From contig NZ_JAQGNQ010000072.1 of the NCBI RefSeq assembly GCF_028291745.1, positions 1 through 64,000 of the forward strand: a stretch of DNA of 64,000 nucleotides, given 5' to 3'. The number at the start of each line of letters is the position of its first letter. Positions within the stretch are counted from its first letter, which is position 1. The DNA comes from Ramlibacter sp. (GTDB lineage Bacteria; Pseudomonadota; Gammaproteobacteria; Burkholderiales; Burkholderiaceae_C). The notes beneath the pieces were generated by a model. That model did no database searches, was not told the origin of the DNA, and worked only from the letters and a program-made list of their open reading frames with translations. The position numbers were made by a program, and so were the translations under genes. Shown piece by piece: positions 1 to 64,000 of the stretch.

Positions 1-62
1 TCACGCCGCGTCTTCTTCCGCTTGCCGGCGTACTCCGCGTCCGAGAAACTGATCTGGCTCAT
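1..62 (-). CDS. IS5-family transposase, N-terminal fragment (cut by window edge)
   Basis: The ATG at 60-62 on the minus strand opens a frame beginning MSQISFSDAEYAGKRK, the very conserved N-terminus of one group of IS5 transposases (DDE enzymes of about 310-360 residues). Only 20 codons are in the window, so no catalytic residues can be seen. A GGAG-like ribosome site lies just upstream within CAAAGGAGCC. The family assignment rests on recognising this short N-terminus. Confidence 0.6.
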   Translation of the reverse strand, partial: MSQISFSDAEYAGKRKKTRR

Positions 63-127
63 CGTGCAGGCTCCTTTGCGTCAATCAACGCGCGGCGGCA
101 TGATCGGTGGACTTAATCAGACTTTCC
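1..127 (-). mobile_element. IS5-family insertion sequence, one end (rest lies off the window)
   Basis: The element runs leftward out of the window. On the minus strand its end reads GGAAAGTCTGATTAA (127 down to 113) and is preceded by CTAA (positions 131-128), which fits the YTAR-type 4-bp target duplication of IS5 elements. About 65 bp in from the end, the transposase gene starts. The other end and the second target copy are outside the window, so the boundary is inferred from one side only. Confidence 0.6.
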
Positions 128-140
128 TTAGGTTGCGAGG

Positions 141-703
141 TCACTTGAGCAGTGCCCTCGCCGCATGCAAAGCGCCGAAAGTCACCGCAAGCAGTCCGAT
201 GTTGACGACAGCCATCGAGCCGACGACGTCAAACAGAAGCGTCGGCCTCTGGCGAACATCACACGCAGGGACGCCAGAGCGGCCTGTCTAGGGGGAATGC
301 CCCGCACCCTGAGCCTTCGAGCGACGCGCCCATACGGACTCAGCGTATCGAGCAAAGCGTCCAAAAAGATGTTCATGTTTGCGAAGAACGCGAGCACAAA
401 CAGCCCTACACAGAAAATAAACGCGAAGGTTGCCAGCCAATTCGCTGGGTCGAACCTGTGAAAGTCTAAGCGCACACCCAACACCAGGGCCGTGCTAGCG
501 AGCAGGATCTGAGGCGTCAGATTTCGCAGGTATTCCAGCAAAGGGCGCTGCCCTTCTCGAAGTAACAGCATGGACGTAACTCCGTTCGACCACCAATTGG
601 TGCACACAGCACCCCGACCGATGGAATAGTACAGAAGTCGACCCATCATCAGCGGCGGCAGCTTTTGGCCGAGGCTGTGTGAAAGCGGTCTGCGCTCGTA
701 CAC
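141..703 (-). pseudogene. Small membrane protein with an apparent C-terminal frameshift
   Basis: The frame starting at 703 (other starts at 649, 646 or 571) encodes at least two hydrophobic segments, around LTPQILLASTALVLGV and FAFIFCVGLFVLAFF. It then runs into a basic, serine-rich tail that stops at 182. In the neighbouring frame, from about 265, the same DNA reads QRPTLLFDVVGSMAVVNIGL followed by LAVTFGALHAARALLK and a stop at 141. This is a convincing final membrane helix, so a one- or two-base shift near 265 (GCCAGAGGCC) probably breaks the gene. The IS5 end lies 13 bp beyond the restored stop. The family is not recognised. Confidence 0.5.
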
Positions 704-828
704 TCCGGCAACATGGCCGAAGCGTTCGTACGGCTCTGGCGAATCCTTGCGGCTCCCGAAACTTGGAGCCGAGACCAGGATTTTCGGGAGATGGTCTCGT
801 CTTTGGGCGAGTTGTACCTGGTTGGGAT

Positions 829-2127
829 CTACGATCTGTCCGTGCGCATGCGGAAACGCGGCTTCAGACGCTGGCGGACCAGATCACCCGCGAACAGCTC
901 GTAGATCTGCTTGTGCTCCTCAGCCCTCGTCTCGATAGCCATGATCTGGTGGAACCGCAGTGAGGTAGCCACGAAGGCAAGCTTGTCGTCCTGCCGAAAG
1001 GCTGGCTGCTCGAGCACGGTGCTCTGGCCAATGAGCTCCCTCACTTCGTTAGGCGGGTAGTAGTCGTCGTCGCTGATGACACTGGCTTCAGGAAACAGCA
1101 CGACGTTGGTTCCAACCTCCGCTGTCTGAACTGAAGGAAAGACCAGTCCATCGACCTGCTTGCCGAACTGAAGCCGGAGGTATTCGAACACGACCTGTGT
1201 AGACAAGTAGCTCAGGTCATCGTTGCGGCCTTTAGGCTTTGACATCTTCTTCACGAGCGACGTGAGGAAGGTCTTCAGATGCAGGGAGTCGCGAAATCCC
1301 ACATCGAGCAGGGTGAGCTTTGGCGGTTCGACTAGCTCTAGCTTAGTCAGGTCCAGCAGCTTCACTTGGGTCGTTGGTGTCATGGCACCGCTCACAACGT
1401 TGTCACCGGTGATGGAGCGGATCTCGCTCAAGCACGTCTCCCGCTCCGGAGCACAGTAGAGGGCGGAAATGCCAGCAGGGGTCATCCGCTGACTCCCCGC
1501 CTTGTCCTTGGGCGTCGGGCCAAGCTCTGTATGTGGACTGTCCTCGATCTTCTTGGCGGCATCAAAGGTCTGCGCGGTCCTTGCTCGGTACAGCATCTGG
1601 CCCTTGCCGATGACGCGAACCACTTCAGGCTTAAGCTCCCCGCCTTCGACCGACAACATGCCGAAAACGGAGTCGAGGAAATCCTTTGCATTGGGGTTGA
1701 AGAAGCGGTGGCTGTGTCTGATGCCTGCAATGAACCGCTCCCACTTGTGGTCGTAGATGTTTAGCTCAAGGTCTCCGGCATCCGAGAAGTAGTGCCGTTC
1801 GTGGCCGTTCTCGTTCTTCAGGTTGACCTCGGGTACATGGGCCATCAGGTTGTCGAAATATGGCTCGTCCTGAAGGCCAAACCACTCGGATAGAACGATG
1901 TCGATGCTTTGAACGGCTATGTGATCGGACCCGCATTCGTAGATTAAGCCTAGTTCGTAGTCGGTCAGATCTTCTTCGGTGGCAATGTTAGTGTCTACAA
2001 GGTAGATGATGTGATCAAACAGGACGGATAAATTGACCACGAGGTCTACCTGCTTGCAGTAGTCGCACTGGCCTAGAACCCCCTTGTCAAAAACGACTTC
2101 CTTGAGCTGCTTCGGCTTGACACACCT
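829..2127 (-). pseudogene. RES-domain protein with HEPN/RES N-terminal domain, 5' end removed by IS3 fragment
   Basis: RES domains are NAD+ phosphorylases or ADP-ribosyltransferase-like toxins. The C-terminal half shows the RES pattern GQMLYRAR, then SALYCAPERETCLSEIR with the conserved Tyr, Glu and Arg. The N-terminal half resembles the HEPN/RES N-terminal domain. The first usable start inside the frame is a GTG at 2040, giving 403 aa. The reading frame stays open upstream, however, and encodes CVKPKQLKEVVFDKG then GQCDYCK, the usual cysteine-containing start of this domain. It remains open to 2127, where the IS3 end begins, and has no ATG. So only a few N-terminal residues are lost. Expression from the GTG is possible but would lack the CxxC segment. 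No separate antitoxin gene is seen. Confidence 0.65.
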
Positions 2128-2185
2128 TGGGCTGCCCCCGATTTCCCGGACACATTGAATGGCAACATGTGTTCAGGAGAGCGAA

Positions 2186-2479
2186 ATGGCTTCAAGGAAG
2201 CATTACACGGAAGAATTCAAGCGTGAGGCGGTGCGGCTGGCAACCAGCCCGGGGAACTCGATGGCCGGGGTGGCGCGCGATCTCGGGGTGAACCGCACGC
2301 TCATTGGGATCTGGGTCAAGAATGCGCAGGCTGGCAAGTACGAGATGACACCTGGCGCGCCGCTCAAGACGGAGGTTCAGAGCGAGGTGGAGCACCTGCG
2401 CCGCGAGCTGGCCAAGGTCAAGATGGAGCGCGACATCTTAAAAAAGGCGCTGGGCTACTTCGCGAAGGACCCGATGTGA
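2186..2479 (+). CDS. IS3-family transposase OrfA (HTH protein)
   Basis: The 97-residue protein starts MASRKHYTEEFKREAVRLA and contains the helix-turn-helix of transposase family 8 (GVARDLGVNRTLIGIWVK), then a leucine-rich coiled coil (EVEHLRRELAKVKMERDILKKAL). A start 27 bases upstream is also open, but the ATG at 2186 is the conserved one and has GGAGAG before it. The slippery run A6G at 2440-2446, near the 3' end, is the usual site for the -1 frameshift that makes the OrfAB fusion in this family. The fusion cannot be completed because orfB is truncated. Confidence 0.85.
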   Translation: MASRKHYTEEFKREAVRLATSPGNSMAGVARDLGVNRTLIGIWVKNAQAGKYEMTPGAPLKTEVQSEVEHLRRELAKVKMERDILKKALGYFAKDPM

Positions 2480-2550
2480 GATACGGCTTCATTGCCAAAC
2501 ATCGCGCGCAGTGGCCAGTCCGGGTGATGTGCAGGGTCCTGCAAGTCTCC
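2476..2550 (+). pseudogene. IS3 transposase OrfB, N-terminal remnant
   Basis: The frame opens with ATG at 2476, overlapping the end of orfA, and reads MRYGFIAKHRAQWPVRVMCR followed by VLQVS, the well-conserved start of IS3-family OrfB. After about 25 codons the similarity ends. A DDE integrase domain of roughly 250 residues should follow and is absent, so this is a dead fragment. Confidence 0.75.
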
Positions 2551-2551
2551 G

Positions 2552-2903
2552 CCCGTCCTGGCCGATGCGCTGAGATCGGGTCGCTGTTCCTCACCGCGCA
2601 CGCTTCACGAGTTGAGCAAGCTGCACGAGCGGCAGCCCGAGGAGGTCAAGTCGCTGATCGATGGGAGGGGCGACATAACGCGCGAAGTCGTGGCGACCTT
2701 GCGCGCGCGTGATGACCCGTGCAGTGCCTCTGTCCGCTCCCGGCCTGATTGCCGAGGCCAGCGCGGCGTGCGATCGGCTGGAGAGACTGCTGGGCCGAAT
2801 CGCTTCGCAAGGGCATGAGGCTGAACGCAAGGACCTTTCGGTCCTTCGCGCGAAAGTCTCGGCGTTGTCGCGTTGGTCGGGGTCTGACCGTCAGACCCCA
2901 TGA
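2552..2903 (+). pseudogene. ParB-like plasmid partition protein, C-terminal remnant with a frameshift
   Basis: Directly after the IS fragment the DNA reads PVLADALRSGRCSSPRTLHE then LSKLHERQPEEVKSLIDG and DITREVVATLRAR. This resembles the segment that follows the helix-turn-helix in plasmid or ICE ParB/KorB-type proteins. That frame then degenerates. From 2709 another frame continues with PLSAPGLIAEASAACDRLER and LLGRIASQGHEAERKDLSVLR and stops at 2903. The shift lies in the alternating GCGCGCGCG run at 2701-2709. The N-terminal nuclease-like domain and HTH are missing. The ParB assignment is by pattern only. Confidence 0.5.
2879..2899. repeat. Perfect 9-bp inverted repeat (hairpin) at end of the ParB-like remnant
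   Basis: GGGGTCTGA, a 3-base CCG loop, then TCAGACCCC form a perfect stem overlapping the stop region of the ParB-like remnant. There is no T-run after it, so it is not a classical terminator. It could be an operator or part of the mobilisation region that follows. Confidence 0.6.
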
Positions 2904-2990
2904 AGTCTGCCCACGCTGGTTTCAGCGGCGCCTCTTCATCGCTTTTGGCCGCTTGTGTGGCCGCCTCTGAGTCGCATATGGGCCGATTTC

Positions 2991-3026
2991 CGGTCGCTTT
3001 CGGTCCGGATACGGGTCGCTTCCGGT
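2991..3026. repeat. Short direct repeats upstream of the mobilisation genes
   Basis: CGGTCGCTTTCGGT (2991-3004) and CGGGTCGCTTCCGGT (3012-3026) form a near-exact direct repeat spaced by two helical turns. They lie in the non-coding stretch 2904-3198, which has lower GC than its surroundings. Repeats of this kind are common at oriT or as binding sites for relaxosome proteins. Which protein would bind here is unknown. Confidence 0.4.
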
Positions 3027-3136
3027 TCGCCTTGACCGACGCTGCTGGCCCTTATCGGATGGGCCGATGATTTCGTCGCCGTTTTCATCGCCTCCATCCA
3101 GCCAAATGAGGCCAATACTATTTTCATGAACGTAAG

Positions 3137-3145
3137 GCAGGATAG
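3137..3145 (-). other. Putative oriT nic site (MOBP type)
   Basis: On the minus strand the sequence reads CTATCCTGCC, which matches the YATCCTG|Y nick consensus of MOBP relaxases such as those of RP4 and R64. It lies 54 bp upstream of the MobC-like gene, the normal place for an oriT beside a mobC-relaxase pair. The expected cut is between 3138 and 3137. A seven-base match alone could be chance; the position is what makes it credible. Confidence 0.45.
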
Positions 3146-3198
3146 GCGGGCTGCCACAAAGTGGCTGCCACGCCGGCTTTCGCGCCGGGCGGCCGACC

Positions 3199-3735
3199 AT
3201 GGCAAGGTCTTCGCGTGATCGCGTGACGATCGATCTGCGCGGCATCGCCGATGCAGTGCGGGCCGCTGCCACCGACCGGAATCAGCCGGTGGCAGCGTTT
3301 GCGCGAGACGCCCTTGTGGCGGCGGCGGGTCCCTGCTCGCTTGCGACCTCACGCCTGGAGCCGCGGGTTCAGCGGTCGCCCTGCGTCACGAAACTCCATC
3401 TGCGCATGCACGCGCAAGAGGCGGAAGCGTTGATCATCAACGCGCGCCTGCTTGGCCTGAGTTACGGCGAATACGTTGGCCGGCTGGTCGTCGGTACACC
3501 GTTGCCGGCGCCGGTTGCGCAGCGTGACGCTGATCGCGCAGCGCTGCGGCATTCAACCGATCAATTGGCCGTGCTGTCCGGTGACATCAACGCGGTGATC
3601 CGGATGGTGCGTCAGGCCAAGGGCTCGGAGGCCGCGCGCGAGTACGGCGACAGTTTGCGCGGCCTCGAGGCCGACGTGCGACGGCATCTCGATCTCGCAT
3701 CCCGGTTGCTGGCCGTTCCGGAGGACGCACGATGA
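3199..3735 (+). CDS. MobC-like relaxosome accessory protein
   Basis: This 178-residue basic protein has an N-terminal MARSSRDRVTIDLRG stretch resembling a ribbon-helix-helix or short DNA-binding arm. Its second half, HLRMHAQEAEALIINARLLG and LSGDINAVIRMVRQAKGS, matches the MobC/mobilisation pattern (a helical region ending in an INQxxR-like motif). Such proteins bind near oriT and help the relaxase melt and nick DNA. Its stop overlaps the ATG of the relaxase by four bases (ATGA), so the two are translationally coupled. It sits just downstream of the nic-like site. Confidence 0.65.
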   Translation: MARSSRDRVTIDLRGIADAVRAAATDRNQPVAAFARDALVAAAGPCSLATSRLEPRVQRSPCVTKLHLRMHAQEAEALIINARLLGLSYGEYVGRLVVGTPLPAPVAQRDADRAALRHSTDQLAVLSGDINAVIRMVRQAKGSEAAREYGDSLRGLEADVRRHLDLASRLLAVPEDAR

Positions 3736-4706
3736 CCACGAACCGTATTGATGGCGTGCTGGTGCAGTGGGGCGATCGGCTGTTCTATGGATCGAATCGC
3801 CCCGTCCGAAGCCGCACCCCGGTCCTGACCGGGGCGGGCTTGCATGCCCGCGCTGACGTGCTGCGCCATCGCATCCAGGCGATCGTGGTCCGCCACGCGC
3901 CGCAAGTGATGGTCAAGGTCACCGGCGGCGGGCGAGGAATGGCTGCAATTGCGGCGCACCTGCGCTATATCAGCAAGTCCGGCCGGTTGCCCTTTGAGGA
4001 CGATCGCGCCGTGGTGCGTGACGGACGGGATGCGTTGCGCGACGTCATCGATCAATGGCGATGCGGCGGAAGCCGAATTCCCGAACACAGCGAGCGGCGG
4101 GAGGCGTTCAACATCATGCTGTCGATGCCGGCCGGGACACAGCCGGACATCGTGCGCAATGCCGCGCGCGAATTCGCGAAGGCGGAACTCTCGAATTATC
4201 GATACGTGATGGTGTTGCACACGCACCAGGCGAACCCGCACGTTCACTTGGCCGTGCGTGCCGAGGGCCGGGACGGTCGGCGGCTCAATCCACGCAAGCA
4301 GGACCTGCGGCGCTGGCGCGAGGTGTTTGCCGAGAAGCTGCGCGGCTGGGGCATCGAAGCGGAAGCCTCGTCGAAGCTCACGCGCGGCAGTCGGCATCAC
4401 AACGAACGGCTTTGGGAGCGCAAAGCACGCGAGCAGGGCCGTGTCGGTGAGCACCGCCGCAGCGCCGAGGCGAAGCTGACTCCGGCCCGCCGGGATGCGG
4501 CACAGGCCTGGTGCGAAATCGCCAAGGCGCTCGCGTCGTCGGACGATCTAGCCGATCGCGAGCTGGGCCGCTCGGTTGTCAACTACGCGCGCTGGCTGCC
4601 GGGCGTGCGCTACAACCCGCCCGAGAAGCAGCCGCAGCGGGAGTTGCCGGGGCTGGAGCGCACGATTTCGCAGCGGTCGCGGCCCGAGCCGGGCTGGGAG
4701 CGTTGA
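3732..4706 (+). CDS. MOBP-type relaxase / mobilisation nuclease
   Basis: The 324-residue protein belongs to the relaxase/mobilisation nuclease group that makes the strand-specific cut at oriT and stays covalently bound to the 5' end. The metal-binding histidine triad is visible as HTHQANPHVHLAVRAEG (about residues 163-179). A candidate catalytic tyrosine is in AHLRYISKSGR (about residue 79). The C-terminus is short and carries no helicase or primase domain, as in mobilisable rather than self-transmissible elements. No type IV secretion genes are in the window, so it would need a helper. It looks intact. The order mobC-relaxase-AbiE resembles integrated elements of other Proteobacteria. Confidence 0.75.
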   Translation: MTTNRIDGVLVQWGDRLFYGSNRPVRSRTPVLTGAGLHARADVLRHRIQAIVVRHAPQVMVKVTGGGRGMAAIAAHLRYISKSGRLPFEDDRAVVRDGRDALRDVIDQWRCGGSRIPEHSERREAFNIMLSMPAGTQPDIVRNAAREFAKAELSNYRYVMVLHTHQANPHVHLAVRAEGRDGRRLNPRKQDLRRWREVFAEKLRGWGIEAEASSKLTRGSRHHNERLWERKAREQGRVGEHRRSAEAKLTPARRDAAQAWCEIAKALASSDDLADRELGRSVVNYARWLPGVRYNPPEKQPQRELPGLERTISQRSRPEPGWER

Positions 4707-4737
4707 TCGCAGGGGCGAAGACCGGGTGCTCGACCGC

Positions 4738-5592
4738 CTACTCGGGCGTGAAGGCGGCGGAGAGCCACGCGCGCAGGTCGGCGACCACGGCGCTGAGCGT
4801 CGGCGCTGGCGCAGACAGGTTGCGTGAGAACGCTTGCCACAGCGCCTGCTTGCCTGGATCTTCAGCGAATGCATCGCTGAGTCCTTCCGGGATGGCCGTC
4901 GGCAACGGAGTGATTCGCCGTGCAAAGGTCGCCTCGATCGCCCGCCGCAGCCGACCAGGATCGAGCTCGAATCTGCGCAGCAGCATCCACACGTCGTAGT
5001 AGTCCTTCATCCGGCTGTTCGCCAGGCCGAGGATCACGATCGCGTGCAGTTTTTCGGCGATCACCGTCTCCGGTGGGTAGGCGCGCAGGCGCGGTGAAGG
5101 CAGGTCCAGCAGCACTGGTAGGTCGATGTCCTCAACACCCGGCTCGACGGCATCGCCGAAGCCGACGTCGACGACGATGGGGATGCGTGCACCAGCGAGG
5201 GCAGCCGTCGTGCGCAGGCGTGAGCCGCCGTACTCGAGGCCTTCGCGGATCGGCTGGATCTGCAGCTTGGCCGTGTCGAAGCTCACGCCGTCATCCAGCA
5301 TGATCGCCATCACCTCCCGGAAGACGACCACGAGCGCGTCCTCCGACGGATCGCCGAAGCCCAGAAGATCGAGGTCGCGGGTCGCGCGGTGCGGTTCGTC
5401 GAACCATGTCGTCACCAGCAGCGCGCCCTTGAGGACGAAGCGGTTGCGATGCGGCGACAGGCTCAGACGGTGCAACAGGCGTTCGAGCGCATAGCGCGTC
5501 AGAAGCAGTTCCAGCGGCTGCCCGCGCGCGTGCGCCAGGTTCAGCAGGCGCTGGCGCACCGAGGCGCCGACATTGCGGGGCTTGTCAGGCAT
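4738..5592 (-). CDS. abiEii: AbiEii-family nucleotidyltransferase toxin
   Basis: AbiEii is the toxin of a type IV toxin-antitoxin and phage abortive-infection system; the family transfers nucleotides to targets such as tRNA. The 284-residue protein shows the nucleotidyltransferase signature KGALLVTTWF followed by TRDLDLLG (Gly-Ser-like motif and DxD, about residues 55-77) and the downstream EKLHAIVILG plus SRMKDYYDVW motifs. A longer frame starts at 5661, but the ATG at 5592 (MPDKPRNVGA) is chosen. It overlaps the end of the antitoxin gene by eight bases, the usual coupled arrangement. The gene is intact. Confidence 0.88.
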   Translation of the reverse strand: MPDKPRNVGASVRQRLLNLAHARGQPLELLLTRYALERLLHRLSLSPHRNRFVLKGALLVTTWFDEPHRATRDLDLLGFGDPSEDALVVVFREVMAIMLDDGVSFDTAKLQIQPIREGLEYGGSRLRTTAALAGARIPIVVDVGFGDAVEPGVEDIDLPVLLDLPSPRLRAYPPETVIAEKLHAIVILGLANSRMKDYYDVWMLLRRFELDPGRLRRAIEATFARRITPLPTAIPEGLSDAFAEDPGKQALWQAFSRNLSAPAPTLSAVVADLRAWLSAAFTPE

Positions 5593-6208
5593 CGCTGGTG
5601 AGAGCGGTGAGATAGGGCTGCATCGAGGGCCAGACGCCCGCAACCTGTGCCTCGCGAGCAAGCTGCGCCGGAGTCGCCTTGCGTTGTCGCAGCGCTTGGC
5701 GCAGCCCTTCGACGACGAGCAGTTCGCCGACGGTGCGCCGATACCGGAACAGGTCCGCCACGGTCTTGGCCACGCCGAACACGGGCACCGCCGTGCCGGC
5801 GATCCTCTTGTGCTCGACGCCGCGGCGCAGTTCTTCGTCGGAGAAGCGAGCCACGCGCAGCGGCGGGTAGGTGATGCGGGGCCGCCAGTCCTTGCGGCCT
5901 ATCGCGACCCAGACCTTGGGCGGCATCTGGTCAGTCAGGCCGTGGAAGGCCAGAGCAGAGGCGAGGCAGATCACCCCCTTCGGGACCAGGCGCGCGGCTT
6001 CCGCGAGCCACTGGTGCGGGTCCAGGGCGGCATCAGGCAGCTGGTAGAGGCCGCGCGCGAGCCGGACGACTTCACCAGAGCGCTCCATGCGACTGACCGT
6101 CGTAGCCGTCACGCCTGCGGACTGGAATTCCGCTAGGCGCGTGATGCCTCGCTGCTTGAGCAGCGTCAGCGCCTGGTCGCGCTGGGTGGAGGCAAGCGGC
6201 TGGGGCAT
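5585..6208 (-). CDS. abiEi: AbiEi-family antitoxin / transcriptional repressor
   Basis: This 207-residue protein pairs with the overlapping AbiEii toxin. Its N-terminus (residues 1-60, TQRDQALTLLKQRGITRLAE and TVSRMERSGEVVRLARGLYQ) is the winged-helix AbiEi_4-type domain. The rest (ASALAFHGLTDQMPPKVW and PVFGVAKTVADLFRYR) is the antitoxin C-terminal domain. The frame is open to 6427, but conservation begins at the ATG at 6208. AbiEi proteins neutralise the toxin without stable binding and repress their own promoter through inverted repeats; a candidate operator lies about 35 bp upstream. Confidence 0.87.
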   Translation of the reverse strand: MPQPLASTQRDQALTLLKQRGITRLAEFQSAGVTATTVSRMERSGEVVRLARGLYQLPDAALDPHQWLAEAARLVPKGVICLASALAFHGLTDQMPPKVWVAIGRKDWRPRITYPPLRVARFSDEELRRGVEHKRIAGTAVPVFGVAKTVADLFRYRRTVGELLVVEGLRQALRQRKATPAQLAREAQVAGVWPSMQPYLTALTSDA

Positions 6209-6243
6209 GTTCTGAAACCTCGGATGATTGCCAGAATTATCCG

Positions 6244-6257
6244 ATGGTTTGTACCAT
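6244..6257. promoter_or_regulatory. Candidate AbiEi operator
   Basis: ATGGT-TTGT-ACCAT is a small palindrome in an unusually AT-rich stretch (6230-6260) directly upstream of the abiEi start. AbiEi proteins are known to bind inverted repeats at this position. The arms are only five bases long, so this is suggestive. Confidence 0.35.
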
Positions 6258-6448
6258 TCTGCGTTTGCGACTCCGAGAGAGAGCCGCGCCGTGCCGGGTT
6301 GCGAATCCTCGGAGATTGCTGGCCTTCTCCGAGGAAATGCAACAACGCAAAAGCGGAAGCCATGGTTTCCTCGCCGCCGGACGGGCTCGGGGGCAGGCGT
6401 TTCCTGCAAGCCTGCCCCAGCCCGCAAGCGTACGGCGCCACGCGCCGC

Positions 6449-6489
6449 GTCAAGGGTGCGCCTTCGGCCGGGCTGCGCCCGCCCTTGAC
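6449..6489. repeat. Imperfect hairpin between the AbiE operon and integrase remnant
   Basis: GTCAAGGG (6449-6456) and CCCTTGAC (6482-6489) form an eight-base stem with partly complementary GC-rich sequence inside. It sits in the roughly 300-bp gene-free stretch 6209-6518, which otherwise shows only the AbiE promoter region and no recognisable gene. A role at the border of the former mobile element is possible but not shown. Confidence 0.4.
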
Positions 6490-6518
6490 CCGGCGCGCGA
6501 CGCTGACAGGCGTCACGT

Positions 6519-6663
6519 TCAGCTACTCACCAGCCGCAGGCGCCGCGCCAGCAACGCTTCGATCGCTGCGCCCAGCTTTTCCCAGGCCACCTTCGTCTCG
6601 TCCGCGTAGTCGTACTTCAGGTAGTGGCGTCGCACGCGGCTGCCGGCGAGCACATGGTTCTGG
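6519..6663 (-). pseudogene. Tyrosine-type integrase, C-terminal remnant
   Basis: The minus strand encodes QNHVLAGSRVRRHYLKYDYA then DETKVAWEKLGAAIEALLAR and a stop at 6519. This matches the last 45 or so residues of phage/ICE tyrosine integrases, including the region of the nucleophilic tyrosine (RRHYLKYDY). An in-frame stop lies just upstream and no catalytic Arg-His box is present, so the gene is a dead 3' end. It lies at the border between the mobile remnants and the ordinary chromosomal genes, where an integrase is expected. No tRNA or direct-repeat att site was seen beside it. Confidence 0.55.
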
Positions 6664-6723
6664 CAAGGTCATGCGGCCTCCCTGGACATCACGCCAGAGA
6701 TCGTCCATCGCGAACTTGCGCGC

Positions 6724-7326
6724 TCACAGCCTTCGAATCTGCAGCTTCCGAAATTTCACCGTTCCCCCCGCGTACTGCAGCCCGATCACCCCATCCACGT
6801 CGCGTGCTTCGTCCGTCACTGCCGTCTTCACCCCATTGAGCACCACTTCCATGTGGCCCCCGCGCGCGATCACGTCCATGGTGTTCCACTGGCCGCCAGT
6901 TCGCGGCACCGGCATCGGTGCCTTCACGAGCCACACGATGGCGCCGGTGGCATAGGCGGGGTCCGGCCGCTTGTCGAAGATGTTCGCTTCGTGGCAAGTG
7001 CGATCGGTCATGGGCCGCGCATCCGTGCAGCGCACGTAGAGGCCGGAGTTGGCGTCCTCGCTTACCCAGAACTCCGCACGCACCTCGAAGTCGTGATACG
7101 TCTTCTTGGTCGCGAGGTAGTACGTGGGCTCCGTACCGGGCCGGCGGTCGGCCACGATCGCGTCTGCTTCGGCGCGCCAGTTCGCGCCACCCATGTTGTC
7201 GAAGTTGTCCATGCCCCGTCCGCCGTCGATCAGCGTTTCCCAATCGCCGGAGCCGCGCGGCATGGCGCAACCCGCGAGCGCGGCTGCCGCCGCGAGAGCG
7301 ATGGCGGCCTTCGTGATCTTCTGCAT
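6724..7326 (-). CDS. DUF1080 (3-keto-disaccharide hydrolase domain) lipoprotein
   Basis: The 200-residue protein starts MQKITKAAIALAAAAALAGC, a clear lipoprotein signal with the lipobox LAGC (Cys20). The mature part is a concanavalin-like PF06439 domain (WETLIDGGRGMDNFDNMGG, YHDFEVRAEFWVSEDANSGL, HMEVVLNGVK). Members bind or cleave sugars such as 3-keto-glycosides. The upstream ATG at 7380 adds a poor leader and is not preferred. The gene follows a sugar ABC transporter on the same strand after about 96 bp and probably acts on the same sugar in the cell envelope. The substrate is unknown. Confidence 0.75.
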   Translation of the reverse strand: MQKITKAAIALAAAAALAGCAMPRGSGDWETLIDGGRGMDNFDNMGGANWRAEADAIVADRRPGTEPTYYLATKKTYHDFEVRAEFWVSEDANSGLYVRCTDARPMTDRTCHEANIFDKRPDPAYATGAIVWLVKAPMPVPRTGGQWNTMDVIARGGHMEVVLNGVKTAVTDEARDVDGVIGLQYAGGTVKFRKLQIRRL

Positions 7327-7422
7327 GGGTTCCCCTGGGATGAAAATCGCATTGGACGGTGCGCGCCATCCGCGCGTCAAGCCGGTGCCTACCCGGGCCT
7401 CGGGCTCAGGTGCCCCGCAGCA

Positions 7423-8430
7423 TCAGAGGGTGGACGATGCGCGCCGGGTCAGCCTGGCTTGCAGCACGACCACGGCCAGCAGGAAGGCGCCGCGCACGAT
7501 GGTCTGCCAGTAGGAGCCCAGCGTGAGGTGCGGCCCGTCGGTGTATCCGTTCTCGAAGTTGATCATGTTGAGGATGACTGCCAGCAGCAGTACGCCGGTC
7601 AGCGTATTGAGGATCGATCCCTGCCCGCCGGTCAGCTGCGTACCGCCCACGACGACCGCGGCGATCGCAATCAACTCCCAGCCCACGCCTTCGGTGGGCG
7701 ATCCCGACGTCTGCGCCGCCACCAGCACGCCGGCCAGGCCAGCGAGCGCGCCCGAGAGCGTGTACACGCCGACTTTCACGCGCTCCACCGGCAGCCCCAT
7801 CAGCCGCGCGGCCTCCTCGTTGCCACCGACCGCGAGCACCGCACGCCCGAAGCGCATGTACCGCAGCGCAAGCTCGCCCGCTGCGAAGGCGAAGCCCGCG
7901 ATCCAGACGGGCACCGGCACACCCAGGAAGGCCCCGTCCGCCAGCTGGTCGAAGCCGCTCTCGTAGCTGATCGCCACGGTCTCGCGCCCGGAGACGACCA
8001 GGGCCAGGCCGCGCGCCGCGATGAAGGTGCACAGCGTCACCACGAAGGGCATCAGCTTCAAGCGCGCGATGGCGATCCCGTTGAAAAGCCCGGCGGCGAC
8101 GCCTACGGCGACACCCCCTGCAATGGCCGGCGCGATCCCGTGCTGGGAGAGTCTGGCGGCGACCACGCTGGCCAGCACCGCCACCGTGCCCACCGACAGG
8201 TCGATGCCTCCGCTCATGATGACGAAGGCCATCCCGATCGCGATCAGCCCGAACTTGGAGGTGCCGGCCAGCAGGAAGGAGATGTTCTGGCTTCCGACAA
8301 ACTCGTCATAGCGCACGCCGCCGAACAGGAGCAGCAGGCCCAGCGCGATCAGCGCACCTTGCGACTGCACGCGCTGAGACCAGCCTGCCGTGCGCGGCTG
8401 GCGCGTCCCGGGAACGCGGTGGGTATTCAT
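7423..8430 (-). CDS. yjfF: Sugar ABC transporter permease, YjfF/RbsC type
   Basis: The 335-residue inner-membrane protein of the BPD_transp_2 family has about ten hydrophobic segments and the family motif MSGGIDLSVGTVAVLASVVAA near residue 70. It is the second permease of a four-gene importer whose order (binding protein, double ATPase, permease, permease) matches E. coli ytfQ-ytfR-ytfT-yjfF, a galactofuranose importer. Its ATG overlaps the stop of the first permease by four bases. The sugar is inferred from gene order and from the binding protein; ribose- or xylose-type sugars are alternatives. Confidence 0.82.
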   Translation of the reverse strand: MNTHRVPGTRQPRTAGWSQRVQSQGALIALGLLLLFGGVRYDEFVGSQNISFLLAGTSKFGLIAIGMAFVIMSGGIDLSVGTVAVLASVVAARLSQHGIAPAIAGGVAVGVAAGLFNGIAIARLKLMPFVVTLCTFIAARGLALVVSGRETVAISYESGFDQLADGAFLGVPVPVWIAGFAFAAGELALRYMRFGRAVLAVGGNEEAARLMGLPVERVKVGVYTLSGALAGLAGVLVAAQTSGSPTEGVGWELIAIAAVVVGGTQLTGGQGSILNTLTGVLLLAVILNMINFENGYTDGPHLTLGSYWQTIVRGAFLLAVVVLQARLTRRASSTL

Positions 8431-9431
8431 GCCGTGCGTTCACGCCGCTGCAGGTACACCGCCAGCAGGATGATGGCGGCCTTGGCGACCAGCGCGTACT
8501 CGTAGGCCACTCCGTGCGCCAGCAGGGTGTAGCCAAGCAACTGGATGGCCAGCGCGCCGACCAGCGTTCCCGCCACGTTGACCCGTCCCCCGGACAGCAG
8601 CGTGCCGCCTACCGCCACGGCCGCGATGGCGTCCAGTTCGATGTTCTGCCCGATCTTGGCCGGGTCGGCCGCGGAGATCATGGCCACGTTCATGATCCCG
8701 GCCACGCCGGCCAGCACGGCGCATGCGCCGTAGGCGATGAACTTCACGCGCGCCACGGGCACGCCGGCCAGGTGTGCCGCGCGTTCGTTGCCGCCCACCA
8801 CCAGCAGCCAGCGCGCGAACAGCGTGCGGCGCACGACCCAGGCGGTGGCGGCGACGACAGCCGCCATGAGCCAGGCCTGCGCCGGCACGCCCAGCAAGTT
8901 GCCGCGCAACCAGTGCAAGGTCTCCTCGGGGAAGGTCCGCAGGTTGCTGCCCGTGAGCATTTCCGCCAGCCCGCGGCCGGCGATGAACAGCACCAGGGTG
9001 GCGACGATGGGCTGCACCCCGTAGCGGGTGATCAGAAATGCGTTCATCAGCCCGAAGCCCCCCGCAGCCACTAGTGGCAGCAGCAGCGCCGCGGGCAGGG
9101 CAAGCCCCGTGCGCGCCAACGGTTCCGCGGCCTGCGTCAGCAACACTGCGGCGAGCGTGCCGGCAAAGGCGGCGACCGCGCCCACCGAAAGGTCGATGCC
9201 CGCGGTGGCGATCACGAGCGCCATTCCCATCGCCACGACGACGATCTGCGCCACCTGCGAGAGGTTCACGTTCAGCGTCTGCAGGGTCAGGAAGTCGCGC
9301 GTGAAGATGGCGTTGAAGAGAAGCAGCAACAGGAGGGCCGTGAATGCCCGGGCGCGCTGCAGCCAGCCTGGCGCGTGCCGCCGCGACTCTGCGTGGATTG
9401 GCGTGGGTGCCGGGGGAACCAGTTCAGCCAT
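8427..9431 (-). CDS. ytfT: Sugar ABC transporter permease, YtfT type
   Basis: The 334-residue BPD_transp_2 permease has a cytoplasmic N-terminus, a first hydrophobic helix at ARAFTALLLLLLFNAIF, and the family motif ATAGIDLSVGAVAAFAGTLA. The start at 9431 (MAELVPPAP) overlaps the stop of the ATPase gene by eight bases and is preferred to the in-frame ATG at 9455. With the adjacent YjfF-type protein it should form a heterodimeric membrane channel for the sugar. Confidence 0.82.
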   Translation of the reverse strand: MAELVPPAPTPIHAESRRHAPGWLQRARAFTALLLLLLFNAIFTRDFLTLQTLNVNLSQVAQIVVVAMGMALVIATAGIDLSVGAVAAFAGTLAAVLLTQAAEPLARTGLALPAALLLPLVAAGGFGLMNAFLITRYGVQPIVATLVLFIAGRGLAEMLTGSNLRTFPEETLHWLRGNLLGVPAQAWLMAAVVAATAWVVRRTLFARWLLVVGGNERAAHLAGVPVARVKFIAYGACAVLAGVAGIMNVAMISAADPAKIGQNIELDAIAAVAVGGTLLSGGRVNVAGTLVGALAIQLLGYTLLAHGVAYEYALVAKAAIILLAVYLQRRERTA

Positions 9432-10956
9432 GCGCGGCTTCGCCCGGGGAAGCATGGGCCATCGCGTTCATCACGGCAGCCTCGGTGAGTTCACTGCCTT
9501 CGAGTTCCGCGACGCTGCGGCCGTCACGCAGCACGGTGACCCGGTCGCTGGCGCCCACGAGTTCTTCGAGTTCGCTGGCGATCATCAGCACGGCGAGCCC
9601 CTGCTCGTCGGCCAGGCCACGAATCAGTTGCAGGATCTCGGCCTTCGCGCCCACGTCAATCCCGCGGGTGGGTTCGTCCAGCAGCAGCAGTTCGATGCGC
9701 GCTGCCAGCCAGCGCGCCAGCAGCACCTTCTGCTGGTTGCCGCCGGAAAGCTCGCGCATCGGCTGCTCCGGACCGGCGCAGCGAATCCCCAGGCGCCGGA
9801 TGAACTCCTGCGTGACTTCCAGCTGGCGTTTCGCGTCGACCACGCCCAGGCGCGTGAGCTGCGGCAGCAGCACGAGCGTGAGGTTCTCGCGCACGGACAG
9901 GTCGGCCACGATGCCCTCGGTCTTGCGGTCTTCCGACAGGTAGGCGACGCCGCGGGCGATCGCGTCCGCGGGCTGCTCGAGCCGGGCGTGCTGCCCGTTG
10001 ATGCGGATTTCGCCGGACTCCGCCCGGTCGGCGCCGAACACGGCCCGGGCGAGTTCGGTGCGGCCCGAGCCGAGCAAGCCGCCCAGGCCCACGATTTCCC
10101 CGCGCCGCACCGCCAGGCTCGCGTCGTGCACCCGACCGCCTTGCAGATGCTCCACGCGCAGCACCTCCGGTGCGGCAGCATCCGGTGCAGCGCGCCGCGC
10201 GCCCTGCAGCGCGGAGAGCTCCTTGCCCAGCATGGTGGCAACGAGCTCCAGTCGGCCCATGTCCTGCATGGCGCGTTCGGCGACGGTCTGCCCGTCTCGC
10301 ATCACCGTGATGCGCTCGCACACCGCATACAGTTCGTCGAGCTTGTGGCTCACGAACAGCACCGAGACACCGTCGGCCTGCAGTTGCCGGATCACCCCGA
10401 ACAGCGTCTGGACTTCGTTCTCGTCCAGCGAGGAAGTGGGTTCGTCCATGATCACCAGGCGCGCGCGCGTGCTGACGGCGCGGGCGATGGCGGTCATCTG
10501 CTGGGTGGCGGTGTTGCAGGCGTGCAGGGGGCGCATCACGTCCACCGCCAGGCCGAAGCGCGAGAGGATCCGGGCGCTCTCCTCGTGGATCCGCCGCCAG
10601 TCGATCAGGCCGAAGCGGATGGGCTCGCGGCCGATGAAGATGTTCTCGGCCAGCGAACGCTGCGGTACGAGGTTCAGTTCCTGGTAGATGGTACTGATGC
10701 CAACCCGCTGCGCGTCGAGCGGCGCCGCGAAGGCGACGTCCTGCCCGCCGAAGCGGATGCTGCCCGCGTCACGCGCGTACGCGCCGGTCAGGACCTTGAT
10801 CAAGGTGGACTTGCCGGCGCCGTTCTGCCCGATCAGCGCATGCACCTGCGCCGGTGCAATCACGAGCCGCGCCTGGCGCAGGGCGGGCACGCCGCCGAAG
10901 GCCTTGTCGACGCCGCGCATTTCCAGCAGCGGCGCGGATGGGACCTCGGCGGTCAT
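9424..10956 (-). CDS. ytfR: Sugar ABC transporter ATP-binding protein, YtfR/RbsA type (two ATPase domains)
   Basis: At 510 residues this has the normal length for the fused sugar-importer ATPases. The first domain has Walker A GQNGAGKSTL (about 43-52) and Walker B VIMDEPTSSLDENE. The second has the degenerate Walker A GLLGSGRTEL typical of the group, the signature LSGGNQQKVLLARWL and LLLDEPTRGIDVGAK. The gene lies 18 bp downstream of the binding-protein gene and overlaps the next permease gene, so the four genes form one operon. Confidence 0.88.
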   Translation of the reverse strand: MTAEVPSAPLLEMRGVDKAFGGVPALRQARLVIAPAQVHALIGQNGAGKSTLIKVLTGAYARDAGSIRFGGQDVAFAAPLDAQRVGISTIYQELNLVPQRSLAENIFIGREPIRFGLIDWRRIHEESARILSRFGLAVDVMRPLHACNTATQQMTAIARAVSTRARLVIMDEPTSSLDENEVQTLFGVIRQLQADGVSVLFVSHKLDELYAVCERITVMRDGQTVAERAMQDMGRLELVATMLGKELSALQGARRAAPDAAAPEVLRVEHLQGGRVHDASLAVRRGEIVGLGGLLGSGRTELARAVFGADRAESGEIRINGQHARLEQPADAIARGVAYLSEDRKTEGIVADLSVRENLTLVLLPQLTRLGVVDAKRQLEVTQEFIRRLGIRCAGPEQPMRELSGGNQQKVLLARWLAARIELLLLDEPTRGIDVGAKAEILQLIRGLADEQGLAVLMIASELEELVGASDRVTVLRDGRSVAELEGSELTEAAVMNAMAHASPGEAAHG

Positions 10957-10974
10957 GGTGCGGGAGTGAGGCGA

Positions 10975-11940
10975 TCAGTACCCGTCGGCCATGCTGGCCT
11001 GGGCGTTGGACTTGTCGTAGAACTTGTCCTCGACCTTCACCCAGGCAGGGATCTGGTCGCCCTTGGCGAACTTCCTGGCGGTGTCGCAGGTCACCGGGCC
11101 GAAGAAGGGGCTGGACTGCACGGTCGCGCCCATCTTGCCGGCCGCGATGGCGGTCAGGGCGTCGCGGGTGCCGTCGATCGAGACGACGATCACGTCCTGT
11201 CCCGGCTTCTTGCCGGCGGCCTCGAGCGCGGCGATCGCGCCGATGGCCATCTCGTCGTTGTGCGCGTAGACCGCGGTCACGTCGGGGTGCGCCTGCAGCA
11301 GTGTCTGCATCACCTGGCGGCCCTTGTCGCGCGCGAAGTCGCCCGACTGCGAGGCCACCACCTTCATCCCGGCATGCTTGGCCACCAGGTCGTCGAAGCC
11401 CTTCTTGCGGTTGTTGGCGGGCGAAGAACCGGTCGTGCCTTCGAGCTCCACGATCTTGCCCTTGCCGCCGGTGGCCTTCACCAGCCATTCGCCCGCGCGG
11501 CGGCCCTGGTCGATGAAGTCGGAGCCGATGAACGTGACGTAGTCCTTGCCCGCACCGGCGAGCTTCTGGTCGACGTTGCGGTCGATCAGGATCACCGGGA
11601 TCCCCGCCTTCTTGGCCTTCATCACGGCGGGGATCAGCGGCTTTTCCTCGCGCGGGGCCAGCACGATCAGGTCGACCTTCTGCGCGATCATGCTTTCGAC
11701 GTCGGCGACCTGCTTGGCGGCCGAGCCGCCCGCGTCGGTGTAGACCAGGTTCCAGCCGCAGCTCTTGGCCACCTCCTGCATCGACCTGGTTTCCGCGATG
11801 CGCCACGGGTTGTTGCTCTCCGTCTGCGCGAAGCCCACCTTGTAGGTGTCCTTCTGCTTGAGCTTTGGCGATTCGGCGTGGGCTATGCCGGCGCCCAGCG
11901 TTGCAACGAGTGCGATGGCGGTGATGGAGGGCAAGCGCAT
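10975..11940 (-). CDS. ytfQ: Periplasmic sugar-binding protein, YtfQ type
   Basis: The 321-residue protein has a cleavable signal peptide (MRLPSITAIALVATLGAGIAHA) and a Peripla_BP_4 fold. The segments YKVGFAQTESNNPWRIAETRS, ESMIAQKVDLIVLAPREE and AGIPVILIDRNVDQ closely follow the YtfQ galactofuranose-binding pattern. The ATG at 11940 is preceded by AAAGGAG, so it is chosen over the in-frame ATG at 11991. It is the first gene of the transporter operon. The 298 bp upstream, up to the divergent deacetylase gene, show no further site that I can support. Confidence 0.85.
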   Translation of the reverse strand: MRLPSITAIALVATLGAGIAHAESPKLKQKDTYKVGFAQTESNNPWRIAETRSMQEVAKSCGWNLVYTDAGGSAAKQVADVESMIAQKVDLIVLAPREEKPLIPAVMKAKKAGIPVILIDRNVDQKLAGAGKDYVTFIGSDFIDQGRRAGEWLVKATGGKGKIVELEGTTGSSPANNRKKGFDDLVAKHAGMKVVASQSGDFARDKGRQVMQTLLQAHPDVTAVYAHNDEMAIGAIAALEAAGKKPGQDVIVVSIDGTRDALTAIAAGKMGATVQSSPFFGPVTCDTARKFAKGDQIPAWVKVEDKFYDKSNAQASMADGY

Positions 11941-12238
11941 GGGAGCTCCTTTGGCATGGTCATCCCGGGGGCTGCGGAGTGTGATTCGCAACGAGCCGGC
12001 AGGGGATGCAGTCCGGCCTGCGCCTCATTCTGGGGCGCGGAAAATCGACGATGACTAGGGGAAACCTTCGTTGCTCTCTCGATGCGCCTGCGCGCACACG
12101 TCCGGTGCGCTCAGCGGTGCCGCGCTCGCTGGTCTGCACCGTCGGCAGGCCCGTCCGCGCCTGCGCGCAGGCATGCCTATTGCCTGTCGACCCGTGCCAC
12201 ATGACTGCCCACGCCTACGAATCCGGACGCCTGAACCC

Positions 12239-13138
12239 ATGATCCGCAATCCGGTCCCTTGGCCCAACGGCGCGCGCTGCGCGGTGGCCTTCACCTTCGA
12301 CATGGATGCCGAGAGCCTGCTGTACCTCTCCTATCCCGAACGCGCGCACGCGATGGTGGCCACGGCCTCGCAGCTGCGCTACGGCCCCACGGTGGCCGTG
12401 CCGCGCATCCTCGAGAGCTACCGCCACTTCGGCATCCAGCAGACCTTCTTCGTCCCGGGGTGGTGCGCCGAACGCTATCCGCAGGCGGTGGAGGCCATGG
12501 CCAAGGACGGCCACGAGGTGGCCGGCCACGGCTGGCTGCACGAGCATCCCAACGAGCTCTCCGACGAGGAGGAGCGCTTCTGGCTGCGCCACAGCCTGGC
12601 GTCGGTGGAGAAGATCACCGGGATCAAGCCGGTGGGCTGGCGCGCGCCGCTCTACAACTACTCCCACCGCTCCACCGATCTGCTGCTGGAAGAAGGCATC
12701 CGGTACGACGCATCGCTGATGGGCGACGACGTGCCTTACCTGGTGGAGGGCAGCAAGGCCAGTCTGCTGGAACTGCCGTCGCATTGGGGAATGGACGACT
12801 GGCCGCCCTTCATGCACAGCACGGAGTTCGGCTTCCAGATGCCGATCCAGGCACCGGCCTTCGCCTGGCGCAACTGGTGGGAGGAGTTCGAGGCCCAGTG
12901 GGAGCACGGCGGGATGTGGATCCCCGTGTGGCATCCCTTCCTTTCCGGCCGGCTGGCGCGCTGGCAGCAGACGCACCGGATGATCGAGAAGATGCTGGAG
13001 CAGGGCGGCGTGTGGTTCGCGCCGCTGCGGGAGATCGCGCGGCACGTGCGCCAGTGCATGGCCGACGGCCTGTGGCAGCCCCGCTCGGAGCGCTACGGGC
13101 AGATCGAAGGGCTGCCCGTGGTGCCGACGTTCCGCTGA
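12239..13138 (+). CDS. Polysaccharide deacetylase (NodB-fold) family protein
   Basis: The 299-residue protein shows the NodB metal-site pattern: FDMD (Asp21/Asp23), GHEVAGHGWLHEHP (His97 and His101), GWRAP and PVWHPFLSG. It is closest in outline to the PgdA/PuuE-like subgroup that acts on small amides or peptidoglycan rather than chitin. The frame is open to 12071, but the first 56 codons are arginine-rich and unlike coding sequence, so the ATG at 12239 is used. It is divergent from the sugar importer and convergent with the SDR-amino-acid transporter operon, so its partner is unclear. Nearby N-compound genes make an amidase-like role possible. Confidence 0.75.
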   Translation: MIRNPVPWPNGARCAVAFTFDMDAESLLYLSYPERAHAMVATASQLRYGPTVAVPRILESYRHFGIQQTFFVPGWCAERYPQAVEAMAKDGHEVAGHGWLHEHPNELSDEEERFWLRHSLASVEKITGIKPVGWRAPLYNYSHRSTDLLLEEGIRYDASLMGDDVPYLVEGSKASLLELPSHWGMDDWPPFMHSTEFGFQMPIQAPAFAWRNWWEEFEAQWEHGGMWIPVWHPFLSGRLARWQQTHRMIEKMLEQGGVWFAPLREIARHVRQCMADGLWQPRSERYGQIEGLPVVPTFR

Positions 13139-13160
13139 TCCGGTGGGGGCTGGGGACGGC

Positions 13161-13931
13161 TCAGGCGGCCGTCTTGCCGCCGTCGACCGTCCAGGCTGCC
13201 CCGGTGACGAAGGCCGCCGCATCGCTGGCCAGGAAAGCCACCACCGAAGCAATGTCGGTCGGCCGGCCGACCCGGGCCATCGGCACGTGAGCCACTTCCG
13301 CTGCGCGGGCGGCAACGGGGTCGGCGGCGGCAGCGAACTCGGACTGCAGCATGGGGGTGTCCACCGGCCCCGGGCAGATTGCGTTGACGCGCACGCGCGG
13401 GGCGAGCTCGATCGCGAGCGCGCGCGTCCAGGCCAGCACGGCTCCCTTGGTGGCGCTGTATGCGACGTAGCCCGGCTGGCCGACCAGCGCCAGTTCGGAT
13501 GCGATATTGATGACCGTGGGGGACGTGCCCACTAGCAGTTCCGGCAGCAGGCTGCGGGTGATGCGAAGTCCCGCGTGGACGTTGATCGCAAACAGCCCGT
13601 CGATCTGTTCATCCGTCGTCTCGGCGAAGTTCACCAGCGTGCTGATGCCGGCGTTGTTGACGAGGATGTCGCAGCGCCCGGCCAGCAAGCCGCGCAGCGA
13701 GGCGAGCACCCGGTCGGTGTCCGCGCGGTCTGCGAGGTCGGCGACGTGGGGCGTGTAGCGGCCCACCGCGGACATGGCATCCGCCATGCGCGCCTGGGCT
13801 TCGGCGTTGCGATCGAGGCCATGGACCTCGGCGCCTTGCCGCAGAAGCTCCGCCACGATCGCACGGCCGATGCCGCCTGCGGCGCCGGTGACGACGGCCG
13901 TGCGGCCGGACAGGGAAGTGGACGAAGTCAC
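13161..13931 (-). CDS. Short-chain dehydrogenase/reductase
   Basis: The 256-residue SDR has the nucleotide-binding motif TGAAGGIG (15-22), NNAG (92-95), catalytic Ser145, Tyr158 and Lys162 (YSATK), and the usual CPGPVDTPM. Asp40 after the second strand suggests NAD rather than NADP. The start is a GTG at 13931 with AGGGA eight bases upstream; the longer open frame overlaps the previous gene and is not real. It is the last gene of the amino-acid-type ABC operon. The substrate is unknown. Confidence 0.85.
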   Translation of the reverse strand: MTSSTSLSGRTAVVTGAAGGIGRAIVAELLRQGAEVHGLDRNAEAQARMADAMSAVGRYTPHVADLADRADTDRVLASLRGLLAGRCDILVNNAGISTLVNFAETTDEQIDGLFAINVHAGLRITRSLLPELLVGTSPTVINIASELALVGQPGYVAYSATKGAVLAWTRALAIELAPRVRVNAICPGPVDTPMLQSEFAAAADPVAARAAEVAHVPMARVGRPTDIASVVAFLASDAAAFVTGAAWTVDGGKTAA

Positions 13932-13992
13932 TGGGATCCCTAGATGACGGTCAGAAAGGACACGCCGTGCGCACCGACGAAGCTGGCTCCGG

Positions 13993-14619
13993 TCAGACGG
14001 AGGGTCCGTAGACGACGACCTCGATGTCCGTCGGTGCGAATCCCGCGGCCGGATTGTTCTGCTGGGGGCAGTTCGACAGGACCGCCAGCACCGGCATCTC
14101 GGCGCGCAGCAGGACGTGGTCGCCGGGGCGGGAAACGCCCTCCGCGATGACCACCGAGCCGTCTTCCTTGAACGGCACGCGCATGAAGAAATTGATGTTC
14201 GAGACGATCTCTGAAGGTGCCAGAGCCCACTTGCCCAACTCCGCGATGAAGTTGGTGCGGCAGCTTTCGGTCTTGACGACGTCGTAGCGCACCTTGTCGA
14301 TCTCGCAGCTGCAGCAGCCCGCGAGGGTGTCGTGGAAGCCGCAGGTGTCCTCGACCACCGTGAACATCGGCCTGGCATGGTCGGAGTAGATCGTGCAACC
14401 CTTGCTGATGTACAGGGACTTGTTCAGCTTGACCGTGTTGGGAATGTTGATCCGGTCCAGCGGCAGGCCATCGCCGTAGCAGAGAAAGTCCACGGCCTGG
14501 CGACCATGGGTGTCGATGATCTTCAACTGTTCTCCAGCCTGCAGCCGGCGCGACCAGCGTCCCTTCGCGGGAACGACTTCGCGGTGGCGCTCGACAAGCC
14601 TGGTTTCGGTTACGGTCAC
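13993..14619 (-). CDS. DUF1989 protein (urea-carboxylase-associated / carboxyguanidine deiminase family)
   Basis: The 208-residue protein matches PF09347. The signature GFHDTLAGCCSCEIDK gives metal-binding His and Cys residues, and AVDFLCYG and NINFFMRVPFKEDGS are typical. Proteins of this family, long labelled urea-carboxylase-associated, include the CgdA/CgdB subunits of carboxyguanidine deiminase, which works with guanidine carboxylase. Here a single copy sits behind an amino-acid-type importer, with its ATG overlapping the stop of the ATPase gene, and no carboxylase is in the window. A role on a guanidine-like or other small N-compound is inferred. The guanidine-I-like riboswitch 12 kb away makes it more interesting. 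Confidence 0.75.
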   Translation of the reverse strand: MTVTETRLVERHREVVPAKGRWSRRLQAGEQLKIIDTHGRQAVDFLCYGDGLPLDRINIPNTVKLNKSLYISKGCTIYSDHARPMFTVVEDTCGFHDTLAGCCSCEIDKVRYDVVKTESCRTNFIAELGKWALAPSEIVSNINFFMRVPFKEDGSVVIAEGVSRPGDHVLLRAEMPVLAVLSNCPQQNNPAAGFAPTDIEVVVYGPSV

Positions 14620-15446
14620 GGACTCACTCCTTCATGGACAAGATGTAGCGGCGCAGCCGATGCGCCGTGCTGGAAATGGCGCAGGAACGCGCGGGCCTCG
14701 GGCGTGCCGGGCTGGTCGAAGAACCTGGCGGGCGCGGCCTCCTCGGCGATGCGGCCGTCATGCATGAACACGATGCGGGATGCGACCTTGCGCGCGAAAG
14801 CCATCTCGTGCGTCACGATCACCATCGTGATGCCATCCTTGGCCAGGCCGGTCATCACGCCCAGGACCTCTCCCACCAGCACCGGGTCGAGCGCGCTCGT
14901 GGGCTCGTCGAACAGCAGCAGGTCAGGCTTGATGGCGAGGGCCCGGGCAATCGCGGCGCGCTGCTTCTGCCCGCCCGAGAGCTGGGAGGGAAAATGATCG
15001 CGCCGCTCCTCCAGGCCGACGCGCTCCAGCAGTTCCATCGCTTCGCGTCGGACTTCGGAGCGATCCCGCTTGTGCACGTGGACGGGCGCCTCCATGACGT
15101 TCTGCAGGACGGTCAGGTGGGGCCAGAGGGCGAAGTGCTGGAACACCATGCCGATCTTCGAACGGGCCCTGGCGAGCTCCTTCTCGCTCATGCGATGGGC
15201 ACCGCGTGCTCCCATCCGCTCGCCGGACACGATGACGGTTCCGGCGTCGGGTTCCTCCAGCCAGTTGATGCAGCGCAGGAGCGTCGACTTGCCGCAGCCG
15301 GACGGTCCCAGGACGCAGACGATTTCGCCCTTCGCCACTGTCAGGGACACGTCCTTCAGGACGTGACTGGCGCCGAACGATTTCGAGACGCCGGACAGGC
15401 GCAGGGCCGGCGCCAGGAGGCCCGGGGAGGGAGTGGATGGATTCAT
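14616..15446 (-). CDS. Polar amino acid ABC transporter ATP-binding protein
   Basis: The 276-residue ATPase of the GlnQ/HisP type has Walker A GPSGCGKSTL (48-57), signature LSGGQKQRAAIARALA, Walker B LLLFDEPTSALDPVLVGEV and the switch histidine in TMVIVTHEMAFA. It overlaps the permease gene upstream and the DUF1989 gene downstream by four bases each, so it is translated within a tightly packed operon. Confidence 0.88.
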   Translation of the reverse strand: MNPSTPSPGLLAPALRLSGVSKSFGASHVLKDVSLTVAKGEIVCVLGPSGCGKSTLLRCINWLEEPDAGTVIVSGERMGARGAHRMSEKELARARSKIGMVFQHFALWPHLTVLQNVMEAPVHVHKRDRSEVRREAMELLERVGLEERRDHFPSQLSGGQKQRAAIARALAIKPDLLLFDEPTSALDPVLVGEVLGVMTGLAKDGITMVIVTHEMAFARKVASRIVFMHDGRIAEEAAPARFFDQPGTPEARAFLRHFQHGASAAPLHLVHEGVSP

Positions 15447-16102
15447 GCGCGGCGCTTTCGTGCCAGCAATTCAAGCCGGCTCGCGGTCAATTCGATCGTC
15501 ACGCAGAGCGCCCAGTAGAGAAGGACAGCCGTCAGGTAGGCTGCGACGGGAATGAAGTACGTGCTCTGGATGCCGGTCAGCGCGTGCGTCAGTTCGGTCA
15601 CGGCAATCACGGTCAGGAGTGCGGTGTCCTTCAGGATCTGCACGAACTGGTTGCCGACCAGTGGAATGCTGCGCAGCAGGGCCGGCGGGATGATGATCCG
15701 GCGGGCCAGCGGCCAACCCACGTAGCCGAAGGAAGTGGCGGACTCCAGGATGTCCCTGGGCAGTTGCCGGATCGCCGCGCGCAGCACTTCGGCCATGTAG
15801 GCGCTGTGGTACATCAGGATCGCCAGCGCGCCGGCTTCCCAGTTGCTCATGCGAAAGCCCAGCGTCGGCAGGCCGAAGTACAGGAGGTAGACGAACAGCA
15901 GGAAGGGGACGCAGCGCATCGTGTCGATGTAGACCGTCACGGCACGCTGCACGGCGCGTCGGCGAGACATTGCCGTCAGCGCCAGCAGCAATCCCGCGGC
16001 CAGCGCGCACAGGCCGCCGATGAGGGTGAGCAGGATGGTGCTGCCGAACGCATTCAGGATTTCGGCTCTCAGCGACCAGATCTTCAGCAGGCCTTCGGTC
16101 AT
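15443..16102 (-). CDS. Amino acid ABC transporter permease (HisM/GlnP type), second
   Basis: The 219-residue inner-membrane protein has the HEQRTALA-type permease region. The EAA loop is near YMAEVLRAAIRQLPRDILES, and FGYVGWPLARRIIIPPALLR follows. A longer frame to 16567 is only a shadow; the ATG at 16102 overlaps the previous permease stop by four bases. It pairs with the next permease in a heterodimeric importer of polar amino acids or related cations. Confidence 0.85.
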   Translation of the reverse strand: MTEGLLKIWSLRAEILNAFGSTILLTLIGGLCALAAGLLLALTAMSRRRAVQRAVTVYIDTMRCVPFLLFVYLLYFGLPTLGFRMSNWEAGALAILMYHSAYMAEVLRAAIRQLPRDILESATSFGYVGWPLARRIIIPPALLRSIPLVGNQFVQILKDTALLTVIAVTELTHALTGIQSTYFIPVAAYLTAVLLYWALCVTIELTASRLELLARKRRA

Positions 16103-16740
16103 GCGGGGGACCTCGCAATGCGCCGCTCCGCCATCCGTTGCAGCTGCACGAAGGCGAACACGACCACGCTGTACAGCGCCAGCGCGTAGAGGAAGGGCGG
16201 CAGCGGTTGGTAGGTGGCGGAGCCGACGCGCAGCGCGGCGCGCGTGATCTCCACGATGCCGATCACCGCGACGGCGGGCGTGGCCTTGATCTGCAGTGTC
16301 ATTTCGCTGACGAGCGCCGGGATGCTGTGGCGGACCACTTGCGGCAGCACGATCCGCAAGGAACGTTGGGCAGGTCGCATGCCGAAGGCCAGCGCGGCGT
16401 CGTATTGGTCGCGGGGAAACTCGTTCAGGTGGCTGCGCCAGATCTCGCAGTTGAAGGCGGCGGTCGACAAGGTGAGCGCCACGATGGCGGCGACCATCGC
16501 GTCCAGATTCAAGCCCGCCTGGCTGGATCCGAAGAAGACCAGGAGGGTCAGCGTCACCGTCGGGCATGAGCGGATCACGCTGACATAGCCGCGCACCAGT
16601 GGCGTGAGCAGGGGGACGCGCCCCCAGCTCACGAGCGCCATGGCCAGGCCCAGCGGCATGCCCATTCCGATGCTGGCCAGCGACAGCGTGACCGTCGCCA
16701 ATGCAGCTTGCGTGATCTGCCAGTAGTCGGAAGCGTTCAT
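16099..16740 (-). CDS. Amino acid ABC transporter permease (HisQ/GlnP type), first
   Basis: The 213-residue membrane protein has an N-terminal helix LATVTLSLASIGMGMPLGLA, the typical SVIRSCPTVTLTLLVFF segment and the EAA-like stretch WRSHLNEFPRDQYDAALAFG. It lies 27 bp downstream of the binding-protein gene and overlaps the second permease. Confidence 0.85.
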   Translation of the reverse strand: MNASDYWQITQAALATVTLSLASIGMGMPLGLAMALVSWGRVPLLTPLVRGYVSVIRSCPTVTLTLLVFFGSSQAGLNLDAMVAAIVALTLSTAAFNCEIWRSHLNEFPRDQYDAALAFGMRPAQRSLRIVLPQVVRHSIPALVSEMTLQIKATPAVAVIGIVEITRAALRVGSATYQPLPPFLYALALYSVVVFAFVQLQRMAERRIARSPA

Positions 16741-16767
16741 CTCGCAGCCGGTCAGCGCGTCAGGTGC

Positions 16768-17622
16768 TCAGTTGATGTCCTGCGGCATGGATTCGAAGGT
16801 CGCGCCGAACCACTTCTTCTGCAGCCGGTACAGGTCGCCGCTGGCGCGCAGCTCGAGCAGCGCCTTGTTCATCATCGGGAAGGCCCCGGCGTGGCCCTTC
16901 TTCACCGCCCAGGCGATGTAGACGGGATTGCCGATCTTCTGGCCGATGACGAACACGCCGGGACGCGTTTCGGTCAGCGAGTTCAGGTTGATGCGGGTAT
17001 TGGCGACGGCGTCCACACGGCCAAGCGCGAGGTCCTGGTAGGCCTCCGGATAGGACGTGTACTCGACGATCTGCTTGATGCCCGTTCCGTTGGCTGCCTT
17101 GAGCTGGGCATCGAAGGCCTTCAGGTCGCCCAGCATCCCGCTGCCGGTCTGCACGCCGACCACCTTGCCGCGCAGCGCATCGGCGGATTCGATGGCCGCG
17201 CCCTTCTTGAAGGCGTAGAAAGTGGTCGATTCCGCCACCGGCGTGGTGAAGGTGAACGTGCCCTTGCGTTCGCTCGTGACGAGGACGGCCGTGACGGCGG
17301 CGTCGTACTTGCCGGTGACGACGCCAGGCAGGATCCCCGGCCAGGGCATGAACTGCTGCTTGACGTCGATCGGTGCCAGCTTCTTCTTGACCAGTTCGAG
17401 CAGTTCGGTGTCGAAACCCGTAGCCTTGCCGTTCTCGAAGAATTCGAAGGGCTTGAAGTCGTCCTCGGTGGCGACATCGATGCGGCCGCGCGCGGCGATC
17501 TGCTCGCTCGTGGCTTGCGCCAGAGCGGACGTGGCGGCCAGGCCGGCCAGCAGCATTCCCAGAAGCCAGCGACTCGCGGACATCGAAAGTTGGTTGCCGG
17601 AAATGGCGAAGACACGTTTCAT
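16768..17622 (-). CDS. Extracellular solute-binding protein, family 3 (amino-acid type)
   Basis: The 284-residue SBP_bac_3 protein has a signal peptide cleaved after about residue 35 (LLGMLLAGLAATSALAQA). The mature part shows RGRIDVATEDDFKPFEFFEN, GFDTELLELVKKKLAP and VVGVQTGSGMLGDLKAF. The strong ribosome site AGGAGGTATTG lies directly before the ATG. It is the first gene of a six-gene operon (binding protein, two permeases, ATPase, DUF1989, SDR). Its promoter must lie in the 347-bp gap shared with the divergent FCD regulator, which holds the putative regulator-binding motif. Confidence 0.87.
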   Translation of the reverse strand: MKRVFAISGNQLSMSASRWLLGMLLAGLAATSALAQATSEQIAARGRIDVATEDDFKPFEFFENGKATGFDTELLELVKKKLAPIDVKQQFMPWPGILPGVVTGKYDAAVTAVLVTSERKGTFTFTTPVAESTTFYAFKKGAAIESADALRGKVVGVQTGSGMLGDLKAFDAQLKAANGTGIKQIVEYTSYPEAYQDLALGRVDAVANTRINLNSLTETRPGVFVIGQKIGNPVYIAWAVKKGHAGAFPMMNKALLELRASGDLYRLQKKWFGATFESMPQDIN

Positions 17623-17803
17623 TCAATACCTCCTGCAGGAGCGGTTGCCAAGGAAAATCGGTGTGGTGCGCATGCGCCCTCGACACCGGGTTTGCAGGGG
17701 CTCTTTCAGCAGCTTTCATGCCACGGCTGCGCGGCCTGGCGACGGCGGCGCGCTTGCCAGGGGCGAGCCGAGCGCGCGAGTGCGGGCAGGGCGGTCGCGT
17801 CGC

Positions 17804-17834
17804 ATCGGTATCCCCAATCGGGATCCCGAATCTG
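17804..17834. promoter_or_regulatory. Putative operator of the FCD regulators, copy 1
   Basis: ATCGGGATCCCGAATCTG, with the palindrome TCGGGATCCCGA at its heart (17818-17829), is preceded by a degenerate copy ATCGGTATCCCCA (17804-17816). Almost the same sequence occurs upstream of the second regulator. GntR/FCD proteins bind short palindromes of this kind. It lies in the divergent gap between the amino-acid transporter operon and the first regulator and could control both. Confidence 0.5.
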
Positions 17835-17969
17835 ATCTCGATGCAAGCACAAATTGATGCACGAGCTGGCATGCGTTGGTGCCTGCCGCCCCACGAGCGT
17901 GCGACCCGCATGCTTGTTGCCGCCGTGAAGCGTCGCACGAGCTTGGCATGGGTGTTGCGACGTCGCTCC

Positions 17970-18758
17970 ATGGCCGCTGTCCGATCCACTTCGATGGCGT
18001 CGCCGTCACCCGGCGCGACGGCGGCGGGTGCACCACCGATCGGCCCCGACCTCGCGCCGGAGTCCCGCCGGGAGACCGGCAAGACGCTGGCGCAGGACGC
18101 GTACGAGCGGCTCAAGAGCGACCTGTTCGATTTCCGCATGGCGCCTGGCCAGCGCTACGCGGAACAGGAGCTCGCGCGCCGGCTCGGCATCTCGCGCACC
18201 CCGCTGCGCTTCGCGCTGCACCTGCTGGAGCGCGAGGGCCACCTGGTACGCGTGGACGGCCACGCGAGCTGGCAGGTCAAGGCCTTCGAGCTCTCCTATT
18301 ACGAGGACCTCTACGAGTTCCGGGTGCAGATCGAGCTGATTGCCGTGCGGCGCCTCTGCGCCATGGAAACCGCGCCCGACTTCGGGCCGCTGTGCGCCTT
18401 CTGGCGCGTGCCCGTGCACGAGCGCGTGCTGGACGGCCAGATCGTCGCGCGCGAGGATGAGACGCTGCACAGCACGCTGGTTGCGCTCGCCGGCAACGGC
18501 GAGATGCTGCGCACGCACCGGGACCTCACCGAACGCATCCGCATCATCCGTCGCCTGGACTTCGTGGAGCCCGCCCGCATCCAGGCGGCCTACGACGAAC
18601 ACGACGGGATCCTCGGCGCGCTGCGCGCGCGCCGCTGCGACGAGGCGCAGATGCTGCTCTCGGCGCACATCGCGGCGTCGCGCGCGGAGATCCGGCACCT
18701 GACCCTGCATCGCCTCGCTCTCGCGACGCGGCCGGCTCCCATCCCGGCGAGCGCCTGA
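17970..18758 (+). CDS. GntR-family regulator with FCD domain (first of a tandem pair)
   Basis: The 262-residue protein has a winged-helix N-terminus (AQDAYERLKSDLFDFRMAPG, ELARRLGISRTPLRFALHLL, HLVRVDGHASWQVK) and a C-terminal FCD ligand domain with candidate metal residues in DETLHSTLVALAGN, THRDLTERIRIIRR and EHDGILGALRARR. The frame is open from 17661. Codon use between 17841 and 17970 is AT-rich and unlike coding DNA, so the ATG at 17970 (or 17994) is preferred, although neither has a strong ribosome site. It is about 60% identical by eye to the next gene. Its ligand is probably the compound handled by the adjacent operons. Confidence 0.85.
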   Translation: MAAVRSTSMASPSPGATAAGAPPIGPDLAPESRRETGKTLAQDAYERLKSDLFDFRMAPGQRYAEQELARRLGISRTPLRFALHLLEREGHLVRVDGHASWQVKAFELSYYEDLYEFRVQIELIAVRRLCAMETAPDFGPLCAFWRVPVHERVLDGQIVAREDETLHSTLVALAGNGEMLRTHRDLTERIRIIRRLDFVEPARIQAAYDEHDGILGALRARRCDEAQMLLSAHIAASRAEIRHLTLHRLALATRPAPIPASA

Positions 18759-18800
18759 GCGCTCCGGGGGCTCGCGCAGACCCTGCTGCGCGGCCGCGTG

Positions 18801-18817
18801 TTGGCACGCCTCCTGCA
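18801..18817 (+). promoter_or_regulatory. Sigma-54-type promoter upstream of the second regulator and molybdenum-hydroxylase operon
   Basis: TTGGCACGCCTCCTGCA matches YTGGCACG-N4-TTGCW at all but one position, with GG (18803-18804) and GC (18815-18816) exactly 12 bases apart. Transcription would start near 18828, 45 bp before the gene, and would pass through the GGGATCCC operator. This implies control by a sigma-54 activator such as NtrC. No clear activator site was identified. Confidence 0.55.
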
Positions 18818-18820
18818 CTG

Positions 18821-18864
18821 GATCCTGGGAACCCGGTCTGTTTCCGGATCGGGATCCCAAACTG
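18821..18864. promoter_or_regulatory. Putative operator of the FCD regulators, copy 2
   Basis: GATCGGGATCCCAAACTG (18847-18864) repeats the motif found upstream of the first regulator. A more degenerate copy, GGGAACCCGGTCTG, is at 18827-18840. It lies between the predicted sigma-54 start site and the ATG at 18873, a position suited to repression. Confidence 0.5.
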
Positions 18865-18872
18865 GAACACGA

Positions 18873-19634
18873 ATGAGCCAAACCGGGGCGCAGGCCGCCA
18901 GCAGAGCGTCGCAAAGCGTGCAGGACATCGCGCCGGTCGAGGCCAGCGCAGGCAAGCGCACGCTGGCGCAACTGACGTATGCGCGGATCAAGGACAACAT
19001 CTTCGAATTCCGCATGGCACCTGGGCAGCGGTACGCGGAGCAGGAGCTCGCCACCCGTCTGGGCGTGTCGCGCACGCCGCTGCGCTTCGCCCTGCACGTG
19101 CTCGCGCGCGAAGGCTACCTGGTGCGCCTCGAGGGCCACGCCTGCTGGCAAGTCAAGCCGTTCGAGCTCGCCTACTACGAAGACCTGTACGACTTCCGCA
19201 CGCAGATGGAGCTGATCGCGGTGCGGCGCCTGTGCGCGCTGGCTCCCGCTCCCGACTTGTCGGCGCTGTGCGACTTCTGGCTGACGCCCCCGGCCAGTCG
19301 CACGCGCGAGGGCGGGGCGGTCGCGCGCGCCGACGAGAACTTCCACAGCGCGCTGGTGGCGCTGGCGGGCAACGCCGAGATGGCGCGCACGCACGCGAGC
19401 CTCACCGAACGCATCCGCATCATCCGCAGTCTCGACTTCATCAGCGAGGAGCGCATCGACGCCGCGTTCGACGAGCACGCGCAGATCCTGCACGCGCTGC
19501 TGGCGCGCAACGCGGCAGAGGCCGAGACGCTGGTGCAGCGCCACATCGACGGCTCGCGCGCGGAAATCAGCCGCATCACCCTGCAGCGCCTGGCACTGGC
19601 CGCGGCGCACGGCGGCGCCGGCCGCTCCCTCTGA
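18873..19634 (+). CDS. GntR-family regulator with FCD domain (second of a tandem pair)
   Basis: The 253-residue paralogue of the preceding gene shares nearly every motif: RMAPGQRYAEQELATRLGVS, RTPLRFALHVLAREGYLVRL, DENFHSALVALAGNAEM and LTERIRIIRSLDF. The ATG at 18873 has GGAAC seven bases upstream and is preferred to the GTG at 18798, which would put the operator inside the gene. It is followed after 25 bp by the amidohydrolase gene, so it likely heads the molybdenum-hydroxylase operon and represses it until the substrate binds. Confidence 0.87.
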   Translation: MSQTGAQAASRASQSVQDIAPVEASAGKRTLAQLTYARIKDNIFEFRMAPGQRYAEQELATRLGVSRTPLRFALHVLAREGYLVRLEGHACWQVKPFELAYYEDLYDFRTQMELIAVRRLCALAPAPDLSALCDFWLTPPASRTREGGAVARADENFHSALVALAGNAEMARTHASLTERIRIIRSLDFISEERIDAAFDEHAQILHALLARNAAEAETLVQRHIDGSRAEISRITLQRLALAAAHGGAGRSL

Positions 19635-19659
19635 ACCAGCCCACACCACAAGGAACTCC

Positions 19660-20946
19660 ATGCTTCCCGACTACGACCTCCTCCTTGCCGGCGGCCACCT
19701 GGTCGACCCGGCGCAGGGCCTGGACGGCTGCCACGACATCGCCATCCGCGACGGCAAGGTCGCGGCGATCGTGCCCGCCGGCAGCCAGCCGCTCGCCGCG
19801 CGCGAGCGCATCGACGTGCGCGACCGCCTCGTGATCCCGGGGATGATCGACACGCACGCCCACGTCTTCGAGCACGTCACCGGCCGCTTCGGGCTGGAGG
19901 CCGACCTCTGCGGCGTGCGCTCCGGGGTGACCACGCTGATCGACCAGGGCGGTCCGTCCTCGATCACCCTGTCGGCCTTCCGCGAGTACGTGGTCCGGCC
20001 CAAGGCAAGCCGCGTCTTTGCCTACCTGTCTTCCTACCTGGTCGGCGGGCTGGAGGGGCACTACTACCCTTCGCTGTACAAGCCCGACTGCGTGGACGTG
20101 GAGGCGACGCTCAAGGCGGCGCTGGCCAACCGCGACATCGTCAAGGGCTTCAAGGCGCATGCCGAACTCGGCGGCTTCGCGCGCTGGGGCATCGAGGTGA
20201 TGGCCAAGTCCGCCGAGATCGCGCGCCGCGCCGGCATGCCGCTGTACATCCACTTCGGGCAGCTCTGGCCGCTGCCTTCCGAGGGCGCCAACGGCGTCGA
20301 CCCTGACACGATCCTGGAGCAGGTGGTGCCGCTGCTCAAGGCGGGCGACATCCTGGCCCACCCGTTCACCCGCCACCCTGGCGGTTTCGTCGACCGCCAG
20401 GGGCGCGTGCACGCCATCGTGCGCGAGGCGCTGGCGCTGGGGCTGAAGGTCGACGTCGGCCACGGCTCGCATTTCAGCTACCGGATGGCCCGCATCGCCC
20501 TGGACGCGGGAATCATGCCGCACACCCTTGGTGCCGACACGCACGGCTACAACACGAACGTGCCGCAGCCGGCCGGCACGCCCGACGAACATCCGGACAA
20601 GGAGCACATGTTCTTCGGCCAGCAGCGCTTCTCGCTGGCCTCCGCGATGACGGCGATGCTGGCCCTCGGTATGCCGCTCGAATACGTGGTGCGCATGGTG
20701 ACCTGCAACGTGGTCGACGTGTTCGGCCTGCCGGCGGAACTGGGCACGCTCAAGGTGGGCAACCCCGCCGACATCAGCGTGCTGCACGACTTGCGCGGCC
20801 GCTTCGCGCTGCGCGACAACGAGGGCACGCAGCTGGTGGGCGAGCGGGTGCTCAACCCCGACTTCTGCCTGCGCGAGGGTCGGCGCTTCGACGCGGATGC
20901 CTCGATCCTGCCGGTGATCGAGGCGCTCGCCAGCGAGGCCGCATGA
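19660..20946 (+). CDS. Amidohydrolase/deacetylase-family metallohydrolase
   Basis: The 428-residue enzyme has the amidohydrolase barrel with HxH in DTHAHV (His66, His68), a likely carboxylated lysine in VKGFKAHAE (Lys165), His198 in LYIHFG, His234 in AHPFTRH and Asp293 in GADTHGY. This gives a two-metal site. The closest architectures are dihydroorotase- and enamidase-like enzymes that open cyclic amides or deacetylate small molecules. A GGA-rich site precedes the ATG. Its stop overlaps the ATG of the molybdenum subunit by four bases. It probably opens or deacylates the product of the hydroxylase; the substrate is unknown. Confidence 0.8.
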   Translation: MLPDYDLLLAGGHLVDPAQGLDGCHDIAIRDGKVAAIVPAGSQPLAARERIDVRDRLVIPGMIDTHAHVFEHVTGRFGLEADLCGVRSGVTTLIDQGGPSSITLSAFREYVVRPKASRVFAYLSSYLVGGLEGHYYPSLYKPDCVDVEATLKAALANRDIVKGFKAHAELGGFARWGIEVMAKSAEIARRAGMPLYIHFGQLWPLPSEGANGVDPDTILEQVVPLLKAGDILAHPFTRHPGGFVDRQGRVHAIVREALALGLKVDVGHGSHFSYRMARIALDAGIMPHTLGADTHGYNTNVPQPAGTPDEHPDKEHMFFGQQRFSLASAMTAMLALGMPLEYVVRMVTCNVVDVFGLPAELGTLKVGNPADISVLHDLRGRFALRDNEGTQLVGERVLNPDFCLREGRRFDADASILPVIEALASEAA

Positions 20947-23324
20947 ACCAGAGCGAACAGCTGCACCTGGGCGCTGCCCGGCACGGCGTGGGGGCGTCCT
21001 TGCGGCGCAAGGAGGACGCGCGCTTCCTCACCGGCCGCGGCCAGTTTGTGGGCGACATCCGCCTGCACGGCATGCTGGAGGTGGCCTTCGTGCGCTCGCC
21101 GGTGGCCCACGGTCGCATCCTGTCCATCAGCAAACCCGAGGGGCACGAGGACAGCGTCTTCACGATGGACGACCTGCACGGCGTCCGGCCCATCCGCGCG
21201 GTCAGCGGCCTCAAGGGCTTCAAGCCCAGCGATCAGTGGCCGCTCGCGCGCGGCAAGGTGCGCCAGGTGGGCGAGGCCATCGCACTGTGCGTGGCGCCCA
21301 CGCGCGCGCAGGCGGAGGACCTCGCCGCGCAGGTGCTCGTGGAGATCGAGGATCTGCCGTCGGTGGTGGACATGCTCCAGGCGCGCGGCGCCACGCCGCC
21401 CGCTCTGGTCCACGAGGAATGGGGCGACAACGTCTTCCTGCACACGCACGTCCAGGGCGCCCTCGACGAGGTCCGGTTGCGGGCCGAGATCGTGGTGCGT
21501 CGCCAGCTGCGCACGGCGCGCCAGAGCATGGCGCCGCTGGAAGGCCGTGCCGTGCTGTGCCAGTGGGACCCGCGCCTGGAGCAGCTGGTGATGCACAGCG
21601 CCGCGCAGATGCCGCACATCAACCGGGCCGGGCTGTCGGAGTGCCTGGGCATCGACCAGGGGCACATCCGGGTGATCGCTCCGGACGTGGGTGGGGGCTT
21701 CGGCTACAAGGGCATCCTGCTGCCCGAGGAGGTGTGCCTGGGCTGGCTGGCCAGGCACCTGCAGCGGCCGGTGCGCTGGCTGGAGGATAGACGCGAGCAG
21801 CTCACGGCCGGCACCAACTGCCGCGAGCATCACTACGACATCACGCTGTACGCGCGCAAGGATGGCAAGCTGTTGGGAATCGAGTGCGATGCGAGCGTCG
21901 ATTCCGGCGCCTATTCCTCGTATCCCTTCTCGGCCTGCCTGGAGGCGGCGCAGATCGGCTCCATCCTCCCCGGGCCCTACCGGATGGAGGCGTACGACTG
22001 CCGCACCTGGTCGGTGGCGACGAACAAGCCGCCGATCCTGCCTTACCGCGGCGTTGCGCGCACTGGCGTGTGCTTCGCGCTGGAGGTGATGATGGACGCA
22101 GTGGCGCGCCAGGCCGGGCTCGAGCCGCACGAGGTGCGGCTGGCCAACCTGGTGCAGCCGCACGAGATGCCCTACGACAACATCACGGGCAAGCACTTCG
22201 ATTCCGGCGACTATCCGCAGGCGCTGCGCCGCGCCCTCCAGGCGCTGGACCTGCCGAAGTGGCGGGCGCGCCAGAAGCAGGGCGAGAGCGACGGCCGCCG
22301 CATCGGCATCGGCCACGCCATCTACTGCGAGCAGGCCGCGCACGGCACCTCGGTCTACCACGGCTGGGGCATCCCCATGGTGCCCGGCCACGAGGCCTGC
22401 AACGCGCGCCTCACCCCCGACGGCATCCTGGAACTGCGCATCGGTGCGCATTCGCACGGACAGGGCATGGAGACGACCCTGGCGCAGGTGGCCTGCTCGA
22501 TGCTGGGCATCGACGAAGGCGACGTTCGCCTGGTGCATGGCGACACCGCGCTGTCGCCGTATTCCACCGGCACCTGGGGCTCGCGCTGTGCCGTGATGTC
22601 CGGCGGCGCCGTCGCCACCGCGTGCAAGGAGCTGCGCGAACGCGTGCTGGCGATCGCCTCGGTGCTGCTCGAGGTGCCCGCCGCCGCCCTGAAGCTCGCC
22701 GACGGCGGCGTGGTCGATCCCGCCAGCGACCGGCGCATCAGCCTGTTCGACGTGGCGCATGCCTGGTACCGCCAGCCGCAGCGACTGCCCCAGGGCATCC
22801 ACCCCGCGGGCCTGGAGGTCAGCGCCGGCTACAAGCCGGCGCGGGACACGGGCACCTTCAGCTACGCGGCGCATGCCTGTGCCGTGGCGGTGGACACGCA
22901 GCTCGGGACGGTGGAGATCCTCGACTACGCGATCTGCGAGGACGGTGGCGTGCTGCTCAACCCGATGGTGGTCGACGGCCAGATCCTGGGCGGCCTCGCC
23001 CAGGGCATAGGCACCGCCCTCTACGAGGAGATGCCGTACGACGGCGAAGGCCAGCCGCTCGCCTCGACGCTGGCCGACTACATCCTTCCCGGTGCCACCG
23101 AGGTGCCCTCGGCGCGCCTGGAGCACATGGAGACGCCGTCGCCGTACACCGAGTTCGGGCAGAAGGGGATCGGGGAGGGCGGGGCCATCGCGCCGCCCGC
23201 GGCGATCGTCAACGCGATCAACGACGCGCTCGCGCCGCTGGGCGTCGAAATCCTGGAGTGCCCGGCCTCGCCGCGGCGCATCCTGGCTGCGCTGCATGCC
23301 GCGCGCCACAAGGGGACGGAATGA
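20943..23324 (+). CDS. Xanthine dehydrogenase family molybdenum-binding subunit (CoxL-like)
   Basis: The 793-residue subunit starts with the GASLRRKEDARFLTGRGQF segment typical of CO-dehydrogenase-like large subunits. It continues with the molybdopterin-binding glycine run GGGFGYKG and ends with FGQKGIGEGGAI, where Glu745 is the catalytic base. The active-site loop reads LPYRGVARTGV and not the AYRCSFR loop of true CO dehydrogenase, so it should hydroxylate an organic, probably N-heterocyclic or aldehyde, substrate. With the FAD and FeS subunits encoded next it forms an alpha2beta2gamma2-type enzyme in the cytoplasm. Confidence 0.87.
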   Translation: MNQSEQLHLGAARHGVGASLRRKEDARFLTGRGQFVGDIRLHGMLEVAFVRSPVAHGRILSISKPEGHEDSVFTMDDLHGVRPIRAVSGLKGFKPSDQWPLARGKVRQVGEAIALCVAPTRAQAEDLAAQVLVEIEDLPSVVDMLQARGATPPALVHEEWGDNVFLHTHVQGALDEVRLRAEIVVRRQLRTARQSMAPLEGRAVLCQWDPRLEQLVMHSAAQMPHINRAGLSECLGIDQGHIRVIAPDVGGGFGYKGILLPEEVCLGWLARHLQRPVRWLEDRREQLTAGTNCREHHYDITLYARKDGKLLGIECDASVDSGAYSSYPFSACLEAAQIGSILPGPYRMEAYDCRTWSVATNKPPILPYRGVARTGVCFALEVMMDAVARQAGLEPHEVRLANLVQPHEMPYDNITGKHFDSGDYPQALRRALQALDLPKWRARQKQGESDGRRIGIGHAIYCEQAAHGTSVYHGWGIPMVPGHEACNARLTPDGILELRIGAHSHGQGMETTLAQVACSMLGIDEGDVRLVHGDTALSPYSTGTWGSRCAVMSGGAVATACKELRERVLAIASVLLEVPAAALKLADGGVVDPASDRRISLFDVAHAWYRQPQRLPQGIHPAGLEVSAGYKPARDTGTFSYAAHACAVAVDTQLGTVEILDYAICEDGGVLLNPMVVDGQILGGLAQGIGTALYEEMPYDGEGQPLASTLADYILPGATEVPSARLEHMETPSPYTEFGQKGIGEGGAIAPPAAIVNAINDALAPLGVEILECPASPRRILAALHAARHKGTE

Positions 23325-24132
23325 AGCCCGCACCATTCGAACTGCATGCCTGCCGCAGCCTGCCCGAGGCGATCGCGCTGCTCGCCGCGGGCGATGGCAT
23401 GGCCAAGGCCGCGGGTGGCACGCAATCGCTCGGCCCGATGTTGAACCTGCGGCTCGCCCAGCCCGCGCAGCTGGTCGACGTGAGCCGGGTGGAGGCGCTG
23501 CGCGGCTTCGCGCTGCAGGGCGAGACCTTGCGCATCGGCGCCGGCGTCACCCACGCCCGCATCGAGGACGGGCAGCTGCCGGAGATCACCCGCGGTCTGC
23601 TGCCCGCGGTGGCTGGCGGCATCGCCTACCGCGCCGTGCGCAATCGCGGCACGCTGGGCGGCAGCCTCGCGCACGCGGACCCCGCCGCCGACTGGGTCAG
23701 CACCATGACGCTGCTCGACGCGACGCTGGTGCTGCTGGGCCCCGTCGGCGAGCGGCGCCTGCGCGCGGGCGCGTTCTTCCTCGGCCCGTTCACCACCGCG
23801 CTGCGCGAGGACGAACTGCTGGTCGCGATCGAGATCAGGCGCTTTTCGCCGCGGGCGCGCTGGGCCTACCGCAAGGCGTGCCGCAAGCCCGGCGAGTTCG
23901 CGCAAGCGATCGCGGCGGTGTGGACCGACTCCACGCATGGCAGCGCGCGGGTCGTGCTGGGTGCGCTCGGCGGCATGCCGCACGTCATCGAAGGCCAGGG
24001 CGCGCTCGAACTGCTGCGCACCGATGCCGGCCTGGAGCGCGCGCTCGACGACGCCGGCCTTGTGGAAGCTTATGAACGCCAGCTGCACGCCACCATGCTC
24101 AGGCGCGCGCTGGCCGACCTGGACGCATCCGA

Positions 24133-24136
<4 letters not shown>
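23321..24136 (+). CDS. Molybdenum hydroxylase FAD-binding subunit
   Basis: The 271-residue protein has the FAD_binding_5 motifs KAAGGTQSLGPMLNLRLAQP (about 28-47) and RNRGTLGGSLAHADPAADW, followed by the CO-dehydrogenase flavoprotein C-terminal domain. It passes electrons from the FeS clusters to the acceptor. The ATG overlaps the stop of the large subunit by four bases and its stop overlaps the FeS subunit gene by four, so the three are tightly coupled. No separate NAD-binding domain is visible. Confidence 0.87.
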
Positions 24137-24607
<471 letters not shown>

Positions 24608-24618
<11 letters not shown>

Positions 24619-25297
24619 ACAGCGCTTCACCTTGCCGGTGCCGCCGGCGCAGGCCTGGCCCGCCTTCCACGACATCGCGCTGCTGGTCGAGTGCCTGCCC
24701 GGCGCCTCGCTGGCCGGCGAGCTGAGGGACGGCGAGGTGCCGCTGCGCTTCGAGGTCAGGATGGGGCCGATCGTGGCCGCCTTCACCGGCAGCGGCCGCG
24801 TCGGCTTCGACGAGGCGGCGCGCAGCGGGCGCTTCGAGGGCGCGGCCGCCGACCGCAAGACCAATTCGCGCGTCAAGGGCGCGGCGGACTTCGCGCTGGC
24901 AGAGGCCGGGGCCGGTACCGAGGTCACCGTGCGGGTGGACTACACGCTGTCGGGCACGCTGGCGCAGTTCGGCCGCATCGGTCTCGTGCGGGAGATCGCC
25001 AATACGCTGACCGCGCAGTTCGCCGCCAATCTCGAGGCCCGGTTGAATGCAACGCTGCCCGCGGCGGCACCAGCAACGGCGCCAGCGGCGCCGCCAGCCC
25101 AGCACATCCCGCGCGAGATCGCCCCGGACAGCCCGCCCATGTGGCTGGCCGCCGAGGCGGTGCCGGCGGGCGCCACCGCCGCGTCCGCAGGTCGCGCCGG
25201 CGCGCTGCCGCTGTCGCTCACGGCCCTGCTCGCGCGGGTTCTGCGCGAGCGCTGGTCGCGGCTCGCGCGGCGCGTCTCGCCAGGGGGGCGGCGATGA
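24608..25297 (+). CDS. CoxG-like SRPBCC protein
   Basis: The 229-residue protein begins MQVEQRFTLPVPPAQAWPAF and shows the SRPBCC fold of CO-dehydrogenase subunit G (CLPGASLAGE, DFALAEAGAGTEVTVRVDYT, GRIGLVREIANTLTAQFAAN). A proline/alanine linker and a C-terminal amphipathic stretch (LALLARVLRERWSRLARR-like) follow. CoxG proteins anchor the hydroxylase to the membrane, and one has been shown to bind quinone, linking it to the respiratory chain. The gene overlaps the FeS gene by 11 bases. Confidence 0.82.
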
Positions 25298-25340
25298 ACC
25301 CGTGCAACGGGCCGCGCGCAGTCTGCATGGCGATCTGACG

Positions 25341-26480
25341 ATGCCGTCCGCGATCGACAGCCTGCTCTCCGTGCAGCCGCTGCTGGCGGGGGTCGCATCG
25401 GCGGGCGAAGCGCTGGGGCTGGCGGCGCGGACGATGCTGCATGCGGGGCCGCCACTGCGGGATCCGCAGCGGCCGCCGCCGGTCGTCCTCTCGTCGGCCG
25501 TGATCGCGATCCTGCACGAAGGCCTGGCGGCGAATGAGCAGGACGCCGAGGCGCTGGTGCGCGCGGGCGGGGTGACGCTCACGCCGGCGCAGGAGCATGG
25601 TTGCGTGCTGCCGCTCGCGTTCGTGGCCTCCGCGCGCACCCCGCTCTTCGCGGTGGAGGCGCAGGGCCGCCGCATGTACGCGCCCGTCTCAACCGTGCGG
25701 GGGCCGGACACGCGCATGGGATCGCGCGAGCAGGGCCTGCGCGAGCGGCTGCTTGCGCGCGACGAGCTGATCGCCCCTGCCTGGCGGTGCCTGCTGGCGC
25801 AGCATGGGCCGGTGCCCTTGCTGCCGCTGGCGGCGCGCGCGCTGCAGGAGGGCGACGACCTGCACAGTCGCACCACGGCGGCAACCGCTGCGCTCGCGGC
25901 CGGGGTGCGCCAGCACGCCGGCGCGCTGGCCGATGCGCTGGATGCCACGCCGCTCTTCTTCCTCACCTTGTGGATGGCGGCGAGTGCGCTGATCCTGCGG
26001 GCCGCGGAAGGCGGCGACCTGCCTACGCTGGTGACGCGCGCGGGCGGCAACGGCGAGCGCTTCGGCATCGCACTGGCCGGCGCGCCGCGCGAGTGGATCT
26101 GTGCCGATGCCCAGCCGCCCTCCGGCACTTTGCTGAGGCCTGCGCCGGCCGGCGTGGCCGGCGCGATCGGCGACAGCGCGGTGATCGACATGCTCGGTTG
26201 CGGCGGGCTCGCGCTGGACAGCGCGCCCGAGCCGCTGCAGGCCTTCGCGGGCCACCTGCCGGCGGACCATGCCCGCCTCGCCGGGCGGCTGCTGGCTGCG
26301 TGGCACCCGGTGCTGGAGCGGCCGGTCGCCGTCGATGCGCGACGCGTGTGCGCAGAGGCGGCGGCGCCGCTCGTGGCACTCGCGATGCTCGGTGCCGACG
26401 GCGCGACCGGCTTCGTCGGCCGCGGCCTGTACCGTCCGCCGCTCGAGCTGTTCGCGCGGGCCGTGGCGGGACTGGCCTGA
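25341..26480 (+). CDS. DUF1116 protein (AllG/YlbE-like)
   Basis: The 379-residue protein matches PF06545. AIDSLLSVQPLLAGVASAGE, HEGLAANEQDAEALVRAGGV, NGERFGIALAGAPREWI and GADGATGFVGRGLYRPPLEL are in the usual order. The E. coli member YlbE (AllG) is one of three subunits of oxamate carbamoyltransferase with AllF and AllH. Neither partner is in this window, so the role here is open. The ATG at 25341 is used; a GTG at 25302 is also in frame. An ATG at 25294 overlapping the CoxG stop leads to only 14 codons, and one extra base near 25300 would join it to this frame, so a sequencing or natural frameshift is possible. Confidence 0.78.
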   Translation: MPSAIDSLLSVQPLLAGVASAGEALGLAARTMLHAGPPLRDPQRPPPVVLSSAVIAILHEGLAANEQDAEALVRAGGVTLTPAQEHGCVLPLAFVASARTPLFAVEAQGRRMYAPVSTVRGPDTRMGSREQGLRERLLARDELIAPAWRCLLAQHGPVPLLPLAARALQEGDDLHSRTTAATAALAAGVRQHAGALADALDATPLFFLTLWMAASALILRAAEGGDLPTLVTRAGGNGERFGIALAGAPREWICADAQPPSGTLLRPAPAGVAGAIGDSAVIDMLGCGGLALDSAPEPLQAFAGHLPADHARLAGRLLAAWHPVLERPVAVDARRVCAEAAAPLVALAMLGADGATGFVGRGLYRPPLELFARAVAGLA

Positions 26481-26568
26481 GCGGCGAGGGGCGACTCGCG
26501 CCCCCCGCCGCTCGTGCATGAGGCCGCACAGCGCGCACCGCCATGGGGCGGCACGCCGCCCTCGCTGC

Positions 26569-26584
26569 TGGCACCGATCTTGCA
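26569..26584 (+). promoter_or_regulatory. Sigma-54-type promoter of the guanidine-riboswitch operon
   Basis: CTGGCACCGATCTTGCA fits the -24/-12 consensus YTGGCACG-N4-TTGCW with one mismatch; GG (26570-26571) and GC (26582-26583) are 12 bases apart. Transcription would begin near 26595, about 30 bp before the riboswitch and roughly 200 bp before the first gene. A GC-rich partial palindrome at 26534-26555 could be an activator site but is weak. Confidence 0.6.
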
Positions 26585-26624
26585 CATTTCCGGCGGTGAG
26601 AGGCGGCCCCGCGCAAGCGGCCCG

Positions 26625-26736
26625 CTGTTGCAGGACCGCTAGGGTTCCGGGCCGTTCGCGCGGCCGTCTGGTCCGAGAGCGGTCGGCCGCAGATCGTTGC
26701 GGTTCCACGGAGGGACAAAAGCCCGGGAGATCACGG
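26625..26736 (+). ncRNA. ykkC-family riboswitch, best match guanidine-I class
   Basis: The leader contains the conserved blocks in the right order and spacing: CGCTAGGGTTCCG (26637-26649), a hairpin GGCCG-TTCGCG-CGGCC, CTGGTCCGAGAG (26668-26679), then CCACGGAGGGACAAAAGCCC and GGGAGA (26705-26730). GACCGC (26634-26639) can pair with GCGGTC (26679-26684) to close the first stem. The blocks TCCGAGAG and ACAAAAGCCCGGGAGA fit guanidine-I and differ from what I recall for the PRPP and ppGpp variants. It lies 55 bp upstream of a Tau/Ssu-type permease gene, a gene class known to be controlled by this riboswitch. No clear intrinsic terminator is seen, so control may be at translation or by another route. 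Confidence 0.82.
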
Positions 26737-26790
26737 CGAGCGCAAGTTCGACGTCGTCTCTCCCGTTGCCCGCCACTCGAGCCTGGAGCC

Positions 26791-27615
26791 ATGCAGTCCT
26801 TCTTTAGCGCCACCTCCTCCGCCCGCCCCGGCCTGTGGACCATCGCGGGGCAGCTCTCGCGCGCCCAGTACATCGGCTTCGCCGCGCTGGGCCTGGTCGT
26901 TCCCCTCGTGCTCTGGGCCCTGCTGTCTGCCTCCGGCTGGGTGGACCCGGTGTTCCTGCCCGGGCCGCTGCAGGTGGTGCGGCGGCTGGTGGAATGGGCC
27001 ATCGAGGACGACCTCGCGCATGACACGCTGATCAGCGTCGGCCGCGTGGTCGGCGGCTTCGTGCTGTCCGCGGTCATCGCCTTGCCGCTCGGGCTGCTGA
27101 TCGGCGCCTTCCGGCCGGTGGAGGCGCTGCTGGAGCCGCTGACCGACTTCATCCGCTACATGCCCGCCGTGGCCTTCATTCCGCTGGTGATGCTGTGGCT
27201 GGGCATCGGCGAGAGCGCCAAGGTGGCGATCATCTGGATCGGCACCTTCTTCCAGATGGTGCTGATGGTCGCCGAGAACGTGCGGCTGGTGCCCAGGGCG
27301 CAGATCGAGGCGGCCCAGACCATGGGCGCCACCCGCGGCGAGATCATCCGGCTGGTGCTGCTGCAGTCGGCCAAGCCGGCGATCCTGGACACCCTGCGCA
27401 TCACCATGGGCTGGGCCTGGACCTACCTCGTGGTGGCGGAACTGGTGGCAGCCAACTCCGGCCTGGGCTACTCGATCCTGAAGGCGCAGCGCTTCCTCAA
27501 GACCGACATCATCTTCGCGGGCATCGTGCTGATCGGCGTGATCGGGCTGGTGATCGACCAGGCCTTCCGCTGGCTGCACCGCCGCGCCTTCGCTTACCTG
27601 CATGGCGGGAGCTGA
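26791..27615 (+). CDS. ABC transporter permease, SsuC/TauC type
   Basis: The 274-residue inner-membrane protein of the nitrate/sulfonate/taurine permease family shows MPAVAFIPLVMLWLGIGESA and the EAA loop RAQIEAAQTMGATRGEIIRL, with about six helices. The ATG follows GCCTGGAGCC. As the first gene behind the guanidine-I-like leader it likely belongs to an importer of guanidine or a related N-compound; this family is often linked to that riboswitch. Confidence 0.87.
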   Translation: MQSFFSATSSARPGLWTIAGQLSRAQYIGFAALGLVVPLVLWALLSASGWVDPVFLPGPLQVVRRLVEWAIEDDLAHDTLISVGRVVGGFVLSAVIALPLGLLIGAFRPVEALLEPLTDFIRYMPAVAFIPLVMLWLGIGESAKVAIIWIGTFFQMVLMVAENVRLVPRAQIEAAQTMGATRGEIIRLVLLQSAKPAILDTLRITMGWAWTYLVVAELVAANSGLGYSILKAQRFLKTDIIFAGIVLIGVIGLVIDQAFRWLHRRAFAYLHGGS

Positions 27616-27622
27616 TCGCACC

Positions 27623-28444
27623 ATGTCCAAGGTCGCCATCCGCAAACTCGGCAAGGTGTTCGCCGGCAGCGCGAGCCCGGTCCCCGCCCTGGAGAACATC
27701 GACCTGGACGTCGGCGAAGCCGAATTCGTCACGCTGGTCGGCGCCTCCGGTTGCGGCAAGTCCACGCTGCTGCGCATCCTCGCCGGCCTGGAGTACCACA
27801 CGAGCGGCCAGCTGGTGTGCGACGGGCATCCGGTGCGCGGCCCGGGCGCCGACCGGGCGATGGTGTTCCAGCACTACAGCCTGTATCCCTGGCTGTCCGT
27901 GATCGACAACATCAAGTTCAGCCGCGGGCTGCGGGTCAACCGCCGGGAGCTCACGTCGTCCGACGTCGAGACCGCCTCCGGCCGGGCCGACGCCCTGCTG
28001 AACCTGATCGGCCTGGAGCGCTTCGCCCATGCCTGGCCGCGCCAGCTCTCGGGCGGCATGCAGCAGCGGGTGGCGATCGCGCGCGCACTGCTCGGGCGGC
28101 CCTCCATCCTGATGATGGACGAACCCTTCGGAGCGCTCGACGCGCAGTCTCGCGAGGTGATGCATGACCTGATCCTGCACATCCACCGGATCGAGCGCAC
28201 GACCATCGTGTTCGTCACGCACGACGTCGAGGAGGCCATCTACCTGGGGCAGCGCGTGGTGGTCATGCAGCCGCGCCCCGGGCGCATCCAGCGCATCTAC
28301 GACGTACCCCTTCCCGCCGAGCGGCACCAGGACATGAAGCACGAGCCGGCCTTCCGCGCGCTGCGTGCCGAGATCCTCGACTGCATCCGCCAGAACGCGG
28401 GCCTCAGCACCGATGTGGAGCTGCTGGACAAGCTCAATGCCTGA
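27623..28444 (+). CDS. ABC transporter ATP-binding protein, SsuB/TauB type
   Basis: The 273-residue ATPase has Walker A GASGCGKST (40-48), Q-loop VFQHYSLYPWL, signature LSGGMQQRVAIARAL, Walker B ILMMDEPFGALD and switch His in FVTHDVEEAIYLG. The ATG at 27623 lies eight bases after the permease stop and is preferred to the overlapping in-frame start at 27602. It drives uptake with the preceding permease and the following binding protein. Confidence 0.88.
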   Translation: MSKVAIRKLGKVFAGSASPVPALENIDLDVGEAEFVTLVGASGCGKSTLLRILAGLEYHTSGQLVCDGHPVRGPGADRAMVFQHYSLYPWLSVIDNIKFSRGLRVNRRELTSSDVETASGRADALLNLIGLERFAHAWPRQLSGGMQQRVAIARALLGRPSILMMDEPFGALDAQSREVMHDLILHIHRIERTTIVFVTHDVEEAIYLGQRVVVMQPRPGRIQRIYDVPLPAERHQDMKHEPAFRALRAEILDCIRQNAGLSTDVELLDKLNA

Positions 28445-28525
28445 CGCCGCACCGCTTTGGGGAAGCGCGCTGCGCCCCCTGCGTCGCCAGGCGTCACCCG
28501 ATTTTCACAACCAGGAGCCTTCGCC

Positions 28526-29560
28526 ATGACTTCCTTCCTCCCGTCCCTGCAATCCGGCGCCCAGTCGCTGCTGGGCCGCCTGATCAGGCCGCTGGCCGTG
28601 CTGGCGCTCGCCGGCAGCGCCGCGACCGCTGCGGTGGCAGCGCCGACGCCGCTCAAGATCGGCACCGTGGTGTGGATCGGCTACGGCCCGTTCTACGTGG
28701 CCGAGGCGCAGGACCTGTTCAAGAAGTACAACCTCAAGGTGTCGCTGCAGGTGTTCAGCGATCCGGCGCTGATCCCGCCGGCGCTGGTGGGCGGCGCGAT
28801 CGACGGCGCCATGGTGACCTACGACCAGGTGATCGGCCAGGTGGCCGCCGGCAAGGCGCAGAAGGTCGTGATGCCGATCGACTACTCCAACGGCGGCGAC
28901 GCCATCGTGGCGGACCGCAGCATCGTCAAGCTCGCCGACATGAAGGGCAAGAAGATCGGCTACAACCCGCTGTCGCCCTCCGACTTCCTGCTGTCCTATG
29001 CCCTGAGCAAGGCCGGCCTCTCGGCGAAGGACATCACGCCCGTGAGCATGACGCCGGAAGCGGTGCCGGCGGCGATGGCCTCCGGCCAGATGCCGATCGG
29101 CGTCACCTACGAGCCGAGCCTGTCGCAGATCGTCGGCCAGGGCGGCGGCAAGAAGTTCAAGGTGCTGTTCTCCTCCAAGGACGCGCCCGGCCTGATCGCC
29201 GATGTGCTGGTGTTCGACGACAAGTTCATCAAGGCGCGGCCGACCGAAGTCTCCGGCGTGATCCAGGGCTACCTCGATGGCCTGGCCTTCATGCGCGCCA
29301 AGCCGGATGAGGCGGCGAAGATCATCGGCAAGGCCATGGGCGTGTCGGCCAAGGAAGTGCGCGAGCAGTTGTCCGGGGTCTACAACATCCCGCTGGCCGA
29401 GATGCCCAAGGCCTTCGCCAAGGGCAAGGACACCACCTCCTACTACGCCAGCGGCGCCGTCATCGGCGGGCTGCTGAAGGCCAAGGGCCAGATCACCACG
29501 CTGCCGGCCACCGAAGCCACCATAGACGCGCAGTTCGTTAACGCGCTGGCCAAGAAGTAA
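28526..29560 (+). CDS. ABC transporter substrate-binding protein, SsuA/NMT1 type
   Basis: The 344-residue protein has a long signal peptide (LIRPLAVLALAGSAATAAVAA, cleavage about residue 38). The mature NMT1-like domain begins LKIGTVVWIGYGPFYVAEA and includes GAIDGAMVTYDQVIG and ATEVSGVIQGYLDG-like lobes. CCAGGAG precedes the ATG. It captures the imported compound in the periplasm. The ligand is inferred to be guanidine or a substituted guanidine, from the riboswitch. Confidence 0.85.
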   Translation: MTSFLPSLQSGAQSLLGRLIRPLAVLALAGSAATAAVAAPTPLKIGTVVWIGYGPFYVAEAQDLFKKYNLKVSLQVFSDPALIPPALVGGAIDGAMVTYDQVIGQVAAGKAQKVVMPIDYSNGGDAIVADRSIVKLADMKGKKIGYNPLSPSDFLLSYALSKAGLSAKDITPVSMTPEAVPAAMASGQMPIGVTYEPSLSQIVGQGGGKKFKVLFSSKDAPGLIADVLVFDDKFIKARPTEVSGVIQGYLDGLAFMRAKPDEAAKIIGKAMGVSAKEVREQLSGVYNIPLAEMPKAFAKGKDTTSYYASGAVIGGLLKAKGQITTLPATEATIDAQFVNALAKK

Positions 29561-29624
29561 TCCACGCCAGCGGCGGGCCCGGCGGCGCCGGGTGCCGCCG
29601 CCGCGTGCCGCACGGAGCAAAAGC

Positions 29625-30641
29625 ATGATCTCCCAACACCTGCGCGACCCCGGCGGGGCCGTCCCCAACGTGCTGGCGCTCACCGTGGTGCTCGCTGGCT
29701 GGCCGGTCGGCATCGCCCTGCTCGGCGCCCCGGCGTGGTGGCTCAACGCGACGGGCTTCATGCTCGTCGTGCTGGCGCTCACCTGGTCCGCCTACTACAT
29801 CCATGAGTTCGCGCATCTGGCGATCTTTCGATCGCCCGCTGTGAACGAGCGCTGGGGCCGCGTGATGACGTGGATCAACGGCAGCTGCTACGCGCCCTTC
29901 GCGGACCTGCGCCGCAAGCACATGCGGCACCACGTCGAACGCGCCGACGTCGTGACCTTCGACGTGCGCGGCTTCCTGCTGCGTGCGCCGGCCTGGGTGC
30001 GAACAACGGTGCTGGCGCTGGAGTGGTGCTACCTGCCGGCGGTCGAATTCCTGATGCGCGGCTTCGTGATCGCCCTGCCATTCCGCGACCCCGCGCGCCA
30101 CGCCGCGCGCAAGCGCATCGTCACCATCGCGCTGGTGCGGCTCGCCGCGATCGTCGCTCTGGGCTGGTGGTCGCCGAAGGCGCTGGTGCTCTATGCGCTG
30201 GCCTACCTGGTGTTCGTGACGGTGCTGCGCTTCGCCGACTGCTTCCAGCACACCTACGACGCCTATCCGATCGATGGCGACCAGCCGATCCCCGAAGACA
30301 AGGTCCGCGACCGCGTCTACGAGCAGCTCAATACCTACACCAACGTGGTCGGCATCGACAGCCCCGTTCTGAACCTGCTGTGGCTGAACTTCGGCTACCA
30401 CAACGCACACCACGAGCGCCCGGTGCTCGCGTGGCACCGGCTGCCGGCCTACCACCGCGAGCTCTATGGCGACGCCTGTGCGCAGGTCGTGCCGGTACGC
30501 GATCTGGTGCGCAGCTTCCACGTCCATCGCGTCAGCCGCATCCTCGCGCCCGACTACGGCGCGGTGCTGGCCCCCGGCACGCCGGCGCGCGCCGACGGCT
30601 TCCTCGGCGCGGTCGGCGTGTCCTTTCTCACCGCCGTGTGA
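29625..30641 (+). CDS. Membrane fatty-acid-desaturase-like di-iron enzyme
   Basis: The 338-residue protein has hydrophobic pairs of helices and the three histidine boxes of the desaturase/hydroxylase superfamily: HEFAH (about 66-70), HMRHH (about 105-109) and HNAHH (about 266-270), with an extra His in DCFQHTYDAYP. These enzymes use a di-iron centre and O2 to oxidise C-H bonds. CGGAG precedes the ATG and the gap to the binding-protein gene is 64 bp, so it seems part of the operon. Its place behind an importer and guanidine-I-like leader suggests oxidation of an alkylated or small N-compound rather than of a lipid, but this is inference. Confidence 0.78.
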   Translation: MISQHLRDPGGAVPNVLALTVVLAGWPVGIALLGAPAWWLNATGFMLVVLALTWSAYYIHEFAHLAIFRSPAVNERWGRVMTWINGSCYAPFADLRRKHMRHHVERADVVTFDVRGFLLRAPAWVRTTVLALEWCYLPAVEFLMRGFVIALPFRDPARHAARKRIVTIALVRLAAIVALGWWSPKALVLYALAYLVFVTVLRFADCFQHTYDAYPIDGDQPIPEDKVRDRVYEQLNTYTNVVGIDSPVLNLLWLNFGYHNAHHERPVLAWHRLPAYHRELYGDACAQVVPVRDLVRSFHVHRVSRILAPDYGAVLAPGTPARADGFLGAVGVSFLTAV

Positions 30642-30669
30642 AGCGATCCATGGCCGCCCCGGAGCCTGC

Positions 30670-31365
30670 ATGAACCCGACCCCGACGATCTTCGATGAGC
30701 GAGGAGGCTGCGTGAGCGCCGATGCCAGCGCCCTGCTGGTGATCGACATGCAGCGCGATTTCTGCGCGCCGGGTGGCTATGCGCACCGCGCCGGGCTGGA
30801 CGTCGCGCGCCTGGCCGAGCCGATCGCGAACATCCGGCGCCTGCTGGATGCGGCCCGCGCCCGCAAGTGGCTGGTGGTGCACACCCGCGAAGGGCATCTG
30901 CCGGACCTGTCCGACTGCCCGCCGGCCAAGCTGGCGCGCAGCACCGCCGCGGGCGCGGCGATCGGCGCCGCCGGGCCGATGGGCCGGCTGCTGGTGCGCG
31001 GCGAACACGGGCACGACTTCATCGACGAACTGCGGCCCGCGGCCGGCGAGCCGGTGATCGACAAGCCCGGCTACGGCGCCTTCCACGGCACCGGACTGCA
31101 GGCGCTGCTGCAGGCGCACGGGATCGAACGGCTGGTGGTCTGCGGGGTGACCACCGAGGTCTGCGTGCACTCCACCGTGCGCGAGGCGACCGACCGGGGA
31201 TTCCGCTGCGTGACGGTGGCCGACGCCACTGCCGCCAGCGACCCGGCGCTGCAGGCCCCCGCGCTCGCCATGCTGCGGGTCGAAGGGGGGATCTTCGGCT
31301 CGGTCGCGTGCACCGGGCACGTGCTGCGCGAGATGGCCGCGGCCACGCTGGAGGCGCAACCGTGA
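30670..31365 (+). CDS. Isochorismatase-family cysteine hydrolase
   Basis: The 231-residue enzyme carries the catalytic triad Asp26 (VIDMQRDF), Lys132 (DKPGYGAFHG) and Cys165 (GVTTEVCVHST), plus the cis-peptide region before the cysteine. Family members hydrolyse amide or carbamoyl bonds, for example in ureidoacrylate, biuret, maleamate and nicotinamide. In this operon a carbamoyl- or ureido-type substrate would fit. The ATG lies 28 bp after the desaturase gene, and the stop overlaps the next gene (GTGA). Confidence 0.85.
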   Translation: MNPTPTIFDERGGCVSADASALLVIDMQRDFCAPGGYAHRAGLDVARLAEPIANIRRLLDAARARKWLVVHTREGHLPDLSDCPPAKLARSTAAGAAIGAAGPMGRLLVRGEHGHDFIDELRPAAGEPVIDKPGYGAFHGTGLQALLQAHGIERLVVCGVTTEVCVHSTVREATDRGFRCVTVADATAASDPALQAPALAMLRVEGGIFGSVACTGHVLREMAAATLEAQP

Positions 31366-32168
31366 CGCGCGCCACGCGCCTGTGGCCGCTGCTGACTGCC
31401 ACGCACCGCTACGACAAGTCAATCTCGACGTACCGGCGCGGCGCCGGGCAGACGATCGAGGCGCCTATCCTCGCCTACCTGGTCGAAACGCCCAATGGCC
31501 GCATCCTGTACGACGTCGGCTGCGATCACGCCAAGATCGCCGATCCGGCGCTGCGCGCGCGCCACTACGACCCCGCGGTGTTCGCCTTCGGCGCGCCCGA
31601 GATGGGCGAGGAGCAATGCCTGCCGCGGCACCTGGCACGGCTCGGGCTGACGCCGGCCGACGTCGACGTGGTGTTCGTCGGCCATCTGCACTTCGACCAC
31701 GCGGGCGGCCTGCGGGAGCTGCGCCGCTGCGGCTGCGGCGCCGAGATCCACGTGCAGCAGGAGGAACTGAAAGCAGCCCGCAGCGGCGAGGACGTTGCCG
31801 TCTTCGCCGACGAACTGCTGGACCAGGCCGGCCGGCCGCTGCCCTTCACCGTGCGCGAGGGCGAGTACGAGCTGACGCCGGGCGTGCAGGCGGTCGCCAC
31901 GCCGGGCCACACGGCCGGCCACATGTCGATGTGGATCGAGCTGCCGACCGGCGCGCCGGTGCTGCTGTGCGGCGACGCCGCCGACCTGCAGGAGAACCTC
32001 GACGACGAGGTCGCCCCCGGCGGTCTCTGGCAGGGCCGCGAGGCCCAGGCGATCGCCAGCATCCGCAAGCTCAAGGCCCTGGCGGCCGAGACTGGCGCCG
32101 AGCTCTGGCCCAACCACGACATGGACTTTTTCCGGCGGCTGCCTGCCGTGCGCGGGGAGCCGTCATGA
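31362..32168 (+). CDS. Metallo-beta-lactamase-fold hydrolase, N-acyl-homoserine-lactonase-like
   Basis: The 268-residue protein has HLHFDHAGG (His108, His110, Asp112, His113), ATPGHTAGHMS and LLCGDAADL, and a final NHD, giving the two-zinc site of this fold. The outline matches the AhlA/AttM-like lactonase group, but many relatives act on other esters, lactones or amides. The GTG start overlaps the isochorismatase stop, and its own stop overlaps the next ATG. This close coupling suggests a step in the same pathway rather than quorum quenching. Confidence 0.82.
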   Translation: MTRATRLWPLLTATHRYDKSISTYRRGAGQTIEAPILAYLVETPNGRILYDVGCDHAKIADPALRARHYDPAVFAFGAPEMGEEQCLPRHLARLGLTPADVDVVFVGHLHFDHAGGLRELRRCGCGAEIHVQQEELKAARSGEDVAVFADELLDQAGRPLPFTVREGEYELTPGVQAVATPGHTAGHMSMWIELPTGAPVLLCGDAADLQENLDDEVAPGGLWQGREAQAIASIRKLKALAAETGAELWPNHDMDFFRRLPAVRGEPS

Positions 32169-32911
32169 ACGAGGTGCCGCGGCACTACCTGGGCGTCTGG
32201 GAACGCAAGGTCCTGCGCGTGGGCAGCGAGCCGCAGGACACCCGAACGCGCGTGTTCTGGCTGCAGACGCCGCACTGGCACGCGGACGTGAGGGTGCCGG
32301 CCGATCGCCCCTCCTTCGCTGGCGTGGCGTCGCCTGCCGACTGTTCCGTCCAGCAACTGCGCTGGCTGGTGCGGCAGGAAGCCTTCGCCGGCATCACCAC
32401 GGTGAGCGGCGACCGCTGTTGGTGGCACCGCATGATCGATTTCCGGTTCCGGCGCTCGCAGGACGTCGGCCGCATGGCCTTCGCGGGCGAGCAGGTCGAG
32501 GAGTTCGGCGTGCATGCCGACTACTACGAACTGTGGCAGCGGCTGCCCGGCACCGGCACGGGCGCGCGGGCTTGGCAGGACACCGCCGGGCCGCGCCGCA
32601 TCGCTTGTGTCGCCGGAGACCGTTTCCTGTTCGTGCGCGAGCGCCCGGTGTGGGATGCGGAGGCCGTGCGCATCCAGGCTCGCATCGAGCTGGGCGAGGC
32701 GAGCCGCGTCGAACTGGAAGCGTTCGTCGACTTCGAGGCGTCGTTCGGCCGCATCGAAGGCGACGCGGCCCGCATCGAGCTGTCCACGCTGCCCTGGCGC
32801 GAGGGCGCGATTGCGTTCACGCTGTCGGGGCTGCAACGCGAACCCTGGCAACCGGCCGGCATCGGCCCTGTGCATGCTGCCGTGTTCGAGGCGGCCGCCG
32901 GCGCAAGCTAG
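32165..32911 (+). CDS. Protein of unknown family, last gene of the guanidine-riboswitch operon
   Basis: The 248-residue protein is soluble, with no signal peptide or membrane segment. It is rich in Trp, Arg and short beta-like stretches (HYLGVWERKVLRV, TRVFWLQTPHWHADVRVP, HADYYELWQRLPG), which suggests a two-barrel lipocalin- or HRI1-like fold, though I cannot identify a family. Conserved-looking features are the paired Trp/His segments and a single WWHRMIDFRF. It overlaps the lactonase-like gene by four bases, so it is cotranslated and likely helps the same pathway, perhaps by binding a ligand. Confidence 0.7.
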   Translation: MNEVPRHYLGVWERKVLRVGSEPQDTRTRVFWLQTPHWHADVRVPADRPSFAGVASPADCSVQQLRWLVRQEAFAGITTVSGDRCWWHRMIDFRFRRSQDVGRMAFAGEQVEEFGVHADYYELWQRLPGTGTGARAWQDTAGPRRIACVAGDRFLFVRERPVWDAEAVRIQARIELGEASRVELEAFVDFEASFGRIEGDAARIELSTLPWREGAIAFTLSGLQREPWQPAGIGPVHAAVFEAAAGAS

Positions 32912-32923
32912 AGGACGCGGGAT

Positions 32924-33361
32924 CTACTCGGCCAGCTCGAACCGCGTCCAGGCGTGCGCCAGCAGGTGCTGCAGTTCCTGTTGCCGGCGCTCGTAGCCGT
33001 CGCGCGGTTCGTTCTTCTGTGGCGCGATGCCGTTCAGGGCGGTGACGAAGGCGTAGTGGTAGGCCCTCAGTGCAGCGCGAGCGGCGGGTTTGCGCAGTTC
33101 CCGCAGCGCCGCTTCGAAGTCGGCGCGACAGAGCTGCTGGCCGATGACGATGCAGTTGCCCTCGCGGTCCCATGAAGCGTTGCGCTTCAGCAAGGCCTGG
33201 ACGGATTCGCCGCAGCTCACCAGTTCCTGTTGCGTCACGTTGCGGTAGTAGTCGACCTGCGTCAGCGTCGCGAAGGCGTGCGGCGACAGGTCTCCCGCGT
33301 ACGCGTTCGCCAACTGCCCTGCCATGGCAAGGACGATCAGGCGCCGCGTCGGCAGTTTCAT
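32924..33361 (-). CDS. Small secreted protein of unknown function
   Basis: The 145-residue protein begins MKLPTRRLIVLAMAGQLANAYA, a signal peptide. The mature part has two cysteines likely to form a disulfide (VSCGESVQ and GNCIVIGQQLC) and helical repeats (RADFEAALRELRKPAARAAL). The ATG at 33361 is preferred to the one at 33382. It is convergent with the riboswitch operon (12-bp gap), so it is a separate transcription unit. Not recognised. Confidence 0.6.
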   Translation of the reverse strand: MKLPTRRLIVLAMAGQLANAYAGDLSPHAFATLTQVDYYRNVTQQELVSCGESVQALLKRNASWDREGNCIVIGQQLCRADFEAALRELRKPAARAALRAYHYAFVTALNGIAPQKNEPRDGYERRQQELQHLLAHAWTRFELAE

Positions 33362-33531
33362 GGATGAGAACTTTAGCAGCACAACAGCAAATTAATCCGT
33401 CGCTAGGGCGACTGTTCCAACGTGTGACGCCACTTGCATGCAGTTGCAGCTCAGCCTCTGTGCGGAATGTCCTACGCCGCGCGAGTATCAGACTGACGCG
33501 CTGTTGGGGAGAGTTACGACGAGAATGGCGC

Positions 33532-33768
33532 GTGACCAATCCGGACCGGCAGTTCCATACGGGAGACATAGTCCGCCTGAAGGCTGGCGGTGCGCCCATG
33601 ATCGTCCGGGCGGTCAGCGGCGACACCGCCTATTGCCAGTGGTACGCGGGCGTGGACCTGCACCAGGGCACCTTCCTGTTCACTTCGCTGCACGACATCA
33701 GCCGCGAACTCCGCAGCGTCCCGGCCGCCCACGCGGTCGCGCAGGAAATTCCGCTTCCGACTGCCTGA
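33532..33768 (+). CDS. YodC-like (DUF2158) small protein
   Basis: The 78-residue protein reads TGDIVRLKAGGAPMIVRAV then GDTAYCQWYAG, the DUF2158 pattern of E. coli YodC (short SH3-like beta barrel with CxW). The start is a GTG at 33532; no ATG lies in frame nearby and the ribosome site is weak. It stands alone. The function of the family is unknown. Confidence 0.65.
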   Translation: MTNPDRQFHTGDIVRLKAGGAPMIVRAVSGDTAYCQWYAGVDLHQGTFLFTSLHDISRELRSVPAAHAVAQEIPLPTA

Positions 33769-33960
33769 GCGAAGTGCGCGTTGTGCTCTTCGCGGCACGA
33801 TAGCGCGTCGCCTCGCCTCACCTCGCCACGCTGCGACGCGCTCCGTCTTGCGCGAACTGTCCTGCATGCACTGGCTGCGCCGGCGCACAGCTGCGCCATG
33901 TACGCCGCCCCGCCCGGAACCGACAATCGTTGGTCTACCTCAGGCAATGGGTGTGGTGCG

Positions 33961-35907
33961 ATGACTGCAAGCAGGCGACTTCCGACAGGAGCAGAGTACC
34001 GGCCGCGCGAAGGCACCCATTTCCGGGTGTGGGCGCCGGCCGCGCGGCGCGTCGACGTGCTGTTCGAAGAGAAGGCCGTGCCGGCGGTGGCACTGCAAGA
34101 CGAAGGCGAAGGCTACTTCGCCGGGCTGGCGGCGCAGGCTCGGCCCGGTCACCGCTACCGCTTCCGCCTCGACGGCGGCGAAGCCTTCCCCGATCCGGCA
34201 TCGCGCTGGCAACCCGAGGGGCCGCACGGGCCGTCGGAAATCGTGCCCCTGGACAGTTATCGCTGGAACGACGGCGGCTGGAAGGGCGTGAGCGCGCAGG
34301 GCCAGGTGCTCTACGAGATGCACATCGGCACCTTCACGCCCGAAGGCACCTATGCCGCCGCCGAGGAGCACCTGCCCTTCCTCAAGGACGTGGGGATCAC
34401 GGTGCTGGAGCTGATGCCCGTCAATGAATTCAACGGCGCTTTCGGCTGGGGCTATGACGGCGTGCAGCTGTTCGCGCCGACGCGGCTGTATGGCAGCCCG
34501 GATGCGCTGCGCCACTTCATCGATCGCGCGCACGCGATCGGCCTCGGGGTGATCCTCGATGTGGTCTACAACCATTTCGGCCCGAGCGGCAATTACCTGG
34601 CGCGCTTCTCGCCGCACTACACCAGCGAGCGCTACGAGAACGAGTGGGGCGAAGCGATCAACTTCGACGACGAGCACAGCGGCCCGGTGCGCGAGTTCTT
34701 TGCCGCCAACGCGGCTTACTGGATCCGCGAATTCCACTTCGATGGCCTGCGGATCGACGCCACCCAATGCCTGTTCGATGCCAGCCCGCGCCACATCGTC
34801 GGCGAAATCGCCGAGCGCGCCCGTGCCGCGGCACCCGGGCGCAGCATCTATCTGGCGGGTGAGAACGAGCCGCAGCACGCGGTGCTGGTCCGCCCGGTCG
34901 CGCAGGGCGGCATGGGCCTCGACGCGCTCTGGAACGACGACTTCCATCACAGCGCCACCGTGGCCGGCACCGGCGCCTGCGAAGCCTATTACACGGAGAC
35001 GCGCGGCACGCCGCAGGAGCTGATCTCCGCGCTCAAATGGGGCTTCCTGTACCAGGGGCAGTATTACGCCTGGCAGAAGAAGCGCCGCGGCCAACCGGCG
35101 CTGGACGCGCCAGCCACCGCCTTCATCCAGTTCCTGCAGAACCACGACCAGATCGCCAACAGCGCGCGCGGGCAGCGGCTGCACGAACTGACCTCGCCCG
35201 GCCGCTTGCGCGCACTGACGGCGCTCTTGCTGCTGACGCCGAGCACGCCGCTGCTGTTCCAGGGGCAGGAGTTCGCCGCGCGCGCACCATTCCTGTACTT
35301 CGCCGATCACGGAGAAGAACTGGACGCGCTCATTCGCCGCGGCCGGCAGGAGTTCCTCGTGCAGTTCCCCAACATCGCGAGCGAAGATGGTGGCAAGCTG
35401 CTCGCTTTGCCGGCCGACGAAGAAACATTCCGACGATGCAAGCTGGACCACGCCGACCGCGAACGCAATGCGCACATCGTGCGCCTGCACCGCGACCTGC
35501 TGCGCCTGCGGCGCGAAGACCCGGTGTTCGCGCTGCAGGACCGGCAGCGCATGCATGGCGCGGTGCTGGGGCCGGAGGCCTTCCTGCTGCGCTTTCTCGA
35601 TCCGCGGGGCGACGACCGACTCCTGGTGATCAACCTCGGTGCGACGCTGCCCCTGCTGCCGATGCCCGAGCCGCTGCTGGCGCCGCCGGCCGGCTGCCGC
35701 TGGCGCCTGCTGTGGCACAGCGAGGCGCCGGTCTATGGCGGCAATGGAATGTCCGAACCCGATGGGGAGCAAAGCTGGCGCCTGCCGCCGCACGCGCTCG
35801 CCGTACTCGCACCGCATGCCGTGGAGGAAGCCGTTGGCCGAAGCCATCCTGAACACGATGCCCTGGCAGGGCAACAACGACAACCCGGAAAGCCTGCTGA
35901 CCCGTGA
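33961..35907 (+). CDS. treZ: Malto-oligosyltrehalose trehalohydrolase
   Basis: TreZ releases trehalose from malto-oligosyltrehalose. The 648-residue protein has an N-terminal CBM48/isoamylase-type domain (EGTHFRVWAPAARRVDVLFE), the GH13 barrel with nucleophile in FDGLRIDATQ, acid/base Glu in LAGENEP, and NHDQIANSARG carrying the third acid. GWGYDGVQLFAPTRLYG is typical of TreZ. Its last 24 codons overlap the start of the debranching-enzyme gene by 74 bases in another frame, so the C-terminal tail is probably not conserved. No treY is in the window. Confidence 0.87.
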   Translation: MTASRRLPTGAEYRPREGTHFRVWAPAARRVDVLFEEKAVPAVALQDEGEGYFAGLAAQARPGHRYRFRLDGGEAFPDPASRWQPEGPHGPSEIVPLDSYRWNDGGWKGVSAQGQVLYEMHIGTFTPEGTYAAAEEHLPFLKDVGITVLELMPVNEFNGAFGWGYDGVQLFAPTRLYGSPDALRHFIDRAHAIGLGVILDVVYNHFGPSGNYLARFSPHYTSERYENEWGEAINFDDEHSGPVREFFAANAAYWIREFHFDGLRIDATQCLFDASPRHIVGEIAERARAAAPGRSIYLAGENEPQHAVLVRPVAQGGMGLDALWNDDFHHSATVAGTGACEAYYTETRGTPQELISALKWGFLYQGQYYAWQKKRRGQPALDAPATAFIQFLQNHDQIANSARGQRLHELTSPGRLRALTALLLLTPSTPLLFQGQEFAARAPFLYFADHGEELDALIRRGRQEFLVQFPNIASEDGGKLLALPADEETFRRCKLDHADRERNAHIVRLHRDLLRLRREDPVFALQDRQRMHGAVLGPEAFLLRFLDPRGDDRLLVINLGATLPLLPMPEPLLAPPAGCRWRLLWHSEAPVYGGNGMSEPDGEQSWRLPPHALAVLAPHAVEEAVGRSHPEHDALAGQQRQPGKPADP

Positions 35908-37882
35908 ATGGCTGGTGACCAACGGGCTGGGCGGCTATGCCTCCGGCTCGATCGCCGGTGTCGCCACGCGCCGCTATCACGGCCTGTTGATCGCGGCCTT
36001 GCCGACTCCGATCGGCCGCACCGTGATGCTGGCCCACATCGGCGAGTGGCTGCGCCTGGCCGACCAGCGCGTGATCCGCCTGTCCGGCGAAGAGGGATCC
36101 GAGGGCAGGTATGAACTGCCCGAGGTGCTGACCGAGTTCCGGCTGGAGATGGGGCTGCCCGTGTGGCGCTATCGGGTCGGCGACGTGGAGGTGGAAAAGC
36201 GCATCGTGCTGCCTTATGGCCAGAACACGGTGCACGTCAATTACCGCGTCAGCGGCGGCAGCGAACCCGTGCGCCTGATCCTGCGACCGCGCATGAACTT
36301 CCGCGGCCACGAAGCGCCGGTTTCGCAGGAGTGCGACGTGCATTGCCGCGTGGAGGTGCAGGGGCGCCGCTGCGAAGTGCATTCGACCCGCGACACCCAC
36401 CTGCCGCCCCTGCGCATGATGCTGCAGGGGCGCGAGGCCGACCTCGTGCTCGAAGGCGGCGCCTGCCAGGAATTCTTCTACCGCGTGGAGGCTGCGCGCG
36501 GCTATCCGGCGCGCGGCAGCGAGTGGACGCCGGGGCGCTTTCGCGCGCAGCTCCATCCCGGCGAAGAGTGCACGCTGATCGCGTCCACCGAAAGCTGGGA
36601 CAAGGTCGATGCGCTCACGCCGCAGCAGGCGCTGCAGGCGGAACACGCGCGGCGCGAGCGCCTGCTGGAACAGGCGGACCCGCAGGCACGCAGCGGCCGC
36701 GCCGCCGAACTGGTGCTGGCCGCCGACCAGTTCATCATCTCGCCCTTCAGCCGCCAGGCCGACGCCGCGCGCGCTCTGGCCGAAGGCGACCAGGCCCGCA
36801 CGGTGATCGCCGGCTACCACTGGTTCACCGACTGGGGCCGCGACACGATGATCAGCCTGGAAGGCCTGACGCTCGCGACCGGTCGCCACGCCGAGGCGGG
36901 CTACATCCTGCGCACCTTCCTGCATTACGTGCGCGACGGCCTGATCCCCAACATGTTTCCCGAGGGGCAGAACGACGGCCTGTACCACACGGCCGATGCC
37001 ACGCTGTGGTTCTTCCATGCGATGGACCGCTACGTCACCGTCACCGGCGACCGGCTCACGCTGCGCCAGGCGATGCCCACCTTCCTCTCGATCATCGACC
37101 ACCACTTGCGTGGCACGCGTTTCAACATCGGTGTCGATGCGCGCGACGGCCTGATGAAGCAGGGGGCGGAGGGCTACCAGCTCACGTGGATGGATGCGAA
37201 GGTCGACGGGTGGGTCGTGACGCCGCGGCGCGGCAAGGCCGTGGAACTGAATGCGCTGTTCTACAACGCGCTGCGCCTGATGGAGCGCTGGCTGCGCGAG
37301 GAGCACGACGAGGCGCGCGCCAGCGAAATGGCGCAGCACGCGCAGCGCACCTACGAAAGCTTCAACCGGCGCTTCTGGAATGCGCAGACCTCGTGCCTGT
37401 ACGACGTGGTCGACGGCGAGAACGGCGACGACGCGGCGATCCGCCCCAACATGCTGTTCTCGATCTCACTGCCGCACCCGGTGCTGGAGCCGCAGCGCTG
37501 GAACAGCGTGCTGGACGTCGCGCAACGCATGCTGCTCACGCCGGTGGGCCTGCGCTCGCTGGCGCCTGGCCATCCCGACTACAAGCCCTATTACGACGGC
37601 GACCTGCGCGCGCGCGATGCGGCCTACCACCAGGGCACGGTGTGGGGCTGGCTGGCCGGCCCGTATGCCGATGCCTGGCTGAAGGTGCACCCGGACGACT
37701 ACCGCGGCGCCGAGCGCTTGATGGATGGCTTTGCCGCCCACCTGAGCGAGGCCTGCATCGGCTCGATCAGCGAGGTCTTCGACGCCGAGCCGCCCTTCAC
37801 CCCGCGCGGCTGCGTCGCGCAGGCGTGGAGCGTGGCGGAGGTGCTGCGGGTGCTGGTGAAGTGCCGGCACGGGGGGCGGTAG
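35834..37882 (+). CDS. Glycogen-debranching enzyme (amylo-alpha-1,6-glucosidase type)
   Basis: The protein of about 682 residues has the N-terminal GDE_N domain (LTREWLVTNGLGGYASGSIA, TRRYHGLLIAALPTP) and a GH133-like (alpha/alpha)6 barrel (AGYHWFTDWGRDTMISLEGL, TADATLWFFHAMDRY, QGTVWGWLAGPYADAW). It removes alpha-1,6 branches from glycogen. The TTG at 35834 has GGAGGAAG at ideal distance; the ATG at 35816 is in frame but lacks a ribosome site. It overlaps the treZ 3' end, so the two are coupled and link glycogen breakdown to trehalose synthesis. Confidence 0.82.
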   Translation: MAEAILNTMPWQGNNDNPESLLTREWLVTNGLGGYASGSIAGVATRRYHGLLIAALPTPIGRTVMLAHIGEWLRLADQRVIRLSGEEGSEGRYELPEVLTEFRLEMGLPVWRYRVGDVEVEKRIVLPYGQNTVHVNYRVSGGSEPVRLILRPRMNFRGHEAPVSQECDVHCRVEVQGRRCEVHSTRDTHLPPLRMMLQGREADLVLEGGACQEFFYRVEAARGYPARGSEWTPGRFRAQLHPGEECTLIASTESWDKVDALTPQQALQAEHARRERLLEQADPQARSGRAAELVLAADQFIISPFSRQADAARALAEGDQARTVIAGYHWFTDWGRDTMISLEGLTLATGRHAEAGYILRTFLHYVRDGLIPNMFPEGQNDGLYHTADATLWFFHAMDRYVTVTGDRLTLRQAMPTFLSIIDHHLRGTRFNIGVDARDGLMKQGAEGYQLTWMDAKVDGWVVTPRRGKAVELNALFYNALRLMERWLREEHDEARASEMAQHAQRTYESFNRRFWNAQTSCLYDVVDGENGDDAAIRPNMLFSISLPHPVLEPQRWNSVLDVAQRMLLTPVGLRSLAPGHPDYKPYYDGDLRARDAAYHQGTVWGWLAGPYADAWLKVHPDDYRGAERLMDGFAAHLSEACIGSISEVFDAEPPFTPRGCVAQAWSVAEVLRVLVKCRHGGR

Positions 37883-37939
37883 GCGCCCCACCTGCAGCGC
37901 AGGAAAAGGATGTCGTGAGGATGTCTTCAGATATCTTTC

Positions 37940-38026
37940 AGGATGTCATCCCGGGCTTGACCCGGGATCCAGACGGCCCCGGATGAACGAAGTCGTGGAT
38001 TGCGGGTCAAGCCCGCAATGACATCC
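37940..38026. repeat. Intergenic palindromic repeat (REP-like), copy A
   Basis: GGATGTCATCCCGGGCTTGA starts the copy and CCCGCAATGACATCC ends it, so the whole 87 bp is a large inverted repeat. Inside it are two smaller palindromes: CCCGGGCTTGACCCGGG and TGCGGGTCAAGCCCGCA. It lies between the convergent debranching-enzyme and topoisomerase genes. Confidence 0.8.
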
Positions 38027-38052
38027 GTTGGCAGGCGCTTGACGGCTATCGG

Positions 38053-39225
38053 CTATTCGCTGGCACGAACCGTGGCTTTCTTCCCAGCCGCCTTCACCCG
38101 CGTCTTCTTCTTCACCACCTCCAGGCTCTCCTTGAGCGAGCCCTCCAGCGTCCGCTGCAAGCGCGACTCCAGCATCGCCAGCACCGCGGCCTCCTCGGGC
38201 CTGAGGCGCGAGAGGTCCTGCCGCAGTTCCTCTTCGACTTCCTCCTTGATCTCCAGCAGCAACTGCCCCTCGATGTACGCGTTCAGTACCTCGGGGTGCA
38301 CATAGCACTTGCGGCAGATCGTCGGCGTGTTGCCCAGGCGCGAGGACACGCGCTCGATCGCCTGCTTGAGGTTCTTCTTCTGCGTGGCCTTGGTGTCGAA
38401 GGCCTCGAACTCCTGCAGCGCCAGCGCCGCCATCACCGTGCCCGCCCAGGTGCGGAAGTCCTTGGCGGTGATGTCGCGGCCGGTGATCTCCTTCAGATAC
38501 GCATTGACGTCGGCGGAGGTGACCTCGCGCACCTCGCCGTCGTCGTCGCGGTACTGGAACAGGCGCTGGCCGGGCAGGTCCTGGCAGGCGCGGATGATCT
38601 TGGCGACGCGGCGGTCCTTCACCTGCAGCCGCCACTGCTTGCCGCTCTTGCCCTTGAACTGGAAGCGCAGCTCCGAGCCCTCGACCTTGACGTGCGGATT
38701 GCGCAGCGTCGTGAGACCGTAGCTCTTGTTCTCCTTCGCGTAGTCGTCGTTGCCCACGCGGATCAGCGTGGTCTCCAGCAGGTGCACCACGGTGGCGAGC
38801 ACCTTCTCGCGGGGCAGCCCGCGCAGCGCCATGTGCTCGGTCAGCCTGGCGCGCACGTCCGGCAGCGCCCGCGCGAACTCCAACATGTGTTCGTACTTGG
38901 TGCTCTCGCGCACCTCGCGGAACTGCGGGTGGTAGCGGTACTGCTTGCGGCCACGGGCGTCGCGGCCGGTGGCCTGCAGGTGGCCGTTGGCGCGGGGGCA
39001 GATCCAGACGTCGGTGTAGGCGGGCGGAATGGCCAGCTTGCGGATGCGCTCCAGCGTCGTCTCGTCCTTCAGCGGATCGCCGTTGGGACGCAAGTACACG
39101 AACGCCTCGCCCTTGCGCTCGCGCCGGATGCCAGGCTCCTCGTCGTTCACGTAGACCAGGCCGGCGGACTCGGCCGCTTCGCGCGGATCGACCGGAGTCG
39201 CGGCCAGGGCTTCGGTGTCCTTCAT
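38053..39225 (-). CDS. DNA topoisomerase IB
   Basis: The 390-residue eukaryote-like topoisomerase IB is of the poxvirus/bacterial type and relaxes supercoils through a 3'-phosphotyrosine. Recognisable blocks are GLVYVNDEEPGIRRERKGEA, RKQYRYHPQFREVRESTKYE, SYGLTTLRNPHVKV, DVNAYLKEITGRDITAKDFR-TWAGT and the catalytic tyrosine in RKCYVHPEV. A lysine-rich tail follows. The start ATG at 39225 is used; the longer frame overlaps the neighbouring gene and is not coding. Confidence 0.88.
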   Translation of the reverse strand: MKDTEALAATPVDPREAAESAGLVYVNDEEPGIRRERKGEAFVYLRPNGDPLKDETTLERIRKLAIPPAYTDVWICPRANGHLQATGRDARGRKQYRYHPQFREVRESTKYEHMLEFARALPDVRARLTEHMALRGLPREKVLATVVHLLETTLIRVGNDDYAKENKSYGLTTLRNPHVKVEGSELRFQFKGKSGKQWRLQVKDRRVAKIIRACQDLPGQRLFQYRDDDGEVREVTSADVNAYLKEITGRDITAKDFRTWAGTVMAALALQEFEAFDTKATQKKNLKQAIERVSSRLGNTPTICRKCYVHPEVLNAYIEGQLLLEIKEEVEEELRQDLSRLRPEEAAVLAMLESRLQRTLEGSLKESLEVVKKKTRVKAAGKKATVRASE

Positions 39226-39227
39226 GA

Positions 39228-40190
39228 TCAATTCCGGAAGTCTTGCGTCACCATCAGGCCGTGGCTGCCGCCATCGAGCACGCCGATGCCCAGGCGCCCG
39301 AACTGCGGCCGCAGGATGTTGGCCCGATGGCCGGGCGAGTGCATCAGCCCCGTGTGGGCCGTGTACAGCGTGGGCGCGAACGCCAGGTTCTCGCCCGCGG
39401 ACAGGTAACCTACCCTGGCCTGCTGCAGGCGGTGGCCCAGGTCCTTGCCATCGGGTGAGACGTGCGAGAAGTAGCCACGCGCGAACATGTCGAAGCTGTG
39501 CGCGCGCGCCAGTTCCGTCAGCTGCACGTCGGGCGCCACCGGCTTCAGGCCCGCCGCGCGGCGCTCGGCGTTCACCATCTCCAGCATCTCGCTTTCCAGG
39601 TCCGGCCGCGGCTGCGCCTGCGTGACGCGGAACTGCAGCGGGATGTTTTCGCGCGACTCCGGGTCCACCGTCACGGCCTGCAGCGTGCGCTCGACGGCCG
39701 GGCCGAAGACGGGCGCGAGCTGCACCTCCACCCACTCGGCGGGCGCGGCGAAGCGCGCTGCCAGGCTGCTCTCGTGGGCCCAGCTGCCCACGCGCGGCCC
39801 GAGCGGCAGCGTCAGGAGCAGCACGGCCACGACGACCGCATGCATCGCCCCATTGACCGCACCGGGAAGGATCCCGAGCAACTTGTTGCCGACGTTGCGA
39901 TGCGTGCGCTCAGGCAGGCGCAGCGCCAGCCGCAGCACGGCGCCGCCGAGAATCACGTGCACCAGCAGGAAGATGGCAACGAACGTGAGCGGCGCGATCC
40001 AGATGCCGAGGGAAGGCGCGATCTGTGCCACCCATCCGGTGACGCCGCGGTAGCCCAGGAAAGCTGCGCCCAGGCTGAGGGCCAGCGTCACCAGGTCGAG
40101 CGCAGCAAACAGGAAGCCCCGCACCCATCCGAGCAGGGCGCCGATGGCCACGACGGCCAGCAACAGCAGATCGATGGCATTGAGGGGCAT
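39228..40190 (-). CDS. CvpA-type membrane domain fused to a CAP/SCP domain
   Basis: Residues 1-135 form a CvpA domain with four hydrophobic helices (IDLLLLAVVAIGALLGWVRG and APLTFVAIFLLVHVILGGAV). Residues 190-320 form a CAP/YkwD-like domain (EMLEMVNAERRAAGLKPV, ELARAHSFDMFARGYFSHVS, GENLAFAPTLYTAHTGLMHS, PGHRANILRPQF) with the CAP histidines and glutamates. The CAP part should lie in the periplasm. It ends two bases before the topoisomerase start. Function of the fusion is unknown; a cell-envelope role is likely. Confidence 0.83.
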   Translation of the reverse strand: MPLNAIDLLLLAVVAIGALLGWVRGFLFAALDLVTLALSLGAAFLGYRGVTGWVAQIAPSLGIWIAPLTFVAIFLLVHVILGGAVLRLALRLPERTHRNVGNKLLGILPGAVNGAMHAVVVAVLLLTLPLGPRVGSWAHESSLAARFAAPAEWVEVQLAPVFGPAVERTLQAVTVDPESRENIPLQFRVTQAQPRPDLESEMLEMVNAERRAAGLKPVAPDVQLTELARAHSFDMFARGYFSHVSPDGKDLGHRLQQARVGYLSAGENLAFAPTLYTAHTGLMHSPGHRANILRPQFGRLGIGVLDGGSHGLMVTQDFRN

Positions 40191-40259
40191 GCCGGCCCAG
40201 TATGGGCGCGGGCCCTGGACTGTTGACGTAGGACGGCGTTGACGCTTCCCCGCAGCACT

Positions 40260-40532
40260 TCAGGGGCGCAGCGCGCCCACGGCGCCGAGCGCGTCGAGAC
40301 AGACCGGCGGCGGTTCCAGCACCCGCTGCGGCGCCACCGTGGCGCAGGCGCAATCCCGCGCCTTTCGGTAGCGCAGGCGCGCCACCGCGAGCGCCTGCTG
40401 GCCATCGAGGAACTCGCCGAGATACTCGGTGCTTGCCTCGCGCGGGAAGCAGCGCGGCGGACATCGGCTGCGGTCGTGGACCGGATAGGCACCATCGGGC
40501 TGCGGCTCGCAGGCGACGAAATAACTGGCCAT
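40260..40532 (-). CDS. Small cysteine-containing protein, unknown
   Basis: The 90-residue protein has five cysteines (FVACEPQP, SRCPPRCFP, RDCACATV) and no signal peptide. The middle part STEYLGEFLDGQQALAVARL looks helical. It stands between the CvpA-CAP gene and the TolB-like gene on the same strand, with gaps of about 70-85 bp. A metal-binding role is possible; the family is not recognised. Confidence 0.55.
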   Translation of the reverse strand: MASYFVACEPQPDGAYPVHDRSRCPPRCFPREASTEYLGEFLDGQQALAVARLRYRKARDCACATVAPQRVLEPPPVCLDALGAVGALRP

Positions 40533-40616
40533 GTTGTGCTCTCCCCTGGGCCGATGCTAGGAAGCCGCTCGACAGGCGAACATCCTCCAAACGGGGGATC
40601 TCCGCAGGAGAGGAGA

Positions 40617-41135
40617 TCAGTGCGGGGGGCGTTCGACCAGGATCCGCCGCAGCTGGCCTGCCATGCTTTGCATGGCCTCGCCCTCGGCCGCGAGCAGGGC
40701 GCGGGCGCCGCCCCGGTAGAAGTTCGCCCAGCGAATGTGCCATTCGCGGGTGTCGCTCAGCTCGACATAGAGGGACGGCTCGCTGGCCGTGCCGTGGCAC
40801 TTGCCCGAGATCAGGTGGCCGATGCGCAGTTCGCGGCAGATCAGTTCCAGCGCATGCGGCGGCGCCTTGGCCAGGAAGTCGGAGCTGATCAGGATTGCCT
40901 GCATCGCGGGATCCGCGGCGAGCCGCTCGCGCAGCAGGTCGGCGATTTCCTCGCCGAGGATGCGCAGGTCGGCGTTGTCGCCGTTCGGCCGGAAGGGCAG
41001 CACCGCCACCAGCGGCCGGCTGAGCTCTGGCGGCACATACGGCGCGGGGTCTGACAGGGGCGATTGAGAGTTCAAGGTCGGGTGGCGCTGCGACGCGGTC
41101 CTGGGTCCTGCGAGCCATTGTTGGACAGAGCGCAC
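40617..41135 (-). CDS. Protein with a TolB-N/adenylate-cyclase-associated-like domain
   Basis: The 172-residue protein contains RPLVAVLPFRPNGDNADLRI, LGEEIADLLRERLAADPAM and LICRELRIGHLISGKCHG, the alpha/beta pattern also found C-terminal to some bacterial adenylate cyclases and in TolB-like proteins. The frame is open to 41261, but the GTG at 41135 has GGGGGAG at good distance and avoids overlap with the next gene. No signal peptide or membrane segment. The function is unknown. Confidence 0.55.
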   Translation of the reverse strand: MRSVQQWLAGPRTASQRHPTLNSQSPLSDPAPYVPPELSRPLVAVLPFRPNGDNADLRILGEEIADLLRERLAADPAMQAILISSDFLAKAPPHALELICRELRIGHLISGKCHGTASEPSLYVELSDTREWHIRWANFYRGGARALLAAEGEAMQSMAGQLRRILVERPPH

Positions 41136-41199
41136 GATTGTTTCTCCCCCATTTGCAGGGGAGAAGCTGGAATAAAAGTCACTTGATTTTTGGACAGAT

Positions 41200-41502
41200 T
41201 CAGTGCGCGCGTTTGCCAGCCGTCGCCCGGCGCCACGCCGCCCGGGTGGCCTCGCGCGCATCCTCCCAGCGCAGCCGCGAGCGGCCGCGGACCTGGTCGA
41301 AATCGCGCTTCAACGCACCTTCGAGCTGTTCGAATTCTCCCTGGCGCCGAACCGGACCGGTGTAACCCACGCGATAGGCGGGCCCGTAATCGTCGTAGGT
41401 CAGATCGTCGCGGTAGTACGGCTCGCGGCGATAGGCCTCGCGCCAGTAGGCCTCTTCGGCCATGGGATTGATGACGGGGAGAGCGGCGTATTCGGTGGTC
41501 AT
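41200..41502 (-). CDS. Short tyrosine- and arginine-rich protein, unknown
   Basis: The 100-residue protein starts MTTEYAALPVINPMAEEAYW and is very rich in Tyr, Arg, Glu and Asp (RREPYYRDDLTYDDYGPAYR), followed by FDQVRGRSRLRWEDAREATR. This resembles small stress-related proteins of Burkholderiales. It lies upstream of the TolB-like gene on the same strand and is divergent from greB (123-bp gap). Confidence 0.6.
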   Translation of the reverse strand: MTTEYAALPVINPMAEEAYWREAYRREPYYRDDLTYDDYGPAYRVGYTGPVRRQGEFEQLEGALKRDFDQVRGRSRLRWEDAREATRAAWRRATAGKRAH

Positions 41503-41625
41503 GGCGCGGGTCCTCGGACAACGCATCGTGCGGCCGGAGAAAGGCTCGTCCATTCGGCGGCGTGCCCTTGTCGCTGTAGGACGCGGGCGCTGTCGCGGCC
41601 TCGTGCCACTGGGTATGCTTGCCGC

Positions 41626-42192
41626 ATGAGCAAGGCCTTCACGCGCGAGAGCGACAGCGAGGAAGACGAGGAGGGCGCGGCGCTGCCCGCGCTGCCCGCC
41701 GGCGGCAAGAACTACATCACGCCGCAGGGATACGCGCGCCTGCGCTCCGAACTGCTGCAGTTGATCGACGAGGAGCGGCCCAAGGTCGTGGAGGTGGTGC
41801 ACTGGGCGGCCAGCAACGGCGATCGCTCGGAGAATGGCGACTACATCTACGGCAAGAAGCGCCTGCGCGAAATCGACCGCCGCATCCGCTTCCTGACCAA
41901 GCGCCTGGAGATCGCGGAGGTCACCGATCCCTCGCTGCACCACGGGCACGACCAGGTGTTCTTCGGGGCGACCGTGAGCTACGCCGAGGAAGACACGGGG
42001 GCCCAGCGCACGATCACCATCCTGGGCATCGACGAGGCGGACAGCGCCCATGGCCAGGTGAGCTGGATCTCGCCGATTGCGCGCGCGCTGCTGAAGGCGC
42101 GCGAGGGCGACGTGGTGAAGCTCGTGACGCCGGCGGGCGTGAAGGGGGTGGAGATCCTGGAGGTGCGGTATCCGGCGCCGGAGGCCGCGTAG
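41626..42192 (+). CDS. greB: Transcription elongation factor GreB
   Basis: The 188-residue protein rescues backtracked RNA polymerase by stimulating transcript cleavage. After an acidic N-terminal extension (residues 1-27) the coiled coil begins NYITPQGYARLRSELLQLID. The tip reads GDRSENGDYIYGKKRLREID with the essential acidic residues, and the FKBP-like domain ends SPIARALLKAREGD. The REN/SENGDYIYGKK form is the GreB type. Confidence 0.9.
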   Translation: MSKAFTRESDSEEDEEGAALPALPAGGKNYITPQGYARLRSELLQLIDEERPKVVEVVHWAASNGDRSENGDYIYGKKRLREIDRRIRFLTKRLEIAEVTDPSLHHGHDQVFFGATVSYAEEDTGAQRTITILGIDEADSAHGQVSWISPIARALLKAREGDVVKLVTPAGVKGVEILEVRYPAPEAA

Positions 42193-42198
42193 GTGTGC

Positions 42199-42246
42199 GT
42201 GGATTGCGGGTCAAGCTCGCAATGACATCGTTCCCGGATGTCATCC
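42199..42246. repeat. Intergenic palindromic repeat (REP-like), copy B, partial
   Basis: GTGGATTGCGGGTCAAGCTC then GCAATGACATC is a half copy with one mismatch in the stem, followed by a second GGATGTCATCC at 42237-42247. It lies in the 60-bp gap between the convergent greB and spoT genes. Confidence 0.75.
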
Positions 42247-42252
42247 AGCTCC

Positions 42253-44517
42253 TCAGCTCCCCGCCCGTATCCTCTGCGCGTTCATCACGCTGGGCGTGCG
42301 CTTCAGGTTGCGCAGCACCGACTCCAGGTGCGAGCGGTCGCGCACCGCGATCACGAAGCGCAGGTCCGTCGCGTCCTGCGCGCGTTCGTCGTCCATGTCG
42401 ACGTGCGTGATGTCGGCCTCGGCATTGGCCAGCGACGCCGCCACCCGGGCCAGCGCGCCCTTGCCGTTGGCCACCGTCACCAGCACGCCGGTCTCGAAGG
42501 AACGCACCGGCTCCTCGGCCCACTCGACGCCGATGAAGCGCTCCGAATCCTTGTGCTGCAGGCGCTTGGCCACGGTGCAGTCGGCGGTGTGCACCACCAG
42601 GCCTTCGCCGCGTCCCAGGTAGCCGAGGATGGAATCGCCCGGCACCGGACGGCAGCAGCTGGCGAACTGCACCGAGGCGTTCTCGCTGCCATCGAGCGTC
42701 AGCCCGCCTTGCGACACGTTCTCGTGCGCGGTGAAGCGCTCCCGGCTGATCAGGAGGGCGTCGGGCTTCTCGCCCAGTTCGGACAGGAGCGTCATCAGTC
42801 GCTTGGCGACGATGCCCGCGATGCGCTTGCCCAGGCCCAGGTCGGTCAGCAGCTCGGGCCGGCTGCGGTTGCCGGTGAAGCGCAGCAGCTTGTCCCAGAT
42901 CGGGTGGTACAGCTCGTTGTCCGCGGGCAGCCGCTCCATGCCCTCGGCGCGCAGCGCCTGCGCCAGCAGCTTTTCACCCAGCTGCTGCGACTCGGCCTGC
43001 GCCAGCGTCTTCAGGTGATGGCGGATCTTGGAGCGCGCGCGACCGGTGCGCACGAACCCCAGCCACGCCGGGTTCGGCGTGGACACCGGCGCGGTCACCA
43101 CTTCGACCACGTCGCCGTTCTTCAGCTCGGTGCGCAGCGGCACCTGCGCGCCGTTGATGCGCGCGGCCACCGTGTGATCGCCGACGTCGGAGTGAATCGC
43201 ATAGGCGAAATCGACCACCGTCGCGCTGCGCGGCAAGGCCAGGATCTGGCTCTTGGGCGTGAAGACGTAGACCGCATCGGGGAACAGGTCGATCTTCACG
43301 TGGTCCCAGAACTCCGCGGCATCGCGCGTCTCGTTCTGGATATCCAGCAGCGACTGCAGCCACTTGGTGCCCAGGCGCTCGGTGTTTTCTTCCTGCGGCA
43401 CGCTGGCCTTGTACAGCCAGTGGGCGGCGACGCCGGACTCCGCCACCAGGTGCATCGCCTCGGTGCGCAACTGGAATTCGACGTTCACGCCCGAAGGGCC
43501 CACCAGCGTGGTGTGCAGCGACTGGTAGCCGTTGATCTTCGGGATCGCGATGTGGTCCTTGAACTTGCCGGGTACCGGCTTGTACAACTGGTGCAGCAGG
43601 CCCATCGCGGTGTAGCAGTCGGTCACCGTCGGCACGATGATGCGAAAGCCGTAGATGTCCGTGACCTGCGCGAACGACAGGTGCTTCTCGTCCATCTTCT
43701 TGTAGATGGAGAACAGCGTCTTCTCGCGCCCCGAGATGCGCACCTTCATGCCGGCGGTCTCGAAGCCGCTCTCGATGTCGCGATGCACCTTCTGGATCAG
43801 GTCGCGCCGGCGGCTGCGCGCGCGCGAGACCGCCTTGGAGAGCACCGCATACCGCCACGGCCGCAGATACTTGAACGAGAGCTCCTGCAGCTCGCGGTAG
43901 GTCGTGTTCAGGCCGAGCCGGTGGGCGATGGGCGCGTAGATGTCCAGCGTCTCGCTGGCAATGCGATGCCACTTCTCGCGCGGCACGTCTTCGAGCGTGC
44001 GCATGTTGTGCGTGCGGTCGGCCAGCTTGACCAGGATCACGCGCACGTCGCGCGCCATCGCCAGCAGCATCTTGCGGAAGCTCTCGGCCTGGTTCTCCTC
44101 GCGCGTGTTGAACTGCAGCTTGTCGAGCTTGGTGAGCCCATCGACCAGCTCGGCGACCGCCACGCCGAAGCGTTCGATCAATTGCGGCTTGGTGACGCCG
44201 CAGTCCTCGATCGCATCGTGCAGCAGGGCCGCCATCAGCGCCTGCGCATCGAGCTTCCACTCGGCGCACTGTGCCGCGACCGCGATCGGGTGGGTGATGT
44301 AAGGCTCGCCGCTGGCGCGCATCTGGCCCAGGTGCGCCTCGTCGGCAAAGCGATAGGCCTTGCGGACCAGGTCGACTTCGGCCGACTCGAGGTAGTCGAG
44401 CCGCGCAGTCAGCGCAGCAAAGCTCGCAGCAGCGGCGTTGGCTGCGGCGGGGGAGGGGCGGATGGGACTGCTGGGGCGTTTGCCACTGCCCGAAATCGGT
44501 GGGAGCACCGCACTCAT
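42253..44517 (-). CDS. spoT: Bifunctional (p)ppGpp synthetase/hydrolase, RelA/SpoT family
   Basis: The 754-residue protein has all domains in order. The HD hydrolase shows ALMAALLHDAIED (about 105-120) and VKLADRTHNMRTL. The synthetase shows SGREKTLFSIYKK, TDIYGFRIIVP and NGYQSLHTTLVGP. The TGS domain shows VDFAYAIHSDVGDHTVAARI, then come a zinc-finger region (FASCCRPVPGD) and a C-terminal ACT domain. Intact catalytic motifs in both halves indicate SpoT-like bifunction. The ATG at 44517 is used; the 33-codon upstream extension is poor. A terminator separates it from rpoZ, so it must have its own promoter in 44518-44606. Confidence 0.92.
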   Translation of the reverse strand: MSAVLPPISGSGKRPSSPIRPSPAAANAAAASFAALTARLDYLESAEVDLVRKAYRFADEAHLGQMRASGEPYITHPIAVAAQCAEWKLDAQALMAALLHDAIEDCGVTKPQLIERFGVAVAELVDGLTKLDKLQFNTREENQAESFRKMLLAMARDVRVILVKLADRTHNMRTLEDVPREKWHRIASETLDIYAPIAHRLGLNTTYRELQELSFKYLRPWRYAVLSKAVSRARSRRRDLIQKVHRDIESGFETAGMKVRISGREKTLFSIYKKMDEKHLSFAQVTDIYGFRIIVPTVTDCYTAMGLLHQLYKPVPGKFKDHIAIPKINGYQSLHTTLVGPSGVNVEFQLRTEAMHLVAESGVAAHWLYKASVPQEENTERLGTKWLQSLLDIQNETRDAAEFWDHVKIDLFPDAVYVFTPKSQILALPRSATVVDFAYAIHSDVGDHTVAARINGAQVPLRTELKNGDVVEVVTAPVSTPNPAWLGFVRTGRARSKIRHHLKTLAQAESQQLGEKLLAQALRAEGMERLPADNELYHPIWDKLLRFTGNRSRPELLTDLGLGKRIAGIVAKRLMTLLSELGEKPDALLISRERFTAHENVSQGGLTLDGSENASVQFASCCRPVPGDSILGYLGRGEGLVVHTADCTVAKRLQHKDSERFIGVEWAEEPVRSFETGVLVTVANGKGALARVAASLANAEADITHVDMDDERAQDATDLRFVIAVRDRSHLESVLRNLKRTPSVMNAQRIRAGS

Positions 44518-44606
44518 GGTCCCATCATAGGGGCTAGCAACTGCAGGCCAGCGATCAGGGTCAAGAATCGGGCGCCTTCCCCTGGCCCCGGATAGCCCGT
44601 GTAATG

Positions 44607-44635
44607 AAAAAGGCACCGCCTCGGCGGTGCCTTTT
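44607..44635 (-). terminator. Rho-independent terminator after rpoZ
   Basis: The stem GGCACCGCC-TC-GGCGGTGCC (44612-44631) is flanked by five A on the left and four T on the right, so it works as a terminator on either strand. It lies 18 bp after the rpoZ stop on the minus strand, which then reads a T-run. Confidence 0.9.
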
Positions 44636-44652
44636 GTCTGCGCGCGAGCCGC

Positions 44653-44856
44653 TTAGCCCGGCACCTTCTTGAGCATCTCCAGGCCGATCTTGCCTTCCGC
44701 GATCTCGCGCAGGGCGGTCACGCCCGGCTTGTTCTTGCTCTCGATCTTGGGCGCGTGGCCCTGGCTCAGCATGCGGGCGCGATAGGTCGCGGCCAGCACC
44801 AGCTGGAAGCGGTTGGGGATTTTCTCGAGGCAGTCTTCGACGGTGATGCGGGCCAT
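44653..44856 (-). CDS. rpoZ: RNA polymerase omega subunit
   Basis: The 67-residue protein starts [20 protein letters not shown] and continues [20 protein letters not shown], the standard omega subunit that helps assemble RNA polymerase. CCGGAG precedes the ATG. It follows gmk after 18 bp and is closed by a strong terminator. Confidence 0.95.
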
Positions 44857-44874
44857 GATTTTCTCCGGGAGTGC

Positions 44875-45495
44875 TTAGTGGATGCCCAAGGCGGCGAAGG
44901 TGTCCGCACGGGCGCGACGCTGCGACAGGAACTTGAGCCGCTGGGCATGCACGATCGCTTTCAGGTCGAAAAGCGCGCGCTCAAATAACTCGTTGATTAT
45001 AACGAAGTCGAATTCTTCTGCCTGCGCCATCTCGGTAGCCGCGTTCGCCAGTCGGGTTTCGATCACCTCGGGGGCGTCTTCGCCCCGCCGCTCCAGGCGC
45101 GAACGCAATTCTTCCCAGCTCGGAGGCAGGATGAAGATCAGGATCGCGTTGGCAAAAATCCGCTTGATCTGCAGCGCGCCCTGCCAGTCGATTTCCAGGA
45201 TCACGTCGGCGCCGTGGGCGATGCGGTCCTCGATCGCCTTCTTGGAGGTGCCGTAGCGGCGGCCGTGCACATGCGCCCATTCGACGAAGGTATCCGCCAG
45301 CACCATCTGGTCGAACTCGGAATCGGGCACGAAGAAATATTCGCGCCCATGCTTTTCCTGCCCGCGCGGGGGGCGGGTGGTGTGCGACACCGAAGGCTGG
45401 ACATGCGAGTCGAGCTCCAGCAGTGCCTTGACCAGGCTGGACTTGCCGGCGCCGCTGGGCGCGGCGACCACGAACAGATTTCCGGGGTAATCCAT
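44875..45495 (-). CDS. gmk: Guanylate kinase
   Basis: The 206-residue enzyme converts GMP and ATP to GDP and ADP. It has P-loop [10 protein letters not shown] (12-21), GMP-binding [20 protein letters not shown] and [14 protein letters not shown]. The ATG at 45495 is the conserved [17 protein letters not shown] start. It lies eight bases downstream of yicC, in the common yicC-gmk-rpoZ order. Confidence 0.94.
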
Positions 45496-45503
45496 AAGCG
45501 AGC

Positions 45504-46421
45504 TTATTCGATGTTCTGGACCTGCTCGCGCATCTGCTCGATGAGGACCTTCATGTCGACCGAGATCTTCGTCAGTTCCAGGGCCGCCGACTTCGATCCC
45601 AGCGTGTTGGCCTCCCGGTGCAGTTCCTGGATCAGGAAGTCCAGGCGCTTGCCGACCTCGCCGCCTTTGTTGACCAGGCGCTCGATCTCGTCGAGGTGCG
45701 CGGCCAGCCGCGTCAGCTCCTCGGCCACGTCGATGCGGATGGCAAAGGAGGTGGCTTCGGTCAGGGCGCGGTCCTGCGCCGCTTCCACCGTCGCGCCCGC
45801 GTCGCCCATCGCCATGGCTTCCTTCCAGCGCTCCAGGAAGCGCTGGCGTTGCTGCTCCACCAGTTGCGGCACCAGCGGGCGGGCCTGTTCGGCCAGCGTT
45901 CGCAACTGCTGCAGGTGGCCCAGCAGCATCTTGGCCAGCCGTGCGCCCTCGCGCTCGCGGGCGGCCAGAAGGTCGGCCACGGCCTGGACCGCCAGCTGCT
46001 GCAGGCGCTCGCCCCAGTCGCCGTCGCTGCCGCTTTCGGCGGCGGCCAGGCGCAGGATCTCGGCGACCGACAGCGCGGGCGCGTCGGGCATCCACGTGCG
46101 CACGCTGTCCTGCACGGCAGACAGGCGCTGCAGCGTGGCCGTCGAGGGCTCGCGCAGGGCCTCGCCCTCCGTGCCTTCCACGCCGGCGCGCACTTCCACC
46201 TTGCCGCGCTTGATGCGGCCGGTGATCAGTTCGCGCAGCTGCGGTTCGTGGGCGCGCAGTTCCTCGCCCAGCCGAAAAGACAGGTCGAGGAAGCGGCTGT
46301 TGACCGAGCGGATCTCCAGGCCCAGGCGGCCTGTTGCTCCTTTGCCGACTTCCTGACCGGACGCGGCCTCACCTGAGCTGTGTTGTGCCGAGGCGTAACC
46401 GGTCATGCTGTAAACTGGCAT
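45504..46421 (-). CDS. yicC: YicC-family endoribonuclease
   Basis: The 305-residue protein starts [13 protein letters not shown] and shows [38 protein letters not shown] and the C-terminal [21 protein letters not shown]. The E. coli member has been reported to take part in RNA decay (degradation of the small RNA RyhB). It heads the gmk-rpoZ unit. An insert in residues 14-28 ([18 protein letters not shown]) is variable in the family. Confidence 0.92.
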
Positions 46422-46497
46422 TCAGAAGTCTTTGCGTTCGTTGCGGGGGATTTCGGGGATTGCGAAGGAGCGCCGCAGCGTTCCAACATCTCAAATT

Positions 46498-47502
46498 ATG
46501 TCAAAGCTCAAACCGGCTCCTTTGCCGCCGGATACCGTCATCGGTGGCTACCGGGTCGTGCGCAAGCTGTCCGCGGGGGGTTTTGGCGTCGTCTACCTCG
46601 CAGTCGACAACGAAGGCCAGCAGATCGCGATCAAGGAATACCTGCCTTCCTCGCTGGCCACGCGGCCGCCCGGCGAACTGCTGCCGCAGGTGGCGCCCGA
46701 GAAGCTCTCGCTCTATCGCCTCGGCCTGAAAAGCTTCTTCGAAGAAGGCCGCTCGCTCGCCCAGATCTCGCACAGCTCGGTGGTGAGCGTGCTCAATTTC
46801 TTCCGCGAGAACGAGACCGTCTACATGGTGATGAACTACCTGGAGGGCGCGACCCTGCAGGACTTCGTCATCACCGCGCGCGAGCTGAAGAAGCAAAAAG
46901 TGTTTCGCGAGTCGACCATCCGCTCGCTGTTCGACGAGATCCTGCGGGGCTTGCGCATCGTGCACCAGCACAAGATGTTGCACCTTGACATCAAGCCTGC
47001 CAACATCTTCATCACGGATGACAACCGTGCGGTGATGATCGACTTCGGTGCGGCGCGTGAAGTGCTGTCCAAGGAAGGCAACTTCATTCGCCCGATGTAC
47101 ACCCCCGGCTTTGCCGCCCCCGAGATGTATCGCAGGGACTCCTCCATGGGGCCCTGGACCGACATCTACGCCATCGGCGCCTGCATCTATGCCTGCATGC
47201 AGGGCTACCCGCCCAACGACGCGCCCCAGCGGCTCGAGAAGGACCGCCTCTCGCTGGCGCTGTCGCGCCTGCGCGGCGTCTATTCGGACAACCTGATCGA
47301 AGTGGTCGAATGGTGCATGTCGCTCGATCCGCTGTCGCGTCCGCAGTCGGTGTTCGCCCTGCAGAAGGAGCTGAGCCGGGAGGGCGAGCGGCGCTATACG
47401 AAGTTGTCGGTGGGTGAGAAGATGCGGCTGCAGTTCGACAACATGGTGACCGACACCAAGAAGACCATGAAGAAGACGGGCTTCGGAGCGAAGGCAAAGT
47501 GA
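46498..47502 (+). CDS. Serine/threonine protein kinase
   Basis: The 334-residue Hanks-type kinase has glycine loop LSAGGFGVVYLA (25-36), Lys46 (AIKEYLP), HLDIKPANIF (Asp164), DFG (182-184) and the APE motif in GFAAPEMY. The Leu in HLD makes it a non-RD kinase. No transmembrane or sensor domain is present, so it is cytoplasmic. The frame is open from 46432, but the ATG at 46498 begins the conserved MSKLKPAPLPPDTVIGGYRV. It overlaps the phosphatase gene by four bases and is divergent from yicC (76-bp gap). Confidence 0.9.
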   Translation: MSKLKPAPLPPDTVIGGYRVVRKLSAGGFGVVYLAVDNEGQQIAIKEYLPSSLATRPPGELLPQVAPEKLSLYRLGLKSFFEEGRSLAQISHSSVVSVLNFFRENETVYMVMNYLEGATLQDFVITARELKKQKVFRESTIRSLFDEILRGLRIVHQHKMLHLDIKPANIFITDDNRAVMIDFGAAREVLSKEGNFIRPMYTPGFAAPEMYRRDSSMGPWTDIYAIGACIYACMQGYPPNDAPQRLEKDRLSLALSRLRGVYSDNLIEVVEWCMSLDPLSRPQSVFALQKELSREGERRYTKLSVGEKMRLQFDNMVTDTKKTMKKTGFGAKAK

Positions 47503-48401
47503 AATTCTCCGTCTTCCAGATCAGCCGCAAGGGCGGGCGCGAAAAGAACGAGGACCGGATGGGGTATTGCTATACCCGCGAATCCGGACTGTTCCTGCTG
47601 GCCGACGGCATGGGCGGCCACCCCGAGGGTGAGGTCGCCGCGCAGCTCGCGCTGCAGACCATCTCCGCGCTGTACCAGAAGGAAGCCCGGCCCGTCGTCA
47701 AGGACGTGGCGGAATTCCTCTCCACCTCGCTGATGGCCGCGCACCACCAGATCATCCGCTACGCCAGCGAGAAGGGCATGCTCGACACGCCCCGCACCAC
47801 GCTGGTGGCGGCCATCGTGCAGGGCACGCATGCCACCTGGGTGCATTGCGGCGACTCGCGCCTGTACGTCGTGCGCAACGGCGAACTGCTGACGCGCACG
47901 CGCGACCACTCGTACCTTGAGCAGCAGAACGCCGGCGTGATCCGCATGGACCGGATCAACCGCAACATCCTGTTCACCTGCCTTGGCTCTCCCACCAAGC
48001 CGGTCTTCGACGTCACCGGCCCGGTGCAGATGCAGCAGGGCGACAAGATCCTGCTGTGCTCGGACGGCCTGTGGGGCAGCATCGAGGACAACGACATCGT
48101 CCGCGACCTGTCGAACAAGCCGGTCTCCGAGGCGGTGCCCGACCTGGTCGAGAGCGCGCTGCGCAACGGCGGCGAGCACTCGGACAACGTCACCGTGATC
48201 GCGATGGAATGGGAGACGCCGGACACCTTCGAGTCCACGCGCGGCATCTCCACCGACAGCATCATGGACGGCGTCTTCGCCTCGACCATCCAGGCCGGCG
48301 TGCTCGACACGCTGGTCGATGACCTCGATGACGCGGCCATCGAACGCTCGATCGCCGAGATCAACGAGGCGATCCGGCGCTCGGCGGCGAAGAAGGCCTG
48401 A
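47499..48401 (+). CDS. PP2C-family serine/threonine phosphatase
   Basis: The 300-residue phosphatase has the metal-binding aspartates of the family: KNEDRMG (Asp19), [32 protein letters not shown] and [13 protein letters not shown]-terminal helix of about 50 residues ([20 protein letters not shown] onward) has no clear match. The start is a GTG at 47499 inside the end of the kinase gene (AAGTGA overlap), so kinase and phosphatase are made together and form an opposing pair. Confidence 0.9.
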
Positions 48402-48429
48402 GCCTTGCGGGCCGCGGCCCCGCGCCGAA

Positions 48430-48593
48430 GGATGTCATCCCGGGCTTGACCCGGGATCCATGCAGCGATTGATCCACCGCCGCCGTGGATTGCGGCTCAA
48501 GCCCGCAATGACATCCACTGCCTGGATTGCGGCTCAAGCCCGCAATCGCATCCAGGGGGTGAACGTGCAGGTCGAGTCCGCGAATGACATCCG
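48430..48593. repeat. Intergenic palindromic repeats (REP-like), copy C cluster
   Basis: A full copy (GGATGTCATCCCGGGCTTGA to GCAATGACATCC, 48430-48516) is followed by another half copy, CCTGGATTGCGGCTCAAGCC to CATCC (48521-48553), and a degenerate third end at 48580-48592. It fills most of the 229-bp gap between the phosphatase and rph genes. This is the only copy cluster between genes of the same direction. Confidence 0.8.
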
Positions 48594-48630
48594 TCAGGCA
48601 GGTCCTCTCCCCCTTGCCTATCATTCGTCG

Positions 48631-49358
<728 letters not shown>

Positions 49359-49359
<1 letters not shown>

Positions 49360-49961
49360 TGGACCGCATCGTCCTCGCCTCCAACAACGCGGGCAAGCTC
49401 GCCGAACTGCAGGCGCTGTTCGCGCTGCTGGGCATCGCGCTCGTGCGGCAGGGCGAGCTGGGCGTGCCGGAGGCCGAGGAGCCCCACCGTACCTTCGTCG
49501 AGAACGCGCTGGCCAAGGCGCGCAATGCGGCGCAGCACACGGGCCTGCCGGCGATCGCCGACGACGCGGGCCTGTGCGTCGACGCGTTCGGCGGCCTGCC
49601 CGGTGTGGACACCGCGTATTACGCGACGCAATTCGGCTATCCCAAGGGCGACGACCACAACGTGAAGGCGCTGCTCGAACAGATGGAGGGCGTGGCGCAA
49701 AGGCGCGCCGCGCTGGTCAGCACGCTGGTCGCCGTGCGCACGCCGCAGGATCCCGAGCCGCTGATCGCGGTGGGGCGAGCGGTGGGCGAAATCACTCGCG
49801 CGCCGGCGGGCGGCCACGGCTTCGGCTTCGATCCCGTCATGTTCATCCCCGCCTTCGGCCAGACGTTTGCCCAGTTGCCGCCCGAGGTGAAGAACGCGCA
49901 CAGCCATCGCGGCCAGGCGGCGCGGCAGATGGTGCAGCTCATGCGCGAAAGATGGCTGTGA
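49359..49961 (+). CDS. rdgB: Non-canonical purine NTP pyrophosphatase (RdgB/HAM1)
   Basis: The 200-residue enzyme removes dITP, ITP and XTP from the nucleotide pool. It shows VLASNNAGKLAELQALF, EPHRTFVENALAKARNAA, ADDAGLCVDAFGGLPGVDTA and GHGFGFDPVMFIP. Its stop overlaps the hemW start by ten bases. Confidence 0.94.
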
Positions 49962-51214
49962 ACGACATCCAGCACTACATGCGCCCCGGCACGCTGCAGC
50001 TGACTGCGCTGCCGCCGCTCGCGCTGTACATCCACCTGCCGTGGTGCCTGAAGAAGTGCCCGTATTGCGACTTCAATTCGCACGAACTGGCGCCCGTCAC
50101 GTTCGCGGGGTCGGCCCTGCAGGTGGGGGCATCCGGCTTGGGGCGGTCCGGCACCGGATGGCAGCCCGCGGCCCTGCCCGAAGCGCGTTATCTCGACGCC
50201 CTGCGCGCCGACCTCGAAGCGGCGCTGCCGCTGGTGTGGGGCCGGGAGGTGCACAGCATCTTCCTGGGCGGCGGCACGCCCAGCCTCTTTTCGCCGGAAG
50301 CGATCGACCGGCTGCTGTCCGACGTGCGCGCGCGCGTGAAGCTCGCGGCGGATGCCGAGATCACGCTGGAAGCGAATCCCGGCACCTTCGAGAAGGATCG
50401 GTTCAAGGCGTTTCGCGCCGCCGGCGTCACGCGGCTTTCGGTCGGCGTGCAGAGTTTCAACGACGCGCACCTGAAGGCATTGGGGCGGGTGCACGACGCG
50501 GGCCAGGCGATCGCCGCCGTGGAAGAGGCCGCGGCCAGTTTCGAGACCTTCAACATCGACCTGATGTACGCGTTGCCCGGCCAGACGCTGGAGCAGCTCG
50601 AGGCGGACGTGACGCAGGCGATGGCCTTGCTGCCGCCGCACCTGTCGATCTACCACCTGACCATCGAGCCGAACACGTACTTCGCCAAGTTCCCGCCGGT
50701 CACGCCGCCCGAGGACCTGGCGTACGCGATGCTCGATCGCATCACCGAGATGACCACGGCCACCGGGATGGAGCGCTACGAAGTCTCGGCCTATGCGAAG
50801 CCCGGACATCGTTGCTGGCACAACTGGAACTACTGGCAGTTCGGCGATTACCTGGGCATAGGCGCGGGCGCGCACAGCAAGCTTTCCTTCCCGCACCGGG
50901 TCGTGCGGCAGGTGCGCAATCGCGACCCGAAGCTGTACATGGAGAACGCGCTCGCCGGCAACGCCATTGCGCAGGACGAGGAGGTCACGCGCGCCGACCT
51001 GCCCTTCGAGTTCATGCTCAACGCCTTGCGCCTGGCGGACGGCTTCGCCCTGCAGGACTTCACCGCGCGCACGGGGTTGCCCTTGTCGACGATCGAGCAG
51101 CCGCTGCGGCAAGCGCAGGCCAAGGGGCTGATCGAGCGCGACTTTGCACGCGTGAAGCCGACCGAGCGCGGCCTCGATTTCCTGTCGGATCTGCAGGCGC
51201 TGTTTCTCGCGTAA
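49952..51214 (+). CDS. hemW: Radical SAM haem chaperone HemW
   Basis: The 420-residue protein has the radical SAM motif CLKKCPYCDF (Cys32, Cys36, Cys39). IFLGGGTPSLFSPEAIDRLL, TLEANPGTF, GVQSFNDAHLKALGRVHDA and LMYALPGQT follow in order, then the HemW C-terminal domain. HemW carries haem to membrane proteins and was once called oxygen-independent coproporphyrinogen oxidase. Between the FeS motif and PEARYLDALRADLE lies a glycine-rich insert of about 28 residues, longer than in E. coli. Confidence 0.92.
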   Translation: MAVNDIQHYMRPGTLQLTALPPLALYIHLPWCLKKCPYCDFNSHELAPVTFAGSALQVGASGLGRSGTGWQPAALPEARYLDALRADLEAALPLVWGREVHSIFLGGGTPSLFSPEAIDRLLSDVRARVKLAADAEITLEANPGTFEKDRFKAFRAAGVTRLSVGVQSFNDAHLKALGRVHDAGQAIAAVEEAAASFETFNIDLMYALPGQTLEQLEADVTQAMALLPPHLSIYHLTIEPNTYFAKFPPVTPPEDLAYAMLDRITEMTTATGMERYEVSAYAKPGHRCWHNWNYWQFGDYLGIGAGAHSKLSFPHRVVRQVRNRDPKLYMENALAGNAIAQDEEVTRADLPFEFMLNALRLADGFALQDFTARTGLPLSTIEQPLRQAQAKGLIERDFARVKPTERGLDFLSDLQALFLA

Positions 51215-51221
51215 GGCGTCC

Positions 51222-51373
51222 CGAATGTCATTGCGGGAGCCAACGATGTCATTGGGGGAGCCAACGATGTCATTGCGGGCTTGACCCGCAATCCATGCGG
51301 CGGTGGATCAGGCGCCGCATGGATCCCGGGTCAAGCCCGGGATGACATCCTTCTTTACGGGATGACATCCCTT
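51222..51373. repeat. Intergenic palindromic repeats (REP-like), copy D with local tandem repeat
   Basis: Three copies of a 21-bp unit, ATGTCATTGCGGGAGCCAAC and variants (51225, 51246, 51267), run into CTTGACCCGCAATCC. A second half, GGATCCCGGGTCAAGCCCGG GATGACATCC, follows at 51321-51350, and GGGATGACATCCC ends the cluster. It lies between the convergent hemW and DUF5666 genes. Confidence 0.78.
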
Positions 51374-51399
51374 CTTTCCTTCACGACCCGGACTGCGAC

Positions 51400-53106
51400 T
51401 TAGAACAAGCCGCGATCATGATCGTCATCCTCCGCGCGCAAGGTCCCGACATCGAGCACCCGGTTGCTCTCACTCGGCGTCGCCGCGACCACGATGCTGC
51501 CGGCCGATAGCGTCCCGGTCACCACCACCTGATCACCCGCTGCCACGGTCGTCGTCGTCGTCCGGCCGGAGCCGGAGCCGCGGTTGTTGCTGGCCGTGAC
51601 GATCGCCGAGGGCGCCGCGCTCACGCGGATGCCATGCACGAAGAACACGGTGGGCGTGCCGCCGACCGGCGCCGGGCTCGCATCGACCGGGCCGGCCACC
51701 GCGACCTCGGTGGCGGCAGGCAGGATGGTGAGGGAACGGGCGACCAGCGCGCCCGAGGCATCGCTCTCCGCCACGATCTGCACGTGCTGCGACACGCTGG
51801 CCGCGAGGTACGAGGCGAAGCTCGTGATGTTGAACGCGTTCACCGTCGGATCGCGCCGATCCCAGTCGCGCACCGACATGTCGGCCAGACGTGTCTGCGC
51901 ATTCACGGTGATCGGCTGTCCCAGCACCGTGACGGTGAAGGTGCCGCTCGCCGCGCCGGCAGTGACGCTGGTCACGTCGCCCAGCAGCGCCAGCCGCGCT
52001 GCCTGCGCCTGGTGTTCGACGGCGAGACTGGTGGCCTGCAGCGTGTCGCCCGTGGCCGAGAGCGTGCCGAGCACGCGCACTTCATCACCCACCGCGGGCA
52101 GCGCCGTACCGGCGGGCAGCGCGGAGGCATTGACCGTGATGCCGCGCACGACGAAGCTGCCGGTGCCCACGGTGGAGACCACGCCTTCCAGCTCCACGCT
52201 GTTGCCGGCGGCTTCGACCTCCACCCGTGCCGATTGCCGCACGCGGTCCGCCGCCAGCACGGTGGCTGGCAGCGCGGGGGCGCTTGCCGAGCCCGCCGAC
52301 ACCACCTGGCCGTTGGCCAGGCCGGTGCAATTGGCCGGCTGGCCGGCGATCACGCAGACCGTATGCGACAGGTCCAGCCGCAAGCCGTTGATGCTCACCC
52401 CGGTGGTCGTGACGGTCGCCACGCCTTCGGCCTTGAAGTTGAAGGGCGACGCGCCCGTCGGTGCATCGGCCACCGAAACCAGCGTGGCCACCACATTGGC
52501 CGCCGTGCCGGTGCCGTTGAACAGGAAGCCGTTGACGGTGACGAAGCTGCCCGGCGTGGCCGTGCTGCCGGCGCCGGTGGTCGCGCCGAGTCCCGCGGCC
52601 GTGGCGATGGCGGTGCAGGGCGTGGCGGCGGTGAGGCAGGCGCGATGGTCGCTGAAGCCGGTGGCCGAGCTCAGTTGCACGGTCTGGCCCATCACCGTGA
52701 TGCGGCCCGTCGTGGTGTCGGCCGCGTCGATGAAGCCGCGCACCAGGGGATGCACGTGCAACTCGTCCGCCTCAGCGGCGTTGTCGCGGTGGCGCACGTC
52801 GACCACCATGCCCACCTCGAGGCCGACGGCGCCCGCCGTGGCAACGCCCGTGTCGTCGTCGATCACGCGGGCGCTGTTGGTGCCGAAGCGATGGCCGTTG
52901 ACGAACACGCTGCCGAACGCGGTGATGACCCCCGACGAGACGACCGTGGGTGAGGCCGTCGTGCCGGTGCCGCCCGAGCCGGTGCTGTCCGCGCTCGTCG
53001 AGCCGCCACCACCGCCGCACGCGGCCAGGCCAGCCGCTACCGCGAGGGCCAGCCCCGGCTTCAGCCAGCGCCGGATCGCGCCCGCTTGGATTTTCCAGTT
53101 GCACAT
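51400..53106 (-). CDS. DUF5666 repeat lipoprotein, large
   Basis: The 568-residue protein has a lipoprotein signal (LKPGLALAVAAGLAAC, lipobox LAAC) followed by a Gly/Ser/Thr-rich linker. Several DUF5666 beta-barrel repeats follow (for example SSGVITAFGSVFVNGHRF, AVGLEVGMVVDVRHRD, LEGVVSTVGTGSFVVRGITV, LPAVGDEVRVLGTLSATGD). It should be anchored to a membrane facing outward. AAGGAG six bases before the ATG at 53106 sets the start. It is divergent from a DUF6502 gene, which is followed by a second DUF5666 lipoprotein; the function is unknown. Confidence 0.8.
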   Translation of the reverse strand: MCNWKIQAGAIRRWLKPGLALAVAAGLAACGGGGGSTSADSTGSGGTGTTASPTVVSSGVITAFGSVFVNGHRFGTNSARVIDDDTGVATAGAVGLEVGMVVDVRHRDNAAEADELHVHPLVRGFIDAADTTTGRITVMGQTVQLSSATGFSDHRACLTAATPCTAIATAAGLGATTGAGSTATPGSFVTVNGFLFNGTGTAANVVATLVSVADAPTGASPFNFKAEGVATVTTTGVSINGLRLDLSHTVCVIAGQPANCTGLANGQVVSAGSASAPALPATVLAADRVRQSARVEVEAAGNSVELEGVVSTVGTGSFVVRGITVNASALPAGTALPAVGDEVRVLGTLSATGDTLQATSLAVEHQAQAARLALLGDVTSVTAGAASGTFTVTVLGQPITVNAQTRLADMSVRDWDRRDPTVNAFNITSFASYLAASVSQHVQIVAESDASGALVARSLTILPAATEVAVAGPVDASPAPVGGTPTVFFVHGIRVSAAPSAIVTASNNRGSGSGRTTTTTVAAGDQVVVTGTLSAGSIVVAATPSESNRVLDVGTLRAEDDDHDRGLF

Positions 53107-53237
53107 GAGCATCTCCTTGGTTGCGGCGCGGTGACGCCGGGATGTGGAGATTACATGGGAAAAATTACCATGCAATGCCACCGGCGCGTTACGATACGCA
53201 AGAATCGCCGAGCCATTGTTCGCCGGCGCCCCAAGCC

Positions 53238-54122
53238 ATGCCCCGCAAACCGCGCCCGGTACAGCAGGTTCGCCCTGCCGCTGCCGCCCCCCATCGTCCC
53301 GATGAGGTGCTGCAGGCTGCGCTCGCGGTGCTGGGTCCGGCCGTGCGCCTGCTGCTGCATGCCGGCGTCGACTACCCGCACCTGGCCGCGGCGCTGAAGG
53401 GTGTCTTCATCGAGCAGGCCGTGGCCGCGCTGCAGCAGTCAGGGCCAGGCGGCACCGATTCGGCCATCAGCGTCCTGAGCGGCGTGCATCGCAAGGACGT
53501 GCGGGCATGGCGCCTCACCGGGCAGCCGGCCGGCGTGAGCAAGCCGGTGGCGGCCAGCGCGCGGGTGTTTGCCCGCTGGATCGCGGACCGGGCCTATGCC
53601 GACGGCAACGGGGCGCCGCGCGAACTGCCGCGAACCGGTGCCGCCCCGTCGTTCGAATCGCTCGTGCGCGCGGTCACGCAGGACGTCCATCCCTTCACCG
53701 TGCTGCAGGAGCTGATCCGCCTCGGCATCGCCCGGGTGGACGTGCGCGACGCGCAGGAATGGGTGGTGAGCACGCGCACGGATTTCGTGCCGCCGGCCGG
53801 TTCGCGCGACGCCCTCGAACTGCTCGCGGCCAACCTCGCGGACCATGCCGCGGCCGCCGTTTCCAACGTGCTCGGAGGCGAGCCGCTGCTGGAACAGAGC
53901 GTGTTTGCCGCGGGCCTGACGCCCGCCTCTGCCGCACGGATGCACGCGCTCGCGCGCACGCTGTGGTCGCAGGCGCGCGGTCAACTGATCGAGGAGGCAA
54001 CCCGCCTCCACCAAGCCGACCAGGCCAGCGCCGACAGCCGCGTACGCGTGCGCATCGGCAGTTACTTCTGGTCGGCGCCGTGGGAGTCCACTCCTGCGGA
54101 GCCGGAGGAGCCGAACCCATGA
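53238..54122 (+). CDS. DUF6502-type protein
   Basis: The 294-residue soluble protein resembles DUF6502 proteins. After a basic N-terminus it has a helical segment GPAVRLLLHAGVDYPHLAAA and LKGVFIEQAVAALQQ, then the HTH-like SVLSGVHRKDVRAWRLTGQP, suggesting DNA binding. Its stop overlaps the start of the following DUF5666 lipoprotein gene by four bases, so they are coupled. It may regulate the flanking lipoprotein genes. Confidence 0.65.
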   Translation: MPRKPRPVQQVRPAAAAPHRPDEVLQAALAVLGPAVRLLLHAGVDYPHLAAALKGVFIEQAVAALQQSGPGGTDSAISVLSGVHRKDVRAWRLTGQPAGVSKPVAASARVFARWIADRAYADGNGAPRELPRTGAAPSFESLVRAVTQDVHPFTVLQELIRLGIARVDVRDAQEWVVSTRTDFVPPAGSRDALELLAANLADHAAAAVSNVLGGEPLLEQSVFAAGLTPASAARMHALARTLWSQARGQLIEEATRLHQADQASADSRVRVRIGSYFWSAPWESTPAEPEEPNP

Positions 54123-55540
54123 AACCCTTGCTTCGCCTGTTGGCCTGCGCCTTCGCGTTCCTGCTGCTGTCTTGCGGCGGCGGCGGTGCGGGACCCGGAT
54201 CGGGCTTCATCGCGAGCGGCGACGGCAGCGGCGTGGGCACCGGCGGCACCGGCATCGTTGCCGGCACGGTGACCGGCCTGGGCAGCGTGATCGTGGACGG
54301 CACCCGGTTCGACGACAGCCACGCTGCGCTCGAGCGCCGGCCCGATCTCGTCACCGCCGTGCCGCTAGCGCTCGCGGACCTGCAGGTCGGCCAGTACGCC
54401 TATGTGGATCTCGATGCGGCGGCCACCCCGGTGCGCGTGCGGATCGCCTCGCAGCTCGTGGGCAGCGTGGCCGATGTAGCCCCGGGCGCGGGCCGCTTCA
54501 CGGTCTGGGGCCAGGCCGTGGCCGTCAATGGCGATTCAGCGCGCGGGCCGGTCACCGTGCTGGCGGGCTATGGGAGCTTGGCCGAAATGCGGGCCGGGGA
54601 CCCGGTCCAGGTCTATGGCGTGCTGCAGGCCGCCGATGGCGCCGGCGAGTTCGTGCGCGCTACGCGCATCGAGAAGCTGCCCGCCGTCGGCGCGCTGCCG
54701 GCGCGGCTCACGGGTACCTTGCAGCAGGGCGCCGACGGGGCGCTGCTGCTGGCGGGCCGAGCGCTCGATGTCAGCGCTGCGGCCACGCCTCCTGCACTGG
54801 CTGCGGGCACGGCCGTCACGGCCGTCGTGCCCTGGACCGCCACGCTGCCTCCGCGCTGGCAGGCCAGCGCCGTGGCGCTGCTCGCGCCCGCGGCGGCGAC
54901 GCACCTGCGGGTCAGCGGCGCCGTGCACCTGTTGCCGGGCGGCGGTGCGGTGGTGCAAGGGGTAGCGCTCGACACCTCCGCGCTGACCGCGTCCGACCGC
55001 GACGCGCTGCGCGAAGGGAGCTATCTCACCGTCGGCGGGCACTCGCGGGGATCGGACGACCGCAGTGCCGTTGCCGCCACGGTGCAGGCCTTGCCGCAAG
55101 GCGGGCGGGACACGCAGCTGCGCGGAGCGATCACCGCCATCACCGGGCCCGCGCGCTTCGTGGTGCGCGGGCAGGCCGTCGATGCGTCCGCGGCGCAGTT
55201 CGACGGCGGCAGCACGGCCAGCCTCGCGGTGGGGCGCTATGTCGAAGTCGACGGCGTGCAGGCCGCCACCGGCGTGCTTGCCCGCAAGATCCGCGTGCCC
55301 GACGCGCCGCCGGACCGCGCCGTGCTGGAGATCACCGGCGTAGTCCGGAGCGCAGACGCGGCTGCGCGCCAGGTGGTCGTGCAGGACAGCGACGGCGTGA
55401 GCACGCTGCTGGTGCTGGCCACAGGCACGGCGCTGCCGGCCGTGGGACAGACGGTGCGCGCCGAGGGCTACTGGGACGGCAGCGCGCTGCAGGTGCGCGA
55501 GCTGGAACTGCGCGAGGACCATTCGGGTCCCGGCCGCTGA
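54119..55540 (+). CDS. DUF5666 repeat lipoprotein, second
   Basis: The 473-residue protein starts MKPLLRLLACAFAFLLLSCG, a lipoprotein signal with Cys19, and a glycine-rich linker. Repeats with the DUF5666 pattern follow (VTGLGSVIVDGTRFDDSHAA, DLQVGQYAYVDLDAAATP, LRGAITAITGPARFVVRGQA, ALPAVGQTVRAEGYWDGSAL). It is a paralogue of the large DUF5666 protein on the other side of the DUF6502 gene. Confidence 0.78.
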   Translation: MKPLLRLLACAFAFLLLSCGGGGAGPGSGFIASGDGSGVGTGGTGIVAGTVTGLGSVIVDGTRFDDSHAALERRPDLVTAVPLALADLQVGQYAYVDLDAAATPVRVRIASQLVGSVADVAPGAGRFTVWGQAVAVNGDSARGPVTVLAGYGSLAEMRAGDPVQVYGVLQAADGAGEFVRATRIEKLPAVGALPARLTGTLQQGADGALLLAGRALDVSAAATPPALAAGTAVTAVVPWTATLPPRWQASAVALLAPAAATHLRVSGAVHLLPGGGAVVQGVALDTSALTASDRDALREGSYLTVGGHSRGSDDRSAVAATVQALPQGGRDTQLRGAITAITGPARFVVRGQAVDASAAQFDGGSTASLAVGRYVEVDGVQAATGVLARKIRVPDAPPDRAVLEITGVVRSADAAARQVVVQDSDGVSTLLVLATGTALPAVGQTVRAEGYWDGSALQVRELELREDHSGPGR

Positions 55541-55621
55541 GCGCGGCGCGCCCTCCTGATTTCCACGGGGGCGCCGCCGCGCCTCGCCCGCTAGGATGCG
55601 CCGCAGATTCAAGGAGATTTC

Positions 55622-56512
55622 ATGCGCATCGGCATTGCCGGAACCGGCAAGATGGGCAGCGCGATCGCGCGCCGCCTCGCGACCTTCGACCATCAACTCA
55701 CGGTCTGGAACCGCACGCGCGACAAGGCGCAGCCACTGCTGGAGGAAGGCATGGCCTGGGCCGACAGCCCGCGGGCATTGGCAGCCGGCGCCGATGTGGT
55801 GATCAGCATGGTCACCGACGACCGTGCCCTCGACGCGATCTACGGCGGCCCCGACGGCTTGTTCTCGGTGCCCGCGCAAGGGCAGCTGTTCATCGACATG
55901 AGCACCGTCGCACCCGCCAAGCAGCAGGAGCTGGCGCGCCAGGCCAGCCAGGCCAACGCGGCTTACCTGGAGTGCCCGGTGGGCGGCAGCGTGGGCCCCG
56001 CCAAGGAGGGCAAGTTGATCGCCTTCGTCGGCGGCGATGCGCAGCATGTCGCGCGCGCCCGGCCGCTGCTGAAGCAGCTGTGCAAGCGGGTCGAGCACGT
56101 CGGCCCGCATGGCGCCGGCGAGACCATGAAGCTGGCGGTCAACCTGCCGCTGATGGTGTACTGGCAGACCCTGGGCGAGGCGCTCTCGCTGGTGCAGCCG
56201 CTGGGCCTGGATCCGCAACGGGTGATCGAGATCCTCACCGATTCCTCCGGCGGCCCCAACATGCTGAAGGTACGCGGCGGCATGATCGCGCAGGCCCTGG
56301 CCGGCACGCCGAGTGCGGCCGTGACGGTCGACGTCGCCACCATGCGCAAGGACGTGCGTGCGATGCTCGAGGAGGCGCGCAGCCACGGCCGCCAGTTGCC
56401 TCTGACCGCCCAGACGCTGGCCAGCTTCGAGCGCGCCGCGCAGCGTGGGCTCGATGGCGCCGACTGCTCGCAGCTGCCGGTGTGGTGGCTCGCAGAGGGC
56501 GGGAAGGCGTAA
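55622..56512 (+). CDS. NAD(P)-dependent beta-hydroxyacid dehydrogenase (3-hydroxyisobutyrate dehydrogenase family)
   Basis: The 296-residue protein has the Rossmann motif GIAGTGKMGSAIARRL, the substrate motif FIDMSTVAPAK, GGSVGPAKEGKL and the catalytic lysine in GAGETMKLAVNLPL (about residue 171). Arg31 after the second strand favours NADP. Family members reduce or oxidise 3-hydroxyisobutyrate, tartronate semialdehyde or succinic semialdehyde. AAGGAG precedes the ATG. It stands alone, so the substrate cannot be set. Confidence 0.85.
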   Translation: MRIGIAGTGKMGSAIARRLATFDHQLTVWNRTRDKAQPLLEEGMAWADSPRALAAGADVVISMVTDDRALDAIYGGPDGLFSVPAQGQLFIDMSTVAPAKQQELARQASQANAAYLECPVGGSVGPAKEGKLIAFVGGDAQHVARARPLLKQLCKRVEHVGPHGAGETMKLAVNLPLMVYWQTLGEALSLVQPLGLDPQRVIEILTDSSGGPNMLKVRGGMIAQALAGTPSAAVTVDVATMRKDVRAMLEEARSHGRQLPLTAQTLASFERAAQRGLDGADCSQLPVWWLAEGGKA

Positions 56513-56514
56513 GG

Positions 56515-56874
56515 CTAAGGCGCTGCGAGCCAGGCGCGCGCTTCGTCGTCATCGGTGAAGGCGCGCAGGCCGAGTCCGGATTTCTGCGCGGCCTTCTCGC
56601 TCGCGCCGCTGCGCACCGGCACGGTCACGACCGTCGCCACGCGCTGCAGGTCGTCGAGCGCCGCGGCCACGTAGCTTCCGAGCTGCAGGTGGTCGGTGAA
56701 GGAAAGCTGCGGCTCCATGGCCAGCATGTCGATCAGTGCGCGCCGGTAGCCTTTCAGGCGCGCGACCGTGGCGATCAGGTCGGCGGCGCCGCACAGGTCC
56801 GCGAGCACGGCCGGGCCCGAGATGCGGGCCAGCAGGTAAGGCTGGTCGTGCAGGAGCTGGACGGCGAAGGGCAT
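56515..56874 (-). CDS. STAS/SpoIIAA-like protein
   Basis: The 119-residue protein has an alternating alpha/beta pattern (PYLLARISGPAVLADLCGAA, GYRRALIDMLAMEP, GSYVAAALDDLQRVATVVTV) like single-domain SpoIIAA/STAS proteins. These often bind lipids or take part in partner switching. It is convergent with the dehydrogenase gene two bases away. Confidence 0.6.
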   Translation of the reverse strand: MPFAVQLLHDQPYLLARISGPAVLADLCGAADLIATVARLKGYRRALIDMLAMEPQLSFTDHLQLGSYVAAALDDLQRVATVVTVPVRSGASEKAAQKSGLGLRAFTDDDEARAWLAAP

Positions 56875-56923
56875 GGCTGGGTGCGGACCGGTGACACGGC
56901 CGCGATGGTACAGCGCGCGTTGC

Positions 56924-57226
56924 TCAGCGGCCGCTGTGGCGCGGATCGCGATCGCCGAGCGCGCTGGCCAGCGGGTCGATGGGCGCGGCGGGCCGCACGT
57001 TCTGGAAGGTCTCCACCACCCGGCGCACGATCTGCTTCTGGTCCTCGGACCAGTTGGCCAGGCGCTCCGAGCCCAGCACGCCTTCGAGGGCGGAGATCAG
57101 GTGCAGCTGGAAATGCTCCGGGTGCGGATGCGTCGCTACCAGGGAAGTGATGGTCACATAGGAAGCGGTGTGCATCGCGATGAGGTGCCGCACTTCCTGC
57201 TTCAGCGCTTCGATCTCATCGTCCAT
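56924..57226 (-). CDS. Small helical protein, unknown
   Basis: The 100-residue protein begins MDDEIEALKQEVRHLIAMHT and continues PEHFQLHLISALEGVLGSER, with a predicted coiled coil at the N-terminus and no signal. It lies upstream of the STAS-like gene on the same strand and is divergent from the FAH gene. Not recognised. Confidence 0.55.
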   Translation of the reverse strand: MDDEIEALKQEVRHLIAMHTASYVTITSLVATHPHPEHFQLHLISALEGVLGSERLANWSEDQKQIVRRVVETFQNVRPAAPIDPLASALGDRDPRHSGR

Positions 57227-57385
57227 GGCGTGTGTTTGTGTCCCTGACTCGTGGGCGAATCTAGTCCGTACTGTCGACGAGGGGTGTCGGACAGGAGCGC
57301 TGCGGGACGTATGGCAGACTCGGCCCATCGATCGCGCGGACCGGCGGCGCGAGCCGCTACAGTACGCCCGCACAAGGAGACTCCC

Positions 57386-58249
57386 ATGAGATTCGTTTCG
57401 TTGCTGCGGGCCGGTGTGCCCGTGGTGGGTTGCGTCGAGCAGCAGGAGGTGGTGGTGCTGCCGGCACCCGCCAGCGGAGAAGGCCTGGTCGGCTGGCTGA
57501 TGCAGCCGAAGCCGCAGGTGGAGCGGGCGCTTGCGCAGGCGCGCGCGAACGCCGCCAACGTGATGCCGCTGGCGCAGGCGAAACTGCTGCCCGCGGTCCA
57601 GCGGCCCGGCAAGATCGTGTGCCTGGGCCTCAACTACGCGGACCATGCAGCCGAAGGCGGCCACAAGAAACCCGAGTACCCCAGCTTCTTCCTGCGCGTG
57701 CCCAGCTCGCTGGCCGCGCATGGCGAGCCGCTGCTGCGCCCGCGGGTATCGGATCGCTTCGACTGGGAGGCGGAACTGGCGGTGATCATCGGCAAGCCGG
57801 GCCGGCATCTCACCGAATCGAACGCGCTCGCCGTGGTGGCCGGCTACACCTGCTTCAACGACGGCAGCCTGCGCGACTACCAGCGCAAGACTTCGCAGTG
57901 GACCATCGGCAAGAACTTCGACCGCACCGGGCCGCTCGGTCCCTGGGTGGTGCCCGCTTCCGAGCTGCCGCCTGGCGCGACCGGGCTCAAGATCGAGTCG
58001 CGCTTGAACGGGCAGGTGATGCAGAGTTCGAACACCTCGAACATGCTGTTCCCGGTGGTCGAAACGCTGTGCCTGCTGACCGAGGTGATGACGCTCGAAC
58101 CGGGCGACGTGATCGCGATGGGCACGCCTTCCGGCGTGGGCTATGCGCGCACTCCGCCGGTGTTCATGAAGGCGGGCGATCGCATCGAGATCGACATCGA
58201 GAAGATCGGGGTGCTGGCGAACACGATCGTGGACGAAGAGGCGGCGTGA
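57386..58249 (+). CDS. Fumarylacetoacetate hydrolase family protein
   Basis: The 287-residue protein has the FAH fold. CLGLNYADHAAEGGHKKPEY precedes the metal-binding acids in DRFDWEAELAVIIGK, and CFNDGSLRDYQRKTSQWTIG, DVIAMGTPSGVGYARTPPVF and the catalytic-region LNYADHA are in place. Members include acylpyruvate hydrolases and ureidoglycolate-lyase-like and dioic-acid hydratase/decarboxylases. CAAGGAG precedes the ATG. The substrate is not clear from the neighbours. Confidence 0.86.
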   Translation: MRFVSLLRAGVPVVGCVEQQEVVVLPAPASGEGLVGWLMQPKPQVERALAQARANAANVMPLAQAKLLPAVQRPGKIVCLGLNYADHAAEGGHKKPEYPSFFLRVPSSLAAHGEPLLRPRVSDRFDWEAELAVIIGKPGRHLTESNALAVVAGYTCFNDGSLRDYQRKTSQWTIGKNFDRTGPLGPWVVPASELPPGATGLKIESRLNGQVMQSSNTSNMLFPVVETLCLLTEVMTLEPGDVIAMGTPSGVGYARTPPVFMKAGDRIEIDIEKIGVLANTIVDEEAA

Positions 58250-58258
58250 GGCTGTTCC

Positions 58259-58420
58259 GGATGTCATCCCGGGCGCAGGGATGTCATCCTGGGCGCGCGA
58301 TGTCATCCCGGGCGTGGGATGTCATCCCGGGCGTGACCCGGGATCCATGCGGCGGTGGATCGAGCGCAGCGGTGGATTGCGGGTCAAGCCCGCAATGACA
58401 TCCGCAGGCAATGACATCCG
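58259..58420. repeat. Intergenic palindromic repeats (REP-like), copy E with tandem head
   Basis: Four head units of about 19-20 bp, each GATGTCATCCCGGGCG-like (58260, 58280, 58299, 58318), lead into CGTGACCCGGGATCCATG. The mirror half GTGGATTGCGGGTCAAGCCC to GACATCC and an extra AATGACATCC follow. It lies between the convergent FAH and exonuclease III genes. Confidence 0.8.
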
Positions 58421-58427
58421 AACCGAA

Positions 58428-59201
58428 TCACGGCCACTCCACCTCCACCCACACCGGCGCGTGATCGCTCGGCTTCTCCCGCCCGCGGTGTTCCGCGTCC
58501 ACCCGGGTCTGCTTCAGTCGCGGCACCAGTGACGGCGTCAGCATCAGGAAGTCCATGCGGAAGCCCGCATTGCGGTGGAACGCCGCCTCGTTGACCCAGA
58601 AGGTGTAGATGCGCTCCTGCGGATGCAGCGCGCGCGTGACATCCACCCAGCCCTGTTCCAGCAAGCGCGCCCACTTCTCGCGCGTCTCCGGTTGCAGCAC
58701 CGCGTCGAAACGCCAGCTGCCCGCGTTGTAGATGTCGAAGTTCGTCGGCACCACGTTGAAGTCGCCTGCGAGCACCGTGGGCCGGCCGTCGGCCAGCAAG
58801 ATCTCGCCGTGCGCCAGCAGCCGCTGCATCCAGCCTTGCTTGTAGTCGAAGTTGGGACTCGGCACCGGGTTGCCATTGGGCAGGTAGACCGAGGCGATGC
58901 GCAGGCCGTCGACATCCGCTTCGAGGTAGCGCGCCGCGCCATCCCCGGCGTCGCCCGGCAGGCCGCGGCGCAACTCCACCGGCTTGCGTCCACGCGCGAG
59001 GATGGCCACGCCGTGGTGCGCGCGCTGGCCGTGCCAGATCGCGCTGTACCCGGCCTGCTCGAAGGCCAGCGCGGGAAAGGTCGCGTCGCCGGTCTTGATC
59101 TCCTGCAGGCAGGCGACGTCGGGCTGCGCTTCCTCCAGCCATTCGAGCAGGCGCGGCAGCCGCCCCTTCACGCCATTGACGTTGAAGCTGGCGATCTTCA
59201 C
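58428..59201 (-). CDS. xth: Exodeoxyribonuclease III
   Basis: The 257-residue AP endonuclease/3'-exonuclease has [31 protein letters not shown] (catalytic Glu), [29 protein letters not shown] (Asp and Asn), [11 protein letters not shown] and the final [11 protein letters not shown] with the catalytic His. The start is a GTG at 59201 overlapping the thiG stop by four bases, so it is transcribed with the thiamine genes, an unusual partner. Confidence 0.9.
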
Positions 59202-59974
59202 AGCACGAAGGGCTGGCCCGTCACCGGCGTCGAGGGCGCGGCCATGTCCTGTCGCGCCATGATGCCGGCCTCGTAGCCCAGGCGACCCGCTTCCACCGCG
59301 AGGCGGAAGGCGCGCGCCATCTTCACCGGATCGTGCGCCTGCGAGACAGCGGAATTCACCAGCACGGCGTCGAAGCCCAGCTCCATCGCCTGGATCGCGT
59401 CCTTGGGCGAGCCGATGCCCGCATCGACCACCAGCACGGCTTCGGGCAGACGCGCGCGCAGCGTGCGCAACGCGGTGGGATTGAGCAGGCCCTGGCCGGA
59501 ACCGATAGGCGCGCCCCAGGGCATCAGGATGCGGCAACCGGCATCGAGCAGGCGGCGGCAGCTCACGAGATCGTCGGTGCAGTAGGGGAACACCTCGAAG
59601 CCGTCGCGCACCAGCGTGCGGGTGGCCTCCAGCAGCTCGAAGGGATCGGGCTGCAGCGTGTATTCGTCGCCCACCACTTCCAGCTTGATCCAGCGCGTGT
59701 CGAACAGCTCGCGCGCCATGTGCGCCAGCGTGACCGCCTCCTTCGCCGTCTTGCAGCCGGCGGTGTTGGGCAGCAGGCGCGCGCCGGTCTTGCGGATCAG
59801 GCCATAGAAGTCGCTGGGCGCCCCGGCCGCGGCCAGCTGCCGCTTGAGGCCCACCGTCACGACCTCGGTGCCCGAGGCGGCAATCGCCTCCTGCAGGACC
59901 TGCGGCGAGGGATAGCCGGCGGTGCCGAGAAAGAAGCGGCTGGCGAGTTCGAGCTCGCCGATGCGAAGGGCCAT
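59198..59974 (-). CDS. thiG: Thiazole synthase ThiG
   Basis: The 258-residue enzyme builds the thiazole ring of thiamine from deoxyxylulose phosphate, dehydroglycine and ThiS-thiocarboxylate. It shows [70 protein letters not shown] and [19 protein letters not shown]. Lys98 in WIKLEV is the imine-forming lysine. It follows thiS by two bases. Confidence 0.93.
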
Positions 59975-59976
59975 GG

Positions 59977-60183
59977 TCAGCCTCCCTGGATGGGTTGGAA
60001 CGTGAAGACGGCGTCGCCGTCGCGCAGTTGCAGCGTGCCCCGCGCCGAGCGCGGAACGAATTCGCCATTGACGGCGGTGGCCAGCGACTGCGGCGGCTGG
60101 CCGAGCGCGGCCACCACATCGGCCAGCGTCTCGCCTTGCTGCAAGGCGCGCGACTCGCCGTTGATGGTGATCTGCGGGTTCAT
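59977..60183 (-). CDS. thiS: Sulfur carrier protein ThiS
   Basis: The 68-residue ubiquitin-like protein starts [20 protein letters not shown] and ends in QPIQGG, the Gly-Gly tail that is thiocarboxylated. It overlaps thiO by four bases and thiG follows at once. Confidence 0.92.
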
Positions 60184-61271
60184 CGAATCATCTCCTGCAA
60201 GGCCTGTTCGACCAGCGCGGGCGCGATCAGCCAGCCGTGGCGGAACAGGCCGTTGATGCGCGTGAGGCCCGCCTGCACCTCCAGCAGTGGCAGGTTGTCG
60301 GGCAGGGCCGGGCGCAGGTTGCTTTCGCTGTGCACGACGCGCGCTTCGGCCAGCTCGGGCAGCACGCTGTGCGCCGCCGCCAGGAGTTCGACCGTGCTGC
60401 GCAGGGACACCGGCGAGCGATCCTCGCTCTCGATTTCGCTGGCGCCCACCACCACCAGGTCGGGCGCGCGCGGCACCAGGTAGACCCGATGCCGCGGATG
60501 CAGCAGGCGCAAGGGCCGCGTGAGCTGCAGGCCCGGAGCCTGCAGCCAGAAGATCTCCCCGCGCACTCCGCGCACCGGCAACTGCGGCCGCGCGCCGGTG
60601 CCGCGCACGTCGAACACGTGGTCGAAGCGCTGCTCGCCGCCGCCCAGCCGCAGCACGCCGGCATCGATCGCGTCCACCGTGTGACCCCAGTGCCAGTGCA
60701 CGCCCGGCACGGCGGCCAGCGCCTGCATCGCCTGCACGGTGTGGATGCGGCCTTCGTGGGGGAGCAGCCAGGCGTGGGCGGGGCCGCGGATCGACGGCTC
60801 CAGGTCGCGCAGTTGTTCGGCCGTGATCTTCGTAGGCTGGGCTTCGCGCCAGCGAACCCCAGCATCGGCCGTGGAGAGAGCGCTGCGCGCATCGCTGGGG
60901 TGCCTCTCGGCAGCCCAGCCTACGGAAGACAGCTTGGAGGACAGCAGGTCGACGGTCCGGGCCGCCGCCCCCTCATCGCCCCGATGCGCCAGCAGCAAAC
61001 TGCCATCGAAGCGGCACTCCACCGGCAGCGGCAGTTGCGCCAGGAGGGCCGGCCACAGCTCCATGGTCCGCAGTCCCAGGCGGAACACGTTCTCGTCGGC
61101 GCACTCCAGTTCCGCCACCGGACTCAGCATGCCGGCGGCTGTCCAGCCCGCAGCGCCCCGCGCCTCGGCGTGCGCCGCGGGATCGAACACGTGCACCTCG
61201 TGCCCGGCGCGCGCGAGCTGGCCCGCGGCCAGGCGCCCGAGCAGGCCGGCACCGGCAATGCCGATCTTCAT
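60180..61271 (-). CDS. thiO: Glycine oxidase ThiO (with an in-frame repeat insertion)
   Basis: ThiO oxidises glycine to the imine used by ThiG. The 363-residue flavoprotein has the FAD motif [62 protein letters not shown] and the C-terminal [14 protein letters not shown]. Residues about 116-148 ([20 protein letters not shown] then [11 protein letters not shown]) come from a 94-bp palindromic element inserted in frame. The gene still reads through, so the protein may be active. It is the first gene of thiO-thiS-thiG behind a TPP riboswitch. Confidence 0.9.
60831..60924. repeat. Palindromic element inserted inside thiO
   Basis: CGTAGGCTGGGCT (60831-60843) and its exact complement AGCCCAGCCTACG (60912-60924) bound a 94-bp element. 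Inside are further mirrored parts, CCCCAGC (60857-60863) and GCTGGGG (60894-60900). Dispersed elements with GTAGGCTGGGC-type ends are common in proteobacterial intergenic DNA; here it lies in a coding region. Confidence 0.85.
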
Positions 61272-61387
61272 CGGCCCGGGCGCGGCGAGGTGGGTGAGCT
61301 GAGGAGAAACTTCATGCGGCCATCCCTTCGATCAACATCGTGGCTCCGAGGGATGGCGGGACTGCGGCCCGTGGAGAGGCCTGGCCC

Positions 61388-61486
61388 GACAGCTCTTCTT
61401 ACGCCGGTGCGAACCGGTTCAAGTTCACGGGTTTGGTGTGGCCATCTCAGCGAAGCGGCACGTGCCGCCCGCACCCCGGAGCGAAG
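61388..61486 (-). ncRNA. TPP riboswitch (thi box)
   Basis: On the minus strand the leader reads GGGGTGCGGG then CGCTGAGATGGCCAC, AACCCGTGAACTTGAACCGG and TTCGCACCGGCGTAAGAAGA. These are the conserved CUGAGA, ACCUGA-like and GCGnAGGGA-like parts of the thiamine pyrophosphate riboswitch. It lies about 115 bp upstream of thiO and should switch off thiO-thiS-thiG when TPP is plentiful. Confidence 0.9.
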
Positions 61487-61490
61487 ACAA

Positions 61491-61496
61491 AGTATA
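61491..61496 (-). promoter_or_regulatory. Candidate -10 box of the thi operon
   Basis: TATACT on the minus strand lies so that transcription would begin close to the 5' end of the TPP riboswitch. The -35 region is poor, which is common in GC-rich hosts. Confidence 0.45.
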
Positions 61497-61538
61497 GCGG
61501 TGGCACGCTGCCGCGGCACGGGCACCCTCGAGTCCGCC

Positions 61539-61554
61539 GACAGCTCCAGCTGTC
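61539..61554. repeat. Perfect short palindrome upstream of the second molybdenum-hydroxylase operon
   Basis: GACAGCT-CC-AGCTGTC is a perfect seven-base inverted repeat in the divergent gap between the thi operon and the FeS-subunit gene. It may be an operator; nothing in the window shows which regulator would use it. Confidence 0.45.
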
Positions 61555-61640
61555 AATAAGGGGCGGCACCGGAACCCCGTCGCCGCGGATGCTCCATCAT
61601 TCGCTCTCGGTCCCGCCCCCGCGGGACGGGAAGGATGGCG

Positions 61641-62117
61641 ATGGAGACGACGAGGTTGCGGCTGCGCATCAACGGCAGCGAGCGTGAGGTCAGCGCCGAC
61701 GAGAACGTGCCGCTGCTCGATGTGTTGCGCGAGGCCTGCGGCCTCAAGGGCACGCGCTTCGGCTGCGGCGTCGGTGAGTGCGGCGCCTGTCACGTGCTGG
61801 TCGACGGCGTCTCCACCCCGGCGTGCGATACGCCCGCGTGGACCGCGCAGGGCAAGGAGATCGTGACGGTCGAAGGGCTGGCCCGCAATGGCCAGCCCGG
61901 TGCCTTGCAGCAGGCCTTCCTGGAAGAACAGGCCGGCCAGTGCGGCTACTGTCTCTCCGGCATCCTGGCCACGGCCAGCGCGCTGCTCGCACGCGTGCCG
62001 CATCCCGACGAACAGCAGGTGCGCACCGCGCTCGACGGCCATCTGTGCCGCTGCGGCGCCCACAACCGCATCGTCCGCGCGATCCTGCGCGCCAGCAAGG
62101 CGGGGGGACAGGCATGA
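61641..62117 (+). CDS. [2Fe-2S] subunit of a molybdenum hydroxylase (IorA/NicA type)
   Basis: The 158-residue protein carries both clusters: FGCGVGECGACHVLVDG with a fourth Cys in TPACD, and GQCGYCLSGI with LCRCGAHNRI. The form CGAHNR in place of CTGYR is typical of two-component isoquinoline-oxidoreductase or nicotinate-dehydrogenase-like enzymes, which lack a FAD subunit and pass electrons to cytochrome. GGGAAGGA lies five bases before the ATG at 61641; the ATG at 61635 sits inside this site and is less likely. The stop overlaps the next gene by four bases. Confidence 0.87.
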   Translation: METTRLRLRINGSEREVSADENVPLLDVLREACGLKGTRFGCGVGECGACHVLVDGVSTPACDTPAWTAQGKEIVTVEGLARNGQPGALQQAFLEEQAGQCGYCLSGILATASALLARVPHPDEQQVRTALDGHLCRCGAHNRIVRAILRASKAGGQA

Positions 62118-64000
62118 ACGGCGAACTCTCGGTCAGCCTCAAGGCCAATCCGCAGCTCGGACAGTGGCTCGCCATCCTGCGCGAAGGCCGCGTGGAAGTG
62201 CGCAGCGGCAAGGTGGAACTGGGGCAGGGCATCACCACCGCGCTGGCCCAGATCGTCGCCGAGGAACTCGATGTCTCGGTCGACCGCATCGTCATGCTGC
62301 GGGCCACCACCGCCGGCGCGCCCAACGAGGGCTTCACCTCGGGCAGCCTGTCGGTGCAGGACTCGGGCGGCGCGCTGCGCCAGGTCTGCGCCGAAGCGCG
62401 CGACCTCTACCTGCGGCAGGCTGCGCGCCGTCTCGAGGTCGCCCCGCAGGATCTGGAAGTGATCGACGGCGAGATCCGCGTGCGCGGCGCGCCGGACGTG
62501 CGCACCAGCTATTGGGAGCTCGCCGATCCCGCACTGCTGCAGCGCGCCGCGACCGGCGAGGTTGCGCCCAAGCCGGCACGCGAGGACGGATCCTTCGAAT
62601 CGCCGCTGCGCCTGGACCTGCCCGACAAGCTGCTCGGACGCGCGACCTTCCTGCACGACCTGGAGCTGCCCGGCATGCTGCACGCGCGAGTCGCCCATCC
62701 GCCTTCGCCGTCGGCGGAGTTGCTGCAAGTCGATGCGGCCAGCGTCGAGGCCTTGCCCGGCGTGGTGCGCGTCGTGCGGCGCGGTGGCTTCCTGGCCGTG
62801 ATCGCCGAAACCGAATTGCAGGCGACCCGCGCCCTGCGCAAGCTCAAGGCGGCGGCGCAATGGCGCGAGCGGGAGTCGCTGCCCGACGTGAACGACCTGC
62901 CCGCCTTCCTGCGCGCGCAGCCGGCCGAGACGACGGTGGTCGCGCAGCAGGGCCAGGCCGGCGCCGTGCCCGCCGGGCGCAGCTTTGCTGCGAGCTATGC
63001 GCGTCCCTACATCGCGCATGCGGCTATCGGTCCGTCCTGCGGAGTCGCCCGCTTCGACGGCCAGCGGCTCGAGGTGTGGACCCATGCGCAAGGCGTCTAC
63101 CCGATGCAGCGCGAGCTCGCACTGTTGCTGTCGCTGCCGGCGGATGCGATCACCGTGTCGCACATGCAGGGCGCGGGCTGCTACGGGCACAACGGCGCCG
63201 ACGATGCGGCGGCCGATGCCGCCGTGATCGCCTGCGAAGCCCCCGGCCGGCCGGTGCGCCTGCTGTGGACGCGCGAAGACGAAATGAGCTGCGCGCCCTT
63301 CGGCGCCGCGATGGCGGTCGACGTGCGGGCGAGTGTCGATGAGGACGGGCGCATCGTGGACTGGCAGCACGAGATCTGGTCCAACGGCCACAGCATGCGG
63401 CCCGGCCGCTTGCCGGTGCCCGTGTTCCATGCCGCCCCGATGATCGGCTTCGAGCCGCAGGTGGCGATCAACGTGCCGATTGCCTCCGGCGCCGGGGCCG
63501 AGCGCAACTCGGTGCCGACCTACGACTTCCCGCGCCTGCAGGTGGTGAATCACCGGCTGCTGACGATGCCCTTGCGGACTTCCTCGCTGCGTTCGCTGGG
63601 GGCGCACTGCAACGTGTTCGCGGCCGAATCGATGATGGACGAGATCGCCACCGAGCTGGGCGTTGATCCGCTCGACTTCCGGCTGCGCCACCTGCGCGAT
63701 CCGCGCGGCATCGCGGTGCTGGAGAAGGTGGCGCAGATGTGTGACTGGCGGGCACGCCCGCAGCGCGAAGGCGAGGGCATGGGCATTGCCTTCGCGCGCT
63801 ACAAGAACAGCGGCGCCTGGTGCGCCGCGGTGGCGCAGGTGCAAGCGCACGAAGACATCCGCGTGCGGCGCATCTGGCTGGCGGTGGACGTGGGCCGCGT
63901 GGTCAACGCGGACGGCGTGATCAACCAGGTGGAGGGCGGCGCGATCCAGACCGTGAGCTGGTGCCTGAAGGAGGCGGTTCAGTTCGATCGCACGCGCGTC
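62114..64000 (+). CDS. Molybdenum-binding subunit of a two-component hydroxylase (IorB/NicB type), runs off the window
   Basis: The visible 629 residues start MNGELSVSLKANPQLGQWLA. The first 100 residues carry KVELGQGITTALAQIVAEEL and TSGSLSVQDSGGALRQVCAE, motifs found in the second half of ordinary xanthine dehydrogenases. The hammerhead domain follows (LLGRATFLHDLELPGMLHAR), then QGAGCYGHNGADDAAADAAV and RTSSLRSLGAHCNVFAAESM. This rearranged order is characteristic of NicB/IorB-like proteins. The catalytic Glu near the C-terminus is beyond the window. Substrate probably an N-heteroaromatic or aldehyde. Confidence 0.85.
   Translation, partial: MNGELSVSLKANPQLGQWLAILREGRVEVRSGKVELGQGITTALAQIVAEELDVSVDRIVMLRATTAGAPNEGFTSGSLSVQDSGGALRQVCAEARDLYLRQAARRLEVAPQDLEVIDGEIRVRGAPDVRTSYWELADPALLQRAATGEVAPKPAREDGSFESPLRLDLPDKLLGRATFLHDLELPGMLHARVAHPPSPSAELLQVDAASVEALPGVVRVVRRGGFLAVIAETELQATRALRKLKAAAQWRERESLPDVNDLPAFLRAQPAETTVVAQQGQAGAVPAGRSFAASYARPYIAHAAIGPSCGVARFDGQRLEVWTHAQGVYPMQRELALLLSLPADAITVSHMQGAGCYGHNGADDAAADAAVIACEAPGRPVRLLWTREDEMSCAPFGAAMAVDVRASVDEDGRIVDWQHEIWSNGHSMRPGRLPVPVFHAAPMIGFEPQVAINVPIASGAGAERNSVPTYDFPRLQVVNHRLLTMPLRTSSLRSLGAHCNVFAAESMMDEIATELGVDPLDFRLRHLRDPRGIAVLEKVAQMCDWRARPQREGEGMGIAFARYKNSGAWCAAVAQVQAHEDIRVRRIWLAVDVGRVVNADGVINQVEGGAIQTVSWCLKEAVQFDRTRV

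Follow-up and report, generated by a model that had tools for sequence, protein, structure and literature searches.

A sigma-54 promoter element and a predicted guanidine-I riboswitch in front of a putative guanidine-releasing operon in Ramlibacter

The guanidine-I riboswitch of a related operon is reported to bind guanidine with a KD of 44 μM, whereas methylguanidine is not bound (PMC12508155). Sigma-54/NtrC control of 'urea carboxylase' genes has already been published as well (PMC5491218, PMC12316311): A urea carboxylase of B. cenocepacia is down 6-fold when ntrC is mutated (PMC5491218). Among the enzymes relevant here, the hydrolase of plasmid pMET-2 turns over guanylurea at 11 μmol/min/mg and biuret almost not at all (PMC9800807), and in the biuret hydrolase BiuH the exchange Q215E lowers kcat/KM from 149742 to 115, while Lys145 variants are effectively inactive (PMC5806882). 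Our literature search returned no description of a link between the riboswitch and nitrogen control or of the operon presented here, and the searched text of PMC7266159 contains neither 'sigma' nor 'promoter'. We analyzed a stretch of 64,000 nt, hereafter the window, from Ramlibacter sp. (GTDB: Pseudomonadota; Gammaproteobacteria; Burkholderiales; Burkholderiaceae_C; assembly GCF_028291745.1, contig NZ_JAQGNQ010000072.1, positions 1-64,000, forward strand). In our main reading, to which we assign a probability of about 0.6, a two-input control region in this window governs a salvage operon that releases guanidine and requires both nitrogen limitation and guanidine (Table 1).

Table 1. Positions of the control elements and genes in the window.
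Feature	Position	Strand	Basis
NtrC-like palindrome CGCACC-N5-GGGGCG, candidate enhancer	26534..26550	+	score 14.5 of 18
Sigma-54 -24/-12 element TGGCACCGATCTTGCA (GG-N10-GC)	26569..26584	+	exact match, conserved
Putative transcript start (+1)	26595	+	predicted from -12 GC position / -24/-12 spacing
Predicted guanidine-I riboswitch aptamer	26628..26731	+	RF00442 Guanidine-I, 95.7 bits, full length
Post-aptamer hairpin, candidate expression platform	26724..26765	+	aptamer 3' CGGGAG pairs with CUCCCG; -20.7 kcal/mol; no U-tract
ABC transporter permease (TauC/SsuC/NtrB type)	26791..27615	+	PF00528 93 bits; NCBIfam names below cut-off
ABC transporter ATPase	27623..28444 (start 27602 possible)	+	PF00005 109 bits; ntrCD subfamily 220 bits, below cut-off
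Periplasmic substrate-binding protein (SBP), NMT1/SsuA type	28526..29560	+	PF13379, PF09084
Membrane di-iron oxygenase, fatty-acid-desaturase fold	29625..30641	+	HEFAH, HxRHH, HNAHH boxes
Isochorismatase-like cysteine hydrolase, guanylurea-hydrolase-type pocket (Y135, E205)	30670..31365	+	BiuH model 251 bits, cut-off 370
Metallo-beta-lactamase-fold (MBL) hydrolase, AHL-lactonase/4-pyridoxolactonase-like	31362..32168	+	PF00753 70 bits
ORF7, conserved protein	32165..32911	+	no Pfam/NCBIfam match; lipocalin-like barrel, closest to yeast YLR301w

The control region

An earlier, sequence-only reading of this stretch had reported the signature blocks of the ykkC RNA family and assigned them to the guanidine-I class. 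All three RNA blocks that it quoted lie where it had placed them, and the RNA is a predicted full-length guanidine-I aptamer with guanidine as its ligand, the match covering model positions 1-107 well above the gathering threshold (63 bits; E 3.8e-16). RF00442 is the sole Rfam family above its cut-off in the 64 kb, and in the comparison of ykkC subtypes by covariance model, which was made via Rfam alone, Guanidine-I is the single family that scores; a permissive scan of 26560-26800 adds just mir-207 at 13.3 bits (cut-off 88). The same genome carries a second guanidine-I copy (G000:C31), and both are linked to transport or degradation genes: In the window an importer lies downstream, and the second copy precedes CgdAB-type and carboxylase genes. 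As for the expression platform, hairpins of -10 kcal/mol or below follow the aptamer at 84% of 147 sites versus 31% of 294 shuffles. There is no evident sign of intrinsic termination, as the window has no U-tract and a T-rich tail follows the hairpin at just 11 of 106 sites. The folding energy of the whole leader is unremarkable (z -1.3), and an SD-like GGAG no more than two bases from the ATG counts against the proposed explanation.

The near-consensus -24/-12 promoter that had been claimed just upstream of the RNA is borne out by an exact match conserved in the comparative samples. Reading TGGCAC-N5-TTGCA, it is the single zero-mismatch site of the window, where base composition predicts 0.02 over both strands, and lies 43 bases upstream of the aptamer. 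An RpoN-dependent start, predicted 12 bases below the -12 GC, would fall near 26595. Relaxed matching within the window alone was discarded as uninformative: Two mismatches yield 16 sites against 21.8 expected. By our own promoter score (maximum 16.5), nine sites across the two strands of the window attain at least 14, and one of these, at 26374, falls within the gene upstream. Since relaxed matches are no commoner than chance, the case for the promoter is made by its exactness, its location and its conservation.

In the host's class, a sigma-54-like promoter element is a general feature upstream of guanidine-I sites and is not confined to this locus. Counting promoter scores of at least 14 within 200 nt above the aptamer, we found a sigma-54-like element at 22/22 family loci, 25/28 class loci and 25/27 phylum loci, compared with 1/30 for TPP riboswitches as a control; the sets were taken best aptamers first (family, 22 of 22 places; class, 28 new loci of 39; phylum, 27 new loci of 59 places; TPP, 30 of 71 places). 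Within the phylum set, all 22 host-class loci pass, as do three of the five outside the class (L217, L221, L223, L224, L226), each of these three with its element starting 25-27 bases above the aptamer; the failures are L100, L112 and L117 in the class set and L217 and L224 in the phylum set. Such tight spacing (20-27 bases) occurs in 7 of the 72 passing loci (L096, L106, L110, L111, L221, L223, L226), which would put the start at or within the first bases of the aptamer, and in L101 the element lies 162 bases above it. The strand control gives 167/173 in forward versus 5/173 in reverse orientation, a few loci being counted twice under two sources (e.g. L031/L136, L027/L194, L034/L132, L073/L196). 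A further set of 40 sites contains 39 that score at least 14, the exception, L047, being cut by a contig end. Scores of 10-11 were obtained for the operon riboswitch of L122 and L126, both at contig edges, and of L138 (Polaromonas CG9_12), which is not at an edge; the reverse-strand riboswitch of L148 scores 13. Guanidine-II, considered as a promoter contrast, was left unscored because just 10 sites were found, spread over 9 of 143 genomes, and four or more of them have a guanidine-I site within 5 kb (G114, G510, G609, G628).

The sequence-only reading had tied the operon to guanidine and to nitrogen control at once; both ties receive comparative support, the latter through the promoter type and NtrC-like sites. 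The activator of the promoter is most likely NtrC, of which the host genome encodes one representative over the cut-off: NtrC-like sites scoring at least 14 occur in 63% of 160 leaders, compared with 3.2% of coding control stretches and 9.4% of mononucleotide shuffles, and 75 of 101 such sites are located 56 to 130 bases upstream of the promoter. That the -24/-12 element is real but answers to another enhancer-binding protein, with a second input other than nitrogen, would fit the 37% of leaders without such a site, the several NtrC-related proteins of the genome, and the window's own NtrC-like site, which starts unusually close to the -24 element (35 bases above it) and has one core mismatch. 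Given the excess of NtrC-like sites over the controls and a urea carboxylase among the NtrC-dependent genes of B. cenocepacia (PMC5491218), we consider this quite unlikely. The near-constant pairing of sigma-54 elements with guanidine-I in the class suggests that guanidine serves as a nitrogen source once better ones are exhausted and is more than a mere poison; reporter or growth tests of these riboswitches under nitrogen-rich conditions would then be predicted to miss the response.

Genes of the operon and its relatives

The operon had been described as uncharacterised, which is accurate for the operon as such but not for its genes, as these belong to recognizable kinds. The SBP shares about 29-35% identity with SBPs of canonical guanidine operons. 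For the MBL hydrolase, all NCBIfam matches listed fall below their cut-offs, and HutD was dropped as a name for ORF7 because it lacks Pfam and NCBIfam support and the fold is lipocalin-like; our proposed pathway gives no role to either protein. Further upstream in the window lies a CoxLMS/AllG cluster that looks like heterocycle catabolism. We do not regard it as part of the system, as none of its genes was matched at 1e-15 in 40 relative loci.

The oxygenase combines histidine boxes for two irons with the membrane fold of the desaturase/AlkB type (PF00487). Foldseek alone matched nothing below 0.001, and the desaturase profile against PDB sequences gave one chance match and no relative; in a second structural comparison the protein aligned, with AlkB and SCD1 as the nearest solved enzymes of known function among the matches listed. 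This fold and these neighbors would also suit a stress response, in which a desaturase remodels membrane lipids as guanidine, a denaturant, accumulates. Such a role is highly improbable in view of the importer-type SBP that adjoins the oxygenase in 79 of 80 relative loci, the nitrogen-type promoter, the hydrolases in the same operon and the tie to guanidine degradation genes.

The cysteine hydrolase possesses the Asp-Lys-Cys catalytic triad (D26, K132, C165), and the substrate-binding Lys145 and Gln215 of BiuH are replaced by the tyrosine and glutamate given in Table 1. Both replacements recur in the relatives, counted at the 58 of 80 loci with matches longer than 180 residues: Lys145 corresponds to Tyr in 57 (one Phe) and Gln215 to Glu in 57 (one gap). 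We therefore rejected BiuH as a name for the enzyme, the score also being below the cut-off. Its identity amounts to 61% with the pMET-2 hydrolase and 46-47% with two BiuH proteins, and it has Tyr, Glu and His at three pocket positions in common with the former. The pMET-2 gene that we compared (CP098607) is probably the assayed BB_00025, judging from the plasmid and the neighboring deaminase gene and not from a matching tag; the guanylurea-hydrolase signature is our own reading, taken from this one enzyme of presumed identity. By this signature, the window hydrolase would be of the guanylurea-hydrolase type, with a corresponding predicted activity.

Relatives of the operon were represented by the best 80 of 218 loci. 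In 75 of these 80, the SBP-oxygenase pair is immediately preceded by a guanidine-I riboswitch; the set favors riboswitch-linked relatives because the search alignment consisted partly of such sequences. Three of the other five loci begin at a contig edge. In an even sample of the order, the riboswitch is directly upstream in 16 of 22 other oxygenase-positive genomes (15 over the family cut-off, one cut by a contig end) and not directly upstream in six. Across the 300 sampled genomes, a CgdAB-type protein over the cut-off is present in 22/23 oxygenase-positive versus 17/277 oxygenase-negative genomes (Fisher p 9e-22, without kinship correction), and a looser TIGR03424 search (E ≤ 0.001) matches 62/300. 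In the host genome itself, UAAP1 and UAAP2 over the cut-off and urea_carbox with 1848 bits are found behind the second riboswitch.

Most relatives show a long operon form, with two SDRs, a DMT transporter and a creatininase between oxygenase and hydrolase; all of these are absent from the window operon, a point against our main reading. The creatininase family acts on a cyclic guanidine. Of 59 relatives with a complete flank, 51 have a creatininase gene, and that of one relative, L042, exceeds the cut-off of the creatininase equivalog TIGR04448 (361.8 bits vs 235) and aligns over its whole length with P. putida creatininase. Creatinine or a close relative might accordingly be the natural substrate: The oxygenase would form 5-hydroxycreatinine, the SDRs would oxidize it, the creatininase would open the ring and the hydrolase would free (methyl)guanidine, the window representing a reduced form that uses another enzyme's product or a simpler substrate. 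As a chemical precedent, creatol and N-methylguanidine are formed from creatinine in water when carbon materials and oxygen are present (PMC3775425). Nevertheless, we regard this route as unlikely: Neither creatininase nor SDRs are encoded in the window, the position of Trp174 in creatininase is occupied by Phe in L042, so that the substrate may differ, and the lack of methylguanidine binding by the related riboswitch (PMC12508155) speaks against it as well. For the window's own operon form, creatinine was rejected as unsupported, with no creatininase over the cut-off in the host genome. In the guanidine review PMC12186494, the text available to us does not contain 'creatin', and 'desaturase' appears just for NapI.

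The over-cut-off creatininase of the long form also bears on whether guanidine is involved at all. The operon could handle a non-guanidine nitrogen compound, guanidine being merely a co-occurring environmental signal: The oxygenase, MBL and SBP all belong to broad families, the assigned substrate is itself conjectural, and the upstream cluster resembles heterocycle catabolism. This is rather improbable in light of that creatininase, the CgdAB-type co-occurrence and the Tyr/Glu pocket common to the probable guanylurea hydrolase.

The proposed route

According to our main reading, nitrogen limitation would lead to activation of sigma-54 RNA polymerase, most likely by NtrC, and thereby to a transcript from about 26595, whereupon the guanidine-I aptamer would set whether expression goes on. 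With guanidine bound, the 3' CGGGAG would be kept within the aptamer and the downstream hairpin blocked, which would make this an ON switch. A guanidino compound would then be imported via the operon's own SBP and presumably oxidized by the membrane di-iron oxygenase, after which the guanylurea-hydrolase-like enzyme may cleave a carbamoyl- or acyl-guanidine bond to give free guanidine. The released guanidine would further raise expression of the operon and finally be degraded by the products of the guanidine carboxylase/CgdAB operon behind the second guanidine-I riboswitch.

This operon of little-studied uptake and enzyme genes thus probably frees guanidine from larger molecules for the nitrogen supply of the cell. 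A broader reading, which we put at somewhat less than even odds, is that in the host's class, and maybe in the wider Pseudomonadota, for which the samples contain only five loci outside the class, guanidine-I as a rule forms the second half of a fixed AND-gate made of sigma-54/NtrC and RNA. In Burkholderiales, this gate would control an undescribed pathway of membrane di-iron oxygenase and guanylurea-hydrolase-like enzyme, joined in the long form by SDRs and a creatininase, that frees guanidine from a natural guanidino compound, e.g. creatinine or an acylguanidine. If so, the tested guanylurea hydrolase of the wastewater plasmid would be a member of this older type of enzyme that the plasmid has borrowed. 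A conserved operon that seemingly makes guanidine in the cell, behind a guanidine sensor, would moreover offer a direct route to the natural source compound.

Comparison with known systems

The published nitrogen-controlled systems resemble the window in that degradation genes of the same class are under nitrogen control; unlike the window system, they are described without mention of guanidine in the available portions of PMC5491218 and PMC12316311, where 'riboswitch' is absent from the former and occurs in the latter once, within a reference title. The pMET-2 enzyme of Pseudomonas mendocina resembles the window hydrolase in the aforementioned identity and pocket residues and in adjoining ABC importer genes (PMC9800807, CP098607), but its gene is plasmid-borne and has genes for a LysR-type regulator and a nucleoside deaminase as neighbors. 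BiuH shares the family and the catalytic triad and differs in having kept Lys145 and Gln215, the window protein scoring below the NCBIfam cut-off. The gca/mgdH/mgdL operon of Vreelandella boliviensis is likewise a guanidine-I operon, in which an additional oxygenase step releases guanidine from a substituted guanidine. In that organism, the gca operon itself includes the 2-oxoglutarate dioxygenase and the lyase (PMC12508155), whereas the window has a separate operon that encodes a membrane di-iron oxygenase together with a GuuH-like hydrolase. The guanidine carboxylase/CgdAB operons, one of which stands behind the second riboswitch of the host genome, have the aptamer class and the kind of ABC importer in common with the window operon. 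The sigma-54 promoter does not set them apart; the difference is that in the window the riboswitch controls oxygenase-hydrolase genes.

A conserved promoter-riboswitch pair

The sequence-only reading had placed a sigma-54-like promoter and a guanidine-I-like riboswitch at 26565-26791, ahead of an uncharacterised operon, and both elements were borne out: the three ykkC RNA blocks it quoted all occur in the window sequence, no Rfam family but RF00442 exceeds its cut-off anywhere in the window, and the upstream element is an exact -24/-12 match that is conserved above guanidine-I aptamers. A permissive Rfam scan of the riboswitch region returned nothing beyond RF00442 except noise.

Features of the window and their coordinates
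Feature	Position	Strand	Details
ABC transporter	7426-10956	-	two BPD_transp_2 permeases, double ATPase; nucleoside or branched-chain amino acid kind
Separate importer with DUF1989 protein	13996-17622	-	family-3 SBP, permease, ATPase; CgdAB/UAAP-related DUF1989 protein (TIGR03424 213 bits, under cut-off); no riboswitch above an Rfam cut-off at this place
Upstream cluster	17871-26480	+	two GntR-FCD regulators, amidohydrolase over cut-off (PRK09237), CoxL-like molybdenum hydroxylase, CoxG-like and AllG-domain proteins, CoxM and CoxS (assigned by eye); resembles nitrogen heterocycle catabolism; ends 88 bases upstream of the sigma-54 element
NtrC-like site	26534-26550		core mismatch
-24/-12 element	26569-26584		TGGCAC-N5-TTGCA
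RF00442 aptamer	26628-26731		95.7 bits, cut-off 63, full length
Post-aptamer hairpin	26724-26765		CGGGAG with CUCCCG, -20.7 kcal/mol
Operon	26791-32911	+	ABC permease, ATPase, substrate-binding protein (SBP), membrane di-iron oxygenase, cysteine hydrolase, MBL hydrolase, ORF7
TPP riboswitch-like match	61379-61488	-	50.5 bits, under cut-off 54.3

The -24/-12 element is the window's single exact match, where composition predicts 0.02; sites with two mismatches occur at chance level, so that the promoter call could not be settled from one window alone. We scored the best element within 200 bases above the aptamer, with at least 14 of 16.5 as a pass. Passing elements precede the guanidine-I aptamer at 22/22 loci of the host family, 25/28 of a class sample and 25/27 of a phylum sample, as against 1/30 TPP riboswitch loci of the host family, which served as a control, and 1.9% of 2460 random 200-base stretches drawn from the loci. 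In a strand control covering 173 sites, with a few loci duplicated, the element lay on the forward strand in 167 and on the reverse strand in 5. Because all 22 host-class loci of the phylum sample pass compared with three of five outside the class, all three more tightly spaced, the promoter-riboswitch rule is established for the class and tentative elsewhere. Among the 72 passing loci, seven have an element that starts just 20-27 bases above the aptamer; there, the transcript start would be at or within the first aptamer bases.

Further upstream, NtrC-like palindromes (at least 14 of 18, within 200 bases above the -24/-12 element) are found in 63% of 160 non-duplicate leaders; coding stretches have them in 3.2% and mononucleotide shuffles in 9.4% of cases. 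Of the 101 in leaders, 75 lie 56-130 bases above the element. The window's own site is nearer than usual (35 bases), and the host genome encodes an NtrC above the curated cut-off.

On the other side, a conserved part of the aptamer is able to pair downstream. Hairpins of -10 kcal/mol or lower from the aptamer end occur at 84% of 147 non-duplicate sites versus 31% of 294 shuffles, with a T-rich tail following in 11/106. Such a hairpin is compatible with an ON switch: guanidine would retain the 3' strand within the aptamer, and the hairpin would otherwise shut off expression.

The operon, its relatives and its hydrolase

Among 300 genomes drawn evenly from the order, 23 carry the oxygenase (E <= 1e-30). 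With the host genome excluded, a guanidine-I riboswitch is present in 21/22 oxygenase-positive genomes and immediately precedes the SBP-oxygenase pair in 16/22 (15 over cut-off, one, G315, cut by a contig end); the other genomes are G228, G269, G354 (also cut by a contig end), G363, G445 and G477. Among the best 80 of 218 oxygenase relatives on GTDB contigs, whose genera comprise Rhizobacter, Rubrivivax, Polaromonas, Rhodoferax, Aquabacterium, Azohydromonas, Hydrogenophaga, Tepidimonas, Thiomonas, Noviherbaspirillum and kin, the SBP adjoins the oxygenase at 79 loci and the riboswitch is directly upstream at 75; three misses start at a contig edge (L179, L181, L192) and two are true (L176, L186). 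Eight of the 80 have a further guanidine-I riboswitch downstream, accompanied by a permease (L126, L133, L138, L146, L157, L165, L170, L189). In four genomes of one family, f30 (L075, L076, L077, L089), the same operon continues with extra SBP genes and a second oxygenase gene, 46-48% identical, possibly for another substrate.

At the 59 loci with more than 5.5 kb downstream, where a gene was scored absent if divergence kept tblastn from matching it at 1e-20, we counted a creatininase at 51, two SDRs at 46 and 51, a DMT transporter at 51, the hydrolase at 52, MBL at 41 and ORF7 at 40. The window's short form (oxygenase-hydrolase-MBL-ORF7) recurs at 2/59, and at five more with the DMT gene added. 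The creatininase of one relative, L042, exceeds the NCBIfam equivalog cut-off (361.8 vs 235) and aligns over its whole length with that of P. putida, with Trp174 replaced by Phe. We propose that an oxygenase, a dehydrogenase, a ring-opening amidohydrolase and an acylguanidine hydrolase, acting in this order, would constitute coherent chemistry for creatinine or an analogue, a chain whose long-form genes are absent from the short form in the window. Creatinine can also give creatol and N-methylguanidine without enzymes (PMC3775425).

The window's hydrolase retains the catalytic Asp, Lys and Cys and scores 251 bits with the biuret hydrolase (BiuH) model, short of the cut-off of 370. Across 58 operon relatives, the BiuH Lys145 position is occupied by Tyr (57) or Phe (1), Gln215 by Glu (57; one gap) and a BiuH Trp by His (57) or Ser (1). 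In BiuH, according to PMC5806882, Gln215 holds biuret by its distal amide; kcat/KM drops from 149742 to 115 in Q215E, and changing Lys145 effectively abolishes activity. With Glu in place of Gln, the distal end is suited to a guanidino group, which is positively charged. A plasmid search retrieved a cysteine hydrolase of P. mendocina pMET-2 with 61-62% identity to the window's, the identical Tyr, Glu and His, and nucleoside deaminase and ABC importer genes as neighbours. As plasmid and neighbour agree, we infer that this gene is BB_00025, which lies beside a cytidine-deaminase-like gene and whose product, according to PMC9800807, cleaves guanylurea at 11 umol/min/mg but barely acts on biuret. 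A plasmid hydrolase of Nitrosospira sp. NRS527 (L258, 7900-8592, forward strand) is 60-63% identical to the window's and shares the Tyr/Glu pocket.

Guanidine breakdown, proposed circuit and known systems

Of these 300 genomes, 39 have a protein above the TIGR03424 (CgdAB-type) cut-off, namely 22/23 oxygenase-positive versus 17/277 oxygenase-negative ones (Fisher p 9e-22, with no kinship correction); both draws are taken as the same genomes because their handles agree. The sole oxygenase-positive genome lacking it, G477, is 89% complete. Behind the second guanidine-I riboswitch of the host genome lie genes for UAAP1 and UAAP2, both scoring over cut-off, and for a urea_carbox protein at 1848 bits.

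Onto the observed control elements, their conservation, the gene content, the residue signature and this co-occurrence we build a model in which activator identity, ON direction, reaction order and substrate would be as follows. Under nitrogen limitation, active NtrC would open the sigma-54 promoter, and basal read-through would provide small amounts of importer and enzyme. The imported compound would be processed to set guanidine free, which would bind the aptamer and raise expression of both the oxygenase-hydrolase operon and the carboxylase operon, the latter converting guanidine to ammonia. Nitrogen limitation and guanidine would then be the two inputs of an AND gate.

Nitrogen control of such genes is partly known, since the parts consulted of two sources report an NtrC-dependent urea carboxylase in B. 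cenocepacia H111 (mutant value -6.0), whose SBP and an 'aminomethyltransferase' also stand on the NtrC-dependent list, no fold change given (PMC5491218), and, in a comparative sigma-54 study, 102 COG3665 genes across alpha-, beta- and gammaproteobacteria, of which 59% bear the name urea carboxylase (PMC12316311). Guanidine is not mentioned in those parts of either source. In the open-licence literature we found no study tying a guanidine riboswitch to sigma-54, NtrC, creatininase or fatty acid desaturase, and among the matches listed nothing on the promoter-riboswitch pairing or the operon. Riboswitch class and promoter type are each of a known kind; the open-licence literature searched gave no precedent for their fixed pairing or for the oxygenase-hydrolase operon that follows it.
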